Below, piece after piece: positions 1-64,000 of a DNA stretch of 64,000 bases. Location: positions 1-64,000 of the forward strand of contig CAIMFH010000159.1 of NCBI GenBank assembly GCA_903840265.1, given 5' to 3'. Position numbers and translations under genes: made by a program. Source of the stretch: an uncultured Schlesneria sp. Its GTDB lineage: Bacteria > Planctomycetota > Planctomycetia > Planctomycetales > Planctomycetaceae. The notes under the pieces were generated by a model that was not told the origin of the DNA, searched no databases, and saw only the letters and a program-made list of their open reading frames with translations. Within the stretch, counting starts at the first letter, position 1. Each line of letters starts with the position of its first letter.

Positions 1-19
1 AGGCCCTCAACCTAGCGCA

Positions 20-1405
20 TCAGCCAAGAGACTCCAAGTACCTAAGCACGGTAGAATCCTGGAACGTCTCCTCCAGTTGTCGCCGCTTGGTTTCTATGCG
101 AGTGTGAGTGTAATTCGCTGTCATACCAAGACTGTTACCCCCAATCGCGCTAGCGGCGGCATGCCCCATCAATTCGTTGCGAATCAGCGGGTCGACATTG
201 GCGTCCTGCAAGGCGGTCGCGAACAGGTGACGTAGCGTTTTAGGTGCCGTGAGTTCAGGTTGGCCAATCAATTTGGTCAGACGCATGTATTCAGTTCTGA
301 TGCGGTCGGTCTCGACGATCCCCATCTCGTTCCATAGGCCACGGGATAACTGTGCCTGCTTTGTTCGTGTGACATGGTCACCGCTTTCCGATTCAATCTT
401 GAGAATGCGCCTACTCAGTTCTGACTCTGCAAGCCTATTGCTTGCCCAACAGGGCAGTTCCTCGATCTGAAATAGCCGCCTCACGAAGACAGGCCCCCGA
501 TTCCGTTCTCCGATCAAGCTTTTCAAAACAGTGGCGAGGCATGGCAGCATCGGAATCATTCGCTCATTTCTTGTCTTAACCTGCCAACCAAGATTAATCC
601 GGTTCCGAACGAACAGAAGTCGTTGCTCAAAATCGAGATCTTCTGGCAATAACAAATGCACGAGTTCACCAGGGCGAAGCCCAGTCAGCATCAATGTCAG
701 GTACACCGGAAACTGCCAACCGTCGCAGGCCTTCAGAAAAGCGACCTGTTGATCCTCCGTCAGCAAGATGATGGGCTTCACGTGCTCGATGGGAAGACGT
801 CCAAGCTCAAGGGCACTGAACGGATTCTCAGCGTACGGGGAGAGATGACGCCGTTTCATGGCGTAAGCGAACAGGGTTCGGCACGTTTCGAGGATGTATT
901 GAATCCCCTTGTCCAGAAGCGGTCGCTTCACAGATTGTGGATGGCCATTGGGCGACACTTGAATCGTTCTCAGATGGCCGACAAAGTCTTCCGCGTGGCT
1001 CGTATGAAAATGAGAGGCGAGTTTGATCGGCTTCACGTTCTGGACGTACCGGATCAAATGTTCCGTGGCGGCGCGGTAGCGCTTGATCGAGGCGATGGAT
1101 GATCGCAGCACGTGTTCATGATGGCCAAGCCAGCGATTTTGAAGATCCACAATTGAGATGGATTCGAAGGAGAGAGCGGCCGGTGCTCCTGTCTCCAATT
1201 GGCTGTTGATCTGGGCCGCCATCTGCCGAGCGACTTCAAGGTCTGGGCCGACGCGAGGACGTCGGCGCTGACCCTGCTCATGATAGTAGAGATACCACAC
1301 GCTGCCCCGGAGGTACCCTTGCACTTTTCCAATGCGAAATTGGCTCGAAGTTTTCGGCGATTTGGAGGCAGGTTTGGTTGCGCACGATAGCTTCTGTGAG
1401 GGCAT
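20..1405 (-). CDS. Tyrosine recombinase / phage-type integrase
   Basis: This 461-residue protein is a DNA strand-exchange enzyme of the tyrosine recombinase family. The N-terminal half (about residues 20-200) looks like an Arm/core-binding region. The catalytic half shows R244 in TGLRPGEL, a candidate lysine K278, R392 in TLRHLFAT, H415 in LMGHAA and the nucleophile Y432 in ANYTHT. The first position of the usual HxxR box is lysine (K389), a tolerated variant. The gene lies just downstream of tRNA-Ser on the same strand, the classical position for an island integrase using a tRNA attachment site, so the island would extend left of the window. No attachment repeat can be seen here. Activity is inferred from the motifs only. 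Confidence 0.9.
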   Translation of the reverse strand: MPSQKLSCATKPASKSPKTSSQFRIGKVQGYLRGSVWYLYYHEQGQRRRPRVGPDLEVARQMAAQINSQLETGAPAALSFESISIVDLQNRWLGHHEHVLRSSIASIKRYRAATEHLIRYVQNVKPIKLASHFHTSHAEDFVGHLRTIQVSPNGHPQSVKRPLLDKGIQYILETCRTLFAYAMKRRHLSPYAENPFSALELGRLPIEHVKPIILLTEDQQVAFLKACDGWQFPVYLTLMLTGLRPGELVHLLLPEDLDFEQRLLFVRNRINLGWQVKTRNERMIPMLPCLATVLKSLIGERNRGPVFVRRLFQIEELPCWASNRLAESELSRRILKIESESGDHVTRTKQAQLSRGLWNEMGIVETDRIRTEYMRLTKLIGQPELTAPKTLRHLFATALQDANVDPLIRNELMGHAAASAIGGNSLGMTANYTHTRIETKRRQLEETFQDSTVLRYLESLG

Positions 1406-1494
1406 GAGGGACTCCGTCAGAGAATTCCCCCGCTACAAAACGCCACAAACAGCGCCACAAACGGGAGGCTCTGACGAGACCTCAAAAATGCAAA

Positions 1495-1528
1495 TGCCCA
1501 CGAGACAATAAGTTATGTCTCGTGGGCA
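1495..1528 (-). terminator. Intrinsic terminator after tRNA-Ser
   Basis: Two perfect 12-bp arms (1495-1506 and 1517-1528) enclose a 10-nt loop. On the minus strand the stem is followed by a T-rich stretch (TTTGCATTTTTGAGG). It separates tRNA-Ser from the integrase. Confidence 0.75.
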
Positions 1529-1538
1529 GTCAGTCAAG

Positions 1539-1625
<87 letters not shown>

Positions 1626-1712
1626 AGTATTCGGATCTCGATCTGTCCCGATTGCGCTACACGAACCTTGTTGTGCAGAAGCCGGCTAGCAATCGAACAG
1701 TTGATTCGCGAT

Positions 1713-1958
1713 TTACTCGGCAGGAGCCAGCTTTGCGGACTTACGCTCAGCGACTTCGGCATTATTGGCTTCGATTTCGGCAACTCGGTCCAAGCGGCGG
1801 CGAATTGCGTTGCAATCAGCGTTCAACTGGCGCCAGCGAGGATTCTTCTTGAACTGAGGACGTTCGAGCCCTTGACCGCTCAGTGTCTTGACCCAATCTG
1901 CGAGGGCGTCCTTCGCCGTTTGCATTTGACGTTCGAGCGTGGTGCGCGATAGAGGCAT
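1713..1958 (-). CDS. Small hypothetical helical protein
   Basis: This 81-residue, charged, mostly helical protein ends in an Ala/Lys-rich tail. It contains tryptophans at DALADWVKTLSG and NPRWRQLNADCNAI, a pattern consistent with a paired helical hairpin. A purine-rich AGAGAGA precedes the ATG on the minus strand. I do not recognise a family. It lies upstream of tRNA-Ser on the same strand and may be cotranscribed. The amino-acid composition is protein-like, but the short length leaves some doubt that it is expressed. Confidence 0.5.
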   Translation of the reverse strand: MPLSRTTLERQMQTAKDALADWVKTLSGQGLERPQFKKNPRWRQLNADCNAIRRRLDRVAEIEANNAEVAERKSAKLAPAE

Positions 1959-2686
1959 AACCCGCGAATCTCTCTAACAAAATGACTCAAAAACAGATCA
2001 CAGCAATCGCAACCAATCGCGGATGCTGTCCGTAGCATTGCAGTGCCCCATCTCAGCAGGGCTGGTTGACTACGCTAATTCTGTAGCTAACCATTGTGGG
2101 AATGGAAGATTGTGGCAAATGTCCGTGCCGGTTGCAACCCTAAGCTGGACAGGGTCGGCCGCAAGCTTGACTCGTGCGGGAATGTGAAAAGATGCCGTCA
2201 ATGTACTGTTAAGTTATTTGCTAAAAAAGATTTGCGATGGAAATGCACGGTTGGCAAAGTTGCGGCGCGGGCATCCGGATAGATGTTAATTCCGAAGGCC
2301 GGAGCGAAACGACCGCCGACTCGACTGGGCATTCGTGATATTTTTTCATCGCATATTGCTGAGGCGCGAACGGCGGCTTCCAGTGACGTCTGCCGCGTAA
2401 ACCTTCCGCTCATTGTCGCTGCGCACTGCCGGTTGCTCGCCACGTTGTGGTTTCGAGCCGCAAATCCTTTTGGCAAAAGTCGAAAGGACGCATTTTCGGC
2501 GGGAACTGGATCGGTTATAGTTTCCGGGCTGGATTGGCCCAAAACTATTGTGGGCGTGGATCGTGCGTCAATGAGGCTATCGACGCGACGATGATCTGGC
2601 CTTCGAACGGATGCCGCCAAAGGCGTCGAGCCGCTGACCATGTAAGGATTTTGGAATTGTCGAAAGCCACCAGTCAGCCGGCCGGT
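1959..2686. other. Intergenic region without a supported gene
   Basis: About 730 bp lie between two divergent genes. Open frames on both strands here (for example 2198-2746 minus and 2283-2594 plus) have compositions unlike a folded protein and overlap one another. Promoters for both flanking genes must lie here, but I see no convincing -35/-10 pair. Confidence 0.5.
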
Positions 2687-4507
2687 ATGCCGATCATCAA
2701 AAAAACGCCCGAACTGGAACGGGTTCCGCAGCATAACAACCATCAAGGGGTCTTTCGTGAGACCCTTGAATCAATTGCCTTCGCGTTCGTACTGGCCCTG
2801 CTGTTTCGGACATTTGTCGCAGAAGCCTTCGTGATCCCGACGGGATCAATGGCACCTACACTGTACGGACGCAATAAAGAAGTCGATTGTCCCGCCTGCG
2901 GTTTTCAGTATGCGATTGGGGCCAGCGACGAGTTGGACGATGGGGGCACTTTTTTGATCCCCTCGCGGCGCATCGAGCAGTCGATGTGTCCGAATTGCCG
3001 ACACATTCATGACGTGCGGTCGTTGCCGGTGTTTAAGGGCGATCGAATTCTGGTTAACAAAGCGGCGTATCAATTTCAGAACCCCAGCCGTTGGGATGTT
3101 ATCGTCTTTCGATATCCGGAAGACACTCAGAAGAATTACATCAAACGACTGATCGGCCTTCCCGGCGAGACGATTCGAGTCGAGCGTGGCGACATCTATG
3201 CGCGTCGCGATCAGGCTGGCCCATTCCAGATCTTGCGGAAGCAGGATCCGAACAAACAAAAGCTCTTGCAACAGGCTGTCTACGATGATCGGCATGCACC
3301 GTTAAATTTAATCAAGAACGGTTGGCCAGAGGCATGGAATTCAGAATCCGAGGGAGGATGGAAGCAGGATCCTCAGTCGCGGCAGTTTGAAGTTACGGCA
3401 TCTCCCAGGCCGCAGACGGTGCGCTATTCGCACTATGTCCCTTCAATTCCCGATTGGGCCGCTGCGGATCAGGACAAGTCGGCGACTCCCAATCCTCGAC
3501 CACAGCTAGTTTCCGACTTCTGTGGTTACAACGCCTACACCGGGGGGCGATCTCCAGGCCTTGACGACGATTGTTACTGGGTGGGCGATTTGACCCTGAG
3601 TTGCACGCTGAAGATCGGAGCGGTCGCCGACTCCGAGTCCAACTTTACGCTGGAACTGAATGAAGGCGTGCGACGTTATCGTTGCTCAATCAATCCAACG
3701 ACTGGCCTGGCGACGTTAACTCGAAGTGACGACTTGGCTGCTGACGCGGCGACTGCGCCGCAGATCGAACTTGCGAAAGCGCAAACTCCAATTAAGGGGG
3801 CGGGCACCTATACCTTGCGGTTTGCGAATGTCGACGATCGGCTCTGCCTGTGGGTAAACGATAACTGGCTGCGATCGGGGCTGATCGATTTCGGTGCGGG
3901 GGCCGAGTACGACGCCCCTTCGAACCGCCGCCCACAAGATGCTGACCTGCGTCCCGCGGCATTCACAGCTCAAGGCCTGGCTGCGAATGTCTCGAACTTG
4001 CTGATCGAACGCGACATCTACTATCGTGCCGAGAACGTGTCGAACGACGCGGGTAACTACTCGCCTCCACATCACGAGGTCGACGAAGGGTTGCGGCTGC
4101 GAGAGGCTTTGGTCGATCCTCAGCAATGGGGCGATATCTACGAGAATAACTCGCAAAAGGTGGAGTTCCGGCAACTGGAAGCCAATCAGTTCTTCGTGAT
4201 GGGGGATAACAGTCCTCGCAGCCAGGATAGCCGACTCTGGCCGAATGAAGTTCGACACGCACCGAACCGTCATGCTGTCGAGAGGCAGGCCTTGATCGGC
4301 AAGGCATTCTTTATCTACTGGCCACATGGAATTCCATTCCTCAATGGCGGCCACGGCTTTACATTGATCGGGCATCGCCCCGTACCGCCCAATGAAGGGC
4401 AATTCAATCGAGATCAGTTTCCAGAGGAACAGAAGGAAGCTTGGGAGTACCCTGAGTATTCTGTTCCGTTCTATCCGCAATGGTGGCGGTGGAAGCGAAT
4501 TCGCTAA
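2687..4507 (+). CDS. lepB: Signal peptidase I, enlarged, with zinc ribbon and inserted beta domain
   Basis: This serine/lysine protease removes signal peptides at the outer face of the inner membrane. After one membrane segment (about residues 25-45) comes the Ser box PTGSMAPTL with nucleophile S54. A zinc ribbon follows, with C68/C71 and C101/C104. The Lys box YIKRLIGLPGE has K153, and the conserved MGDN segment is near the C-terminus. The protein has 606 residues, about twice the usual bacterial length. The extra length is the zinc ribbon plus roughly 200 residues between the Lys box and the MGDN box, rich in beta strands and resembling a LamG-type fold. I chose the ATG at 2687 because the frame upstream is not protein-like; no clear Shine-Dalgarno supports it. 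lptB follows on the same strand. Confidence 0.9.
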   Translation: MPIIKKTPELERVPQHNNHQGVFRETLESIAFAFVLALLFRTFVAEAFVIPTGSMAPTLYGRNKEVDCPACGFQYAIGASDELDDGGTFLIPSRRIEQSMCPNCRHIHDVRSLPVFKGDRILVNKAAYQFQNPSRWDVIVFRYPEDTQKNYIKRLIGLPGETIRVERGDIYARRDQAGPFQILRKQDPNKQKLLQQAVYDDRHAPLNLIKNGWPEAWNSESEGGWKQDPQSRQFEVTASPRPQTVRYSHYVPSIPDWAAADQDKSATPNPRPQLVSDFCGYNAYTGGRSPGLDDDCYWVGDLTLSCTLKIGAVADSESNFTLELNEGVRRYRCSINPTTGLATLTRSDDLAADAATAPQIELAKAQTPIKGAGTYTLRFANVDDRLCLWVNDNWLRSGLIDFGAGAEYDAPSNRRPQDADLRPAAFTAQGLAANVSNLLIERDIYYRAENVSNDAGNYSPPHHEVDEGLRLREALVDPQQWGDIYENNSQKVEFRQLEANQFFVMGDNSPRSQDSRLWPNEVRHAPNRHAVERQALIGKAFFIYWPHGIPFLNGGHGFTLIGHRPVPPNEGQFNRDQFPEEQKEAWEYPEYSVPFYPQWWRWKRIR

Positions 4508-4537
4508 GTCAGATCCCAGTCGTCATGGAGGACGAAC

Positions 4538-5323
4538 GTGTCATTATTGCAGTGCAACGGACTGGTGAAGCAATATCCCGGCAAGCGCGCCGTCGATGGC
4601 GTCAGCTTTCATGTCGAACCGGGCGAAATCGTGGGGTTGCTGGGACCGAACGGGGCCGGCAAATCGACCAGCTTTAGCATGGCTTGCGGGTTGGTGAAGC
4701 CGACCGCTGGCCAGGTGATCTTCAATGACGTTGATGTCACCCACTGGCCGCTTTACAAACGCGCTCAAAACGGGATGGGATATCTGCCGCAGAACGACAG
4801 TTGTTTCAGCAAGCTCTCGGTCGAGCAGAACCTGCATGCGGTGTTGGAGTTTCAACCCAAGTCGCACCGCGATCGAATCGCTCGCGCCGACGAACTGCTG
4901 GATATGTTCGGACTGGCAGATAAACGCAAGCAGACTGCTGGCACGCTATCTGGTGGTGAACGACGCCGGTTGGAAATCGCCCGTTGCCTCGCCAGCGATC
5001 CGCGTCTGATTCTGCTGGACGAACCCTTTACGGGGATCGATCCCGTTACGATTCACAGCATTCAAGACATCATTGCCGACCTGCGAAATCGCGGCATCTC
5101 GATCCTGTTGACCGACCATCGCGAGCGTGAAACGCTGACGATCACGGACCGCAGCTATATCGTCTTCGCCGGTCGCATCCTGGTCAGCGGCGATGCAGAG
5201 ACTGTGCTGAACGACGAGAAGGCGCAGAAGCACTACTTCGGCAAACGCTTCGACGCGACATCGATCATCGAGAGCAAAGGCGCGTTTCAGACGCACTACG
5301 GCGATCACGCCGACGCCGCTTAG
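4538..5323 (+). CDS. lptB: LPS export ABC transporter ATPase LptB
   Basis: This 261-residue ABC ATPase resembles LptB, which powers extraction of lipopolysaccharide from the inner membrane by LptFG. It has Walker A GPNGAGKS, a Q-loop at GYLPQNDS, the ABC signature LSGGERRR, Walker B LILLDEPF and the switch histidine in LLTDHRERE. The last is the LptB-type TDHNVRET motif with changes. The start is GTG at 4538, preceded six bases upstream by a perfect GGAGG (4527-4531). It follows lepB by 30 bp, so the two are probably cotranscribed. The C-terminal tail of about 25 residues is variable. LptFG are not in the window. Confidence 0.9.
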   Translation: MSLLQCNGLVKQYPGKRAVDGVSFHVEPGEIVGLLGPNGAGKSTSFSMACGLVKPTAGQVIFNDVDVTHWPLYKRAQNGMGYLPQNDSCFSKLSVEQNLHAVLEFQPKSHRDRIARADELLDMFGLADKRKQTAGTLSGGERRRLEIARCLASDPRLILLDEPFTGIDPVTIHSIQDIIADLRNRGISILLTDHRERETLTITDRSYIVFAGRILVSGDAETVLNDEKAQKHYFGKRFDATSIIESKGAFQTHYGDHADAA

Positions 5324-5355
5324 AGTTACCAGGTCTTTGATTCGTCTGGCAGATT

Positions 5356-5844
5356 TCAGGCCGCATCTTGATTGGTGTGGCCTGTTTTTGTTGCTCGGAC
5401 AGTGAACCAATAGATCCACATTAAAATGATGACTTGCAGCGGAGTCCGGATCAGCAGATACGCCGGACCCCACCCGTGGCCGCCCATCTCAACGTGATTA
5501 ATGGCTGCGTAGACATTGATGGGAAAGAACAACACCAACAGTCCGATCGCGATCCAGCCTGTCGCTCGTCTTGTTATTGGCACGAAGAAGCCGATCGCGA
5601 TGGCGAACTCAAGCAAGCCAGTGGCGTAAACGAGCGACGCCCGATATGGCACCCACGGCGGTAGCATCAGCGCCATCGAATCGGTCTCGACGAAATGTCC
5701 CACACCTGTGAAGACAAACAAGAGGCCTGCTCCAAGAACTGCGGCATTGCGACCGTCGATCTGTTGCTTCATGGCCGATGCATACGCACTGACTATCAGA
5801 TACGGTGCCGTCATGAGCACGAGCAGGATTAGTGGCGTCGTCAT
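5356..5844 (-). CDS. DoxX-like integral membrane protein
   Basis: This 162-residue protein has four to five hydrophobic segments: LILLVLMTAPYLIVSAYAS, AVLGAGLLFVFTGVGHF, YATGLLEFAIAIGFFVP, WIAIGLLVLFFPINVYAAI and a final one near PLQVIILMWIYWF. The FTGVGHF and TGLLEFAIAIG segments are characteristic of DoxX/DoxD-like small membrane proteins, whose activity is mostly unknown. It lies 33 bp downstream of the HAD phosphatase gene on the same strand, which suggests an operon. Family assignment is by pattern; the substrate is unknown. Confidence 0.75.
   Translation of the reverse strand: MTTPLILLVLMTAPYLIVSAYASAMKQQIDGRNAAVLGAGLLFVFTGVGHFVETDSMALMLPPWVPYRASLVYATGLLEFAIAIGFFVPITRRATGWIAIGLLVLFFPINVYAAINHVEMGGHGWGPAYLLIRTPLQVIILMWIYWFTVRATKTGHTNQDAA
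5357..5389 (+). terminator. Intrinsic terminator of the lepB-lptB unit
   Basis: CAGGCCGCA (5357-5365) pairs with TGTGGCCTG (5376-5384), with one mismatch, and is followed by TTTTTG. It overlaps the last codons of the convergent DoxX-like gene. Confidence 0.65.
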
Positions 5845-5877
5845 GGTCTATGCGAATTCGTCACAGGCATCATGTCG

Positions 5878-6555
5878 CTATGACAAGCCCAGGCTCGTCA
5901 GCCACGTTTCCGCCGCGGTCAGATCGTTCATCAGAATGTCAGGTTGATGCGGTGCCAAATCGTCGTAGGAGTAGATTCCCGTCGAGACGGCCAGGACCTT
6001 GGCTCCGATCGCTCGTGCACATTGGATATCGGCTGGAGTATCGCCCACGACCCAGACGTGCTCCGGTGCAACGTGCGGCAGGTGACCCTGCACAGTGACA
6101 TAGGCTTCACGAGCGACATCGTCGCGGTGGATATGAGCATCTCCATAGCCACCCATCTTGAAATGGTGGTGCAAACCAAAGTGCTGCAGCTTAACTCGAG
6201 CCCCCTCGGCGAAGTTCCCGGTCAACAGGCCTAAGAAAACGTCGTCATGCCTGCTCAGGTGTTCGATGAGTGGCACGACCCCCGGCAGAATGCTGCCCGG
6301 CTTCGTCTTCAGCGAATCAGGAAGCAGCGACAGATAGGTCTGCAAATAGCGCGACCAGTTGTCATCGGTGGCTGGAATGGAGTAATAGTCGAACAAATCG
6401 CGACCGATCGCGCGGTCAGTCCGACCCGCTGCATGAATTCCCACGACGGGGCGAGTGTGGCCGAACAGTTGAACGACCGCCTGCTCCATCGCCGATTGCC
6501 CCGCACCACCGGCATCGATCAGTGTTCCATCAATATCAAACAGCAAAACGTGCAT
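5878..6555 (-). CDS. HAD-superfamily phosphatase (phosphoglycolate phosphatase-like)
   Basis: This 225-residue cytoplasmic hydrolase has the HAD motifs in order: the nucleophile motif LLFDIDGTLID at the N-terminus, a helical cap of about 70 residues, motif II in GLLTGNF, and the metal-binding motif VWVVGDTPADIQCARAIG. The size and cap match the phosphoglycolate phosphatase/beta-phosphoglucomutase group. The substrate cannot be read from sequence. It heads a two-gene unit with the DoxX-like gene and diverges from the oxidoreductase at 6688, leaving about 130 bp for both promoters. Confidence 0.85.
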   Translation of the reverse strand: MHVLLFDIDGTLIDAGGAGQSAMEQAVVQLFGHTRPVVGIHAAGRTDRAIGRDLFDYYSIPATDDNWSRYLQTYLSLLPDSLKTKPGSILPGVVPLIEHLSRHDDVFLGLLTGNFAEGARVKLQHFGLHHHFKMGGYGDAHIHRDDVAREAYVTVQGHLPHVAPEHVWVVGDTPADIQCARAIGAKVLAVSTGIYSYDDLAPHQPDILMNDLTAAETWLTSLGLS

Positions 6556-6687
6556 TCAGAACGCTTCCTCAGCAAACTTGAAATCGACTCGATGAGTGAA
6601 AGTAACGTCGAATATCGCGAACGGACATCGTAACATTTGCACCTCACCTTCGACAGATGATCAGGCCAGCAGGAGTATCAGCCAACA

Positions 6688-7665
6688 ATGAGTCGCACCA
6701 AGTTTGCAATTCTCGGTTGTGGTCGGATGGGGCGGCATCACGCACAGATGTTGATCGAAGATGGACGCGGAGAAATTGTCGCTCTGTATGATGCGTTACC
6801 AACCGCGGCCGAATCGCTGCTTGACGAGTATTGCCCAACTGCACGCATCACAGACAGCTTGGAGACGCTCGTCGCTCTCGACGGGATCGATGCCGCGATC
6901 ATCTGTACGCCCACCGCCGAACACCATCGCCAGGCGACCGCATGCTTAGACCGCGGCTGGCATCTGCTTTGTGAAAAGCCGCTGGCTGCGAATCGGTCAG
7001 AGATCCTGGACTTGATAGCTCGTGCAGACGTGGCTCGGAAAGCTGGCCAAGTATTCTCTCTAGGGTATCAGCGGCGGCATACGGCGCTCTATCGTACGAT
7101 TCGCCGCGAAGTGCGATCGGGACAATGGGGGGCGGTCCGAGCGATCGTGTCCCACAACGTCGAGAACTGGCAGCAAACGATTGCCGGAACTTGGCGGGAT
7201 GATCCACAGCAAAACCCTGGGGGCTATCTGACGGATGCAGGTAGTCACAAGTTGGACTCGATCTTCTACATCACTGGTCTGAAGCCTCGCGAAGTATTTG
7301 CTCGGTGTCAGAATTGGGGCAGTCAGGTTGAGATCGTGACGAGCGTCTCGGCTCTACTGAGTCACAATGTCACGGCGACAATCGACTTTGTCGGGCACGC
7401 TCAATATCTCGGCGAGGATCTGACTATTCACTGCGAACGTGCCGATCTCATGATTCGACACGGCGAGCTCTGGATCGCTCGCGATGGTCGCATGGAATTA
7501 TTACCGGTCGATGAACCGGAATCGACTCCGGTGAAGAGCTTTTTGGATTCAATTCTGTTAGGTGTCGAGGAAATTTCGCCCCCGTCGGCCGCGCTACCGG
7601 TGTACGACCTGACCCAAGCGATTTTGAAATCAGGGCGGATAGGAACGTCCGTGTCTGTCGAGTGA
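6688..7665 (+). CDS. Gfo/Idh/MocA family NAD(P)-dependent oxidoreductase
   Basis: This 325-residue protein has an N-terminal Rossmann fold opening with FAILGCGRMGRHHAQML (GxGxxG) and an acidic residue after the second strand. It carries the family CEKPLAAN motif and a C-terminal alpha/beta domain with GGYLTDAGSHKLDSI. Members oxidise or epimerise sugars and inositols. The D-x3-H pattern DAGSHKLD fits the catalytic site. There is no signal peptide, so it is cytoplasmic. Planctomycetes carry many paralogues, often linked to sulfated-sugar use, but no substrate can be assigned here. Confidence 0.88.
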   Translation: MSRTKFAILGCGRMGRHHAQMLIEDGRGEIVALYDALPTAAESLLDEYCPTARITDSLETLVALDGIDAAIICTPTAEHHRQATACLDRGWHLLCEKPLAANRSEILDLIARADVARKAGQVFSLGYQRRHTALYRTIRREVRSGQWGAVRAIVSHNVENWQQTIAGTWRDDPQQNPGGYLTDAGSHKLDSIFYITGLKPREVFARCQNWGSQVEIVTSVSALLSHNVTATIDFVGHAQYLGEDLTIHCERADLMIRHGELWIARDGRMELLPVDEPESTPVKSFLDSILLGVEEISPPSAALPVYDLTQAILKSGRIGTSVSVE

Positions 7666-7695
7666 CCGCGATCGCCCAATTGGCGATCAAGCAAC

Positions 7696-7728
7696 GAAAA
7701 AGCCCGGAACACAGGCTTGTTCCGGGCT
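7696..7728 (-). terminator. Intrinsic terminator
   Basis: Perfect 11-bp arms (7701-7711 and 7718-7728) enclose a 6-nt loop. A T-run follows on the minus strand (complement of GAAAAA at 7696-7700). It ends the 7758-9377 gene and may also act on the convergent oxidoreductase transcript. Confidence 0.75.
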
Positions 7729-7757
7729 TGCTCAATCTTAATTCGGAAACTCAATGG

Positions 7758-9377
7758 CTAGCGTCGCACTGGTCGCTGAGCCGTTTGCTCGACCGTTGAC
7801 TGCGAGATCATGGTTCGCAATTCGACGAGTGCTGGAGTCAGTCGGCCGGACAAGCGTCCCAAGGCGGGGCGGTCTTCTGTCTGACACTTCACCAGGTACT
7901 TGTAAGCCGTACGCCAGTGATCGTAGCTCAGGTCGATCTCGCGTTGCAGTTGCGAGACAGGGACGCCACGCACAAGGTCGTTATGGATGGCTGTGGCCTG
8001 GCTGACCAGGGTCGCGGTTTCCTGTCGGCACTGAGTCGTGAACGATTGATTGTCGTTGGCCAACCACTGCTTTGTCGCGATGTCGAGTTGCTCGGTCAGG
8101 TTCGCGATCGATGCCGCTAACGCAATTGCGGCGTTTCGGTCGAAGTCTTCGCGTTGGATATGTAACGACGTGCGAATCGTCGCGACAGTTTGTTCGATGC
8201 GTTGGAGCGATGCGACCGCCTTGTCGCTGTTGACTGCCGCGTACACGTCCGTAAAGCCGTGGTCCGCTTCTTCGATGTAGCGGAATGAGTCCACGAGTTC
8301 GTCATGACCTTCGCCGCGATTAACCTGATCAACGAAGTGTTCACAGACGCCGTAAAACTGATCGGCCGTGGCCAACGCTCGAGAGGCTTTTGGCAGATGC
8401 ATGACCATGATTAGCGGAGTACGTGAGAAGAAGTCATCGATGTCCTTCTTCAAAGTCGCCGCCATGTAGACGAGTTGTGCTTTGTCGACTGATTGCGGAA
8501 GCAGGAGCAATTGATGGATTTTGCTGGTCGACAAGCTGATGCGTCGGATATCTCGTTCCAGATACCGATTGTCTTCAGCCTGCAGCTTGGCGGCCAAAGG
8601 CTGCCAGAATGCCTCATATTGCTTGAATTCACGCACCAGACTGGCCGTGTCGTACTGTGAATCGCGCGACATCGCCACGACGGCCAGGATCTGCTGACGT
8701 GAGCGACCGGCTTGAATCAGATACTGCTGTGCCTGCTGAGTCCGACCCAGTTCCGCAGAGACATCTTCCTGCAGATTTTCCAGATCACCGGCCAGTCCCG
8801 CGGCCTCCAATGCCAAGTCCTGACGGTTGATCTGCGGTTGTGTGTTCAGCGCCTTGCGAATCTGCTGATCCAACGCGGTCAAGTCAGAGATCGCATCGCG
8901 AGTTTCGGCAGGCAGTCCGCGGACGTTCTGCAGCTTATAAGCAAGTTCTTGCCAGTCCGCGTCGAGTTGTTCGAAATCGTCGAGCAACGAACGATGGTCG
9001 CTGAGCTGAGCGGCGTGGCGATCGAGACCAATCGCTTCGGCGCTCACTGTGAGAGCATCTGAATAGAGCGATCGCAGCCCTGGGAACCGCGTGATCTGCT
9101 CATTCATCGAATACGTCAATTGTGATGCCGCTTCGGCGAAGCTATGGATCAATGGACGGATCTGTCTCATTTCTGCCGTGATGCCAGCACCGGGGTTGTT
9201 CGGTACATCGGGGCGGCGACTGTTTCCAAAACGGTTGCCATTCTGCAACGATTCGCTGTAGTCATCGATCAATCCACGAGTGTCATCTCGCGTGTAGGCT
9301 GCTCGGCGAGCAGGGACCCCCTGCCCTTGTCCTTGAGCCTGCACTGACGATGCCGCCAGGCCAATGCTAGCCAACAT
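7758..9377 (-). CDS. Secreted helical protein of unknown function
   Basis: This 539-residue protein starts with a hydrophobic stretch ending SSVQAQ, which looks like a signal peptide cut after an alanine. The predicted n-region lacks basic residues. The upstream frame (GARFAALM) would give a better signal, but it has no ATG/GTG/TTG before a stop. The mature part is nearly all amphipathic helix, with repeated leucine heptads and regularly spaced Trp/Tyr (ADWQELAYKLQ, QYEAFWQPLAAKL, YDHWRTAYKYLV). This suggests helical bundle repeats in the periplasm. No catalytic motif is visible and I do not recognise the family. It stands alone, with its own terminator. Confidence 0.75.
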   Translation of the reverse strand: MLASIGLAASSVQAQGQGQGVPARRAAYTRDDTRGLIDDYSESLQNGNRFGNSRRPDVPNNPGAGITAEMRQIRPLIHSFAEAASQLTYSMNEQITRFPGLRSLYSDALTVSAEAIGLDRHAAQLSDHRSLLDDFEQLDADWQELAYKLQNVRGLPAETRDAISDLTALDQQIRKALNTQPQINRQDLALEAAGLAGDLENLQEDVSAELGRTQQAQQYLIQAGRSRQQILAVVAMSRDSQYDTASLVREFKQYEAFWQPLAAKLQAEDNRYLERDIRRISLSTSKIHQLLLLPQSVDKAQLVYMAATLKKDIDDFFSRTPLIMVMHLPKASRALATADQFYGVCEHFVDQVNRGEGHDELVDSFRYIEEADHGFTDVYAAVNSDKAVASLQRIEQTVATIRTSLHIQREDFDRNAAIALAASIANLTEQLDIATKQWLANDNQSFTTQCRQETATLVSQATAIHNDLVRGVPVSQLQREIDLSYDHWRTAYKYLVKCQTEDRPALGRLSGRLTPALVELRTMISQSTVEQTAQRPVRR

Positions 9378-9607
9378 CAGAGCAGCGAATCTTGCCCCAT
9401 GTCCAACAGAAGTGAGTTCAACAAGATTGGAGAGCCGAGATATGCTTCAAGATCCTTCCTGAAGTGAAGAGAACAGACAACTTGCTCCCACGCCGATCAC
9501 GCGAGAGCGTCGCGCGGAAAGTAGCCGAAACTGCCGATTCCTCCTAGACGGAGTTGGCAAGATTTTCAGGCAATGGCACTTGTTTGGTGGCGTTGGCAAG
9601 CGTTTGC

Positions 9608-10285
9608 TCACGCAGCGCGGCGGCCTTTGCGAGTAATTCCATACAATAGCGAGTTGCGCTGCTTCCCTAGCAGTTCAATGGCACCTGTCTTTCGAAGGCA
9701 ATACGCCATCTTTTGAGCAAGCCAACGTGGGATTTGTGCGTGCGACGCCAGGTCGCCTGTCGTGAAACTGGGCGGCAATGACGCCGGTAGCAGTCGTCTC
9801 AAATCGGCGGCGGTTTTCAGTTTGGTCGTCGAGACGATCTGCGTGAGCAGTCGATCCTGGACGCGATAGTCGGGGCCGCGTCGTCGGCGACGGACTCGCG
9901 TGATGCGATGTTCTTCCTGCTCCGTGAGCACGACTTCCAGCGTGAGACGTGGATGAGGAAAGACGTTGACGAAATGGACCAGGTCTTCAAACAGGTGAAG
10001 GACTGATTCATGAATGGGGCTGAATCGCGTGGAGACAATCTCGCCGCCGGGTTGATCTCGGCGAATCAGCAACTTCCGGCTGACTAGAGGTTTAACGACG
10101 ACCACGCGATGGCGTTCGAGCAGGTCGCGGACTTTGTCACGAAGCGCCGATAATGATGCCTGTTGAATCTCGAATAGGCATCCGCGAACGACGGCATCGA
10201 TTCGGTAGCCGTCGACCTGGACTTCCACATCATCGACGTGACCGCCATAGAATAACTTCAACTGGCGATGCAGCGATGATTCCAT
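9608..10285 (-). CDS. Predicted PD-(D/E)XK-like nuclease with C-terminal winged-helix region
   Basis: This 225-residue protein was not matched to a named family. Its N-terminus reads LHRQLKLFYGG, then VDGYRIDAVVRGCLFEIQQ and a helix with RDKVRDLLERHRVVVVKP. A D...ExQ pair on adjacent strands followed by a helix and VVVVKP is the signature of the restriction-endonuclease fold in its E-x-Q form. The basic middle (RVRRRRRGPDYRVQD) and the C-terminal third (FTTGDLASHAQIPRWLAQKMAYCLRKTGAIELLG), which looks like a winged helix, suggest DNA binding. It lies 48 bp downstream of the parA-like gene on the same strand. The nuclease call is inference from motif spacing. Confidence 0.6.
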   Translation of the reverse strand: MESSLHRQLKLFYGGHVDDVEVQVDGYRIDAVVRGCLFEIQQASLSALRDKVRDLLERHRVVVVKPLVSRKLLIRRDQPGGEIVSTRFSPIHESVLHLFEDLVHFVNVFPHPRLTLEVVLTEQEEHRITRVRRRRRGPDYRVQDRLLTQIVSTTKLKTAADLRRLLPASLPPSFTTGDLASHAQIPRWLAQKMAYCLRKTGAIELLGKQRNSLLYGITRKGRRAA

Positions 10286-10333
10286 CAGGCGGTCAGTCGG
10301 GAAGAAGTGGGTGCGATTTCGCTGACTTGCACA

Positions 10334-11152
10334 TCAGGCTGCAGCCGGCTGAGCGGCAGATGCCTCGGCGGCGATAACTTCTGTCACCAGCGCGGCATAG
10401 TCGATCGCGCCCGAACTCTTCGCGGCGTAGTCGAAGATTGACTGCCCAAAGCTGGGGGCTTCAGCCAGCTTGATGTTGCGACGAATGCGGCTGTCGAAAA
10501 TCCGAGCTTTGTACCAGGGAGCCTGCGGGTCACTCTGTTCCAGAAATCGCATCAAGTCATCGGTGATATCGGCCGCCAATCGCGTGGCAGTCTCGTACAG
10601 GCACAGCACGATGCCGCTGACTTTGAGTTCGCGATTCAGTCGGCGCTTCACCAAGGCCGTCGTTTCAAACAGCTTTGACAAACCCTGCAGGGCCAGGAAG
10701 TGTGGTTGCAACGGGATAAAAACTTCTTTCGCCGCCGTGAGAGCATTAATCGTCAGCACGCCCAAGGAGGGTGGGCAGTCCATGATGACGTAGTCAAACG
10801 GCTGAGTCTGGTTCAAGCGGTCGATGGCCCCACGCAGGATCAGTTCGCGTCCTGGAGCATCCACCAATTCAATTTCTGTTGCCGCCAGATCCAGATCCGA
10901 CGGAATGACCCACAGGTTGTCGACCGCGAGTTGTTTGACATCTGACAGCGTTTTTTTGCCAGAGAAGACATCGTAGACCGTTGGCGTTTGGCCAAACGCT
11001 TCGACACCAAGATGCAGCGAGGCGTGGCCTTGAGGATCGAGATCGATCAGGCAGACAGATCGCCCCTGCTTTGCCAGGCCGGCGGCAAGGTTCACGCTGG
11101 AGGTCGTCTTACCGACGCCTCCTTTTTGATTCATCACACAAATGCTGCGCAT
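10334..11152 (-). CDS. ParA/Soj-family ATPase (orphan)
   Basis: This 272-residue ParA-type ATPase would position DNA or cell components by nucleotide-driven dimer cycling. It has the deviant Walker A KGGVGKTT (residues 10-17), [11 protein letters not shown], and Walker [12 protein letters not shown]. The start is ATG at 11152, with AAAGGA about seven bases upstream; the longer open frame upstream is not protein-like. No parB lies next to it. The next gene downstream encodes a nuclease-like DNA-binding protein, so this may not be a chromosome-partition pair. Chromosome or cargo positioning is a family inference. Confidence 0.88.
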
Positions 11153-11478
11153 CGGGCGTCCTTTCCCGGAGACATTGGCCGCAATGTGGGACGCACCGCG
11201 GCACTTAATCAAGTTCGCAAACTGTATCTGAAGAGGCTTGTTCCTGATAGACGAAATCGCCCCTGACCGATCGTGGAGTGCAGGCAATTTGGCAACTCGC
11301 GACGCTTGTCGGCAGAAAATGTCGGTTGGTCCGGGATGTACGCTTGCTGAGGTCCTCAAAACCGCGTTTGATGTACCGGTGCGCTCGAATTCGGAGAGGC
11401 AGCCGACGCCGAGTTCCCTCCAACGACGTTTGGATTTTCCGCGATCAGAATGCTCAAGAACAACAGGATTGATGCATC
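11153..11478. other. Divergent intergenic region
   Basis: This 326-bp spacer between the divergent parA-like and sulfatase genes should hold both promoters. I found no strong hairpin or repeat. The open frames through it are extensions or shadows of the flanking genes. Confidence 0.4.
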
Positions 11479-13050
11479 ATGTTGAATCGATGCCTTGCTT
11501 TGGGTTTGCTGCTATCGGCTTTCACACTGGCTGGTGAATGCCGGGCGCAGCAACGTCCACCCAATATCCTGTTTCTATTTTCGGATGACTTAACCTGCCA
11601 GGCCATCAGCGCCTATGGCGACAAACGTCAACTGCTGAACACGCCAAACATGGACCGGATCGGTCGTGAAGGGATGCGGTTCGATCGCTGCCTGGTGACC
11701 AATTCCATTTGTGGCCCTAGTCGCGCGACGATCTTGACGGGTAAGTACTCGCACCTGAACGGCTTCTACAACAACAGCAACAGCCGGTTCGATAGCAGTC
11801 AGCAGACGTTTCCCAAACTATTGCAGCGTGCTGGCTACTCGACTGCAGTCATCGGCAAATGGCACTTGATGAGCGATCCGACGGGCTTCGACTATTGGCA
11901 GATCCTGCCCGGGCAAGGGATCTACTACAATCCGCCAATGAATGACCAGGGCAAGCCAGTGAAGCACTCCGGGTATACCACGGATGTCATCACCGATCTG
12001 TCGCTGGAATGGTTGAAAAATCGCGACAAGTCAAAGCCGTTTCTGCTGATGAGTCAGCACAAAGCGCCGCATCGCGAATGGGCTCCGGCTGTTCGGCACC
12101 TCGGCTGGGACAAGGATCGGCAGTACCCTGAACCGGAAACCTTGTTCGACGACTACCAGGGCCGCAGTAAAGCTGTCAGCGATCACGACATGGGACTTGA
12201 TCGGACGTTCACAGATCTGGATGCCAAGTTCCGCCCCTCGCCGAACATGACTCCGGAGCAGCTCAAAGCCTGGAACGCCTATTACGAACCTCGGAATGAT
12301 GCCTTTCAAAAGGCGAAGCTGACCGGGAAGGATCTGGTCCGCTGGCGCTATAACCGGTACATGCACGATTATTTGGCATGCGTGAAAGGGGTCGATGAGA
12401 ACATTGGCCGGATGCTCGACTTCCTCGACAGCGAAGGCCTGGCTGAGAACACGATTGTAATCTGCTCTTCGGACCAGGGGTTCTTCCTGGGTGAGCATGG
12501 CTGGTTTGACAAGCGATGGATCTTTGAAGAGTCGTTGCGGACGCCGCTGCTGGTGCGTTGGCCATCCGTGATCAAGCCTGGTGGAGTCAGTTCGAACATC
12601 GTTTCGCTAGTCGACTTTGCCGAGACATTTCTGGATGTAGCAGGTGTGCCCATTCCCGCCGACATGCAGGGACATAGCCTGCTACCACTGTTCAAGGGAC
12701 AGACTCCTACGGATTGGCGGAAGAGCCTGTACTATCACTATTATGAGTTCCCCGTGCCGCATCGTGTCCGACCGCATTACGGCGTCATCACCGACCGCTA
12801 CAAGCTGATCCATTACTACAAACCCGATGTCGACGATTGGGAGCTTCTCGATCGTCAGGCCGACCCCTTGGAAGTGAAGAACTTCTACAGCGATCCCGCC
12901 TATGCCGAAACGGTGAAAGAACTGCATGCAGAACTTGATCGCCTGCGAAAAGAAGTCAAAGAAACCGATCCACCACCGCGCGCGGCCTTTGGCAATCAAG
13001 CATTCGAAGGAGAGCAACTCCCCGCGAAGCCCGGCGCGAAGAAAGAATAG
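11479..13050 (+). CDS. Secreted sulfatase (formylglycine type)
   Basis: This 523-residue type I sulfatase hydrolyses sulfate esters, probably on polysaccharides. A signal peptide ([18 protein letters not shown]) is followed by the metal-binding FSDDLTC (D36, D37). The active-site motif C78-G-P-S-R82 lies in [12 protein letters not shown], where the cysteine is converted to formylglycine. Later conserved segments include GKWHL and [33 protein letters not shown]. It ends in a basic tail. Such enzymes are strongly amplified in planctomycetes. An AGGA about 12 bases upstream is a weak ribosome site. The substrate cannot be assigned. The similarity is to the iduronate-2-sulfatase/choline-sulfatase-like group. 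Confidence 0.92.
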
Positions 13051-13094
13051 GCGCCTGCGGTTGGCGGTCGCGCTTTAACCGGTGCTCAACTAAA

Positions 13095-16000
13095 TCACGC
13101 TTCGGCGGCAGGATCCTGATGGCTCGATCGGCGACCGGCCATCCACAGGCTCAGACGATCAAGGTACAAGTAGACGACGGGCGTCGTGTACAGCGTCAGC
13201 ATCTGGCTGAAGATCAATCCGCCAACAATCGCAATTCCCAGGGGACGGCGCAACTCGGCTCCATTTCCGGTCCCGATTGCCAAGGGTAATCCCCCCAGGA
13301 GTGCGGCGAGCGTGGTCATAGTGATTGGACGGAAACGCAGGATGCACGCAGCGAAGATTGCTTCGTCAGGTGACTTGCCTTGATTGCGCTCTGCCTCCAG
13401 AGCGAAGTCGATCATCATGATCGCATTCTTCTTAACGATCCCGATCAGCAACAGAATGCCGATCAGAGCCATGATGTTCAGTTCGACCTTGCAGTAGAGC
13501 AATGCCAGCAGGGCACCGACCCCGGCAGATGGCAATGTCGACAAGATCGTGATCGGGTGAATGTAGCTTTCGTACAGGATCCCTAGCACGATGTAGACCG
13601 AGGCCAGAGCCGCGAGGACCAGCAGCGGCATATTGCTGAGAGAGTCTTGAAATGCCTGCGCTGTCCCTTGGAAGCGACCTTGGATATTTTCAGGCAGTCC
13701 TAAATCTCGCGACGCCTTTTCGACGAGCGGAACAACTTCGCCGAGAGAGATTCCTTCCCGCAGATTAAACGAGATTGTGACCGACGGGAACTGCCCCGAG
13801 TGGTTTGCAGAGAGCGATGTGTTCGTTGACGATTGGCGGTAAAGCGCCGACAGGGGAATCTGTGCATCGTTTTGTCCGCGGACAAAGATATGCCGAATCG
13901 ATTCGGGATTCTGCGAGAATTCAGGCTCGACTTGCATCACCACTCGGTATTGATTGAGCGGTTTGTAAATCGTCGAGACCGGACGCTGTCCGAAAGCGTC
14001 GTACAGCGTGTTATCGATCGTCGCCATGTCCAGCCCCAGGCGGCTGGCCGAGTCGCGATCGATGTTGAGACGGGTCTGCAGGCCTCGCGTCTGCTGGTCC
14101 GAGTTCACGTCAATGATGCCATCGATCTTCCTGATCGCAGCCAACAACTTGCTGCTCCATTGAGTCAGCTCTGCGAGGTTATCGCCGCGCAATGTGTACT
14201 GGTACTGCGCACTGCTGGCCCGACCACCGACTCGCAGGTCTTGAAATGGTTGCAACACGAGCGTTGCGCCAGACAATTTCGCCGCTTTGCCGCGTATTTC
14301 GGCAATGATGGCGTCGGCAGTCTTATTTCGTTCTTCTAATGGTTTGAGTGAGATGAACATTCGAGCCGTGTTGCTCGCCCCGCCGCCACCCATTCCCCCT
14401 CCGCCAATAGACGAAGTGACGCCGGCAACCGCGGGATTCTCGCTGATAACTTGGGTGTACTGCTCCAGTAGCTTTGACATGGATTGGAATGAGGTGTCTT
14501 GATCGGCCATCAGATTTCCGCTCAATCGGCCAGTATCCTGCTGCGGAAAGAATCCCTTCTGGATGATGACATACAGATAGACCGTGAAGCCAATCGTCGA
14601 GAGCGTGACAAACAATGTAATTCGCTGGTGCCGCAGAACGATTCGCAGGCTCCATTCATAAACCGCCAGGATCGCGTCGAAGAACCACTCGCTAATCCGA
14701 TACAGGCGGCCATGTTTCTGGTCGTGGTTGGCTTTCAGCAGAGTCGCGCACATCATCGGCGTCGTCGTCAGCGAAACGACCAGCGAGACGGCGATGGCGA
14801 CAGACAGCGTCACCGCGAACTCGCGGAACAGCCGTCCCACGATCCCGTTCATCAGCATGATCGGAATGAACACCGCGACCAGCGAGACGCTGATTGACAG
14901 CACGGTGAACCCGATTTCTTTTGCCCCCAGCAGCGAGGCCTGCAGCGGAGACATACCGGCTTCGATATGGCGCGTAATGTTCTCGATCACGACGATGGCG
15001 TCGTCAACAACGAAGCCTGTGGCGATGGTCAATGCCATCAATGACAGGTTGTCGAGGCTATAGCCACAGAGATACATCACGCCGAACGTTCCGATCAAAG
15101 AGACCGGCACAGCCACGCTGGGAATCAGCGTCGATCGGAGATCGCGCAGGAAGACGAACACAACCAGAATGACCAGTCCCACCGAGATCAACAGCGTGAA
15201 CTGGACATCGTGCAGCGAAGCGCGGATGGTGGCAGTTCGGTCACTGGCGACTTCCAGTTCCATCGCCGCTGGGATTTGCGCGTCCAGTTGCGGCAGAAGT
15301 GCAGTGATTCTGTCGACCGTGTCGATGATGTTGGCACCCGGTTGTCGAAAGATCACCACCGAGATGGCCGGTTTTCCGTTCCACAATCCGTAGGCACGGA
15401 CGTCTTCGACAGAATCCGTGACTTTTGCGACGTCAGCCAATCGGATCGGTGCCCCATTGCGATAGGCGACGATCAACGGTTCATATTCTTTCGCGACGAA
15501 CAATTGGTCGGTCGATGCCAATGTCCACGAGCGATCCTCATCCGCAATCTGCCCCTTGGGACGATTCGCATTCGCGGCCCCAAGAGCCAGCCGGACATCT
15601 TCTAGGCCCAATCCATAATGGTTCAGCACCGTGGGATTCAAATCGACTCGCACGGCCGGGGGTGATCCCCCACCCACAGCGACTTGCCCCACTCCCTTCA
15701 CTTGCGCCAGTCGCTGCATCAGGATCGTCGAAGCGGCGTCATAAAGATTGGCTCGCGTGTGCGAATCCGATGTTAGTGCCAGAATCATAATCGGCGAATC
15801 GGCGGGATTCACTTTTCGATAGGATGGATTGTTCGGCAGGTTCGCGGGCAATTGACCTCGCGCGGCGTTGATCGCCGCCTGCACGTCGCGAGCGGCGGCA
15901 TTGATATCGCGATCCAAATCGAATTGCATCGTGATCGTTGTTGAGCCAAGCGAACTGGCCGACGTCATTTCCGTGATGCCAGCGATCCGCCCGAACTGAC

Positions 16001-16205
16001 GTTCCAACGGAGTTGCCACTGCCGACGCCATGGTGTCGGGGCTCGCTCCTGGAAGTGCGGCTGAAACACTGATCGACGGGAAGTCGACCTGCGGCAGCGA
16101 CGAGACAGGCAGCAAACCGTACGAAAGCCCACCCGCCAACGTGATCGCCAGCGTCAGCAGCGTCGTTGCTACAGGACGATCAATGAATGGCGTGGAGAGG
16201 CTCAT
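13095..16205 (-). CDS. mdtC: RND efflux pump inner-membrane transporter (MdtC-like)
   Basis: This 1036-residue proton-driven transporter of the HAE1/RND family has twelve expected membrane segments and two large periplasmic loops. The N-terminus [20 protein letters not shown] and motifs such as [41 protein letters not shown] and [43 protein letters not shown] follow E. coli MdtC closely. It is the last gene of a three-gene unit and overlaps the MdtB-like gene by four bases (ATGA, 16202-16205), which indicates translational coupling. MdtB and MdtC form a heteromultimer in enterobacteria, so the same is likely here. No TolC-type gene is adjacent. Confidence 0.93.
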
Positions 16206-19200
16206 TCAGTCTCTCCCTCGGGTTGGCCTTGCGAAACTTGCATCCCCAATTTTGAACCCAGCCATTCGAACCAGAGATAGATTACGGGCGTTGTGTACAG
16301 AGTCAGCATCTGGCTGAAGATCAACCCACCAATGATCGTGATCCCTAATGGACGGCGCAATTCCGACCCGACGCCGTGACCCATGGCCAATGGCACAGCA
16401 CCTAAGAGAGCCGCCATCGTCGTCATCATGATCGGGCGGAATCGCAGCAGGCATGCTTGATAGATGGCTTCACGCGAGGACATGTTCTGATGACGTTGCG
16501 CATCAAGCGCGAAGTCGATCATCATGATTGCGTTTTTCTTGACGATCCCGATCAGCAGGATGATGCCGATCAACGCGATCACACTCAGATCGATCTTGCA
16601 AAGCATCATCGCGACAAGTGCGCCGACACCTGCCGAAGGCAATGTCGACAGAATCGTGATCGGATGAATGTAGCTCTCGTACAGGACTCCCAGCACAATA
16701 TAGACCGTCACCAACGCTGCCAGAATCAGCAGCGGGGTGCTTTGAAGCGAGGCTTGAAACGCGGCGGCGGTCCCTTGGAATCCGGCGACGATACTATCCG
16801 GCATGCCAACTTCCTGGCGGGCCTTCGCTATTGCTTCCACCGCGTCACCCAGCGAAACGCCCTGAGCCAAGTTGAACGAAATCGTGACAACGGGGAACTG
16901 CCCTTGGTGGTTAATCGATAGCGGCGCGGTCGTTTCCTCAATACGCGTGAAGCTGCTCATCGGGATCATCCCGCCGCCAGGCGGATGAATGTAAACCTCG
17001 TGCAAATCGCGAGGTTCATTCTTGAAGTCCCCTTTCACTTCCAGGACTAGCCGATACTGGTTCAATTGCGTGAACATGATCGACACCTGACGCTGGCCGA
17101 AGGCGTCGTACAGTGCATCGTCGATCATTTGAGGTGTGATCCCCAGACGTGATGCGGTATCGCGATCAATCACGATGCGTGCTAGTAATCCGTCGTTCTG
17201 CTGGTCAGTGGCCACGTCTCGCAGTTCAGGCAATTGCTGTAGCTTTTCCAGGAACTTGGGAGCCCAAGTGCTCAGCTCTTTGGCGTCGGGGGTTTCCAGG
17301 CTGTATTGGTATTGGGTGCGGCTCACTCGTGTTTCGACCGTCAAATCCTGAATCGGCTGCATGAACAGCGTGATCCCAGTCACTTCTGCCAGCTTTGGTT
17401 GCAGACGGCGGATGACGTCGCCGGCGGTGGCATGGTGGCGCTCTTCCAACGACTTCAAATTGATCTGAATTCGGCCGCTGTTCAGAGTCGTGTTTGTCCC
17501 GTCGATCCCGATGAAGCTGGAGAGGCTAGCAACAGCCGGATCGGTCATGATGACACGATTGAGTTTGAGCTGCTTTTCGGACATCGCATCAAACGAGATA
17601 TTTTGCGGGCCTTCGGAGATGCCCAAAATCACGCCCGTATCCTGAACTGGAAAAAACCCTTTAGGCACAATGATGTACAAGTACACGGTCGCGACGACTG
17701 TCAGGACCGAGACCAGCATCGTGATCCCCTGAAATCGCAGGACGATCTGCAGGGTCTGGCCGTATAGCCGAATGATCCACTCAAAGACCTCTTCGGACGA
17801 CTTGTACATCCAGCTTTGCTCGGCCGGTGGCTTATGGTGCAGCAAGCGAGCGCACATCATTGGTGTCAGCGTCAGCGAGACGACTGCGGAAATCAAAATC
17901 GTCACGCTAAGCGTCACGGCGAATTCGCGGAACAGACGGCCGACGATATCGCCCATGAACAGCAGCGGGATCAGCACGGCAATCAGCGACACGCTCAGCG
18001 ATACAATCGTGAACCCGATCTGTTCGGCCCCTTTCAGCGAAGCGGCCATCGGCGATTCGCCCTCTTCGATGTAACGCATGATGTTTTCAATCATCACGAT
18101 TGCATCATCGACAACGAAGCCCGTCGAAATCGTCAGCGCCATCAAGGTCAGGTTATTGAGGCTATACCCCAGCAGATACATCACGCCGAACGTGCCGATC
18201 AGCGACAGTGGCACGGCCACGCTGGGAATAATTGTCGCGGACACGTTACGGAGAAACACGAAGATCACCAGCACCACCAGTACGACAGTGGTGATCAGTT
18301 CTCGCTGAACGTCTTCCACTGACGCACGGATCGTGGTCGTTCGGTCAGTCAGGATCTCAACTTCAACGGCGGCAGGGAGTGATTCGCGCAACTGCGGCAA
18401 CAACGCTTTCACGTTGTCAACGACTTCGATGATGTTCGCGCCGGGCTGTCGCTGGATATTGAGAATGACCGCGGGGGTGTCGTTCATCCAAGCGGCTTGC
18501 CGGACGTTCTCCGCACCGTCTATGATCTCGGCGACATCAGACAGCTTCACCGATGCGCCGTTGCGGTAGGCGACGATCAACTGGCCGTATTGCTCGACCG
18601 TGAACAGCTGATCATTGGTGCCGATCGTGTACGACTGACGGACTCCGTCAAAGCTTCCTTTGGCTTGATTCACGTTTGCCGCTGCCAATACCAGCCGGAT
18701 GTCCTCCATATTCAGGCCCATCGCGGACAATGCCGTGGGATTGACCTGGATGCGGATGGCCGGCTTCTGCCCGCCGCTGATGCTGACCATCCCCACGCCG
18801 GGCAACTGCGAGATCTTTTGCGCCAGTCGCGTGTCTGCCAGATCCTCGACCTTCGCCAATGGCAGTGAAGTCGACGACAACGCCAATGTCAGGATGGGGG
18901 AATCGGCAGGATTGGTCTTCGTATAGATCGGGGGATTCGGCAGGTCGCGCGGCAAGAAACTGGATGCGACATTGATCGCGGCTTGAATCTGTTGCGCAGC
19001 GACGTCGATGTCCAAAGCCAGGTCAAACCGCAGCGTGATAACCGAACAGCTCTCGGAACTGATCGAGGTCATCTGAGTCAGACCCGGAACCTGACCGAAC
19101 TGCCGCTCGAGCGGGGCGGTGACCGACGAAGCCATGACATCCGGGCCAGCCCCTGGATAGAAGGTCAGCACTTGAACGGTGGGGTAATCAACTTGCGGCA

Positions 19201-19309
19201 AGGCGGAGACGGGCAACTGGCGATAGGCGACTAGTCCCGAGAGCAGGATTGCCACCATGAACAGTACCGTCGCCACCGGCCTCAGAATGAAGGGCCGTGA
19301 CGGGTTCAT
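16202..19309 (-). CDS. mdtB: RND efflux pump inner-membrane transporter (MdtB-like)
   Basis: This 1035-residue RND transporter pairs with the MdtC-like protein. The N-terminus [20 protein letters not shown], then [37 protein letters not shown] and [20 protein letters not shown], match MdtB more closely than other RND pumps. Both ends overlap neighbouring coding sequences by four bases (16202-16205 and 19306-19309), so the three genes form one tightly coupled operon. The membrane aspartates in the [12 protein letters not shown] segment expected for proton relay are present. The substrate range is unknown; homologues export novobiocin and bile salts. Confidence 0.93.
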
Positions 19310-20901
19310 GGGTTACCCTTACCCTCTGAATCCTCTTCTCCGCACGAGGAAACTGGTTTGGATCTCGGTTCCGCCGGTCCATCTGCAGGCGCGGTCACGG
19401 TCGAATGCTGATCCCGGTTCTGTTCGGCCGTTGCTGGGGATGGGCCGGGATCGGCCGTGGGAGCGGTCGCCTTCTTTGGCGGTTCATCCGCCGGGGGCTT
19501 CGGATCCTTAATTGACTCTTTCTGGGTCGCGGCGGATTCTTTCGCCGGCTTACCACCGGGCTTCTCTTCAGCCGATCCCTTCTTCTCTTTCTGGCGACTC
19601 GAAATTTTCGCACCTGGCTGCAATTTGTCGAGTCCGTCAGTGACGACCAGTTCCCCTGGCTGCAGCCCAGATTCGATCGATGTCTCAGCACCTTCGGAGG
19701 CGCCAGGGACGACATTCCGCAGTTCCACTGTTTCGTCCTCTTTGACGACGTAGACATACATCGAAGTGGGACCGCGTTGCACGGCGGCGGAGGGGACGAC
19801 GATCGCATCGCGTTTCAGGTCGACCAGTAGGCGAGCGTTCACGAATTGATTGGGAAACAGCATCCCATCGTCATTGGCAAACTGCGCCTTGATTCGAACA
19901 GTACCTGTGGTGGCATCAACTTGATTGTCGATTGCCAGCAATTTCCCCGAAGCGAGTTTGACTTTGAAGTCACGATCAAACGCATCCACCACCAGATTGT
20001 CCGTCGCGTTGGTTCGCTTTTGAACTCGAGCGATATCGTCTTGCGGGATGGTGAACACGAGCGCGATCGGTTGCAGTTGAGTAATCACCGCCAGGCCGGT
20101 CGGATCGTTGGCACGAACGATATTTCCCTGATCGACCAATCGCAGGCCGATCCTTCCGGAGATTGGTGCCGTGATCCGGCAATAGGTGAGCTGCAATTGA
20201 GCATTGGCCACCGTCGCCTCGTCGGTTTGGATCATCGCCATCGTTTGCTGAACGATCGAGACCTGATCGTCCACCTGTTGGGCCGCAATTGACTTAGAGG
20301 AAGCCAATCCTTCGTAGCGGCTTAGTGTCGTCTTCGCGGTCTTCACTGTGGCTTGATCGCGAGCAAGTTGTCCTTCGGCCTGGTTAAGCTGAACCTCGAA
20401 AGGACGCGGGTCGATCTCGGCCAGCAAGTCACCTTCGTGAACCATCTGCCCTTCTGTGAAGGCGACCTTGATCAACTCTCCTTCAACGCGACTACGTATC
20501 GTGACGGACTTGAAGGCTGTGACCGTGCCCAGTCCATTCAGATACAACGGCATATCGCGCTTCTTGACAACGGCCGTGGAAACGGGAACGACTCTCGCCG
20601 GTTTGGTGGCGGCTGGCTTGTCCATGCCGAGCCATGTTTTTACCTGGGGAAGCCATTGAGGTTGATAGTACCAGCCAGCGACGCTCAGCCCACCCACTAC
20701 CAGCCAGCCGAAGAGCGATGTCCAGCCAGAGGACTTCGACTGCGTCTTTGGCGATCCCAATGGTTTGATCGCCGGTGCGTGGGCAGAGGAGGCGTGCGGC
20801 AACTGAGGCGAAGTGGGCCTCGCGATCAGTTTGTCGGCAGACATCGGAGACGTTTCTTCCATCGGTTTCGTGCTCATGCTGACAGACTCATGGCGGATCA
20901 A
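19306..20901 (-). CDS. mdtA: RND efflux periplasmic adaptor (MdtA-like)
   Basis: This 531-residue membrane-fusion protein links the RND pump to an outer-membrane channel. A cytoplasmic tail of about 60 residues precedes one membrane segment ([18 protein letters not shown]). The half-lipoyl, hairpin and barrel parts follow: [45 protein letters not shown], then [15 protein letters not shown]. The C-terminus is an unusual tail of about 100 residues rich in Lys, Glu, Pro and Ala, absent from E. coli MdtA. Several ATGs occur in the first 20 codons, so the exact start is uncertain. It is the first gene of the mdtABC-type operon. Confidence 0.9.
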
Positions 20902-21228
20902 AAGGTGGGAATCAATGGAGACCTGTTATCTTATGCATAGGCATCGCTGAATGCTCAATAGAAAGTTGAGCAGATTCCGTGACGACATTGATTCTGAGCT
21001 TATCCTGAATGCGATACGCCCAGTTTCAATGGGGCAAGATGCCTGTTTCCAGCCTTAAAGTGAGATCTGGCTGGCTTGTTCGCGGTGTTAATTACTTTTC
21101 AGTAACGAATTTTGAGGGTTGCAACGTCACAGTCCTGATGTCGATCGACCCCGTCAAAGTCGCTGTTTTGACCTGACATTTTGTCGTACTTCGAGTGCGT
21201 TCTCACTATCGTTTGCCGGACAGGTGGA
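20902..21228. other. Intergenic region upstream of the efflux operon
   Basis: This 327-bp spacer should contain the promoter of the mdtABC-like operon on the minus strand and the 3' end of the nagA transcript. I see no strong terminator, repeat or recognisable operator. Confidence 0.4.
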
Positions 21229-22398
21229 TCACCTCACTTCAACTTGACCGTACATCAGTTCGCCTGAAGCAATCGTGGCTTCGATCTCAAGACGATCGTG
21301 CTCTGGAGGGATCCGAAAGATCATCAGGTCAGCCAACGAGCCGCGGCGTAGACGCACGACTTCAGATCCCAGTAACTTCGCTGGGTTCTTGCTTGCCATG
21401 TCGATTGCCTCTTTCAGCGAGACACCGGCGAACTCGATCGCCTTCGCCACGCATGTATCGGTTCCCTGGGCTGATCCGGCCAGCAGTTCTCGTTGACCGG
21501 CGACGACAAGTTTGCCGTTCTCCAAAATTTCACTACGTCCCAGTTTGCTCTCGTAGATGCCCGGTGGGCAACCCGCCCATCCCGCGGCATCGCACGTCAT
21601 GATGGTGCGTCGCGTGGACTTCACTTTGATGAACGTACGGACCAATGACGCGGGCAGGTGATGACCATCGACGATCAAGCTTGCGACCAGTCGTGGATCA
21701 GAGAGTTGCTCGAAAATATAGTTGCGATGTCGATGAATCATCGCGTGCGCGCCATTGCCAAGATGCGTGCTGAGCTCCGCGCCGGCTTCGACGGCAGCGC
21801 TCACTTGTTCGGGTGTCGCCGCTGTGTGACCGATCGCGATCACGACACCCGCGGTAACCGCGTGCCGGATAAAATCCAGGGCTCCATCCACTTCGGGCGC
21901 GATCGTGACCAGTTTGATGCGGTTTCCGGAGATCTCCTGCAACTTCTGAAATTCAGCCCAGTCGGCTGCTCGCACGTGTTCTTTGGGATGCGCACCGCGG
22001 GGACCATCTTCGGATGAAATATACGGGCCTTCAAGATGGCAACCACAAACCATGCGGTCCGCTGCCGGATTAGATTCGCAGGCCGCGCGGATCGCGCCGA
22101 AACCCGCGGACAGTCCTTCAAACGAGTTCGTGATCAACGTGGGACAGAGCCGCGTCACGCCATGTCGATAGAATGGCTTCAAGGTTTTCAACACCTCGCT
22201 GCTGGTCAGCTCATCGTTGCTGAACCAGATCCCGCCATAGCCGTTCACCTGCAGATCGAATAGTGCTGGGGCGACAAACGGCCACTCTGCCAGCGAGGAT
22301 GTCGGCCATGCCGGCACCACGGAGCGAATGCGATCCCCCTGGACAGTAATTTGCAGCGGTTCGCCATTTTCGAAACTGCGAGCGTGCAGCGTAAACAT
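21229..22398 (-). CDS. nagA: N-acetylglucosamine-6-phosphate deacetylase
   Basis: This 389-residue amidohydrolase removes the acetyl group from GlcNAc-6-phosphate in amino-sugar catabolism or wall recycling. The N-terminus has FDLQVNGYGG, as in E. coli-type NagA, without the HxH motif. Metal and catalytic positions are E123 (CHLEGPYIS), H191 (IGHTAAT), H212 (STHLGNGAHAM) and D270 (MTCDAAG). It lies 24 bp downstream of the amidase on the same strand and ends the operon. No nagB is in the window. The MTCDAAGWAG segment departs from the usual TDA pattern, so the exact substrate deserves mild caution. Confidence 0.85.
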   Translation of the reverse strand: MFTLHARSFENGEPLQITVQGDRIRSVVPAWPTSSLAEWPFVAPALFDLQVNGYGGIWFSNDELTSSEVLKTLKPFYRHGVTRLCPTLITNSFEGLSAGFGAIRAACESNPAADRMVCGCHLEGPYISSEDGPRGAHPKEHVRAADWAEFQKLQEISGNRIKLVTIAPEVDGALDFIRHAVTAGVVIAIGHTAATPEQVSAAVEAGAELSTHLGNGAHAMIHRHRNYIFEQLSDPRLVASLIVDGHHLPASLVRTFIKVKSTRRTIMTCDAAGWAGCPPGIYESKLGRSEILENGKLVVAGQRELLAGSAQGTDTCVAKAIEFAGVSLKEAIDMASKNPAKLLGSEVVRLRRGSLADLMIFRIPPEHDRLEIEATIASGELMYGQVEVR

Positions 22399-22422
22399 TG
22401 TTTCTGATCCTCTGTGAAGACT

Positions 22423-23844
22423 CTATTCAATCACCGGCGTCCGCTTGTGCCAGTCGGTTCGTTGTTGAAAGGCGACGGCAGCTTCGAGAATCGAGTTCTC
22501 AGACAAAGCGCGACTCGTAAATTCTAATCCTGTCGGCAGGCCCCGCGCTCCGAAGCCGTTTGGAACTGTAATTCCCGGCAATCCAGCCGCATTCGCCGCG
22601 CCGCTGATCTCGGTGCTGACAAAACCGCGCGACCATTCGGTAAACTTTTGAGTGATCGGCCCCGCCTCGGTATTCAGCGTCGGCGTCACGATTGCATCGA
22701 AGTCTTTGATCGCGGTGTCGACTTCTTTCTGGATCCGACCACGAATTCGCAGAGCGTTGATGTAATCTCGCGCGGGAATCAACAGATTTGAGAAGCCACC
22801 CCAGCGATCCTCGGGAGCCGACAGTTCCCACACATCGCCGCTAGTCATGAAATCCCCGAATGCCGCACCCATCTCGCAAGAGATGATCGTCGACGCCACG
22901 ACTGCATAAGGGAGATCCGGAAGTTTGATCTCGTCGATGGTGCCGATCTGCTTGAGGACTTCCAGCGAACTTTCATAGTTCTTGCGGACCTCGGGTTCCA
23001 GTCTATCAAAGTCGACATCCAGCGTGGCGAATCGAAAGCGACGACCATCTGAAGCATTTGGTCTAACCTGCGCAGCGCGATCATACTTCCAAGGCGAAGA
23101 AATGCTGGTTGGATCGAGCGGATCGGGACCGGCGATCGCATTTAAGACCAGCCCACAATCGTCGGCCGTGCGGCACATGGGGCCGAGCTTATCCATCGTC
23201 CAACTCAAGGCCATTGCGCCATAACGGCTGACCCTTCCGTAAGTGGGGCGCAGGCCCGCGATGCCGTTGTAGCCCGACGGGGTCATGATCGAGCCCCATG
23301 TCTCGGAACCGATCGCAAACGGAATCAGCCCCGCACCGACAGCCGATCCAGGGCCAGACGACGATCCTCCCGACCAGCAGGTTTTGTCCCACGCATTCAG
23401 TCCCGGACCGGTGAAGCTGGCATTGGCTTGCTTGTACCCAAAGCCACCTGCGAGTTCGACCATCGACAATTTGGCACAGAGCACCGCCCCAGCCGCTCGC
23501 AGTCGACCGACCACCGTAGCGTCTTCATCGATCAATTGATCTTTCAGCGGGGCCGCTCCCCAAGAGGTGGGAATTCCTTTCGTGGCCAGCAAGTCTTTGA
23601 CCGCGTATGGAATCCCATGCAATAACCCCCGATCCTGACCCCGCTTGAGTTCTTCATCGGCCTGCCTGGCCTGGTCCAAGGCAATGTCGTGAGTCACGCG
23701 AACTACGGCGTTGAACGTTGGCCCGTGTTTCTGTAGGCGATCAAGAAAATACTTCGCCAGTTGCACCGAAGTCACGGTTCCCGAGCGCAGGTCCGCCGCC
23801 AGTTCTCGGATCGATGCGAATGCACGCGAAGTCGTATCAGGCAT
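22423..23844 (-). CDS. Amidase signature family enzyme
   Basis: This 473-residue amidase has the Ser-cisSer-Lys triad: the lysine in YAVKDLLATKG, the Gly/Ser-rich [18 protein letters not shown], and the catalytic serine in GSETWGSIMTPSGYNGIAGLRP. A GatA-like start (IRELAADLRSGTVTSVQLAKYFLDRL) supports the ATG at 23844; the longer frame upstream overlaps the neighbouring gene. The family hydrolyses amides, from indoleacetamide to Glu-tRNA(Gln). The absence of gatB/gatC nearby and the accessory context suggest a catabolic amidase rather than the aminoacyl-tRNA amidotransferase. It lies 16 bp after the Tat-signal protein gene, and nagA follows. The substrate is unknown. Confidence 0.87.
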   Translation of the reverse strand: MPDTTSRAFASIRELAADLRSGTVTSVQLAKYFLDRLQKHGPTFNAVVRVTHDIALDQARQADEELKRGQDRGLLHGIPYAVKDLLATKGIPTSWGAAPLKDQLIDEDATVVGRLRAAGAVLCAKLSMVELAGGFGYKQANASFTGPGLNAWDKTCWSGGSSSGPGSAVGAGLIPFAIGSETWGSIMTPSGYNGIAGLRPTYGRVSRYGAMALSWTMDKLGPMCRTADDCGLVLNAIAGPDPLDPTSISSPWKYDRAAQVRPNASDGRRFRFATLDVDFDRLEPEVRKNYESSLEVLKQIGTIDEIKLPDLPYAVVASTIISCEMGAAFGDFMTSGDVWELSAPEDRWGGFSNLLIPARDYINALRIRGRIQKEVDTAIKDFDAIVTPTLNTEAGPITQKFTEWSRGFVSTEISGAANAAGLPGITVPNGFGARGLPTGLEFTSRALSENSILEAAVAFQQRTDWHKRTPVIE

Positions 23845-23860
23845 GGGAGCGGACTCGCAC

Positions 23861-24214
23861 TTAGCTGTTTGGCGGAGTGGTAGCGCGATAGGCGCTGTAC
23901 ACGAACGCCGGCTCATCGGAGTTGCGCAGCGGGAATTCGGCAAGAGCCCGTCCGCGAGCAACGTCCCCACGAATGTCGCGGAAGATGCCTTGGATCGCCA
24001 CCTCGTCCAGACGCTCGTTGGGATACCGGCGAACCAGGTAGGTCAGCAGCAGCACCTCAGGTGGCGGTGGTGCCTCTGTCGCGACCGGCGCCGGATCCTC
24101 CGGCAACTTTGGAGCAGGTGGTGTACCGGGACCGGCAGCAACGGGAACTGCTCCGATGCTCGCAGAAACCCCCACTCCGATGACAAGTTGCCGAGTGAAA
24201 TCGCGTCGCTGCAT
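23861..24214 (-). CDS. Small Tat-exported protein, function unknown
   Basis: This 117-residue protein starts with a twin-arginine signal, MQRRDFTRQLVIGVGVSAS (RRDFTRQ), ending near VPVAAG. A proline-rich linker (PPAPKLPEDPAPVATEAPPPPE) follows, then a compact domain containing LLTYLVRRYPNERLDEVAIQGIFRDIRGDVARGRALAEFPL. The arrangement resembles small exported subunits that travel folded with a partner enzyme. The next gene is a cytoplasmic-looking amidase, so partnership is only suggested by the 16-bp spacing. I chose the ATG at 24214 because it places RR at residues 3-4. I do not recognise the family. Confidence 0.7.
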   Translation of the reverse strand: MQRRDFTRQLVIGVGVSASIGAVPVAAGPGTPPAPKLPEDPAPVATEAPPPPEVLLLTYLVRRYPNERLDEVAIQGIFRDIRGDVARGRALAEFPLRNSDEPAFVYSAYRATTPPNS

Positions 24215-24490
24215 TCGACAGTTGTCGTCTTCGTCCTGGCGCATCGGAAATACCCCAGCTCGGAATCGCGAAATCGATGACTGCACATGTGAGTGTGGCC
24301 AGTTGAGCTTAGTCGCCCCCTGAATTCAATCGCAGATTGAGATGTCGCGCACTTCGACTGCCATGTCGATCTCTCCGACGCGATTGAGCGCCGTCGGATA
24401 ATCTCGGTGCAGAAATCTAACGGAAAAGTTAGTTGAACATCTGTGGTACGCAAGTTGCCAGCGAATCATGCGTGAATATTACTTTTCCTT

Positions 24491-24496
24491 TATAAT
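24491..24496 (+). promoter_or_regulatory. Candidate -10 element upstream of the DUF1559 gene
   Basis: A perfect TATAAT lies 20 bp before the ATG at 24517, inside an AT-rich stretch that contrasts with its surroundings. No good -35 box is found at 16-18 bp. Confidence 0.35.
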
Positions 24497-24516
24497 TCCG
24501 AATCGGAACGAATCTG

Positions 24517-25509
24517 ATGAAAGTGCGCAACCGCCACCGTGGATTTACTTTAATCGAACTGCTGGTCGTGATCGCGATCATTGCAGTGTTGATCGCGCTG
24601 TTGCTGCCAGCCGTGCAGCAGGCCCGAGAAGCAGCCCGGCGGACACAGTGCAAAAACAATCTCAAGCAGATCGGATTGAGCGTCCACAACTATCTCGACG
24701 TCTTCGGCCAGGTCCCTCCCAGCGCGACGCTGCTATCTGGAGTCGCCAGCAGTTCCTGGTCGGTTCACGGCCGCATTCTGCCGTATCTCGACCAAGGCAA
24801 CTTGTTCAATGTGATCGATCTCTCGAAGGGGTGGAGCGGTCAGATGGCGATCGATGGACTGCGGATTCCGACGTACGTCTGTCCCAGCGATGCGAAGGCG
24901 GGCACAACCCGAGACGACACTAGCCCGAAACTGTGTCCCACGACCTATGGAATGAATTACGGCACCTGGTTCGTCTGGGATCCTGCGACCGGAAAGGGTG
25001 GCGACGGGATGTTCTATCCCAATGCCAGAATCGGATTTAGCGCGATCACAGATGGGTCGAGCAACACGTTGATGGTGTCGGAAGTGAAGGCGTGGAGCCC
25101 CTATCACCGCAACGTTCCTCCGGCGTCACCGGCAATTCCCGGCACTTCTTCACTGGTTGCAGCGAATATGACTGCCTCGGGTGGAAACGCCAAAAACACG
25201 GAGCATACCGAATGGGCCAACGGCCAAGTCCATCATTCGGGATTCACTTCCACGCTCAACCCCAATGCCAAAGTCTCGTGTACTGTGAGTGGCACCACTT
25301 ACGACCAGTGCGACTACAACAGTTGGCAAGAAGGAACCCTTCCCGCCACCCCCAGCTACGCGGCGATCACGTCACGAAGCTACCACACCGGTTGCGTGAA
25401 CTCGGCGTTAATGGACGGCACCGTGCGCACGTTTAGCGAAAATATTGATCTGAATGTCTGGCGAGCCCTCAGCACGCGTGCGGGAGGCGAAGTCGTGGGT
25501 GAATTCTGA
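24517..25509 (+). CDS. DUF1559 pilin-like protein with prepilin signal
   Basis: This 330-residue protein begins with a class III/IV-type prepilin leader: basic MKVRNRHRG, a predicted cut after G9, then [20 protein letters not shown]. The DUF1559 hallmark [28 protein letters not shown] follows. The C-terminal part has the usual [16 protein letters not shown] motif and ends with [24 protein letters not shown]. These proteins occur in dozens to hundreds of copies in planctomycetes and are thought to be surface pseudopilins; their role is unresolved. A prepilin peptidase is present in the window at 38743, but nothing shows that it processes this protein. Confidence 0.93.
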
Positions 25510-25660
25510 TCGACCCGTCGATACAACTGTCATCTGCAGTCGGCCTTTAAGATTTCTCCGCGCGAGTTGATCGGACCTCGCGCCAGCGGTTGCGACGACT
25601 GAGAGAAGTAGCTAAGCTTCGTCCTTGCAGGCTGCTTGCCATTTGGCAAAGCAGTCACTC

Positions 25661-25734
<74 letters not shown>

Positions 25735-26410
25735 TTTTCTTAAATGCGAAGCCAGTAAAGCTTTCAGCTTCCTGAGCTTCGCGTCTTTCATGGGTGTGGG
25801 TTACTCGGTTCCCCCACTAATGAGAATTCTCTGTAGTCGGGCTGTTTTGTATACACGTCCGCTGCCGCGGGTTGTGCAGAACCCATGGCACCGTAGAACT
25901 TCTCTCTCGTCCAGACGGCTCCAATTTCCGTCGATGCGTGGCTGCAGGTAGCCGCAGTATTTCCTCGAGCGCCAAGGCAGTCGAGCTGGCGCTTGACCGC
26001 ACGATTGCGGACTCGCAACTCAACTTTAACGATCCTTCTCGGGACCCTTGAGGAGCGCCCCCCCCGCACAGTTCGGGGATGCGATTGATCCAATCATGGT
26101 CGTGGCAATGGCGTACGAATGACATCAGGATCCAAGTATGCTGTTGACGATCTTGGGAGATCTCTTTTCTTATCGGGTCATCACCCGCTAGCGAGCGATC
26201 CTTCCTGTAGCAGATGGCATTCGCATATGTTCAGCAAAGTGAACACCGTCTTGCTGTCCGCCCGGCGCGGCCTGCCAACCGAACGGCGAATCCGCTCGTC
26301 AAAGCATTGATCATTACTAGGAAACAAGGCAGGATTGAGGGTTCAATTAAATCGGCGGTTCCAATCTGAAGTCAGCATAACATGTCGGTTCGCAGCGGGA
26401 TGTTTCGCCA
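25735..26410. other. Long intergenic region, possible gene relic
   Basis: This 676-bp stretch separates tRNA-Arg from the accessory block. An imperfect stem, GCGAAGC (25746-25752) with GCTTCGC (25776-25782), lies just after the tRNA and may terminate it. The minus strand from 26125 to 25788 has two overlapping open frames of about 100 codons with broken, low-complexity translations. This could be a decayed gene, but I cannot name it. No intact gene is supported. Confidence 0.35.
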
Positions 26411-26971
26411 ATGATCATTGCAAGATGTCCGGTATGCTCGCACGAGATCAAAGCCCCGGAGTCGTTCGTTGGCAAAAAGGTGCGATGCAAATCCGAAGAG
26501 TGCGGTGAGGTATTCATTGTCACCGGAGCACCGGCTTCGCTTGAAGCCTTGCCGCAACCGCCCGTCGAGTTGACGATTCCTGAAGCACCGGCGTTTATGA
26601 CGCATGGCTTTGCCGCAGAAACGGGAGAAAATGAAGCAGAACCGACAATTCCAGCTGCCGCGGATGTTCGTTACCCCAACCTGCAGAAATATCTTCACTG
26701 GGGCAGGATCGTCGCGATGACTCAACTGGGTGTGGCCGTGACCATCTCATGCACGATACTGCTGCTCTCGTTCATTTATCCCTTTTCCCAGAAATACAGC
26801 TTCCAAGGAGGCATGTTTGTAATCCTGATAGGAGCAGCAGTCAGCGCTCTGACCGGACTTGCAGGCTACCTTATATTTGTATTCTCTATGGCCGGAATTG
26901 AATTTGTACATGTGATACTCGATATTGAATCAAACACGCGTACCCCTCAATACCACAACCCGGAAGGATGA
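26411..26971 (+). CDS. Zinc-ribbon membrane protein, first gene of the GTPase/protease block
   Basis: This 186-residue protein begins ARCPVCSHEIKAPESFVGKKVRCKSEECGEVF. That is a zinc ribbon with one CxxC pair and a second C-x4-C pair, like the MJ0042-type finger common in planctomycete membrane proteins. After an acidic linker it has two membrane segments (about residues 105-130 and 138-165). The zinc ribbon is therefore probably cytoplasmic. It lies 235 bp before the GTPase gene on the same strand, so it may belong to the block or be an independent neighbour. Function unknown. Confidence 0.7.
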   Translation: MIIARCPVCSHEIKAPESFVGKKVRCKSEECGEVFIVTGAPASLEALPQPPVELTIPEAPAFMTHGFAAETGENEAEPTIPAAADVRYPNLQKYLHWGRIVAMTQLGVAVTISCTILLLSFIYPFSQKYSFQGGMFVILIGAAVSALTGLAGYLIFVFSMAGIEFVHVILDIESNTRTPQYHNPEG

Positions 26972-27205
26972 TGCGATATCGCTCCCGTTCGATCGACGGA
27001 CATGGCCGATGCACTCCCTGCCTGTGGCGTTCACTGTCGAATGCAGTATCGGATCGGAACCCCGTGGTTGGCGTCCGAGTCGAACTGTGATGGAATTGGC
27101 AGGGCTCACCCCTTAGGGTGTGGCGAAGGCAGATCAGGTTTAAGTGGCGAAGGGAATTCCGCCGGGGGAAACTCGGACAAATGCGAATAACTCGATCGGA
27201 TTCTC

Positions 27206-28510
27206 ATGATTTCTTCTTCGTCAAAATCTCCGGCACTCCTTTCTCGCGTCACTTGTCCGCAGTGTTTCAGCAAGTTTTTGCCTGAAGATATTCTGTGGAT
27301 CAGCGAGCATCAGGATTTGTCGATTTTGGATAACCGTGTCCCACAAGGACAACTGCGGTTTCTGCCGAGCCGATTCACCCCTCAGGCCGAGGCATTGGAC
27401 CCTCGCGGCATGCGGTGCCATCGGCTGGCGTGTCCGACGTGCCACCTCGAGATTCCCCGGCCACTGCTGGAAATGGAGCCCTACTTCCTTTCCGTGCTGG
27501 GTAGCCCTGGCAGCGGCAAAAGCTATTTCCTCGCTGCAATGACTCGGCAGCTGAGACGGCTCTTGCCCATCAAGTTTGCGACCGCATTTGCTGATGCCGA
27601 TGCGACGATCAACCTGCGGCTGAAGAAATTCGAATCCGATCTGTTCGCCAACCGCAACCCGGATCAGCTTCAGGAACTGCGTGAGCTAATCGGCAAGACG
27701 CAACTGGAAGGCGACGGATACTCGGCAGTGAACTTTGGTACGCAATCGGTCAGCTACGCGTTACCGTTCGTCTTCAATCTTCGCTTAGACGACCAACATC
27801 CGAACGTGGCGCGTCGCGGAGTCGGACGCACCATTTGTTTGTTTGACAACGCGGGTGAGCACTTTCTACCCGGGATGGATTCTTCCAAAGCCCCCGTCAC
27901 TAGGCATTTGGCCGAATCCAGGATGCTGTTCTATGTCTTTGATCCACTGCAGGACAGCCGCTTCCGTAGGTTAGACAAGTCCCTTGAGTCTGGCACAGTC
28001 GATAAATCGCATCTAGGTTCGCAGGAAGGAGTCTTTGGCGAGGCCGCGACTCGAATTCGACGATACGCCGGTCTCTCGACAACTCAAAAGTATCCCAAAC
28101 CCGTGGCGGTCGTCGTGACCAAATGCGACCGGTGGATGCACCTTATTTACAGTTCGATTCAGGATCGAAGTCCGATCGTGCCGTGGACGATGACAGATTC
28201 CGATGGCGTCGCTCATCAAACTCACGCCGTGGATGTCGGTCTGGTTGATTACATCTCCGACGGAATCCGCGAGCTGTTGATTTCTACTTGTGCGGAAGTG
28301 GTGGGGGCTGTTGAGAGTTTCTCCGATTCCGTCCGCTACATCCCTGTCAGCGCCACCGGTTGGAACACGGACGTCGACTCCCTGACTGGCCAGGCGGTCA
28401 TGCGCCCTGGAGAAGCAGAACCCTTCTGGGCAGAAATTCCGTTCCTGTACGCGTTGGCCAGCAGTTCACTGGGGCTCGTCCCGAAGATCCGAAACGTTTA
28501 TGAGGAATAA
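27206..28510 (+). CDS. Zinc-ribbon P-loop GTPase, double-GTPase (DO-GTPase2)-like
   Basis: This 434-residue protein has an N-terminal zinc ribbon built from TCPQCFSKFLP and ACPTCHLEIP. A TRAFAC-like GTPase core follows: Walker A G99-S-P-G-S-G-K-S106, a switch-II-like D214-N-A-G217 in CLFDNAGEHF, and a G4-type motif T305-K-C-D308 at the end of a hydrophobic strand (PVAVVVTKCD). TKxD in place of NKxD is a known variant. The zinc ribbon fused to such a core resembles the double-GTPase proteins described with GAP1 components in bacterial conflict systems, and the next gene encodes a GAP1-N2-like protein. The core is cytoplasmic with no membrane segment. The GTPase call is firm; the system assignment is inference from family memory and context. 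Confidence 0.75.
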   Translation: MISSSSKSPALLSRVTCPQCFSKFLPEDILWISEHQDLSILDNRVPQGQLRFLPSRFTPQAEALDPRGMRCHRLACPTCHLEIPRPLLEMEPYFLSVLGSPGSGKSYFLAAMTRQLRRLLPIKFATAFADADATINLRLKKFESDLFANRNPDQLQELRELIGKTQLEGDGYSAVNFGTQSVSYALPFVFNLRLDDQHPNVARRGVGRTICLFDNAGEHFLPGMDSSKAPVTRHLAESRMLFYVFDPLQDSRFRRLDKSLESGTVDKSHLGSQEGVFGEAATRIRRYAGLSTTQKYPKPVAVVVTKCDRWMHLIYSSIQDRSPIVPWTMTDSDGVAHQTHAVDVGLVDYISDGIRELLISTCAEVVGAVESFSDSVRYIPVSATGWNTDVDSLTGQAVMRPGEAEPFWAEIPFLYALASSSLGLVPKIRNVYEE

Positions 28511-28644
28511 CAGCAGCTTCATCGCTCAAAGATGGCAGGACATCAAAGATCTTTCGATCGTTTTCGACTGGCGACGACATCACAGTCAACGCAATATACC
28601 TGGCACAATGCTCAGCAACGGTGCATGACCGTTAGGGATGCAAG

Positions 28645-31281
28645 ATGAGTTTCGAAATCCTCTACACTTCCGCTCCCTCGGGATTGCGTACTGGTAGCAG
28701 CGGATACTGCACCGTTCTGAGCAGCCGTGGAGTTCCGGCATCGACTGTGGAGTTGTTGGAATCGTTGAGCGGTTATCGGCATCTGTTTCCGCTTGGACAT
28801 CCGCAAGCGCAGCTGAACCCGGTAAATTTCGGCCACTATGTCTTGCGAATCAGCGGTCGCCGGGAACATGTGTTGTCGCGCGTCTCTGACTTCAAATTGG
28901 ACTACACGGGTCGGTCAAACAAATTGGCACACCACGTCGTGGTGGATGAGATCGCGGCCGTTCCCGCTGGCCCCGCCTGGCTGTTGAAGCGTCCCGGCTG
29001 GATCCGCGACAACTGGAACGGGGACGTTGGGCTCTCTGACGGCAATCGGATTCCCGCGCCCGAGGTCCGCGCGGCGGCTCCCTGCTCTGCCTGGGCGCGT
29101 GTCATTGGTGATGCCGGATGGGCAGGCGTCCTGGCAGAATCGTTCCTGGCAGATCCGAATCGAAAGGTCTTTCTGATCTATCAGCCTGGAACTGACGTGC
29201 TGGCCCTGTTCGATGAAGCCATCGCATTGTTACCCGAATCCAAGCGATGGGACGTGACCTTTGCGACGTTTGGAGCGGCCCTGCCAGCGACAGTCGATTG
29301 CTTGTGGAATGGAGTTGTGGCGGGCTCTGCAGAAGTCGATCAAAGCCGCAAATTCATCAACGCGCTGCGGATTGATTTGACGGCAAAGAATGCGATAGCA
29401 CAAGGCGGGACATTGGTGACTGCCGCCCGCACGGGAATCACATCGGCTCCGCCGTTGTCAGTGAGTCGAATGGCGTCGACTCCGAAATTGCCGAAGAACA
29501 CAGTCGATCGGGAAACGTTAGAGGATCTCCCGGAATCCACACTCACTCTGAACAGGCCGGCCGGTCCGCGCGATCGAAAGATCCCACCGTCGCTGCCGTC
29601 CGCCCGCGCCAGATCCGCCACTCAGACCGATGCCGGCCTGATGCGGTACATCACGGGCGCCATTATTGGTGGTGCTGTCATCGCGATCATCGTGTCAGTC
29701 GTTCTCATGTCTCCGAAACCCGAACCGGCTGACACGAATCACCGCTTGGCCGATCTAAACTCTGCGGAAAATCGAACACCAATCACCGGTGTTCAAGGAA
29801 TCTCACCCCCCGCATCCGTGCCAGGAACTGGGGATGCTTCCCGTCAAACGCCAACAATGCCGACGACACCCGATACTGCGAATGATGATCCCGACAAGGC
29901 GGCGACACCGCCAGCAACCGTTCAGTTTTCTGGCGATCCGCCTGCGAATATTCCGCCACCCGACCCTCAAGCTGCGGGACATGAAAAGAAGCCCGAAGTT
30001 GCGAAAGTCGTCAAGACCAAGGTCTCCAATAAGCCATTGGCCATCTGCACGAAGAAACGCGTCAAAATCGAGAATGGAGATCACTGGCGGACGAGTTTTA
30101 TATTCCCGGCCAAATTGAAGAGCGAGGCGAAGGGCATTCGCTTTCTGGCACCCGTCGACGCAAATAACAAGGTTGTTGCCGGCTTTGCCAGCGCCACTGC
30201 CAAAGTTGAAGCAGAACCCCTGAACGAGAATTCGGTGGTTCTGGAGATCAAGAAAGAAGGAAAACAGTGGGACAACAATCATGCCTTCAAGGTGTCGATC
30301 CCAACCGCGAGGGATTCGGCCGACAACCGCGAATCGATTGACCTTCAATCAGAGTCCGAAGTCGTCATGACGGGTCCGAAGCTCGACAAGGTGCTTGCAT
30401 TCGCATTTTCTGGTTGTGTTGTGGAGGGTGAACGCCCCAATCTGGTGCTGTTCCACGCGCCCCCGCTCCAATGGCCAGGCCCGCTGGCATTGCATAAAGC
30501 GGGAAAAGTCACTCAGTCAGAGGGGAAAGCAGAATTGTACGAAACTCCCCTGCTTGGCAGTCCAGACGGCAACGGGGACAAAGATGTGCGGGACAACGCC
30601 GATCACCTGAAGAATGATCTTTTGAAGTTCGTCCTGGAATGTCCCAATCTGTTGGCTATTCACGATCTTGTCGTCACGATCCCCAACGACGGAGAAATTT
30701 TGTGGGGAGGTACGCGAAATGAAAGAGGTGAACCCTTAATCATTCTTCCCGAGGAAAAGTTGGGGAGCATGATCACCTTGACCTTCTCGGTGACCGCGAA
30801 ACCCGAATCAAAGTCGGATGGTTCTCCCAAGCTCCGTGTGACGATCTCGCCGACCAGAGAAGACCTCAAAAACTCGGTCACCAAGTCCATAGAAATGTGT
30901 CACAAAGAATGGGGAACTTTATTCAGTGTGACCAACGCTCCTGACAAGAGGCTGGCGAATTCCAAGACCGAAGAATCGCTGGATGAACTTGATCGCGGGG
31001 TGTCGCCGAAATCAGACGAATCGCAGTCGCCAGTGCAGATGAAAGCCAAGCACCTGATTGAAGAGAAAAGAAAACTGGTGCGACAGTCCAGGCAAATTGA
31101 AGACTTCTACGAACAGGGACTGGCGAAGATGAAGATCGCCTCTGCCAGAGTTGGTCATTCGCTCATGGAGCTGGAGCATCCTGAACATCGTCGATTCCAA
31201 GTGGATCTGGTTGTGATCGGGACAGCTTCGACGGAAATTGATTACCTCGGCTGGAACGCTGCTGGGAAAACAAAGAAATAA
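28645..31281 (+). CDS. GAP1-N2-like membrane protein with large outer domain
   Basis: This protein has 878 residues. The first 150 carry a pattern I associate with the GTPase-associated protein 1 N2 domain: ILYTSAPSGLRTGSSGYCTV, LSGYRHLFPLGHPQ, then LDYTGRSNKLAHHVVVD. A further alpha/beta region to about residue 260 (FDEAIALLPESKRWDVTFATFGAALP) also fits GAP1. A polar linker leads to one membrane segment (about residues 335-355, TGAIIGGAVIAIIVSVVLM). A Pro/Thr-rich stalk and about 450 residues of beta-rich and helical sequence follow. The N-terminal domain should be cytoplasmic next to the GTPase. It begins 134 bp after the GTPase gene and ends 15 bp before the next gene, so an operon is likely. 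Confidence 0.72.
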   Translation: MSFEILYTSAPSGLRTGSSGYCTVLSSRGVPASTVELLESLSGYRHLFPLGHPQAQLNPVNFGHYVLRISGRREHVLSRVSDFKLDYTGRSNKLAHHVVVDEIAAVPAGPAWLLKRPGWIRDNWNGDVGLSDGNRIPAPEVRAAAPCSAWARVIGDAGWAGVLAESFLADPNRKVFLIYQPGTDVLALFDEAIALLPESKRWDVTFATFGAALPATVDCLWNGVVAGSAEVDQSRKFINALRIDLTAKNAIAQGGTLVTAARTGITSAPPLSVSRMASTPKLPKNTVDRETLEDLPESTLTLNRPAGPRDRKIPPSLPSARARSATQTDAGLMRYITGAIIGGAVIAIIVSVVLMSPKPEPADTNHRLADLNSAENRTPITGVQGISPPASVPGTGDASRQTPTMPTTPDTANDDPDKAATPPATVQFSGDPPANIPPPDPQAAGHEKKPEVAKVVKTKVSNKPLAICTKKRVKIENGDHWRTSFIFPAKLKSEAKGIRFLAPVDANNKVVAGFASATAKVEAEPLNENSVVLEIKKEGKQWDNNHAFKVSIPTARDSADNRESIDLQSESEVVMTGPKLDKVLAFAFSGCVVEGERPNLVLFHAPPLQWPGPLALHKAGKVTQSEGKAELYETPLLGSPDGNGDKDVRDNADHLKNDLLKFVLECPNLLAIHDLVVTIPNDGEILWGGTRNERGEPLIILPEEKLGSMITLTFSVTAKPESKSDGSPKLRVTISPTREDLKNSVTKSIEMCHKEWGTLFSVTNAPDKRLANSKTEESLDELDRGVSPKSDESQSPVQMKAKHLIEEKRKLVRQSRQIEDFYEQGLAKMKIASARVGHSLMELEHPEHRRFQVDLVVIGTASTEIDYLGWNAAGKTKK

Positions 31282-31296
31282 TCAGGGCCATTCTCC

Positions 31297-34257
31297 ATGT
31301 TCCAACTGCAATCCATCATCGACCGAATCAGAATCGTCCTTGCTCGGGAGCGATACGAAGTGTCTCCCGAGATCAAGGAGTTAGCCAGCGATTTCAGTGA
31401 CCAGACTCGCCAGCTCAACGAACGTCTGCGGCGTTGCGGTGAGTACCTGCGGCAAGGATTGCGATCGGAAGCGATTCACGAAGCCGAAACGGAACCGAGG
31501 CTATTGGATTGTGTCTCGGTCTTGGAAAGCTTTTCCGAGGAAGAACGAAACGCTTGGAAGGATGTGTGTGAGTTCCTGGACCTGCCAATCGGGGAACCAC
31601 TGCTTCGCAATGTCGCCATCATGGTGGATGAGGCCTACGCGGAGCAGGCGCCGCTGGAAAACCTGATGCGTCAGCACCGTAAGCTGGCTTTGCAACGGGC
31701 GCCACTGCCGATCCGCCTGAGATTGTTGCGCAAGCTCGCACAGGCAGACTCCAATGCCGAACATTGGACCGAGGATCTGACTCGCTTCGAAGAAGTTCGA
31801 CACGAACAGATCGCGCAAGAGGCGAGATCGCAGAAGAAGGTCATGTCGGTTGTCGCATTGGACGAACTGCTGACGGAGGCTAGTTCCAAGGAATGGATCG
31901 TTCCGCCTCCTCCAAAGATCGTGTCTTCAATTCGCACGATGCGACGTGAGGCCCTCCGTGGCGCTGCGCGGCAAAAACTGGCAGAGATCGAGCGTGAATT
32001 AAGCGAGGCCCATTCGGACAAGGACTACCAGAAGGGACGCACCGCATACGAACAGTGGCAGAGGGCCTTGCCCGTTGCCGAACTACCGGCTGACGATCCA
32101 CTGATCACTCGCACCCTGGCGGCATTGGCCTGGTGTGAACAGGAACAGACGCTGGAATCCGGCGAGACCGTCTGGCAGAACCACATTCACACGGTCGAAC
32201 TGGCACTCGAAAGTCCTCGTACCGACCAGCAATCGCTGGCGCGCCTCGTAGAACAAACGGGGCGAATGGGACGCGCGCTACCCGATCCGCTCGGTACACG
32301 CCTGACGGACAGATTGCGCGGATTGCGGGTCCAGCGAGGCCGTCGGCGAATCTTGGTCGGAGCGACCGCCTGCACGGGGGCCATTGCCATCGTTGCGATG
32401 GTCGTCATGATCATTCAATGGTCCAACGAAGTCTCGCAACGGAAAGAGATCACCAAACGCATCTACCAGATGACCGAACGAGGAGAAATAGAGCAGGCCG
32501 CGGAACTGTCGAAACAGTTTGATGCCCGTTGGCAGCACGTGCCCGATTGGCTTGATGCCAAGGCCAGCATCATGACCGCCCAGAAAGCTCTGGCGGATCG
32601 CGAACGCCGGTATGAGGCCTTGGTGTCGCAGATCGAGGCGGTTTCTGACACCGATGAGAAGGGCTTTGAGCGACTGGTTCGCGAAACAGAAGACCACGTC
32701 AACACACCACCCGTTAACGATGACTTGAAGCAGCGATTCGACCAGCGCAAGCGAATCCTGACTGCCGAACGTCAGAAAAAGAAGAACAAGCTTGAAGAAA
32801 GCCTGGCTGGCCGAGTAGCCGTTCAGGAATCAGAAATCAATTCGCTGGAAAACAAGTTCCTGGAGATGGAGTTAGCGGAATTCACGGCGATGCGCGACCG
32901 CATTCAAGGAGCCTTGACTGTATTGGCCGACTCCCCTGGTCTACCCAAGAACCTGGCAGACTCGGTCAACCTCCATCGATCTCGGCTGGACGACATTGAT
33001 CGAAAGAACTCCAAGGCGATTCGCCGCAAGCAGTTGTTTGCAGAACTGAGTAAGCATTCCAGAGTCCCTCACAACTCGCCCGCGCCGGGGGTTGACGGCT
33101 ACATCACCTCGTTGACCAAAGGTGCAGAGTCCCTGATCAAGTCGGACACGCTAGTCGAAGAATTGCAGAAGTCATCGCAGGAAGCGCCAGCTTGGAAGGC
33201 CGTCTACGCCGTGCAACAGGGGCTTCCTTCCGATCCAGCATTGATGTTCCCGATTGATCCACAAAAGCTCGCGTCGCGCAAGAAGGAGATCGTCCGCCTG
33301 ATCGAGCAACACCAGATGTGTCCGTTGCAGGATGTCCTGAAGACGTATTCCGCTCTGTTGAAAACGCTGGAAGAACGTCAAAACGCCGTGGAAACGTTTC
33401 GCAAGTACTTGGCCACCGAAGAAATGAACGGTCTGTTCGTCGTCTACTCGGTCACAACTCCACGACCGTATTACGTGAATGAGTCCGCGGAATTGAAATC
33501 GGGTAGCTTCTTTCGATGGTGCCGGCGCAACGAGAGCAGCCAAGTCAAACTCCCTTTTTTCAAGCTGAAAAATTCCAAGCCGGAAGATGCTCCACAGAAA
33601 CAGTTGGCAGAGAAACTCAGAGTTATTCTGAAAGAAATCGCGTATGACAACTGGAGTGATATCTGTCGGCGGCTTGTTGAAACGACACTGGAAGAACGCA
33701 ACCCGATTGCTTCAGATGTTGACCCACTTCTAAAACTTGAGATCGTGAACCGGATCAACGACATGGCGGTGAAAGGCAATTCCGATTGGAATACACAGAA
33801 GCGATTCCAGGACTTCGCGGAGCCACTGCAAGCTGCCAGAATCAAGTACGCCAATGCCGACTGGGCAGATCCCGAGGATAAGAATCTTGAAAAATATCGG
33901 GATACCGTCTCGGGGCTGGAACGCGGTGCCAAGCTGAATTCCGCCAATGTTTTCGCCACTTCGGAGGTGCCGTTTAAGGATCTGGCGAAGAAACTTCAAG
34001 ACCGCTATGAAGCGATCGGATTCATGTGGAAATTGGATGAACAGGCACCGCAAATCCAAATCCCGTTGAACCCTGGCAAGCCGTACCAGATCCTGGCCAG
34101 CGTTCCTCTGGAGAATGCCACTGCGACCGCCAACCTGCATCGTTTTGAAGTCGTGGGCGACATCAACTCGAAAGGGCAGATCGAGCCGAAACAGGACTCG
34201 TTGTTGAAATACTTCAGAGCTGGCCGTCTGTTGTTTGTCAAAACATCAAACGACTAG
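31297..34257 (+). CDS. Large coiled-coil membrane protein
   Basis: This 986-residue protein is dominated by charged helices. About 345 N-terminal residues form a helical, Arg/Glu-rich cytoplasmic region (DQTRQLNERLRRCGEYLRQGLRSEAIHEAE). A single membrane segment lies at about residues 350-373 (ILVGATACTGAIAIVAMVVMII). About 600 residues of coiled coil follow, including KKKNKLEESLAGRVAVQESEI and repeated KQF/RKR heptads, ending in a smaller globular C-terminal part. No catalytic motif is visible. It lies 15 bp after the GAP1-like gene and 51 bp before the protease gene. A scaffolding or force-transducing role is plausible but inferred from shape alone. Confidence 0.72.
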   Translation: MFQLQSIIDRIRIVLARERYEVSPEIKELASDFSDQTRQLNERLRRCGEYLRQGLRSEAIHEAETEPRLLDCVSVLESFSEEERNAWKDVCEFLDLPIGEPLLRNVAIMVDEAYAEQAPLENLMRQHRKLALQRAPLPIRLRLLRKLAQADSNAEHWTEDLTRFEEVRHEQIAQEARSQKKVMSVVALDELLTEASSKEWIVPPPPKIVSSIRTMRREALRGAARQKLAEIERELSEAHSDKDYQKGRTAYEQWQRALPVAELPADDPLITRTLAALAWCEQEQTLESGETVWQNHIHTVELALESPRTDQQSLARLVEQTGRMGRALPDPLGTRLTDRLRGLRVQRGRRRILVGATACTGAIAIVAMVVMIIQWSNEVSQRKEITKRIYQMTERGEIEQAAELSKQFDARWQHVPDWLDAKASIMTAQKALADRERRYEALVSQIEAVSDTDEKGFERLVRETEDHVNTPPVNDDLKQRFDQRKRILTAERQKKKNKLEESLAGRVAVQESEINSLENKFLEMELAEFTAMRDRIQGALTVLADSPGLPKNLADSVNLHRSRLDDIDRKNSKAIRRKQLFAELSKHSRVPHNSPAPGVDGYITSLTKGAESLIKSDTLVEELQKSSQEAPAWKAVYAVQQGLPSDPALMFPIDPQKLASRKKEIVRLIEQHQMCPLQDVLKTYSALLKTLEERQNAVETFRKYLATEEMNGLFVVYSVTTPRPYYVNESAELKSGSFFRWCRRNESSQVKLPFFKLKNSKPEDAPQKQLAEKLRVILKEIAYDNWSDICRRLVETTLEERNPIASDVDPLLKLEIVNRINDMAVKGNSDWNTQKRFQDFAEPLQAARIKYANADWADPEDKNLEKYRDTVSGLERGAKLNSANVFATSEVPFKDLAKKLQDRYEAIGFMWKLDEQAPQIQIPLNPGKPYQILASVPLENATATANLHRFEVVGDINSKGQIEPKQDSLLKYFRAGRLLFVKTSND

Positions 34258-34308
34258 GCGCAACTTCAAAACCGCAAGTCTACTGCTTCCCAGGCATTCG
34301 GGGCTGTC

Positions 34309-35967
34309 ATGGATCAAAATCGATATTACATCCGGTTGCGTGGAAAGACTCGCGGTCCCTATACGATCGAGCAATTGCGTCGACTCGTGTCTCGCGGCCA
34401 GTTCAGTCGAATGTACCAGGTCTCGACCGACAAGCTGGCATGGATTTCCGCCGCCGATCTGCGCGAAGTCTTCGCTATAGCTCAACCGGTGCCGACCGGA
34501 CCCCCGTCCCACGCATTCTCGCTGGCCGAGCAATGGTATTACGCGTCGGGCGATCAAAGACTCGGCCCCGTCTCACGCGATGAATTGCTGATGTCGCTTT
34601 CTGGAGGGCACCTCCCCGGTTCGGCTCTCGTCTGGCGCGAGGGCCTGTCGGACTGGCTTCCCGCCGAAATTGTCTTCGCGGAAGTGATTTCCTCGCCAAC
34701 TCTGCGCAGAAAATCAAAGGCACCCACTTTCTGGGCCGCAGTCTCACTTCTACTCGCCGCGGCCCTGGGGATCGGAACCGTCTTCTGGTGGCAGAACGAA
34801 GGTCGTCGAACACAACAAATTAACCGCAACGACGTTTCTCTCGCGGTAACCGACGGCGATACAAAAACTCCGAATGTTGTGAATACCGTTCCGGTGCCAG
34901 CTGAAGTCAAACCTGTCGAAGTGAAGCCAGCTGAAGTGACAACGGTTGAGGTCAAACCAGTTGAAGTCAAGCCAGCTGAAGCCCAACCAGTTGAAGTCAA
35001 AGAGAACAGCGGCGATGTTAAGAAGACGAGTGCGGTCAATGCTGTTGCGGAGTCCGGTGAAATCAGATCTGTGGAGGTCAAAGACAAGAGCGTCGTCTCG
35101 GTGATCAATGAGAGCGTCGGAATGGTTGGTCTCTATTTAAGTATCGATATGCACGATGGTGTGCGCCATGAAAAATGGATGGGGAACGGCAGTTGCTTCC
35201 TGGTCAATCGACAGGGACATGCCATTACCAACCGACACGTCGTGAAAGAGCATAAAGAATGGCAAAACGCAACAGGTAAGGGACGTATCGAAAGGCTGGT
35301 TCGGGCGCTATTGTCCGGCACCGATCTCACTGATTCGGTGACCAAAAAACAAATCGCGGCTATCGAAAAGCGGATGTCGCGCATCGCAAAGATTGCTCCT
35401 CATTGTGTGGTGTACTTTGCTGGCAAAGGATTTCCAGCGGAAGTTCACTATGTCAGTGGTCGCTTTGACATGGCCGTATTGAAAATTGAAGGGTTGCCTC
35501 CGTCCCCGTGGTTTGCCTTGAGTGCCGACAATGAATGTCCTCAAACTTCTCCGGTATTTGCATTTGGATTTCCCGGAACTTCCCAGGAAGCTGTGGCCGA
35601 TTCGGAGAAGGCATTCGAGATTGCCAGACAGCTAGGATCTTCGATAGACGACCTGCTCTTCGGAACGGACGATCATCGCAATGCAGTCAAATCAGGTTCA
35701 TTCGAGGTGTCGACGACGAGTGGAGAAGTTGAGCAGATTCAAGAGGAGACTGGCGGTATTTTCCATGCGAAGCATAGCGCCAGAATTAGCTGGGGGAACT
35801 CGGGTGGACCGCTGGTGCTTCGGGAAGGGAAGCCCGGAACCGTCTTTGGGATCAACACTCAATATATTCCCAAAGGGGTTGCTCCTGTTCCGGTGGCATT
35901 TCCGATCGCACAGATGAAAAAAGAGCTTGAACAAGATGCCAAAGTTCCAGATTTGAACTGGCGGTGA
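34309..35967 (+). CDS. Tandem-GYF, membrane-anchored trypsin-like serine protease
   Basis: This 552-residue protein has a clear modular order. GYF-type domain 1 (residues 5-55, YYIRLRGKTRGPYTIEQLRRLV) and GYF-type domain 2 (residues 72-120, WYYASGDQRLGPVSRDELL) are cytoplasmic. One membrane segment follows (residues 140-162), then a stalk of PVEVKPAEV-type repeats (residues 196-232). The C-terminal trypsin-like domain has a complete triad: H310 in TNRHVV, D387 in RFDMAVLKI and S498 in WGNSGGPL. The topology puts the protease outside the membrane and the peptide-binding GYF domains inside. It is the last gene of the block and the likely effector. HtrA-type PDZ domains are absent. Confidence 0.85.
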   Translation: MDQNRYYIRLRGKTRGPYTIEQLRRLVSRGQFSRMYQVSTDKLAWISAADLREVFAIAQPVPTGPPSHAFSLAEQWYYASGDQRLGPVSRDELLMSLSGGHLPGSALVWREGLSDWLPAEIVFAEVISSPTLRRKSKAPTFWAAVSLLLAAALGIGTVFWWQNEGRRTQQINRNDVSLAVTDGDTKTPNVVNTVPVPAEVKPVEVKPAEVTTVEVKPVEVKPAEAQPVEVKENSGDVKKTSAVNAVAESGEIRSVEVKDKSVVSVINESVGMVGLYLSIDMHDGVRHEKWMGNGSCFLVNRQGHAITNRHVVKEHKEWQNATGKGRIERLVRALLSGTDLTDSVTKKQIAAIEKRMSRIAKIAPHCVVYFAGKGFPAEVHYVSGRFDMAVLKIEGLPPSPWFALSADNECPQTSPVFAFGFPGTSQEAVADSEKAFEIARQLGSSIDDLLFGTDDHRNAVKSGSFEVSTTSGEVEQIQEETGGIFHAKHSARISWGNSGGPLVLREGKPGTVFGINTQYIPKGVAPVPVAFPIAQMKKELEQDAKVPDLNWR

Positions 35968-36005
35968 CAGGGACACCTCGGGAAGTGGCCAACGGTCAAT
36001 CGGCT

Positions 36006-37652
36006 TCAAAAAGGATAACCCAAATCGCTAGAACCCTCACCCGATTCTGGGAGACGAGGATTCAAGAACTGAGCGAGGCTGTTCGTGAACGACTCGCATT
36101 TCGCCGACAGGTCAGGACGGATCGACACGACATCGGCCAGCGATTCGGCGAAGTGAGTCAACGTCGGTTCGATGAGAGCCTCGGCGAGAGACGATTCGGA
36201 ATTTTGCAAAAGTTCACGCAGGTTACCGAAATCGCGATTGAGCTGATCGATGAATCGCTGTGCCTCCACGGCACTAGATTTACTCTTGAGGTTGACGATC
36301 AACTCGGCCAGGTGACCGCCGATACCGAATAGGCGGACACCCAGCGGCACGTCGTCGGCGTCTCCCAAGGAAAAGCTGGACGACCAGACTGAGTCTCTTT
36401 CCTCGCGTCCGAAGCCGGAAACCACCAAGCCCAGGCGTTTGCGTTCCTCCTGTTCGGCTGCAAAACGCCGATGGAATTCCTCCCGTTCGCGTTCTGTCGT
36501 CTCCCATTCCTCGCGCGTGCGATGGCGGTAGTCAAAGGCGAAGTCGTCATCCATGTTGCAGCCGTCCAAGTGCCAGAATACAGGTCCGGGCATGTCAGCC
36601 ATCATTTGGCAACACGGGCAGTCGGGGTCGACGATCGCTTCATGACCGCACACCCCTTCGGGGATTCGAGCGCGCTCGCGGGCGATGATGGAACGCGGCC
36701 TGCGTCCATGAAATTCCGGGTCAGGGCTGTCGAGCCATTCGTCCCGCTCGCATTCCAATCGAGGAACTTCGTTCGCGAGAAAATCACCGACGGTCAGCGA
36801 TTGCGGCCCATCCGCAATGGGTTGTACTTTTTCCAATTCAACGAGCCGGTCCCAGCAAGACCAGAGCAGCTCGCGAACCAGTTCATAGTAGAGGACAACT
36901 TCATGCGTACCGAAGCCACCATAGCGGAACGCGAACGACGACTCATTTAGTCCTGGCGGACATTCTCGTAGCAGCGACCATCGTTCCGACTGATCCTGCA
37001 GATCCCACTCGAGGTGATTGTGCCGCTCAAGCACCAGCTCGCGGGGGCAGGCTCCGTCCAAGTCGTCACGCGGCGTCAACAGCCAATTCGCATGAATGCC
37101 TTTGATTGTGTCGTCCACGACAAACGCCGTCGTTTTCCGCCGAGTATAGGCTGCGAAGGTCTCGCGTGCGACAAACTCGCTCAGAGGCCGACCGTAAAAG
37201 ACCGCGCGCGCATCAAGTGTTGACCGTGCGGCTCGTTCTCGTCGCCGCGTTGCTGCCAAAACGGACCACTGGCAACGATCGCTTGTGAACAACCAATCGT
37301 CCGCCAAGTGATAGCGCAGCCACGTATCTGTGCTGCATTTCCCGTCGTGATAATCGATTTCACCGATTGGTCCAGGCGACGAATACGTGGAATCGACAAG
37401 CACCAGCCGAGCGACGAGGTCGATGATAACAAGCCCGGCGTCATAGGGTTCTTCGTTGAGTCCGGAACGAAGATTCGAGAAGAAACGGCGATTCGGACTG
37501 CGTTTCTCGAAGCGGGCAAACGCGGTTTCCAGTTCCGCCAGTGTGACCGGGTCGGCGCTGAGCGCTGCGATTGCGCGGTCGGCCGAACTCCCGTGAACGG
37601 TACCAGACCAGTCGTGTCCGGCTTCCCGGACGACCAAACGAACTTCGCTCAT
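36006..37652 (-). CDS. Conserved-type protein of unknown function, partner of the 137-residue protein
   Basis: This 548-residue cytoplasmic-looking protein has no signal peptide or membrane segment. It contains a two-cysteine cluster, DPDCPCCQMMADMPGPVFWHLDGCNMDDDFAFDY, followed by charged helices (REEWETTEREREEFHRRFAAEQEERKRL). Its N-terminal half is rich in Trp, Arg and acidic residues (RCQWSVLAATRRRERAARST). I have a faint memory of the DGCNMDDDFAF segment in other planctomycete proteins but cannot name a family. Its start overlaps the stop of the upstream 137-residue gene by four bases (ATGA). It converges on the protease gene at 35967 with a 38-bp gap. Confidence 0.7.
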   Translation of the reverse strand: MSEVRLVVREAGHDWSGTVHGSSADRAIAALSADPVTLAELETAFARFEKRSPNRRFFSNLRSGLNEEPYDAGLVIIDLVARLVLVDSTYSSPGPIGEIDYHDGKCSTDTWLRYHLADDWLFTSDRCQWSVLAATRRRERAARSTLDARAVFYGRPLSEFVARETFAAYTRRKTTAFVVDDTIKGIHANWLLTPRDDLDGACPRELVLERHNHLEWDLQDQSERWSLLRECPPGLNESSFAFRYGGFGTHEVVLYYELVRELLWSCWDRLVELEKVQPIADGPQSLTVGDFLANEVPRLECERDEWLDSPDPEFHGRRPRSIIARERARIPEGVCGHEAIVDPDCPCCQMMADMPGPVFWHLDGCNMDDDFAFDYRHRTREEWETTEREREEFHRRFAAEQEERKRLGLVVSGFGREERDSVWSSSFSLGDADDVPLGVRLFGIGGHLAELIVNLKSKSSAVEAQRFIDQLNRDFGNLRELLQNSESSLAEALIEPTLTHFAESLADVVSIRPDLSAKCESFTNSLAQFLNPRLPESGEGSSDLGYPF

Positions 37653-38062
37653 GAGCTTGATCTCCGTTTTGTGGACTTCGGTGCCTCGCCGATCGTCTGG
37701 GGTGGATCAGACTTCAACTTCTCGTGCCATTTCACTAATTCGCGAAGTTTTGCCAGGTGATCGAGATCGACGTGATGGGCCTGCAAGGCACGTTGATACG
37801 ACGCTTGATTCTTCGTGCAGACCAGCGTGTACGGTCGGCCTTTGCGCTCTGTGACGTGGGTCGTGTCGAGTTTCTTGCCGTCGATCACATGGTGCAAATG
37901 TTGTCGGCGACGCTCGGCCAGGGGAAACCGGAGCGTCTGCGTGTTCGGGTCGTTGAGGAAGCGGCTGAGCTCTAGCGTCGTCGGCAAGCGGCCGTTCGCG
38001 CAGAACGTGCCTGGACGATCGATATTTTTCAATGTTTCGAGAAGTTGTTGCTGGACCCGCAT
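37649..38062 (-). CDS. Small basic protein, coupled to the 548-residue gene
   Basis: This 137-residue basic protein begins RVQQQLLETLKNIDRPGTFCANGRLPTTLELSRFL and contains FPLAERRRQHLHHVID and GRPYTLVCTKNQASYQRALQAHHVDL, ending in a Lys/Arg/Ser tail. The segment FPLxxxRRQHLH...TLVCTK looks like a conserved block, and the composition suits nucleic-acid binding. A GGGGAG sits six bases before the ATG, and the 3' end overlaps the next gene by four bases. Small basic protein plus larger partner with coupled translation is also the layout of toxin-antitoxin pairs, but no toxin fold is recognised. Confidence 0.65.
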   Translation of the reverse strand: MRVQQQLLETLKNIDRPGTFCANGRLPTTLELSRFLNDPNTQTLRFPLAERRRQHLHHVIDGKKLDTTHVTERKGRPYTLVCTKNQASYQRALQAHHVDLDHLAKLRELVKWHEKLKSDPPQTIGEAPKSTKRRSSS

Positions 38063-38541
38063 GGCCTACTCCCCAACTACTTACCCCCGAATCACTGTGT
38101 TTGAACCTTCAGCGCCGGGGGACGAATGAGTGCCAGTTCTATCCACTAAAAGCACCTGGTGCGGCGCACTGATACAGTGGCACCGAAGAGCCCTATCGTA
38201 CCCATCGCTGACTCCGCGACAAGCTGGCGGCGAAGAGGCGAAACCGCATGACAACGGTTCATCTGATTTCAACCCGCCATCAACCTAGTCTCGGCCTGTT
38301 GTCCGCTGCGTCAGATATTCAACTTCAGATTTTTTGCTCAATTCCAGCAAAAGAAGTTGCCAGCTGGGAAATCTGAACTAGGTTGACCGTATCGGTGACA
38401 AAAAATGATCAGTCGATAGTACTGGAACTTTGTCAGTTGATGCGGTGTAGCAAGGTTCAACCGGCGGCTCAATGCGCCGATTGGATGGGTTCTCCGACCC
38501 CTAACCATTCCGCGTGGACCATCGAATTGTAAGGATCGCTC
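38063..38541. other. Intergenic region with a nested inverted-repeat structure
   Basis: This 479-bp region between divergent units contains three nested helices. The outer pair is TCAACCTAGT (38280-38289) with ACTAGGTTGA (38377-38386). The middle pair is TTCAGATTT (38324-38332) with AAATCTGAA (38369-38377). The inner pair is TTTGCT (38333-38338) with AGCAAA (38346-38351). All pairs are perfect and mutually compatible, giving a candidate structured RNA or cruciform upstream of the pilus genes. No gene is supported. Confidence 0.5.
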
Positions 38542-38658
38542 ATGTTTCCGTTTTGGTGTGAATTGTCCGGCAGCCAGCTTCTCCAGTGGATTTCCAGCGG
38601 CATGGTTCTGCTGGTTTGTCTGGTGAACCTGGCCGCGGGACAGCGGAACGGCTACTGA
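38542..38658 (+). CDS. 38-residue membrane microprotein at the head of the pilus locus
   Basis: The ATG at 38542 is preceded by AAGGA at a spacing of six. The product MFPFWCELSGSQLLQWISSG... continues into one hydrophobic segment (MVLLVCLVNLAAG) and ends QRNGY. It has no prepilin cleavage site, so it is not an obvious Flp pilin. It sits 84 bp upstream of the prepilin peptidase start on the same strand, which suggests cotranscription with the pilus genes. The good ribosome site and clean membrane helix favour a real gene; I do not know a function. Confidence 0.5.
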   Translation: MFPFWCELSGSQLLQWISSGMVLLVCLVNLAAGQRNGY

Positions 38659-38742
38659 TCCAATCGCAGCCAGATGGCTGTCCGAAAGCTGGAGCTTTCG
38701 TCTAAAAAGTCACCCTCACTCGTTCAGAAAGGTAGTTGGAAC

Positions 38743-39294
38743 ATGGACTGGCAACAGTTCTTGCTCTCTCACTGGGAAGTTAAACTCGTCTCGGCAGTAT
38801 TGATTTTTGCTGCCTACATTGACGGTAAACAACTGAAGGTTCCGAACTGGATCACCTTCCCCATGGTCCTGTCGGGATTGCTGTATCATTCCATCGCCTA
38901 CGGTTGGACCGGGGCCTGCGATAGTGGAAACGGAATCTTCTGGGGCCTGCTCTGTCTGTTGCCGCTGTATGCGATTGGCGGCATGGGAGCCGGCGACGTG
39001 AAACTGATGGCAGGGATTGGTGCCTGGCTGGGAGCCGTCACAACTTGCTATGCATTCGCGGTCACAGTCGTTGTCGGAGCCTTGATGGCTGTCGTCATGA
39101 TCCTGCTCAGCGGACGAATTCAGCATCACGCACGTCAATTCGTGCATATTGCCTACGAAATCATGGTCATTCGCAACCCACGAGCTCTGTTTGCGACCGC
39201 CAAAGAACGTAAGCCAACGATGTACCTACTGCCTTACGGCATCCCGATTTGCATCGGTTCGATCATCTACTTCGTATACGCCGGTCTGATTTGA
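38743..39294 (+). CDS. cpaA: Prepilin peptidase (CpaA/TadV type)
   Basis: This 183-residue aspartyl peptidase cleaves Flp-type prepilin leaders at the inner membrane. The first catalytic aspartate lies in AAYIDGKQLKVPNWIT and the second in the GxGD motif GGMGAGDVKLMAGIGAWLGA. It has six hydrophobic segments and lacks the N-terminal methylation domain of PilD, as in short TadV proteins. I chose the ATG at 38743 because it starts right before the first membrane segment and has AGGTAG about seven bases upstream. It is followed by its own terminator, then cpaB. Confidence 0.88.
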   Translation: MDWQQFLLSHWEVKLVSAVLIFAAYIDGKQLKVPNWITFPMVLSGLLYHSIAYGWTGACDSGNGIFWGLLCLLPLYAIGGMGAGDVKLMAGIGAWLGAVTTCYAFAVTVVVGALMAVVMILLSGRIQHHARQFVHIAYEIMVIRNPRALFATAKERKPTMYLLPYGIPICIGSIIYFVYAGLI

Positions 39295-39707
39295 CCGAAC
39301 GATCTACGGATGTTGATGCGAATCGCACTGGCAGAAACGACAGCCCGCAAGTTCTTCACTTGCGGGCTGTTTTCTTGTCCTCTGCCAATTCTTGCCGGAC
39401 GCAAATTTCGGCTGCGACAGGAAAAACCTTGAGCTATGTTTGCGGAAATGCCACAGATTTGTGGCAAATTCACGGGACCGGCGGCACCAGTCGCCAGCGG
39501 GTTCCTGTCGTTACAACCGATAGCATCGTTAAAAGCTGAAGAGTTTGACTTCTGCCGGTCGATCAAAAGTGAGTAGTCGCGGTCTGTACCGCGAAAGGCT
39601 GACCGGCACGAGGAGTTCGTTGAAGTACTTGATTTGTGGATTACACCGTTTTGGAAGTCCTCTTCCAGACGGCCCTCGGCCACGACCTTTCCGTCGGAAC
39701 TCGAACT
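39295..39707. other. Spacer between prepilin peptidase and cpaB
   Basis: This 413-bp spacer holds the terminator at 39340-39377 and a small GCCACAGATTTGTGGC hairpin near 39450. The cpaB promoter should lie after these. No gene is supported. Confidence 0.4.
39340..39377 (+). terminator. Strong intrinsic terminator
   Basis: Perfect 12-bp arms (39340-39351 and 39359-39370) with a 7-nt loop are followed by TTTCTTG. It lies 45 bp after the prepilin peptidase stop, so cpaB needs its own promoter. Confidence 0.85.
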
Positions 39708-40022
39708 ATGAAAAACAAATCACTAATGCTGCTGATGGTTGCTGCAGGCTGCGGCCTGGTGGCAATGATTGGTGTTCAGCAGATCATGTCGACTGGAGAA
39801 ACGGCGCCTAAGACTCGGATTCTTGTCGCCCGGACCGAGATTGACGCAGGAACACAACTCGACAAGACAAATGTCGGATTCAAGGAATGGCCTGCCGAGG
39901 CGCTGCCGGAAGGAGCCATTCAAACAGAGGAAGAGTTTCTTGAGCGTGCTCTGAAGCACCGCGTTGGCCCCGGACAACCGATCTTGTTGACCGAACTCGG
40001 CAATAAAGGTGAGTACGGGATG

Positions 40023-40030
40023 CAAATCCA
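40023..40030 (+). repeat. Left copy of 8-bp target-site duplication
   Basis: CAAATCCA stands directly before the left terminal repeat and recurs at 45083-45090. A following G makes a 9-bp match if the shared G is counted. IS1-family elements make 8-9 bp duplications. Confidence 0.92.
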
Positions 40031-40060
40031 GGTACTGTCCGCCAACTTTGGACATGAAAA
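40031..40060 (+). repeat. Left terminal inverted repeat (30 bp)
   Basis: Starts GGTACTGTCCGCCAACTT and ends CATGAAAA. It is the exact reverse complement of 45053-45082. Confidence 0.95.
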
Positions 40061-40143
40061 TCGATAACGTAAAAAGTGGCCTGTCGGATCACTTGGCGGA
40101 TTCTGCGGGCGGCGAAGCCGGGGGCGTTCGAACGTCCTCAGGC

Positions 40144-40515
40144 TTAACTGTCTCCTTCAGCATCCGCGAGGAGCACACCAATAAGTCTGTCAATTTGATA
40201 CCAATGGGCGTTCCGTCCTTCTTCGGTGAAGGCGTCGATTGTGACATAGTGAAGTCCTAACTTATCTCGGTATGTTTCCAGCAGTGTAATCAGTTCGAGT
40301 GGATCTTCACGTTCGATCCAAATGGCATCCGGCTTGTCCCACCACTCGCAAGCTCGCTCGGCGTGCAACTCCTCGGTGAACATGCAGGCACCGACGTGGT
40401 GTGGCGCATTAATCATCTCTGTTCGTAGTGGCTCATTTTCAATTGTGCCGTGCGGCAGGACGACAAAATAGAGTTTCTTCGGGATGACGTATTCTGGAAT
40501 CACAAAGTCCGTCAT
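40144..40515 (-). CDS. Cargo protein of unknown function
   Basis: This 123-residue acidic protein starts MTDFVIPEYVIPKKLYFVVLPHG and continues through CEWWDKPDAIWIEREDPLELITLLETYRDKL to YQIDRLIGVLLADAEGDS. The pattern of strands and helices suggests a small alpha/beta fold. The open frame extends nine codons further upstream, but the ATG at 40515 fits better with the sequence. It is the leftmost cargo gene, reading toward the left terminal repeat. I do not recognise a family, and its dependence on the element is unknown. Confidence 0.6.
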   Translation of the reverse strand: MTDFVIPEYVIPKKLYFVVLPHGTIENEPLRTEMINAPHHVGACMFTEELHAERACEWWDKPDAIWIEREDPLELITLLETYRDKLGLHYVTIDAFTEEGRNAHWYQIDRLIGVLLADAEGDS

Positions 40516-40598
40516 GGCAGACAATCCTGTTGCGTGGCGCACCGAGAGCGTCTACCATGCCAGCAACTACGGAAGCACGGTTCCCTCGGGAACTGTAA

Positions 40599-40627
40599 AT
40601 AGCCGCCTGCTGATAACAGGCGGCTAT
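40599..40627 (-). terminator. Hairpin between two cargo genes
   Basis: Perfect 11-bp arms (40599-40609 and 40617-40627) with a 7-nt loop. It lies after the ParB-like gene on the minus strand and before the 123-residue gene. The tail is only weakly T-rich on that strand, so efficiency is uncertain. Confidence 0.6.
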
Positions 40628-40670
40628 TTCATTTTGCGGGTGTGTGGAGAGGTTCGCAATACGGAACCAA

Positions 40671-41624
40671 TCAGGAATGCGGCAGTAATTTAATTGCCGT
40701 GGCGAGTTCGAGTACCTCTATGGGGCATTCAGGCCAGTCATGCGTCCAGCAAACAAGTAAGTCGCATTCAGCGGCGTCATGCTTGTGTGCCTTGAAGTTG
40801 CTGCTGCGGAACTCAAATTCAATACGCACGCTTTGTAACCGCCCTGAGTTGCCCTTGTTGTCTTTGCGACGCTTAGCGATGCAGTCTGGAAACGGTGCTC
40901 GGATGGCCTCGACCGCAAACCCCAACTGTTCGGCAACCATGCCAAACAGAAATACCACGCCCAGTTCGTTGATGGGCTCGTGTCGCAGTCCATGGAAGTC
41001 CAAAGCCGGTCCGAATTCATCAACCTTTTTCAGGGGAGCGGCCAGCAGCTTGTGGGCTTGATGTACACTCTTGTGTAGATATTGCCTTAGTATCGCGGCA
41101 TCGGCATGGCGATTCGCAGCGACAGCATCATCTATGGCCTTGATGACTGCGGCACCTTTCTCGCAAGTTTTGCGTTTTCCCAATCCCGATTGCTCTGCGG
41201 CAAGAGAAGAAGCCGACCCAACCACATCGCCAAGTGATGCCTTGACACCACTCAGCATCCTACGTTTCGCCTTCTCTTGCTCCACCTTCAGAACGGCTAA
41301 GTATTCGCGGATTTTGTGTTCGTTGGTTTTCTCTCGCTGATCGTTCGACCGCACAAGACACAACTCGATGTCCAGATCATCGAGAAGGTCGTATCGCACG
41401 ATTACTGGTACAGCAGGAAACCCACAGGCGATTGCGGCATGCTTCCGGCGATGCCCTGAAATGACCGTATTGTCTGGTAGGATGTGGAGCGGCGATGTAA
41501 TTGCGCCGTCCGCGCGGACTCTCGCCGCAAAAGCGAGATCATCGGCGATTCCGTAGATCGTCTTGTTGAGTGGGTGGTCGTGCAGATCACGTGGATCGCG
41601 ACTATCGACAGGTATGGCACTCAT
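40671..41624 (-). CDS. ParB-like protein fused to a predicted PD-(D/E)XK nuclease domain
   Basis: This 317-residue protein has a ParB N-domain (residues 1-110): LHILPDNTVISGHRRKHAAIACGFPAVPVIVRYDL and VRSNDQREKTN, the CTPase/DNA-sliding fold. A helical middle (about residues 110-195) could hold an HTH. The C-terminal 120 residues contain VVFLFGMVAEQLGFAVEAI, FPDCIAKRR, then SVRIEFEFRSSNF and CDLLVCWTHDWPECPIEVLEL. This D...ExE spacing with a conserved CWxHDWPECP segment looks like a PD-(D/E)XK-type endonuclease domain. I chose the ATG at 41624. As cargo it might aid element maintenance or target other DNA; that is speculation. Confidence 0.7.
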   Translation of the reverse strand: MSAIPVDSRDPRDLHDHPLNKTIYGIADDLAFAARVRADGAITSPLHILPDNTVISGHRRKHAAIACGFPAVPVIVRYDLLDDLDIELCLVRSNDQREKTNEHKIREYLAVLKVEQEKAKRRMLSGVKASLGDVVGSASSLAAEQSGLGKRKTCEKGAAVIKAIDDAVAANRHADAAILRQYLHKSVHQAHKLLAAPLKKVDEFGPALDFHGLRHEPINELGVVFLFGMVAEQLGFAVEAIRAPFPDCIAKRRKDNKGNSGRLQSVRIEFEFRSSNFKAHKHDAAECDLLVCWTHDWPECPIEVLELATAIKLLPHS

Positions 41625-41699
41625 GTCAGCCCACAAAAAGAGCATTTGCTTGCGGCTACCAGCGTAGCCCGCTCAACGAACGGAAAAACTGAAGATGGT

Positions 41700-42002
41700 T
41701 TATTCCGTGAAGTCCCAGCTAGTATGGTCCAGCCGGATCACAACAGCCTCGTCGCCGCACTCCCAGTACATGCAGAGCGTTTCATCGTCGTCCTCAACGA
41801 CGATGGTTGGTGGCGGAATGTGTTCGTCACCACCGAAGAACGCCCTTAATCGAGAGCCAGGCATGCCGGTGTCGCCGGTTCCATCGGACGACACGCCGCG
41901 CATTGCCGCGTTAACCCAAACTTTTCCTCGTTGGGTAAGCGTGATACTGCCGAAGCTGATCGGCTTGAGTTGCCGTAAGTCACTGAGTTGCGGTACTGGC
42001 AT
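41700..42002 (-). CDS. Small cargo protein of unknown function
   Basis: This 100-residue acidic protein starts MPVPQLSDLRQLKPISFGSITL at an ATG with GGGGA about nine bases upstream. Its C-terminal half (PPPTIVVEDDDETLCMYWECGDEAVVIRLDHTSWDF) alternates strands and acidic turns. The open frame could begin 16 codons earlier, but those codons include the terminator tail. Like two other cargo genes it follows a hairpin with a T-CG-T tail. No family is recognised. Confidence 0.55.
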   Translation of the reverse strand: MPVPQLSDLRQLKPISFGSITLTQRGKVWVNAAMRGVSSDGTGDTGMPGSRLRAFFGGDEHIPPPTIVVEDDDETLCMYWECGDEAVVIRLDHTSWDFTE

Positions 42003-42026
42003 GTGAGAAGTCCCCGAAAACGAAAA

Positions 42027-42092
42027 GAGCGTCGGAACACAACCGCTCACGAACCCTACCAGGGGCTAGACGAACAGCCATGACCGACGCTC
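42027..42092 (-). terminator. Leader hairpin before the 41700-42002 gene
   Basis: GAGCGTCGG (42027-42035) pairs with CCGACGCTC (42084-42092). On the minus strand the stem is followed by TTTTCGTTTTC and then the GGGGA ribosome site. An overlapping hairpin, CGCTCCC/GGGAGCG (42088-42105), would compete with it. Confidence 0.5.
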
Positions 42093-42295
42093 CCTTTCGG
42101 GAGCGCGGTTCAAGTGCTGCTTCGTCTGAATACAAGAACCGTGGTTAGCGGCTCAGGCTGGTAGTTTCGTGAAGCATTCTTGACGCACACGCGTCATTTC
42201 AGATTGTCAGTGCAAGCCGGGTCGGCTCGCTATTTTCTTTGAGTTCCTTGTTGGTTAGGCTTTATGTCGTCCAGACAGTTTAAGTCAGGTGTCCC

Positions 42296-42511
42296 ATGAC
42301 ACAAGAATCAGTTCCCGGTGTGTCACGAGAGCTAGTCTCGGTAACCCCATACGCTGCGCATCTTGGCGAAGCTCCCGTTCGCATGTTCGTCAGTCGAGAG
42401 GACGTAGTAGCGGTCGTTGAGTACAGCGACCACTCAATGCTGATGCTCAGTGGTGGTCACAAAATCACGATTTCGGGCCGCTGGGAGTTCTTGCCAGCAT
42501 CGCCCGATTAA
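42296..42511 (+). CDS. Small beta-rich cargo protein
   Basis: This 71-residue protein reads MTQESVPGVSRELVSVTPYAAH and then VRMFVSREDVVAVVEYSDHSMLMLSGGHKITISGRWEFL. The second half alternates strands in the manner of small FlbD-like proteins (MFVxxxxVVAVVExxxxSMLMLSGG). Its last 47 bases overlap the 3' end of the opposite-strand gene at 42465. It is the only plus-strand cargo gene. No Shine-Dalgarno is clear, so confidence is moderate. Confidence 0.45.
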   Translation: MTQESVPGVSRELVSVTPYAAHLGEAPVRMFVSREDVVAVVEYSDHSMLMLSGGHKITISGRWEFLPASPD

Positions 42512-42695
42512 ATTCGTTCAGCACTTCTGTCATGCTCTCCGACACATGAATCCATTTATCATCCTCGATGTGTGAGTCGAACATGATGAGAGTAGCCTCT
42601 CCTTCCGGACGTTCGCACACTGTTCGGACGAGAGCCGGATTTACCGCGTATCTCAGCTTTGTGTGAGCATCGTGAAGCATGGCAAAAACGTGCAT
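42465..42695 (-). CDS. Small FlbD-like cargo protein
   Basis: This 76-residue protein starts MHVFAMLHDAHTKLRYAVNPALV and has TLIMFDSHIEDDKWIHVSESMTEVLNEFNRAML. The order strand, VNPxLV, strand, WIHVSESxxEV matches the FlbD-type fold, where a short beta sheet is followed by a helix. The ATG at 42695 is preceded by GAGGGG, which lies in the tail of the hairpin at 42722-42764. A TTG six codons upstream is an alternative start. Convergent overlap with the 71-residue gene of similar pattern is unusual. The function is unknown. Confidence 0.55.
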   Translation of the reverse strand: MHVFAMLHDAHTKLRYAVNPALVRTVCERPEGEATLIMFDSHIEDDKWIHVSESMTEVLNEFNRAMLARTPSGPKS

Positions 42696-42721
42696 TTGAA
42701 TTGGTCCCCTCAAAACGAAAA

Positions 42722-42764
42722 AGGCCGCTCCTAATCGTTGTCCAGACGAGTACGGGAGCGGCCT
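42722..42764 (-). terminator. Intrinsic terminator after the transposase gene
   Basis: Perfect 10-bp arms (42722-42731 and 42755-42764) with a 23-nt loop are followed on the minus strand by TTTTTCGTTTTGAGGGG. The loop can instead pair over 13 bp with 42810-42822, and a TTTCCCC/GGGGAAA hairpin (42766-42782) lies between. Confidence 0.75.
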
Positions 42765-42833
42765 CTTTCCCCATCGGGGAAAAAGCGTTCAATTGTGTAA
42801 ACGGATAAATACTCGTCTGGACTTCGATAATTT

Positions 42834-43820
42834 CTACCGTTCGCACGAACTGGTAGCAACACTCTGCGTTCTGGCGGCTTCCGTAAGCAGTTGAGCGAGA
42901 GTCCATCGCTCAGTTGCCACGCCAGCCTGAACAGCAGGCGTCGTCTTGATCGTGGCGTGCTTCCGGCACCAGTTGTACCAAGCGAAGTAGAGGCCCAGCA
43001 TGGCGTCATGGTTACGGATCGACTTGGAATGGCCGTTCGTCAGCCGAGTAAATCGCCGCAAGGTCATGCGGGTAGTCAGATTGAACCGTTCCATTCGGCT
43101 GGTGCCAATCTCCGCTTCGTGGACGTTACCGCAGATCACGGTTTTCGTGACGCTGCTTATCGCTCCAGGTGAGTACCGGACCTGCGCTGAGTTGCCGCTG
43201 GCGTTCTGGAAGTTCTTGATGATCTGAGCGTAGTCCACATTCTGATTGAACGTGGCAGGAATGGCGGACGTGTACGACGTAAAGCCGTCTGTGTTGATCG
43301 TAGGCCGCCCACTGACAGACTTGAACAGTTTGTCGATGAATCGCCAAGTATCGTTCTGGCTGCGTTCTCCGGCGTGCCAGCAGAGCAGCAACTTGGTGTC
43401 ACGGTCGATGGCGGTGAACACATAGCGGTCGCCGCAGATCGTCGTATCCTTGCCGAGTCGTTCGGCTGTCTTACGCTTGCAGAGCACAAACGCCCACTGC
43501 TCATCGCATTCGATGTACGCGGCGGGGTGTTTTACGATGCTGGATTCCATGAATCGTCGGCATGACTCGCCAACCTCAATCATGACCGACAGTATGCAGT
43601 CTCGGTTGATGCCGGTGAGGCGTTCGCAGGATCGTACCGACATCCCCTCCAGTAGCATGGATAGAACGCGTACCGTGTCCTCCATACTGACCTGTCTACC
43701 CGCTAGGGCGTGTGGTTCAGTGAACTTCTTCCGACAGGCAGAGCAGCGGTATCGCTGATAGCCGTTCCCGTCCTTCCCGCATTTGACTGTGGATGGCTCC
43801 GTACAGTGTGGGCAACGCAT
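42834..43820 (-). CDS. IS1-family-like transposase, single reading frame
   Basis: This 328-residue transposase has an N-terminal zinc finger (C3-PHC6 and C26-SAC29) with QRYRCSACRKKF, a helix-turn-helix region (residues 44-80), and a DDE catalytic core: D106 in ECDEQWAF, D178 in NTDGFTSY and E244 in RMERFNLTTR. The segment ERFNLTTRMTLRRFTRLTNGHSKS followed by HDAMLGLYFAWYNWCR corresponds to the C-terminus of IS1 InsB. In IS1 the InsA and InsB parts are joined by frameshifting; here they are one frame, as in several divergent IS1 groups. The terminal repeats and target duplication agree. The gene is intact, so the element may still be mobile. Confidence 0.88.
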   Translation of the reverse strand: MRCPHCTEPSTVKCGKDGNGYQRYRCSACRKKFTEPHALAGRQVSMEDTVRVLSMLLEGMSVRSCERLTGINRDCILSVMIEVGESCRRFMESSIVKHPAAYIECDEQWAFVLCKRKTAERLGKDTTICGDRYVFTAIDRDTKLLLCWHAGERSQNDTWRFIDKLFKSVSGRPTINTDGFTSYTSAIPATFNQNVDYAQIIKNFQNASGNSAQVRYSPGAISSVTKTVICGNVHEAEIGTSRMERFNLTTRMTLRRFTRLTNGHSKSIRNHDAMLGLYFAWYNWCRKHATIKTTPAVQAGVATERWTLAQLLTEAARTQSVATSSCER

Positions 43821-43905
43821 TGGACTTCGTTCCTATTTGGGACGAATCCGCTAGACTGGCAAGTGCTACATCGCAACCTGGCGGAAACGTCTGGTGGTGA
43901 TTGCG

Positions 43906-43935
43906 CCACGGCTGACGCGTCAACGTCAGCCGTGG
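43906..43935. repeat. Perfect 12-bp inverted repeat between transposase and tRNA-like sequence
   Basis: CCACGGCTGACG (43906-43917) pairs with CGTCAGCCGTGG (43924-43935) around a 6-nt loop. No T-run follows on the minus strand. It may process or end the tRNA-like transcript or insulate the transposase. Confidence 0.6.
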
Positions 43936-43956
43936 TTTCAATGAATGGAACAGAGC

Positions 43957-44048
43957 GGCGGGTGTGGGACTCGAACCCCATCGACGCAAGCCGCGCCCTC
44001 CAGCGGCTTATAAGACCGCTACGCCACCAGAGACGTGGGACACCCGCC
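43957..44048 (-). tRNA. tRNA-like sequence, class II shape, degenerate
   Basis: On the minus strand GGCGGGT and ACCCGCC form a perfect 7-bp acceptor-like stem. GGTTCGAGTCCC matches the T-loop consensus, but only three T-stem pairs form. An anticodon-like hairpin holds loop CTTATAA (anticodon would be TAT), and a short variable-arm stem GCGC/GCGT is possible. The D-arm region is too long and irregular. It may be a decayed or unusual mobile tRNA, or a mimic. Confidence 0.4.
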
Positions 44049-44094
44049 GTTATTCACGACAGGCATCTTTTCTGTGTCTCTCGGTGGGTCGATT

Positions 44095-44178
44095 AGCACG
44101 AACTGGTACGTGCTCACTCTTTGTGGTGACAATCGAGCGTCAACATGTTGGCGCTGAGCACTAACTGGTTAGTGCTCA
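44095..44178. repeat. Cluster of three palindromes near the HTH gene
   Basis: TGAGCACTAAC (44155-44165) pairs with GTTAGTGCTCA (44168-44178) across 2 bp and spans the stop codon of the HTH gene. A related AGCACGAACTGGTACGTGCT lies at about 44096-44115, and CAACATGTTG lies between them. They are possible operator sites. Confidence 0.5.
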
Positions 44179-44912
44179 AGGGAGGCGGCGAGTTGCCGCC
44201 ATTTGGTGTCTTCTGCGAGTATCTTCCTGATGCCTTGCGGCGTCAGTTTGTACTTCTTTGCCAGTTTCCCCTGTGTCCACGTCTTTGCGTCCTTTAACCG
44301 TAGGTCGCATATCTCCACGTTGCGGCGGATCGTCTCTGGTTTCGACTTACGGTCCCGAGCCGTTTTGAGGCGACGCTCAGTAAGTGCTTCGATGGAATCA
44401 AACGACACGCCGTGAAATTCACGATCTTTGTGTCGTATCTGATCCAGCAAAGCATCGAATTCGATGTCAGGAGTTTTGTGGAGAATATCGATGGCATCTA
44501 CCATCATCGTTGGCAACAGCACGCTGTACAGGAAGTGTACTTCGCGCCGCAGGTGCTCTTCTCTCTGAGCAGACGGCAACCCACCTAAGAAAACGTCTAC
44601 CGAATCAGCAGTTTCAATCATGGCTGCTTGGTGCAGAAACTCATAACGTTCATGTGGTGTCAGGAGTTTGTAGTGCTGGTAAAGATCGTCGGGAGTCATG
44701 AGTTGGAGTCGCTTTCTGAATTCAGTAAACGTTCCTCCGTGCTTCTTCTGCCCATTCTCGTCCAGCATTGCCCAGAGTAGGGCATCTCGGCGGATTCGCT
44801 GCCCCTCTGGAGGGATGGGACGCGGCGGTGGAATGTAGCCCGTTGACATCTTTTTTAGTATCGATTTGAGCATTACCGTTCGTGAACTCTCCTCTGCTCG
44901 CTTGACTCTCAT
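44169..44912 (-). CDS. Cargo protein with C-terminal helix-turn-helix
   Basis: This 247-residue, mostly helical, charged protein ends in an HTH-like segment, WTQGKLAKKYKLTPQGIRKILAEDTKW, which suggests DNA binding. The middle (TPHERYEFLHQAAMIETADSVDVFLGGLPSAQREEHLRREVHFLYSVLL) is helical and unknown. The ATG at 44912 is preceded by a GAGGAG ribosome site 9-10 bases upstream. It is the rightmost cargo gene, and palindromes cluster around its 3' end. It could regulate the element or be unrelated cargo. No family is recognised. Confidence 0.6.
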   Translation of the reverse strand: MRVKRAEESSRTVMLKSILKKMSTGYIPPPRPIPPEGQRIRRDALLWAMLDENGQKKHGGTFTEFRKRLQLMTPDDLYQHYKLLTPHERYEFLHQAAMIETADSVDVFLGGLPSAQREEHLRREVHFLYSVLLPTMMVDAIDILHKTPDIEFDALLDQIRHKDREFHGVSFDSIEALTERRLKTARDRKSKPETIRRNVEICDLRLKDAKTWTQGKLAKKYKLTPQGIRKILAEDTKWRQLAASLEH

Positions 44913-44993
44913 CGCTGATCTGCTCCTCGTTAAAGAAAAGGAGACCGAGCAATCGCGGTGATCACTCAGTCTTGCGTCGTCAAAAACGAAAAA

Positions 44994-45019
44994 AGCCCCG
45001 ACCGGTATGGTGCGGGGCT
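44994..45019 (-). terminator. Terminator near the right end of the element
   Basis: AGCCCCG (44994-45000) pairs with CGGGGCT (45013-45019). On the minus strand TTTTTTCGTTTTTG follows. It would stop outside transcription before the HTH gene, or act as its leader attenuator. Confidence 0.65.
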
Positions 45020-45052
45020 GAAGAGTCGAATCGAGTTGTTCAGCGGCTCACA

Positions 45053-45082
45053 TTTTCATGTCCAAAGTTGGCGGACAGTACC
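45053..45082 (-). repeat. Right terminal inverted repeat (30 bp)
   Basis: Exact reverse complement of 40031-40060. It reads TTTTCATGTCC and ends GGCGGACAGTACC on the plus strand. Confidence 0.95.
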
Positions 45083-45090
45083 CAAATCCA
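45083..45090 (+). repeat. Right copy of 8-bp target-site duplication
   Basis: CAAATCCA, identical to 40023-40030. It lies inside cpaB codons for QIQ. Confidence 0.92.
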
Positions 45091-45916
45091 GATTCCTGCT
45101 GGAATGCGTGTGGTGACTTATCCCGTGACCGCCACCATGACTCACAGCGGTTTGATGAAGCCTGGAAACTTTGTTGATGTCAGTGCCGTTATCGAGGTCC
45201 CTATAAAGGGTGGCCAAAAGCGCACCGAGGTGAAGCCCGTTCTGCAGTGCGTACAAGTTTTTGCGGTCGATCGCCGGATCGTCGGTTCGGAAGAATCCAA
45301 GGATCCCAAGGCCGCGGTCGATTTCAAAAATATCTCCTTCCTGGTCTATCCGCTGCAGGCCCAGTTGCTGCAACTGGCTAATAAGCAGAGCAATGGTTCG
45401 CTTCAATTCGCATTGCGGTCCGGCGCCGACAAGGGGCTCGTCAACGCTCAAGACTTGAGTGACGAATCATTGTCGATGCTCTCCAATTCCCTGCTGGGTC
45501 ATCAGGAAGACCGTTCTCCAGCAGTGGCCCCGGCACCAGAGAAAGTCGCTGTCACAAATACGGTGAAGCCACAGTCAGCATTCCGATCCTACTTGGCTCC
45601 TGAAACTCCAGCCGCCGTCACATCGGTCGGTGATCAAGCTTCGAAGCGAACCTGGAAAATCGAGATCTTCCAGGGAGACCAACGCGAAGTCCAGGAAATC
45701 GATTGGCCAGAGGAACCGGTTACCAAGGCGAAACCAGCCTCGACCAATTCCGGCAATCCGGTTCTGAAGCTGTTTAACCGAAGTGAGAAAGCGGAAAAGC
45801 AAGCGGGCGTCGAAACGAAATCGACCTCGTTGGTTCGTCGCAAGGCAGCTGAAGTCACAGAGTCCACCGAAGAAAAACAAACAGACGAGCCCGACGAGGG
45901 CTCTGACAAGAAGTGA
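45083..45916 (+). pseudogene. cpaB: cpaB, 3' part, separated by the element
   Basis: These 277 codons continue the CpaB reading frame: QIQIPAGMRVVTYPVTATMTHSGLMKPGNFVDVSAVIEV is the conserved RcpC/CpaB core. PVLQCVQVFAVDR follows, then a long, poorly conserved C-terminal tail rich in Lys, Glu, Ser and Thr. Joined to the 105 codons before 40023 it gives a 382-residue protein of ordinary CpaB size. The frame is open backwards into the element's right end (to about 44972), so a fusion product could be made, but without a signal peptide. This strain therefore probably lacks functional CpaB unless the element excises. Confidence 0.9.
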
Positions 45917-45998
45917 TAAAAACAAGGTGGCTGGACCGAAGTCCGTAGCTGCCAACTTGATGGAAATAAACCGCGGGACATGACGTTCTGCGGTCGCA

Positions 45999-46394
45999 TT
46001 GGATGCGATTTGGGGGAGGCAGGATGCCTCGATTCAAACTCATTGCCGCGCGGCGACGCGCCAGCTCTCGCTGGCAGTCATTTTGTGCGGCTTTGGCTTT
46101 TGTGGTGCGGTCGCGAGCGATTCGTCGCCAGTGCAAAGCCCAATTCATCAAGTCTGTGGAACCACGCACAGCATCGATTTCAGCGATGCAGATTCGGTGC
46201 TGCTGGAATATCCCGACTGGCTAACCACCGTCAAAAGTCTGGATCCCGCCATCATTCACGTGACCGCAATCCGTCCGAACTGCTTGCGCGTCCAACGCGT
46301 TGGCCAGGGGACCACCGAATTGCGAGCTGTCGATCGTCGAGATCATCAATATGTGCTGGCGATCATCGTTCCAGCCACGGCAAACGTCAGATAA
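45999..46394 (+). CDS. Pilus/secretin N-domain protein, start uncertain
   Basis: The C-terminal two-thirds (HSIDFSDADSVLLEYPDWLTTVKSLDPAIIHVTAIRPNCLRVQRVGQGTTELRAVDRRDHQYVLAIIV) match the N-terminal pilus-assembly domain found on type II/Flp secretins. A signal-like stretch, LSLAVILCGFGFCGAVAS, precedes it. In this frame the start would be the ATG at 45999, which gives an unusual leader. A better ribosome site (GGAGGCAGG) serves an ATG at 46024 in another frame that begins MPRFKLIAARRRASSRWQ. Joining the two would need a frameshift near 46075. The gene may thus be intact or slightly broken. It lies between cpaB and the secretin. Confidence 0.65.
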   Translation: MDAIWGRQDASIQTHCRAATRQLSLAVILCGFGFCGAVASDSSPVQSPIHQVCGTTHSIDFSDADSVLLEYPDWLTTVKSLDPAIIHVTAIRPNCLRVQRVGQGTTELRAVDRRDHQYVLAIIVPATANVR

Positions 46395-46451
46395 CGGTTC
46401 GAGATTCATTGCCCAAGTTTTCAATTTGGCGTTTATAAAGTCGAGGTCACG

Positions 46452-48266
46452 ATGACAACTCTCGCATCCGTTCGCCGGAAGCTCAGTCGCTGCCTGTTGG
46501 TCGCCATCTGTGCGACTTCGCTCGTAGGGACTGGTTATGGACAAGAAGCTCCGGCCCGGGCTCCCACGAGCGAGGCTGTCCAAGTCCTTTCGCTGAAGTC
46601 GGCGGTCGAAGTGATCGAACGCACCGCGAAAGTCATCGAGTTCAAGGACTGGCTGACGCAGGTGGATGGCTTCGATCCGTAGATCATCAGCGTGATCGCC
46701 GTCGATAAGCATAAGCTTCGCGTCCAAGGCTTGGAGCAAGGTGTGACGACGATGGTCGTCACCGATCGAAACAAGCAGGTACACACTGTTGAAGTTTTCG
46801 TGACGGGCGATGCTCGATTGCTGCAATCGGTCTTGAATCGCGCGTTTCCGAATTCTGCCATCCAATGCACAATGCTGCGCGGCAATGCCGTCCTGCTGCG
46901 TGGTTGGGTCACAGATGCTCAGCAGATTGCCAGCATCACAGAACTGGCTAACCTCTATTCGCCAAATGTGGTCAATCAGATCCGGGTCGGTGGCCCGCAG
47001 GAAGTCCAGCTCCGAGTCAAAGTTCTGGAAGTCCAGCGATCGAAACTGCGAGAATTTGGATTGAACTTCGCGGTGCTCGGCAAGAGTGCCGCTGTGGCCA
47101 GCACGCCTGGTCCGATCACACCTCTAACAGCTCTAACTGCTCCGATCGGTGGTATTCCCACCGTTTCGATCGCACCGAACACGGGAGCTCCACCCTCGTT
47201 GGGAATCGGTGTCACGGGCAATCAATTTGGATTCGAAGGTTTCCTCCAGGCCCTGAAAACCGAAGGCCTGTTGAAGATTCAGGCCGAGCCCGTATTGGTA
47301 ACCCGAAGTGGTGAAGCCGCACAACTCGATAACGGTGGCGAATTCCCCATTCCTGTTCCGCAAAGCCTGGGAACCGTCACGATTGAATGGCGAGAATTCG
47401 GTGTCATCCTGCAAGCTCTTCCGATCGTGATTAGCCCGACACGATTGCGTCAACAGGTCTACGCCGAAGTGAGCGAAAAGGATGTCGCGAATGCCGTGAC
47501 CTTGAACGGAACCACGGTCCCTGGGATCAGCCGGCGCCGTGTCCAATCGACGGTGGAGATGGATTTTGGACAGACACTGATTCTCGGTGGCCTGATCACG
47601 AACCGCATCCAAGCCAACGTTCAGAAGACGCCCTTCCTGGGAGAGCTTCCCGTGATCGGCGCTGCCTTCAGCAAAAAACGCTTCGACCACTCGGAAGTTG
47701 AGTTGATCATCATGATCACACCGGAATACGTGGCCTCGATGCAGGGAGATCAGATGCCACCGCTTGGCCCAGGTCGGACGACGACATTTCCGACAGATCG
47801 CGAACTTTACCTGCACGGCATGATGGAAGTTCCGGTTGTTGGCCCCGAATGCGGCGAACCGGGCGGCGCTTGCGATCCAAACTTCTCGGTCAATGTTCGG
47901 TCGGAAACCCCATGGGCAGGAGGAAATGTGCCCGCCTATGGCGCACCGACGTTGGCTCCAACTGCTGTGCCAGCTCCGGCTTCTACCCCCGCGCCAGCCA
48001 ACGGAGGGGGGATGATTGCTCCTCCGGGAGTGACACCTTCGGAAGTTCCTCCTCCGCCCGCGGCTGGCGATGCCGGAGTTTCCATGAGAAAAACCACGCC
48101 ACGATCAATGTCCAGATCGATCCCCTCGAAGTTCGATAGTAAACCTACGGATGGAGCGAGCCAGGCCAACTTCAGATCGACAAAGAAGAAGGACAACTTG
48201 GTCGAACCTGCCTCGGGTATCAGGCCAACCGATCCGAAGCCAATTCCGAATCCTAAGTTCCAGTAA
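46452..48266 (+). pseudogene. cpaC: Flp/Tad pilus secretin (CpaC/RcpA) with in-frame amber codon
   Basis: The 605-codon frame encodes a secretin, the outer-membrane channel of Flp pili. It has a signal peptide (CLLVAICATSLVGTGYGQ), a pilus N-domain (VIEFKDWLTQVDGFDP...IISVIAVDKHKLRVQGLEQGVTTMVV), and the secretin core (LLKIQAEPVLVTRSGEAAQLDNGGEFPIPV through LGELPVIGAAFSKKRFDHSEVELIIMITPEYV). A Pro/Ala-rich tail follows. Codon 77 (46680-46682) is TAG in the middle of the N-domain; the frame on both sides is otherwise perfect. A GTG at 46692 could restart translation, but without the signal peptide. One base change, such as GAG to TAG, would explain it. Confidence 0.88.
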
Positions 48267-48349
48267 CGATTTACGAGCACCGCAGTCGGTGACATGAGCT
48301 ATCTTTCATTTCGTCCAGCGGCGTTGTGTTCAAGTGAGGTTGTGAATCC

Positions 48350-49567
48350 ATGAAAAGCGTCATCCGGCTCGCGATTGTCGACCCGCACGACGTCTCGCGC
48401 CATTCTCTCAAAACCTTGCTACTGGGAATTGATACCGTTTGGCTGGAGGCCGAGTGTTCGCGTTATGACGCTTTCAGCGATGTCCTGCTGCAAACTCAGC
48501 CAGACATTGCCTTGGTTGCGCTCGATTCCGATCAAACTCGAGCCATCGAACTGATTGCTAACATTCATCAAAATCATCCTGCCTGCCACATCCTGGCGAT
48601 CAGTGGGCATCAGGAAGGAAGTCTGATTCTGCAGGCGGTTCGCAACGGAGCCAAAGAGTTCCTGACCAGCCCGCTGAAGTTGGAAGAATTCCTGGCGGCC
48701 CTCGAACGCATCCGGCAGGTGGTCAATAAAGCTTCAGGAGACTCCACGGGCCGAGCTTGCCAGGTGATCAGCGTGGCCGGGGTTTCCGGCGGAATCGGCT
48801 GCACATCACTGGCCATCAACCTCGCCTGTTGTTTCGCTCAACAGCCCGGTCGCAGTGTTGCCGTGATCGATCTCGATCTGGCGTTGGGTGATGCCGATGT
48901 CTGGCTGGACATCATCCCGGACTACACGATCCAGGACGTTGCCGACAACATCAATCGGCTGGACTATGCACTGCTGAAGCGATCGCTGACCAAGCATGAT
49001 TGCGGCGCATTCCTGCTCCCCCGCCCTGTCGAGATGGAAGATCATCCTCCCATCGGCCCCGACGAACTACGACGAGTGATCTCGTTGCTCAAGGCGACAC
49101 TGACACACCTGGTTATCGATCTCAGCAAGACGTTCACACCGCTCGATCAGGCGGCGATGGAACTCTCCGATGTGATCCTGATCGTCACTCAACTCGACCT
49201 CCCTTCGTTACGAAACGCTGTGCGACTGATGCAGTATTTCAAGCGACGCCCCGGGATGTATGAGAAGGTGAAAGTCGTCGTCAATCGCATGGGGCTCGAC
49301 GAAAACACGATCAGCTTGCATAAGGCGCTGGAAACGCTGGGGAGAGAGATCTTCGCGACGATTCCGAATGACTATGCGACCATGGTCGAAGCTCGTAACA
49401 ACGGTGTGCCGTTGATTACTCAGGCTCCCAAGGCGAAAGTCACCAAAAGTATTCTGCAACTGGTGCAGGCCCTCGATGGGCCGCCCGACCCCGAAGAAAA
49501 AGCGGATGAGAAAAAGCCAGCCAAAAAAGGGGGGCTGTTCAGCTTCTTGGGATCAGGGGGACGATGA
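48350..49567 (+). CDS. tadZ: Pilus assembly ATPase TadZ/CpaE
   Basis: This 405-residue protein has an atypical receiver domain (residues 5-120, LAIVDPHDVSRHSLKTLLLG and DIALVALDSDQ) and a ParA/MinD-type ATPase (residues 138-380). TadZ places Flp pilus machinery at the cell pole. The Walker A region reads GVSGGIGCTSLAINLA and lacks the usual lysine, as in several TadZ proteins, so ATP use may be weak. AVIDLDLALGDADVWLD and LTHLVIDLSKTF are the other ParA-like motifs. A Lys/Glu-rich tail ends FSFLGSGGR. The tadA, tadB and tadC genes do not follow; a terminator ends the unit. Confidence 0.85.
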   Translation: MKSVIRLAIVDPHDVSRHSLKTLLLGIDTVWLEAECSRYDAFSDVLLQTQPDIALVALDSDQTRAIELIANIHQNHPACHILAISGHQEGSLILQAVRNGAKEFLTSPLKLEEFLAALERIRQVVNKASGDSTGRACQVISVAGVSGGIGCTSLAINLACCFAQQPGRSVAVIDLDLALGDADVWLDIIPDYTIQDVADNINRLDYALLKRSLTKHDCGAFLLPRPVEMEDHPPIGPDELRRVISLLKATLTHLVIDLSKTFTPLDQAAMELSDVILIVTQLDLPSLRNAVRLMQYFKRRPGMYEKVKVVVNRMGLDENTISLHKALETLGREIFATIPNDYATMVEARNNGVPLITQAPKAKVTKSILQLVQALDGPPDPEEKADEKKPAKKGGLFSFLGSGGR

Positions 49568-49629
49568 GCCTTGGACTCGTAGTCGCGGCCGGGGGGCACG
49601 CGGCGCGAGAATCAACGCCTCATCGAGAG

Positions 49630-49660
49630 ACCCGGCCTTCACGGCCGGGTTTTCTTTTTT
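49630..49660 (+). terminator. Intrinsic terminator after tadZ
   Basis: ACCCGGCC (49630-49637) pairs with GGCCGGGT (49643-49650), followed by TTTCTTTTTT. This is a textbook terminator. Confidence 0.9.
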
Positions 49661-49715
49661 TAGCGGCCAGAGAATAATGGCCAGCCTTCCACCATCATCC
49701 TCAGGAGGGTTGCCA

Positions 49716-50933
49716 GTGAACATCGTTGGCCCACCGATTCGTGTCCATTGGCTGCCCGTCGCGATCCTCACACTGGCAACTCAGCTCACCGCAAGCGGTC
49801 GTGCCGATGAACTTGCCGGGGTGACGCGATCCCTGTTCGACGGTGCGTCACTTCACGGGTGGTCGGTAGAGAACGATTGCGACGTGGATGTGGTTGACGG
49901 GTGCCTGCGGCTGAAAGCGGGCAATGGGTGGCTTCGCAGTCACTACACCTATCGCGACTTCGACCTCCACGTGGAGTGGAAGGCTCTGCAAACTGAGAAG
50001 TATGGTGCCGGGATTTACATCCGTGCCAGCTGCGATGGAAAGCCGTCACCCAAGCTGGCCTATCAGGTCAATTTGCTGCAGAACAAAGAAGGAAATATCG
50101 GTTCACTGCCGGGAGCTGAAAGTTCGGGCTTGGTGAAAGCGGGAGAATGGAATGCATTCGATCTGCGAGTCGTGGGCGATTCGGTCTCTTTGAAAATCAA
50201 CGGGCAGCAAGCCTATACCGCCGCTGGCTTGAAGCAACCTGACGGCTACATCGGCTTTCAGGTCGAGGTCCCTGTTGGTGGTCAATTCCTGATTAAGAAC
50301 GTCAACCTGACCGAACTCGGCTATCGCCCGCTCTTCAACGGTCGCAACCTGGATGGATGGGTGGCCGAAGGCGGTCCTGCCGAAAGTTGCTGGTCCGTGC
50401 AGGACGGCCTGCTCGTCTGTTCAGGTCAGAAGGGACCATGGCTACGCAGTACGGAAGAGTTTGGCGACTTCGATCTGCGGCTCGACTATCGCCTCTCCAC
50501 AGGAGGCAACAGTGGAGTCTACGTGCGAGTCCCCAAAGACGGCAATCACCATCGTGAGAACGCCACACTACCAATCGCCGGCTTCGAAGTGCAGGTGCTG
50601 GACGATGCCGCACCGCAACATCTCAAACTGAAGGACTACCAATACTCGGCATCAATCTATGACATCGCGGGAGCAAACCCACGAGTCAGCCGCCCGCCCG
50701 GTGAATGGAACACGCTGGAAATCAATTGCCGAGGTGATCGAGTCACGACATGGCACAACGGGTATCAAGTGACCGACATCTCAAGTGGTCAATCGCCGCT
50801 GCTGGCCTTGCGTTTAGTACGAGGCTACCTGGGACTCCAGAATCACAACACGATCGTCAAATTCCGAGACATTCGAGTCGGCCCATCAATTGACCTGCCC
50901 GCGATTGCGGTTGAAGCACCAGCAAAGCAGTAG
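49716..50933 (+). CDS. Secreted protein with two DUF1080 (3-keto-disaccharide hydrolase) domains
   Basis: This 405-residue secreted protein starts at GTG 49716, chosen because AGGAGGG precedes it at good spacing. The leader NIVGPPIRVHWLPVAILTLATQLTASGRA is a signal peptide. Two concanavalin-like DUF1080 domains follow: residues about 35-205 (SLFDGASLHGWSVEND, GAGIYIRAS) and 208-400 (PLFNGRNLDGWVAEGG, NSGVYVRVPKDG, EVQVLDD, PGEWNTLEINCRGDRVTTWHNGYQVTD). The LFxGxxLxGW opening and the GxY/V strand are repeated in both. Members act on 3-keto-sugars or bind glycans and are very common in planctomycetes. An ATG at 49677 is an alternative start. Confidence 0.88.
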   Translation: MNIVGPPIRVHWLPVAILTLATQLTASGRADELAGVTRSLFDGASLHGWSVENDCDVDVVDGCLRLKAGNGWLRSHYTYRDFDLHVEWKALQTEKYGAGIYIRASCDGKPSPKLAYQVNLLQNKEGNIGSLPGAESSGLVKAGEWNAFDLRVVGDSVSLKINGQQAYTAAGLKQPDGYIGFQVEVPVGGQFLIKNVNLTELGYRPLFNGRNLDGWVAEGGPAESCWSVQDGLLVCSGQKGPWLRSTEEFGDFDLRLDYRLSTGGNSGVYVRVPKDGNHHRENATLPIAGFEVQVLDDAAPQHLKLKDYQYSASIYDIAGANPRVSRPPGEWNTLEINCRGDRVTTWHNGYQVTDISSGQSPLLALRLVRGYLGLQNHNTIVKFRDIRVGPSIDLPAIAVEAPAKQ

Positions 50934-50953
50934 CGGTTTCCTGTATCGTCGCT

Positions 50954-51451
50954 ATGAATGCCAATCCCATGCTCACCTTTTTCGACGGTTGGCGACGAAA
51001 AGCGGGCTGCGTCTCGCTCGTGATGGCGCTACTGTTCATGGGAGTGTGGATTAGAAGCCGCAACCTCATGTAGACCGTCACGTTCATCGGTGACGAAGGG
51101 GTGCGGCATTGCTTCAGCTTCGATCCCAGCGGTCTCGAATGGGCCCGACGTGACGGGGCCGGACAATACCCCTCACCGCAATTCCTGAATCTAAGCTGGG
51201 AGACAATTGAGCTTGATGACAGCACTTTCGAAAGCTTCGAGGAAACGCCAACAGGTTGGGAAACGAGTTGGAATTATCACTGGTGCGGATTTCGGTTTGG
51301 CAAGTTTCAATTGACAGCAGGCCCTGGGCTCACCTTGCTATACGCGGAACGCGCCACATGGACCATGCCCCATTGGGCCGTGGTGATCCCCCTTACACTT
51401 CTTTCCGCCTACTTGATCCTCTGGAAGCCACGCAAGAAATCTCAGGCTTGA
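50954..51451 (+). pseudogene. Small membrane protein gene with in-frame amber codon
   Basis: From the ATG at 50954 the frame reads MNANPMLTFFDGWRRKAGCV, a membrane segment (SLVMALLFMGVWIRS), then TAG at 51071-51073. It continues without shift: VTFIGDEGVRHCFSFDPSGLEWARRDG, and ends in a second membrane segment (WAVVIPLTLLSAYLILW) with KPRKKSQA. The layout WIRSxxxxDxxxF...HxxxSxxGLEW with a C-terminal PLTLLSAYLILWKPR segment is one I recall from a family of small planctomycete membrane proteins. The stop splits it into 39 and up to about 120 residues; GTG 51101 could start the second part. Function unknown. Confidence 0.7.
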
Positions 51452-53571
51452 GGCGGAGCGATCGAAGTCTGTTCTGTTGTCGATTCGGAGGCGGGGCTTT
51501 TCATTGCGCGTCGTTTCCGAGTCAACGCCTTCATCAACTGCCGCCGTTGGATCAGGCTGGCCAAGAGAGCCAAACCAATCGCCGACAGCACTGCGATGCC
51601 TGCAATCTTGGCGGTCTGTAATGCGGCAGCCTTCACGGGACCGGTGATGTCCTCTTCGGGAACCACTACGACGGTCACGACAGGCAAACCTTCTGCCGGT
51701 TCGAACGCTTCCAACGCGGCAACATAAACTTTCCGGCCCTGCTGAAACGAGAACGATCGCGGATCGTCGATCGGCATGCCAGCCAATCCTTCCGGTAGTG
51801 CGGCGGAAGACTGATTCATCGCCGCCGTCAACAGTTCGTCGCGAGTGACTTCCCCTCTCAATGGCGAAGCCAGCAGTTCGCCATCGCGATTCATCAGATA
51901 GGCACGTCCCTGCGTTCCCAGTTTGAGCTTGGCCAGAAAGTCCGCCAGCGTTCCCAGGTGATAGTCGGCTGTAAACACGCCACGCACTTCCTGCGAGCCC
52001 GACTTTCTGAGCGCCAAAGCAGCCGTAATCCCTAGACCTTCGTCGCCGAACCATTCATAGGGCTTCGTCCAGACCGGTTTGGAAGACGCTGCTGCCAGCA
52101 GGTAGTAGGGTCGGGTGCGAGGATCATACGTCCAGTCATCGCTCCACCGCAGCCGCTCCTTGTCTCCACTGACGAACTCTTCCCGTACATGGCCTCCTTG
52201 CTCATCGAGCCAGGAACGCTGGATGACGATTCGCCCGGAGGGATGTCGCCACGCTCCGGTAAATCGTCCTTGGGCATCCCCATAACACAGCCAGGACAGC
52301 TTCTTCTGATAGCGAAAGCGAGCCACGAGATGGGGCGCGAGCAACTCGGGATCGTCGACCGGCAACAAGTCCATTTCCGCCAGCGAAACGCATTCTTCCA
52401 GCATCGGCAGCGCGGGGTCGAGCAACGACCGAACTTCCTGAGCCGTGCTGCGTGACGTTCGGTCGGCGATGTCGCGCCACAGCGCCTGGATTTCTTGTGA
52501 CCGATACAGAAAATAGCCTGAGAGAATCGCCGCCACGACCAGGAGGGCCGCGATGGTTCCCACCAGTCGACCATGGCTGCGCAGTCGTTTTCCAAGCCAG
52601 CCGAGTCTCCCAAGTTTGCGAGCCCGCGTCGGTAGCCCCATAGTCACACGAGTCAGATCGTCGGCAAACTCCAGGGCGGTTTGATAGCGGGCTGCCGGGT
52701 TCTTCTCCAAGGATTTAAGCAGCACCGCTTCAAGATCGGGGCTGATTTCGGCAAATGCGCTTGGTGGCAGTGGCGGTTGAGTCACCACACGCAGCAGCAG
52801 TTCGGTGAGCGAACCGGCGTCAAACGGTCGCTGGCCCGTCGCCAGCACATACAGCGTCGCTCCCAAGGCATAGACGTCGCTACGGGCATCGACAGGACCG
52901 CGCCGCGGATCAGCCTGCTCCGGTGCCATAAAAGCTGGCGTCCCTTGAATCCCCTCTTCCGCTCGAGGTGCCGAATTATTCTCCGTAACGATGAGGGTTC
53001 GTTCGTGAGCAGAGCCTTCCACTGAATCCGTTACCGTTCCCACTTCAGATACGGAAACAAGAACCTGGGAAGGAGCAACACGGTCAGAAACGAACGATAC
53101 GTCCAACGTCTTCGCGATGCCAAAATCGAGCAGTTGGGGTTCCCCTGCCCGGTCGATGATGATGTTCGCCGGCTTCACATCGCGATGGACAACTCCTCGC
53201 CGGTGTGCATGATCCAGCGCGAGTGCAACCGTCCGTCCATACTCGACCACTTCAGACTCAGGCAGGCTCCCCCGCCGCTTGACGATGGAATCCAGCGTCT
53301 CTCCCTCGACGAACTCCATAGCGATATACGGAGTGTTGTCGACAATGCCCGCATCAAACACCTGAACGATGTTGGGATGCTTACCCAGCCTGGCGATCGC
53401 CTGCCCTTCCTGAATGAACCGCTCCGCCGCGCGAGGATCATGAAACTTCAGAGAGATCGTTTTCAACGCACACTCGCGCTGCAAGCTGCGTTGCAACGCT
53501 AGGGACACGACCCCCATCGCCCCACGGCCCAGTTCACGAGATATGTCATACGGTCCAAATTGACGGCTCAT
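51442..53571 (-). CDS. Membrane Ser/Thr protein kinase with extracytoplasmic sensor
   Basis: This 709-residue kinase starts at ATG 53571 (MSRQFGPYDISRELGRGAMG). The kinase domain (residues 5-270) has the Gly loop GRGAMGVV, the lysine in CALKTI, the catalytic VVHRDVKPANII and LLDFGIAKT. A basic linker leads to a membrane segment (LVGTIAALLVVAAILSGYFLY). A Cache-like sensor follows (WYDP-type pattern at DDWTYDPRTRPYYLLAAAS, KPVWTKPYEWFGDEGLGITAALAL), then a second membrane segment (TAKIAGIAVLSAIGLALLASLI). A PknB-type kinase with a dCache-like sensor between two membrane helices senses small ligands. It converges on the preceding gene, overlapping it by 10 bp. No target is known. Confidence 0.9.
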   Translation of the reverse strand: MSRQFGPYDISRELGRGAMGVVSLALQRSLQRECALKTISLKFHDPRAAERFIQEGQAIARLGKHPNIVQVFDAGIVDNTPYIAMEFVEGETLDSIVKRRGSLPESEVVEYGRTVALALDHAHRRGVVHRDVKPANIIIDRAGEPQLLDFGIAKTLDVSFVSDRVAPSQVLVSVSEVGTVTDSVEGSAHERTLIVTENNSAPRAEEGIQGTPAFMAPEQADPRRGPVDARSDVYALGATLYVLATGQRPFDAGSLTELLLRVVTQPPLPPSAFAEISPDLEAVLLKSLEKNPAARYQTALEFADDLTRVTMGLPTRARKLGRLGWLGKRLRSHGRLVGTIAALLVVAAILSGYFLYRSQEIQALWRDIADRTSRSTAQEVRSLLDPALPMLEECVSLAEMDLLPVDDPELLAPHLVARFRYQKKLSWLCYGDAQGRFTGAWRHPSGRIVIQRSWLDEQGGHVREEFVSGDKERLRWSDDWTYDPRTRPYYLLAAASSKPVWTKPYEWFGDEGLGITAALALRKSGSQEVRGVFTADYHLGTLADFLAKLKLGTQGRAYLMNRDGELLASPLRGEVTRDELLTAAMNQSSAALPEGLAGMPIDDPRSFSFQQGRKVYVAALEAFEPAEGLPVVTVVVVPEEDITGPVKAAALQTAKIAGIAVLSAIGLALLASLIQRRQLMKALTRKRRAMKSPASESTTEQTSIAPPQA

Positions 53572-53811
53572 AGCGCCGAGTGTACTCGCAACCGCCATCG
53601 ACACCAATCAGATTGTCCCTGCTGCACGACAGATCGAAGTTGCAAACATCCGTCGTCAACAAGATCGATCTAATCGATGCGATCGATCCCCGCATCGAAC
53701 TAGCCCAATTCCGCATTCCAATAAGCAGAGTCCATGCGCGGCGAGTGATATGCAGACTGACGGCTTCACCGTCTTATCCGTGTTTTATCTGTGTCCATCC
53801 GTGGCTAGGTC

Positions 53812-56800
53812 TTATTCCTGATATTCCGTGGCAACATCGCGATTGTTCAAGATGTCGCCCACCTTGTTCAATGCCAACGCCATTGGACGGATCTGGTTGA
53901 CTCGGCAGGTGGTGTGATAAGGACAGTGGCCGGTGCAATTCTCGTCGGCGTTCTCAACGATGAACTTGCCGTCGCGAATTCCCGCGGCCAGCTTGGGGAT
54001 GATTTCATCCAGCGTCTGCTCCAGCGAATCGACGAGGGCACTGTTCATTGATTCGAGTTTACCGTCTCGTTGGTAACCCCGTTTGAAACCTGTCGCCTTC
54101 AAGCTCCAGTAGCCCATCTGATAGAGGGCCGCGTCGTCTCCGGCGATCCCCAGGCGCCGCACGGCGAGTGCATACAAAGCCAGTTGAATTGATCGGCCCG
54201 TGGCCAACTCATCCTTGTTCGATCGCGGAGGCATTCCAGTTTTGTAGTCGATCACGTTGAAGACGCGTTGGCCCGTGCTGAAGCCGGTGTCCACACGATC
54301 AATCCGGCCGCGGACCTGAACGGCATCGTCGTCGGTTCCGAAGAGCAACGGAATGATGGGAACCTCACCCAATTCGCGACCGCCCGGCAAGCTACCGAAC
54401 GGGATTTCGGGGTCAAGCGATCGGACGCCGCCGTTCCATGCCAATCCGAGTTGCTCGGCATAGGACGCCTGCTGTTCGCCAAACGCATGGCCCCAATCAG
54501 CGAGCAGTCGGCCTTCAATATGAGTCAACGCCCGCTGTAGGTCCGTCTCGTGAAATCGCTTGGCCAGATGCTGCTCGATCAGCTCGTTGAATCGCGCCGC
54601 GAGTTCTTCGGCGGAGTGCTCGAGCCCCTCGCGCAGCATCTGTGCAAGGACCAGGTGAACCAGGCTGCCGCGCGCAGCGTAGTCAGTCCCTTCCTCGGGC
54701 GTGGCCAAGTCATCGACTTTGAGGACGCTCGACGCCCAGAAACGATAGGGGCACGTGGCGTAGGCTTCCAATTCCGTGGCACTGAACTGATGGCGACCGC
54801 CGAATCGCTGCCGTAGTGCGATGAGATTCGCGTCGCCATCGAGTGCCCCCTCGTATCCCGTGAACCCGCGTTCGTGGAAGCGATACGTGTTGACGTCGAT
54901 CGCGGCGAGCACGTTGTTGGCTGTGGGAATCCAACTAGGTCGCAAGCAGAGTGTTGCGAACAGCCCGGTGTCGCCAGCACGCGCCTGGCTCATGGAGAGC
55001 AGTCGTAAGTCAGATTCTGTGAGCGCTCGATCCAGGTCTGGAACGGGATCGAGTTGACCTTCATGCGCCACCCGCAGCGCCGATTCGTCGAATAGGGAAC
55101 GAAGTGCGACGAGATAAGGACTGGCAAAGACCGGTTGCCCCTTCGAGTTCACCGCAGGATAGCTGAGCGTCAGGCTCGATCTGGCTCGGGTCACGATGCT
55201 GTAGAACAAGAACATTTCATCGCGCTGAAGTTGTTCACGATGCTGCAGCGGCAATCCTCGTCGAGCGAACTCTTGTCGCTCGACTTCGCCAAACAGACAA
55301 TCATCGCTGCGATTGAGCGGAAAGCTGCTTTCGGCCAGACCGGCGATGAACAGATGCGGAATATCCAGATGCCGAGCCTGCTCGACATCCAGGATGCGGA
55401 CACATCCCCCAGGATCGCTGTTCGCTTTAATCTGCTCACCACCGAGCAGGTCACGCAGTTCCGCAGTGAATCCGGCCAGATCTAGCTTGATCAGCTTGGC
55501 CGATTTGGTCTCTGTGGACAGCACAAGCCGCCGCTCGGCGTCTCCGGCTGTTCGAATCAGTCGCTGTAGCAGATCCCACTCCTGGCTGTCTCGGTTCGCC
55601 GCGCTGGGCCGCTGCGTCTGACCGCTTACAAACCCAATCTCGACTTGCTGCCAGCCGAGGTCGTGACCCAGCGAGGCAATGACATCGCCCCATTCGGCGA
55701 GCGATCGTTTCTGTCGGAGTCTTTCGGTGACCTGGGACAACCGCTTGAGGATGACTTCGGCATTGCGAGCAAGACTGGCGACGGCCGCTTGTGTGTCGCC
55801 GGTCCATTCTCCTTCGAGATGTTCTTCGACCGTAATGCCGCCGGAAACTCGGCCCAGCACCCGCAGGATCAATTCGCGTCCCGCATGCAGCTTCAAGCGA
55901 CGCAGAGCGACGCCAACATTCCGGATGCCACGCCCAAACGAAAGCTCGGACCAGCCCGGCTGAAAGTAATTGGAATTCAGCACCTGCATCAACCGCGAGA
56001 AAGGCCAGTCGTCCAGTTCCAACTGCAACACCGAGAACAGAGCTTTAATCATCGGACTGCTCAGCAGCGCCGAGCCCGCTTCGCACCAGTTCGGGATGCC
56101 GGCCTGATCGAAATAATCCTTCCAGACGGGGCCTGCTTCCATCACGGATCGCACCGCGACGACAATCTGCGAAGGACGCACACCTGCGGTCAGCAACTTC
56201 TTGATGCGCATCGCCACGGCTTGGCATTCGCCCAATGGTCCGGTGGCGGCGATCACTTCCAGACCAGCTCCGTCGTCAGCAGGGGTCACTGAACGAGGGT
56301 TCGCGAACAATGATTTAGCGATAGTCGACAGGCCCGGCTGCCAACCGCTTCGATCAGGCGTCAACGTTTCTATGAGCAGGCTGGATCCGTGGGGCAGATG
56401 CTTGCGAAGATTTGCCAGCGTGAATTTCGGTTTGTCAAAGAGTTCGCGTGTGGTTTGTGAATCTTCCATCGGGAGCGAAATGACGACTCGCGGAATCCAC
56501 TCCATCAGCTTGCCGAGGATTTCATGCTGTGTCTCAGTGAAATCTGCGAAACCATCGACAACTAAAAACTGCACATCCTGGAATGGATTCTTGCCTCCGT
56601 TGGCAATGACAGTTCGAGCCAGCCAAAAGCGACCTTCGGTGTCGTACCAAGTTTGTTTTTCAAGGTGTTGCTGGTACTTGGTGTAAATCAGCCCCAGTTC
56701 CTTGTCGCGCTTCGCCCGTCGTGGCGGTCCTTTTGCGGATGCCTCGAGGAAATGGTCGGGCCAGATCTCTTCTCGCTTGAGTTCAGAGATGAATGCCGAG

Positions 56801-57186
56801 ACAACATCGAGAAAGCCCGTCGTCTGGGTGACCGGCGCGAAATTAACGAGTTGCCCGCGCTGGCTGAGGTCTGCCACGATCCGCCGCAGTAGCAGCCTTT
56901 TCACAACGGGCGACATCAGCCGATCCGGCTTGCCGGCTGCTGCCAGGATTTGCTCAGCAAAGATGTCGAATGTCAGGATGTTGGGAGCAAGCTGAACGGG
57001 ATCGCTTCGGTCCAGCAGTCGCTCCACCAGAGATTGCTGCGTGCGATGCGTGGGGGCGAGCCAGAGGACGCGCCCCGGCCGACGCTCGTCACGCGCATGC
57101 CGCAGCGCTTGGCGGTACTCCGCCAGCAAACGCTCGGTCTTCCCTGTTCCGGCATCACCAAGTAGCACTGTCATATTGGATGGCAT
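53812..57186 (-). CDS. addB: AddB-like ATP-dependent helicase/nuclease subunit
   Basis: This 1124-residue protein resembles AddB/RexB, which processes broken DNA ends with AddA. Walker A GDAGTGKT lies at residues 10-17, followed by RVLWLAPTHRTQQSLVERLL. The C-terminal nuclease domain has CPYRFWASSVLKVDD, the catalytic FNVIDYKTG and the cysteine cluster C-x3-C-x5-C in ENCTGHCPYHTTC. Together with the upstream cysteine these suggest an iron-sulfur nuclease. The start is ATG 57186 (MPSNMTVLL). No AddA-type gene is adjacent, so the partner must lie elsewhere. Confidence 0.87.
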   Translation of the reverse strand: MPSNMTVLLGDAGTGKTERLLAEYRQALRHARDERRPGRVLWLAPTHRTQQSLVERLLDRSDPVQLAPNILTFDIFAEQILAAAGKPDRLMSPVVKRLLLRRIVADLSQRGQLVNFAPVTQTTGFLDVVSAFISELKREEIWPDHFLEASAKGPPRRAKRDKELGLIYTKYQQHLEKQTWYDTEGRFWLARTVIANGGKNPFQDVQFLVVDGFADFTETQHEILGKLMEWIPRVVISLPMEDSQTTRELFDKPKFTLANLRKHLPHGSSLLIETLTPDRSGWQPGLSTIAKSLFANPRSVTPADDGAGLEVIAATGPLGECQAVAMRIKKLLTAGVRPSQIVVAVRSVMEAGPVWKDYFDQAGIPNWCEAGSALLSSPMIKALFSVLQLELDDWPFSRLMQVLNSNYFQPGWSELSFGRGIRNVGVALRRLKLHAGRELILRVLGRVSGGITVEEHLEGEWTGDTQAAVASLARNAEVILKRLSQVTERLRQKRSLAEWGDVIASLGHDLGWQQVEIGFVSGQTQRPSAANRDSQEWDLLQRLIRTAGDAERRLVLSTETKSAKLIKLDLAGFTAELRDLLGGEQIKANSDPGGCVRILDVEQARHLDIPHLFIAGLAESSFPLNRSDDCLFGEVERQEFARRGLPLQHREQLQRDEMFLFYSIVTRARSSLTLSYPAVNSKGQPVFASPYLVALRSLFDESALRVAHEGQLDPVPDLDRALTESDLRLLSMSQARAGDTGLFATLCLRPSWIPTANNVLAAIDVNTYRFHERGFTGYEGALDGDANLIALRQRFGGRHQFSATELEAYATCPYRFWASSVLKVDDLATPEEGTDYAARGSLVHLVLAQMLREGLEHSAEELAARFNELIEQHLAKRFHETDLQRALTHIEGRLLADWGHAFGEQQASYAEQLGLAWNGGVRSLDPEIPFGSLPGGRELGEVPIIPLLFGTDDDAVQVRGRIDRVDTGFSTGQRVFNVIDYKTGMPPRSNKDELATGRSIQLALYALAVRRLGIAGDDAALYQMGYWSLKATGFKRGYQRDGKLESMNSALVDSLEQTLDEIIPKLAAGIRDGKFIVENADENCTGHCPYHTTCRVNQIRPMALALNKVGDILNNRDVATEYQE

Positions 57187-57425
57187 GCGTGGATTGTAAG
57201 CGAATCGGTGCAAACCGACGAGTCCGCACGATCACTTCGCGACGGCGATCAAAACTAACGCGAGCGATGATCAAAGTACTGACTTTGGATCGAGTGCCAC
57301 GGTTTTGAAGTCTTCGACAAGGCCGTGTCTTTTGACGCAAGAGACCGCCACCCCGGAGGGGTACACCGTACTAAATTGTGACCAAAGGTTTAGTCGCTTC
57401 CTCGTTACTCGTCACGTTCATCTCG

Positions 57426-58454
57426 TCACTCTTGATCGCGTCTAGATCGAACTAGTGCAGCGGCCGTACGAACTGCCTCGATAAACCCTTCGGCTCGTGC
57501 TTGCCCTTGCCATGCAATATCAAACGCCGTGCCGTGGCTGGGGCTGGTCCTGACGATCGGCAAGCCCAAGGTGACGTTCACCGCGCGCTCGAACCCGATG
57601 AGTTTCAAAGCGATGTGGCCCTGGTCATGGTACATCGCCGCGACGCCATCGAACTCTCCGTACACGGCACGCCTGAGCAACGCATCTGCTGGAATGGGCC
57701 CCGTGGCATTGACGCCTCGACGCTGCGCTTCTTCGACCGCGGGTACGATCAATGTCGCCTCTTCGTCGCCAAACAACCCCCCTTCACCGCCGTGAGGGTT
57801 CAAAGCGCAGACACCGACGCGAGGCGTCGAGCAGCCCACTCGTTTCAAAAAGCGATCAATCAATTGGATCGTTTCGACGATGTGGTGAGTGTTCAGCAAT
57901 GCGGGCACGCTTTTGATCGACGTGTGTAGCGTGACGTGAGCGACGCCCAGCCCAGAAGGCCCCCGTAGCGGCTCGCCGGGGGACAGATACAGCATCATTG
58001 CAAATTCTTCGACGCCACATTCGTGAGCGAGGATCTCGGTATGGCCGGGATAGTCATGGCCTCCCGCGTGTAAAGCCGCTTTGTTCAAAGGGGCGGTCGT
58101 GATCGCATCCAGCTTCGATTGCAGTGTTGCTCGAGTCGAAGCGACCAGATAGTCATAGGCGGCGCGTCCGGCCCGCGCATCAATCTTTCCAATTGGAATG
58201 GCAGAGGCATCAACATTAGAGGGATTCCAGCAGAGGATTCCCTCTGCGTTCCATGAGATGTCATCGAGATTTGTCACCGGAATAACGCTGGTATGTGCGC
58301 CGATTAATGACAACGCTCGTCGAAATACCTCAGGATGACCGACGACGATCGGCCGACAGCAAGCCAGCACTCGGTCGTCCATGACGGCACGAGCCACAAT
58401 CTCTGGGCCGACCCCCGCAACATCGCCAAGCGTTAATGCAATTCGCGGAGACAT
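57426..58454 (-). CDS. pdxA: 4-hydroxythreonine-4-phosphate dehydrogenase
   Basis: This 342-residue enzyme oxidises 4-phospho-hydroxy-L-threonine in pyridoxal phosphate synthesis. The N-terminus MSPRIALTLGDVAGVGPEIVARA contains the PdxA pattern GDxxGIGPE. Metal-binding histidines are in HDYPGHTEILAHE, in LHTSIKSVPAL and in MYHDQGHIALKLIGFE. LNPHGGEGGLFGDEE and TSPSHGTAFDIA are signature blocks. The ATG at 58454 is preferred over an upstream one because it starts just before the first strand. rfbC lies 163 bp upstream on the same strand. Paralogues act in other catabolic paths, so the pyridoxal role is likely, not certain. Confidence 0.9.
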   Translation of the reverse strand: MSPRIALTLGDVAGVGPEIVARAVMDDRVLACCRPIVVGHPEVFRRALSLIGAHTSVIPVTNLDDISWNAEGILCWNPSNVDASAIPIGKIDARAGRAAYDYLVASTRATLQSKLDAITTAPLNKAALHAGGHDYPGHTEILAHECGVEEFAMMLYLSPGEPLRGPSGLGVAHVTLHTSIKSVPALLNTHHIVETIQLIDRFLKRVGCSTPRVGVCALNPHGGEGGLFGDEEATLIVPAVEEAQRRGVNATGPIPADALLRRAVYGEFDGVAAMYHDQGHIALKLIGFERAVNVTLGLPIVRTSPSHGTAFDIAWQGQARAEGFIEAVRTAAALVRSRRDQE

Positions 58455-58617
58455 CAGAAGGTGGCTCTGTGATGAATAAGGCGATGACGTAGGGTGCATA
58501 AGTCACGAAAAGCCGTGCCACTGGTTGGCCGCTTCGGACAACCAGTGCGATTGTGTCGTCGCTTTGAAAAGAGAACGTGACTCTTCGGGCTTATCCCCTT
58601 CGCACAGCATCGCTGAG

Positions 58618-59160
58618 TCATGCAAACGTCTCGACATCGCATAGCAATAGGCCACGCTCATCTTTGGCGGAGAGAATGCGAGGCTCCACTTGTGGCCATT
58701 GGATATTTAACGCCGGGTCGTTCCATCGCAACGTTCGTTCGTCCGCTGGATTATAAACTCGCGTGCATTTGTAGGCGAAATCGGCGATCTCGGACGTGAC
58801 ACAGAATCCATGTGCGAATCCTGGAGGCACGTACAGCTGTCGATGATTCTCTTCGCTCAGCAAGAACCCGACTGCTCGTCCAAAGGTGGGCGAGCTTCGT
58901 CGCAAATCGACAGCCACGTCATAGACTTCGCCACGAGTCACCTGGACCAGTTTTCCCTGTGGCTGTGTGATCTGATAGTGCAAACCGCGCAATGTCCCTT
59001 TGCAGGATCGCGAATAGTTGTCCTGCACGAATTCGGCATCAATACCCGCCGCAGCGTATCGCTCTTTGTGGTAACCCTCAAAGAAGAACCCTCGCGAGTC
59101 ACCAAACACTTTGGGCTCAATAATTAACAAGCCTGAAAGCTCGGACGCGATCACATTCAT
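58618..59160 (-). CDS. rfbC: dTDP-4-dehydrorhamnose 3,5-epimerase
   Basis: This 180-residue cupin epimerase converts dTDP-4-keto-6-deoxyglucose to the rhamnose precursor. The family blocks are present in order: LLIIEPKVFGDSRGFFFEGYHKERY, FVQDNYSRSCKGTLRGLHYQ (with the catalytic His), QGKLVQVTRGEVYDVAVDLRRSSPTFG, LYVPPGFAHGFCV, FAYKCTRVYNPADERTLRWNDPALNIQWP. The length is typical. It stands alone here; rfbA, rfbB and rfbD are not in the window. Product use in envelope polysaccharide is a family inference. Confidence 0.93.
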   Translation of the reverse strand: MNVIASELSGLLIIEPKVFGDSRGFFFEGYHKERYAAAGIDAEFVQDNYSRSCKGTLRGLHYQITQPQGKLVQVTRGEVYDVAVDLRRSSPTFGRAVGFLLSEENHRQLYVPPGFAHGFCVTSEIADFAYKCTRVYNPADERTLRWNDPALNIQWPQVEPRILSAKDERGLLLCDVETFA

Positions 59161-59355
59161 CGAGCGAGAATCCGGTCAGTAGTGAAGTTGGTCAGACACT
59201 GACGTACGATAGTCCAGACGCACCCAAAGTGCAAAAGGGATCAGGTAACATCGTATTCGGAATCCCACGCGATACATGTGTGGTGTGCCGCTGTATTGTG
59301 TGGATTCGTCCATTGGGTCTCGTAATGTTCACTGGCAGAAACAGGAAGGGTTGAT

Positions 59356-61074
59356 GTGAGGCGGATTTCCTGCTGTTGTTTGTGGATTGGGTTCGTCATT
59401 ACCAATGCGACTCGAGTGATTGCGCAGCCCGCTGATCTCGTCTTCACCAATGCGGCTGTCTATACCGTAGACGCAAATCGCACGTGGGCAGAGGCTGTTG
59501 CAATCAAAGAGGATCGTATCACATATGTGGGCGTGACCGCGGGGGTCGCAAAGTGGATCGGTCCCGAAACGCGAGTCATCGACGCCACTGGAAAGATGCT
59601 GCTGCCTGGCTTTCACGATTCGCACGTGCATCTGGTGGGCGGCGGCGTGGAGATGGGCGAATGTGACATCAATGGACTGACGAAGCTGGATGAAATTCTG
59701 AAAGCCGTCGAGACGTTCGCGGCACAGCATCCTGAAAAGGTCTGGATTCGAGGCGGCGGTTGGCCGTTAACACTGAATGGCGGGAATCCTCGTAAGGAGA
59801 TCCTCGACAAGATCGTGGCCGACCGGCCTGTCGTCATTGAGGCCTTCGACGGACACTCCACATGGGTCAACTCCAAAGCCCTCGAAATGGCTGGAATTAC
59901 GAAAGAGACGCCCGACCCACCGCGTGGCCGCATCGAACGCGATGATAAGACCGGTGAACCGACGGGGACACTACGGGAATCGGCGATTCGGTTGGTGACC
60001 AACAAGATCCCCCCCTATACGGCCGAAGATTACACGATCGGCCTGCGACGCGGGCTGAAAGAGGCCAATCGCGTCGGCATTACATCGGTGCAAGAAGCAG
60101 CGATTCGCGAGGGGCATCTGGCTGCGTATGCCGCTCTGGAAAAGTCGGGTGAACTTACCGTCAAGGCGGTCGGAGCGTTGCAGATCGAGCCCGAGAAGAT
60201 GGGGACGCAGGTTCCGCAATTTGTGGAATGGCGCGAGAAATTTCGGACATCTCGCTTCCGGCCCACGGCGGTGAAAATCTTTCTGGACGGCGTAATCGAA
60301 TCGCAGACGGCCGCTTTGATTGAACCTTATGCCGGGAGTGATAAGCGAGGCTGGTTGAACATCGAGCCTGAAGTTCTAAAGCCACTGGCGGCCGATCTGG
60401 ATCGCTTGGGATTCCAGATTCATATTCATGCGATTGGTGATCGCGCGATTCAGTCGTCGTTCGATGCCTTCGAATTTGCGCGTGCTCGCAACGGTGGTCG
60501 AGACTCCCGGCATCACATCGCTCACATTCAGCTTTTCGACCCGCAAGATATCGCGCGCTTCCGCCACTTGGGCGTCGTCGCCAATTTTCAGCCGCTCTGG
60601 GCCAGTGCTGATGAGTACATCGTCACGATGACCGAACCCGTGCTCGGCCCCAAGCGGTCTCGCTGGCTGTATCCCATTCGCAGCGTCGCGAACAGCGGCG
60701 CGGTGATCGCTGCCGGCAGCGATTGGTCTGTCAGTTCGATCAATCCGCTGGATGCAATCCAGGTCGCCGTCACACGCCAGGGATTGGAAGAAGAACCTGG
60801 CGCGCCGTGGCTTCCAGAGGAGGTCGTGGATCTGCCTCTGATACTGGCCGCCTATACGATCAACGGAGCCTATGTGAATTTCCAGGAACGAGAGACCGGG
60901 TCAATCGAAGTCGGGAAGGCGGCGGATCTGGTCATGTTGAATCGAAACCTCTTCGATGTCCCCAAGCATGAGATTCACCAGACTAAGGTGTTGCTGACGC
61001 TATTGGACGGCAAAGAGGTCTATCGAGATCCGACTTACGAACCTAATAACGATGTTGCTACTGAGGAAAAATGA
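59356..61074 (+). CDS. Amidohydrolase family protein (YtcJ-like), exported
   Basis: This 572-residue protein begins at GTG 59356, with AGGAAGGG upstream, and has a short signal peptide (CCCLWIGFVITNATRVIAQ). The metal-dependent hydrolase core includes the HxH motif in LPGFHDSHVHLVGGG, then VWIRGGGWPL, IHIHAIGDRA, HHIAHIQLFDP and GSDWSVSSINPLDAIQVAVTR. The C-terminal beta part ends in GSIEVGKAADLVMLNRNLFD. This is the YtcJ-type amidohydrolase family (amidohydrolase 3), whose substrates are generally unknown. Its last 17 bases overlap convergent truB. Confidence 0.88.
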   Translation: MRRISCCCLWIGFVITNATRVIAQPADLVFTNAAVYTVDANRTWAEAVAIKEDRITYVGVTAGVAKWIGPETRVIDATGKMLLPGFHDSHVHLVGGGVEMGECDINGLTKLDEILKAVETFAAQHPEKVWIRGGGWPLTLNGGNPRKEILDKIVADRPVVIEAFDGHSTWVNSKALEMAGITKETPDPPRGRIERDDKTGEPTGTLRESAIRLVTNKIPPYTAEDYTIGLRRGLKEANRVGITSVQEAAIREGHLAAYAALEKSGELTVKAVGALQIEPEKMGTQVPQFVEWREKFRTSRFRPTAVKIFLDGVIESQTAALIEPYAGSDKRGWLNIEPEVLKPLAADLDRLGFQIHIHAIGDRAIQSSFDAFEFARARNGGRDSRHHIAHIQLFDPQDIARFRHLGVVANFQPLWASADEYIVTMTEPVLGPKRSRWLYPIRSVANSGAVIAAGSDWSVSSINPLDAIQVAVTRQGLEEEPGAPWLPEEVVDLPLILAAYTINGAYVNFQERETGSIEVGKAADLVMLNRNLFDVPKHEIHQTKVLLTLLDGKEVYRDPTYEPNNDVATEEK

Positions 61075-61942
61075 TGTGCGGCTGCAACCGTGGAGGCGAT
61101 CCCTCGAACCGAGCGAGCCCGACCAGTTGTCGATCGGCATCAATTAACGCGACCTCTGCATCCGGTCCAGATGCTGACAGCGAACCGGTCTCAATCATTC
61201 GCCCCTGCCTGAGGGCACGAAGTTCGTCGGCGTCCACAATCCGTTGTGGGAATTCCGAAACAGCAGTCAGCGCCGGTTGTAGTGCCGATCGCAATCGAGC
61301 CTCGTCCAGATCGGCGAAGGAGACAGCATCTGCGATGCGGCATGGGCCTACCGATAGCCGACGCAGCGAGGTCATAATCGCGCCGCAGCCAAAATGCTCG
61401 CCTAGATCGCGGCCGATCGAGCGGACATAGGTTCCCGAACCGCATTCAATCTCCAGTTCAAAATTCGGCGGAGTGAATTGCGTGACATCGATTGAATGAA
61501 CTTCGACCGGCCGCGCGTCGATTTCCACTGTTTCTCCTTGGCGAGCTAGCTTATAGGCTCGTTGCCCCCCCACATGCACCGCGGAAAACTGAGGTGGAAC
61601 CTGTGAAATTGTCCCGACGAATTGAGCCACTGCTTCAGCAAGCATCTGCTCAGTGATATGCGTCCAAACACCTCCCTCCGTGATTTGGCCATCCACATCA
61701 TCGGTATTGCTGCGAACGCCCAGCCGAAACTGACCAATGTAGCGTTTTCGACCCTGCTGAATGTAGGAAATCAAACGCGTCGCCGAACCGACAGCGACAA
61801 CCAGAACCCCCGTGGCGAGCGGGTCCAGAGTCCCCGCGTGCCCGGTCTTGGCCGGACGCACGATTTTTGCCACCTTGTCTACAATCTGACGTGACGTTAA
61901 GCCAATTGGCTTGTCGATGGTCACGATTCCGCACCAAACCAT
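61058..61942 (-). CDS. truB: tRNA pseudouridine(55) synthase
   Basis: This 294-residue enzyme isomerises U55 in the T-loop of tRNAs. The N-terminus GIVTIDKPIGLTSRQIVDKV and the catalytic block AKTGHAGTLDPLATGVLVV with D40 are diagnostic. KRYIGQFRLGVRSNTDDVDGQI and QVPPQFSAVHVGGQRAYKLAR follow, then CGSGTYVRSIGRDLGEHFGCGA. The C-terminal PUA-like part is short. The ATG at 61942 is chosen over an upstream one because conserved sequence begins there. It stands alone here; the usual rbfA/rpsO partners are not seen. Confidence 0.93.
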   Translation of the reverse strand: MVWCGIVTIDKPIGLTSRQIVDKVAKIVRPAKTGHAGTLDPLATGVLVVAVGSATRLISYIQQGRKRYIGQFRLGVRSNTDDVDGQITEGGVWTHITEQMLAEAVAQFVGTISQVPPQFSAVHVGGQRAYKLARQGETVEIDARPVEVHSIDVTQFTPPNFELEIECGSGTYVRSIGRDLGEHFGCGAIMTSLRRLSVGPCRIADAVSFADLDEARLRSALQPALTAVSEFPQRIVDADELRALRQGRMIETGSLSASGPDAEVALIDADRQLVGLARFEGSPPRLQPHIIFPQ

Positions 61943-62121
61943 GATGACTCCGAAAAACGATTCGACGAACGAGCTACAGAGGACCGTTGATTCTTGCACG
62001 CCGAGAGCGAACTTTCGCGCGAGCTGATTGACCCTTCCAACTGTGGACTTCTATACTGCGTATGTCTGCCCACAGCCACCTCGAGTCGATCTTGATGAGT
62101 TGAATTCGCGAGTCAGCGATC

Positions 62122-62538
62122 ATGTCCTTTCCATCCCCACGTACGCCTCTTCTGACACGCCCTGCTTTAGGGTTTGCGTGGATGTTGTTGATTGCGCTGT
62201 CAAGTCTGTGGGCGAGGACGGCGTCGGCCAGTTGCGGGGACTACCTGCATGGGATGATTAGCGATATTCCCACTCGCTCCGTGGGAGAAAATGCCGGTAA
62301 AGCCGAGTCGCCGCATCCCGTGATTCCCTGCACCGGACCAGTCTGTCAGAACGCACCCGCCTTACCGGACAGGCCCACATCGGTTGATGTTCGCTTCTCG
62401 TTCACAGAACGGCTGGCCGTAGAATGCCACTCGTTGTTCCACCTGCTCGAAACAGGAGAGCAGGTCTTGTGTAACCAGGCTGTTCTCCTTCCCGAAGGCC
62501 ACCGCGCCGGGCTTGAACGTCCACCCCGATTCGCTTGA
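62122..62538 (+). CDS. Small secreted protein with cysteine motif
   Basis: This 138-residue protein has a signal peptide (ALGFAWMLLIALSSLWARTASA) and then SCGDYLHGMI. A proline-rich middle contains IPCTGPVCQNAPALPDRP, whose CxGPxC motif recurs in small planctomycete exported proteins as I remember them. The C-terminus is short and basic. No catalytic motif is visible. It lies 140 bp upstream of the multihaem cytochrome gene on the same strand, which may be coincidence. Confidence 0.6.
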   Translation: MSFPSPRTPLLTRPALGFAWMLLIALSSLWARTASASCGDYLHGMISDIPTRSVGENAGKAESPHPVIPCTGPVCQNAPALPDRPTSVDVRFSFTERLAVECHSLFHLLETGEQVLCNQAVLLPEGHRAGLERPPRFA

Positions 62539-62678
62539 TGAGGCTCTCCAGATTTGGAGGGTGTTGATACGTTGACGTGGACGCCGCTGCTGTTGCCAAA
62601 AGTGAATCGCGCCGGCGCATCTCTGACGTTCCGATCAAGCAGATCTCGAGTAGCCATCTCATTTGGGTGGAGTGTTTC

Positions 62679-64000
62679 ATGTCTGACGCGACTTCTCCGG
62701 CAGCGCCCAAGCCGCTGCGCCGTACTTACATTCCCGCCGTGGGCCCTCGTTTACGGATTCTGATGTGGTTCGTCTTTATTCTGGTCGCCGTCTTGGGGGC
62801 TAATTCGGTCTATTTGGGGGGCGTGACTTTCCTAAGTTGGAGTTCCGGTCGCACCTACGAAAACTGGTTCTACATGCTGATGTTCGCGGGACACCTTGTC
62901 CTCGGCTTGCTGCTGGTCGTTCCGTTCGTCTTGTTTCTTGGGGTTCACCTGCTGAATACGCGTCTGCGAAAGAATAAGCGGGCGATTCGCGTTGGGTATG
63001 CCCTGTTGGGGGCGTCCATCGCCGTACTGATTTCCGGGTTGCTGCTGATGCGAGTCGACCTGGGTGGGTCGTCGGCGCTGGTCATCAAGAATCAGGCCAC
63101 CCGATCGTTGATCTATTGGGCGCATGTTGCGGCACCCTTGTCCTGTTTATGGCTGTACTGGCTGCATCGCCTCGCCGGTCCGAAAATCAAGTGGAAATAT
63201 GGCGCCGGTTATTTGGCCATGACGGGTGTGGCTGCGGGCGGCATGATCCTGCTGCACAATCAGGATCCGCGAAACTGGAATCAGGCCGGACCCAAAGAGG
63301 GCGAGAAATACTTCTTCCCATCGCTTGCTCGGACTTCGACCGGCAACTTTATTCCTGCCGAAGCCCTGATGAATGATGACTACTGCCTGAAGTGCCACCA
63401 GGATGCGTATAAGGGCTGGTTCCACAGTTCACACCATTTCAGTTCGTTCAACAATCCGGCATACCTGGCGAGCGTCAGAGAAACTCGCGATGTCTCGTTG
63501 AAGCGAGATGGCAATGTGCAGGCCTCACGCTGGTGTGCGGGCTGTCACGATCCGGCACCGTTCTTCAGCGGAGCCTTCGACGATCCCAAGTTTGATGACG
63601 TGAACCATCCGACCTCGCAAGCCGGAATCACGTGTACGACATGCCATTCGATCGTCCATGTGAACAGCACTCGTGGGAACGCCGACTATACAATCGAAAA
63701 CCCCGAGCACTACCCCTTTGCCTACAGCGACAATGCCATGCTGCAATGGGTTAACAATCAACTGGTCAAGGCCAAGCCTGCCCTGCATAAGAAGACCTTC
63801 TTGAAGGATCTTCATAAGTCAGCCGAGTTCTGTTCCACTTGTCACAAGGTGCATCTGCCGTACGAACTGAACCACTACAAGCAATTTCTTCGCGGCCAGA
63901 ATCATTATGATCCGTACCTGTTGAGCGGTGTGTCGGGCCACGGGGCACGCAGCTTCTACTACCCCGAAAAGGCCGTCCAAAATTGTGCTGGCTGTCACAT
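62679..64000 (+). CDS. Membrane-anchored multihaem cytochrome c, partial (cut by window end)
   Basis: The frame from ATG 62679 (MSDATSPAAPKPLRRTYIPA) stays open to the window edge, giving at least 440 residues. The first 220 residues hold about four membrane segments (LRILMWFVFILVAVLGANSV, NWFYMLMFAGHLVLGLLLVVPFVLFL, YALLGASIAVLISGLLLMRV, YLAMTGVAAGGMILL), with histidines fitting a cytochrome b-like unit. A periplasmic part follows with five CxxCH haem sites seen so far: CLKCH, CAGCH, CTTCH, CSTCH and CAGCH at the very end. It is probably an electron-transfer protein between quinones and a periplasmic partner. More haem motifs may lie beyond the window. Confidence 0.85.
   Translation, partial: MSDATSPAAPKPLRRTYIPAVGPRLRILMWFVFILVAVLGANSVYLGGVTFLSWSSGRTYENWFYMLMFAGHLVLGLLLVVPFVLFLGVHLLNTRLRKNKRAIRVGYALLGASIAVLISGLLLMRVDLGGSSALVIKNQATRSLIYWAHVAAPLSCLWLYWLHRLAGPKIKWKYGAGYLAMTGVAAGGMILLHNQDPRNWNQAGPKEGEKYFFPSLARTSTGNFIPAEALMNDDYCLKCHQDAYKGWFHSSHHFSSFNNPAYLASVRETRDVSLKRDGNVQASRWCAGCHDPAPFFSGAFDDPKFDDVNHPTSQAGITCTTCHSIVHVNSTRGNADYTIENPEHYPFAYSDNAMLQWVNNQLVKAKPALHKKTFLKDLHKSAEFCSTCHKVHLPYELNHYKQFLRGQNHYDPYLLSGVSGHGARSFYYPEKAVQNCAGCH

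Follow-up and report, generated by a model that had tools for sequence, protein, structure and literature searches.

Systems that combine a DO-GTPase with a GAP1-N2 protein have been described in planctomycetes, including a form with paired GYF domains fused to trypsin, and were argued to be conflict systems (Kaur et al. 2020, PMC7159879). The five-gene locus analyzed here lies in a 64,000-nucleotide stretch of DNA (the window). As presented in that paper, the GAP1-N2-type systems share with this locus a zinc-ribbon DO-GTPase upstream of GAP1; their GAP1 likewise combines the N2 and M domains with a C-terminal transmembrane (TM) helix, and the planctomycete variant shares its paired GYF fused to trypsin. 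The initial annotation had named the conflict proposal for GAP1 and double-GTPase proteins. Its view that the combination was unknown as a characterised system was superseded, as the type was described in 2020. PMC7159879 expects an FNIII component, and none was detected in the five proteins (Pfam, E ≤ 1), the outer part of GAP1 being poorly modelled. The long helical protein of the window with one TM helix (CC) is absent from the sections of that paper on these systems, and its main text contains none of the terms MotA, ExbB, TolQ, Zorya, longin, or DENN. A literature search on domain names retrieved no experimental test of a DO-GTPase/GAP1-N2 system, and no paper joining a DO-GTPase or GAP1 with MotA/TolR-like genes was recognized in the literature search.

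Another comparable system is MglA/MglB-AglR/AglQ/AglS of Myxococcus xanthus, in which a GTPase acts on a MotA-like ring and two TolR/MotB-like proteins (PMC9120999, PMC9389320); MglA is reported to bind directly to this motor, whose activation it likely mediates (PMC9120999). This system differs in its GTPase and regulator families, and the window has no motor. The zinc ribbon and GYF domain of GltJ bind MglA and MglB. A published TolQ-like gene of the PVC group, with adjoining paired and unlike TolR-like genes, resembles the motor genes found in relatives of the window; the word GTPase is absent from that paper. The likeness of the relatives' MotA-like proteins to Zorya (ZorA/ZorB) is at the superfamily level only (best E 2.5e-6 against ZorA models, a weak match); the window has no MotA-like gene, and its five proteins did not match ZorA or ZorB at E ≤ 1.

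Gene content of the locus

The five ORFs of the initial annotation were reproduced with their positions and lengths, all on the + strand within 26411..35967 (186, 434, 878, 986, and 552 aa). The claim that three of the five share an inner domain, one TM helix, and an outer part was borne out for ORF3, ORF4, and ORF5 using a hydropathy script.

ORF1 (Z; 26411..26971, +; 186 aa) has two TM helices by hydropathy, in line with its earlier designation as a zinc-ribbon membrane protein; its N-terminal ribbon is less secure, with a Zn_ribbon_5 match (E 0.0097) under the Pfam cut-off. In the profile survey, an ORF1 homologue was found near the GTPase at only three further loci (L018, L026, and L041). 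ORF1 lies inside the block homologous with the congener G012 and probably serves the unit as an accessory membrane protein.

ORF2 (27206..28510, +; 434 aa), which starts 234 bases after ORF1, encodes a DO-GTPase with two CxxC pairs, a P-loop at residues 99-106, DNAGE at 214-218, and TKCD at 305-308. The expected double-GTPase 2 domain was matched (DO-GTPase2, PF19993, E 1.6e-5), although its 25.1 bits are just below the cut-off of 27; PF19993 matched 25 of the 28 family GTPases at E ≤ 0.01 in a hand-chosen alignment that includes the window (A5). The Walker A, DNAG, and TKCD motifs that had been read from the sequence were confirmed, since G99, G104, K105, D214-E218, K306, and D308 were invariant in all 28 GTPases, the window included. 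The four cysteines of the zinc ribbon and the conserved Walker B glutamate (E218) were likewise invariant in this alignment. A six-frame search of the window's own genome with PF19993 alone returned nothing at E ≤ 0.001.

ORF3 (GAP1; 28645..31281, +; 878 aa) contains GAP1-N2 at residues 1-120 (PF20013, E 2.3e-25), as had been suspected for its N-terminus, and GAP1-M at 147-246 (PF20014, E 5.1e-16). These are followed by a proline-rich cytoplasmic linker (~250-330), a TM helix at ~345, and an outer part (359-878). The AF2 model was confident in the head and low in the remainder. The head may be longin-DENN-like. In one genome pair, with G012, the outer part evolved faster than the head (dN/dS of 0.30 for residues 359-878 vs 0.08 for 1-250).

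ORF4 (CC; 31297..34257, +; 986 aa) comprises a conserved helical cytoplasmic domain (residues 1-344), one TM helix, long outer helices, and a mixed C-terminal domain, and its AF2 model had a mean pLDDT of 84.2. Pfam matched no family to it at E ≤ 0.01; across an alignment of 29 members, five Pfam families each matched a single member.

ORF5 (34309..35967, +; 552 aa) has two GYF_2 domains on the inner side (PF14237 twice, E 5.4e-21), a TM helix at ~147, a repeat-rich linker, and an outer trypsin-like protease (Trypsin_2, PF13365, E 3e-16), which agrees with the tandem GYF and protease assigned before. The triad H310/D387/S498, also assigned before, was kept in 4/4 GYF-trypsin proteins found, the window included. 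ORF5 resembles HtrA/DegP/DegS in its trypsin fold and motif GNSGGP, and the respective profiles matched it at E 2.1e-9 to 3.1e-5, all far below the curated cut-offs; it differs from them in its tandem GYF on the inner side and in having no PDZ domain (Pfam, E ≤ 1). The GltJ profile matched weakly over its GYF domain (E 5.4e-6, far below the cut-off).

Conservation of gene order and probable mobility

We surveyed 59 genomes of relatives and 391 genomes of the phylum, 47 of which had GAP1-N2. From these, 13 neighbourhoods (59-genome set) and 40 stretches covering 58 places (391-genome set) were extracted, and the resulting 54 sequences, the window included, were profiled with window-family models. 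Fifteen of the 53 relative stretches were other or more distant GAP1-N2 forms and had no CC or motor matches (the window-type GAP1 match was absent in 11 and weak in 4; L038 was cut by the contig end). The 42 strong GAP1 proteins were reduced to 32 loci followed by at least 6 kb of sequence by dropping three tandem upstream copies and seven proteins with <6 kb downstream; L031 was excluded for its marginal match, and genes running off contigs were undercounted. The alignments A1, A4, and A5 held 26/41, 20/22, and 28/53 profile matches, respectively, which were hand-picked for completeness.

At these 32 window-type loci, which come from many families, the GTPase was upstream of GAP1 in 30 and CC was downstream in 31; the order of ORFs 2-4 thus exceeds chance. 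A GYF protein was present at 23/32 loci and a MotA/ExbB-like gene was downstream at 21/32. The gene order that the initial annotation asked about therefore recurs for ORFs 2-4, with a GYF gene as the usual fourth member; it does not extend to ORF1, seen at three other loci, or to the trypsin part, seen in one clade. For ORFs 2-4, both the GAP1 and GTPase matches and the kept order, on which the earlier proposal had been staked, were found.

The trypsin clade (100/100 support) unites all four carriers of the GYF-trypsin protein with L018, which is cut by its contig end. Elsewhere the C-terminal part of the GYF protein varies, with TM2 and a zinc ribbon, DUF4190, an FHA-ABC transporter, or a T2SSE ATPase in place of trypsin. 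GYF domains bind proline-rich peptides. The GAP1 linker had at least two PP dipeptides at 18/18 tandem-GYF loci vs 6/15 others (n = 33 rows, with the truncated L028 kept). Correction for relatedness left two supported pairs, in the same direction or neutral, and the proline-rich linker as a possible GYF docking site is thus a lead only.

Using blastn, the locus of the congener G012 (L018) was found to match the window at 26235-27012, 27192-28525, and 28589-31896 with 86-92% DNA identity, its contig ending inside ORF4 at window position 31896. The match begins with a non-coding block (26235..26410, +) that is common to both; it likely contains the promoter and marks the left edge of the unit. 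Upstream of it, the G012 flank is non-homologous to the window save for short scattered matches. The window at 21575-25734 is collinear with another G012 contig and diverges from the next base; this end of synteny is the last (3') base of a tRNA-Arg gene (TCG; 25661..25734, +; ARAGORN and Rfam), which is identical in the window and G012 and is a possible integration site left of the unit. The break looks like an insertion at the tRNA 3' end; no duplicate of that end was found on the window's contig. As ORFs 1-3 and the beginning of ORF4 stand elsewhere in the congener, the cassette probably moves as a unit. Counting the window's own genome, the GAP1 gene was present in 7/15 genomes of the genus, and the gene just downstream of the cassette (36006-37652) had a match at E ≤ 1e-30 in 2/15.

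Probable motor genes in relatives

The MotA/ExbB-like gene was accompanied by two TolR-like genes at 19/21 loci; the other two stretches end first. The MotA-like protein of L022 matched PF01618 (E 5.5e-10), and GFIGT and a TT pair were kept across the 20 rows of the MotA-like alignment. Among 26 aligned rows of the TolR-like paralogues, the sole invariant residue was an aspartate where the TM helix begins, the type of position that the proton-binding aspartate occupies in MotB and TolR (PMC9389320). The ExbD family was not among the Pfam matches listed for the TolR-like proteins (25 of 127 families). The predicted proteins of the relatives fit the features of a 5:2 proton motor, namely, a ring protein and a TolR-like axle with a TM aspartate.

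A close MotA-like gene (E < 1e-50) was found in 22/391 genomes. GAP1-N2 was present in 19 of the 22 (in one, G310, with a match below the Pfam cut-off) vs 28/369 of the others. Among the three motor genomes outside the GAP1-N2 set, one has CC and the motor where a contig begins; two exceptions, of one genus, have the motor, with the GTPase and GAP1 not detected by the window-family profiles. In G419 and G280, the motor genes were on other small contigs, and some absences are thus contig breaks. Motor genes lie right behind the GYF-trypsin cassette in L041 and L047, and not in L040 (same genome as L047) or in the window, where none adjoin the cassette. The window's genome has no close MotA-like copy; the only such genes in it form a distantly related MotA-like and TolR-like set, with no GTPase or GAP1 nearby.

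Interpretation of the cassette

We read the five genes as one GAP1-N2 DO-GTPase cassette of a planctomycete-specific form, in which a switch would control an envelope machine or a protease, and assign this reading a rough probability of 0.45. The zinc-ribbon GTPase and GAP1 at the head of the cassette and the intact protease triad are well supported. The GTPase and the putatively longin-DENN-like GAP1 head would form a membrane-bound switch, and the single helices of GAP1 and CC would relay the GTP state or an outer stimulus. The tandem GYF may dock on the proline-rich GAP1 linker, so that the switch places or releases the attached enzyme, and GYF adaptors would couple the switch to the machine. 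In the motor-bearing relatives, the switch would gate the MotA/ExbB-like ring and its two TolR-like axle proteins; given that a probable proton-channel motor stands behind the cassette in two thirds of the relatives examined, the most likely role of the switch is to gate a machine of the envelope, in a way similar to that of MglA with AglRQS. As the window lacks the motor and has an outer trypsin on its GYF arm, the cassette there probably acts by switched proteolysis in the periplasm. The GAP1 part would sense inside and the GYF-tethered protease would cut outside, as the initial annotation had supposed. A more tentative extension is that, in Planctomycetota, the DO-GTPase/GAP1-N2 pair serves as control head to a trans-envelope proton motor whose axle is made of two proteins, gated via GYF adaptors as a parallel to MglA/MglB-AglRQS built from other parts; the window's cassette would then be a derived form whose switch acts on an outer protease, either in place of the motor or following its loss.

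In the conflict reading of Kaur et al., the GTPase and GAP1 make up a threshold switch, invaders are sensed by the variable outer parts, and the trypsin or membrane proteins are the effectors by which infection is limited. It is named and argued in the sections of PMC7159879 on these systems and draws on the patchy occurrence of GAP1 (7/15 genomes of the genus, own included), the apparent mobility of the cassette (a block in another setting in the congener and the tRNA-Arg synteny break in the window), the swapping of domains at the fourth position (trypsin, TM2, FHA-ABC transporter, T2SSE ATPase, and DUF4190), and the higher dN/dS of the outer GAP1 part (0.30 vs 0.08 in the head, one genome pair). 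However, the commonest further partner is the motor triplet rather than a toxin-like domain, and PADLOC gave no convincing match for ORFs 1-4 (nothing for ORFs 1, 3, and 4, and for ORF2 HerA over the P-loop, E 0.0018) and a weak RT-Protease_XI match over only the protease part of ORF5 (E 1.1e-6); the literature search on domain names retrieved no study in which these systems were challenged with phage. We consider this anti-invader role somewhat unlikely.

Envelope-stress signalling, in which the outer protease would be a regulator of the DegS/HtrA type, trimming a membrane protein and tuned by the GTPase, appears rather improbable: the Trypsin_2 domain with its HtrA/DegP/DegS matches (E 2.1e-9 to 3.1e-5, far below the cut-offs) and a DO-GTPase noted in pspF operons (PMC11237479) speak for it, while the missing PDZ domain and the restriction of the protease form to one clade speak against it. 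That the genes are unrelated and merely adjacent has very little probability. ORF1, 234 bases from ORF2 and with homologues at three other loci only, would suit such a view, but the GTPase (30/32) and CC (31/32) stand beside GAP1 in many families, and G012 shares the block. Chance adjacency of ORFs 2-4 is refuted by the order kept at the 32 window-type loci of the profile survey.

In the literature found, DO-GTPase/GAP1 systems have so far been predicted conflict systems without a tested mechanism. If their recurring partner is a proton motor with an essential aspartate, the GTPase switch would toggle a motor of the envelope or, in the window, a protease, a prediction that is testable by point mutations. 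If true, this would tie the GAP1 fold to the longin-DENN proteins that regulate GTPases in eukaryotes and provide a second GTPase-motor pairing besides the gliding machine of Myxococcus. The motor partnership suggests a new role for the switch beyond that predicted in 2020.

tRNA genes and possible islands

The tRNA-Arg (TCG) gene at window 25661-25735 is identical in the congener G012, and its 3' end marks the exact limit of synteny with that genome. This 3' end is a possible integration site; a search of the contig for a second copy of the tRNA end found no attachment repeat. The contig's left end carries a phage-type integrase gene beside tRNA-Ser (window 20-1405 and 1538-1625), and the two may represent a second island. 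An IS-type transposase (window 42834-43820) is followed by Flp/Tad pilus-like genes (window 44972-49567), including those for RcpC, a secretin, and a ParA-like protein with a receiver domain.

Variation in the GYF and GAP1 genes

The ORF5 TM helix is joined to the protease part by a VEVKPAE-like linker, encoded by 15-bp tandem repeats (window 34902-35006). In place of the trypsin, the fourth-position GYF proteins at three loci (L020, 10388-13333; L028, 639-2543; L039, 9682-11673) have an FHA-FHA-ABC transporter and T2SSE-type ATPases as fusion partners. At three further loci (L044, L045, and L049), the GTPase is flanked by two tandem GAP1 genes with near-identical N+M regions, and an additional single-GYF gene sits between the MotA-like and TolR-like genes.

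Motor genes apart from the GTPase and GAP1

L094 and L095 (G192 and G107, of one genus) carry the motor triplet of the cassette-linked family; neither DO-GTPase nor GAP1 was detected in them. In the window's genome, two TolR-like genes accompany a distant MotA-like gene (L091, G000:C176, 7903-12744), with no GTPase or GAP1 nearby; this set is perhaps similar to the motor loci that PMC12204202 describes for the PVC group.
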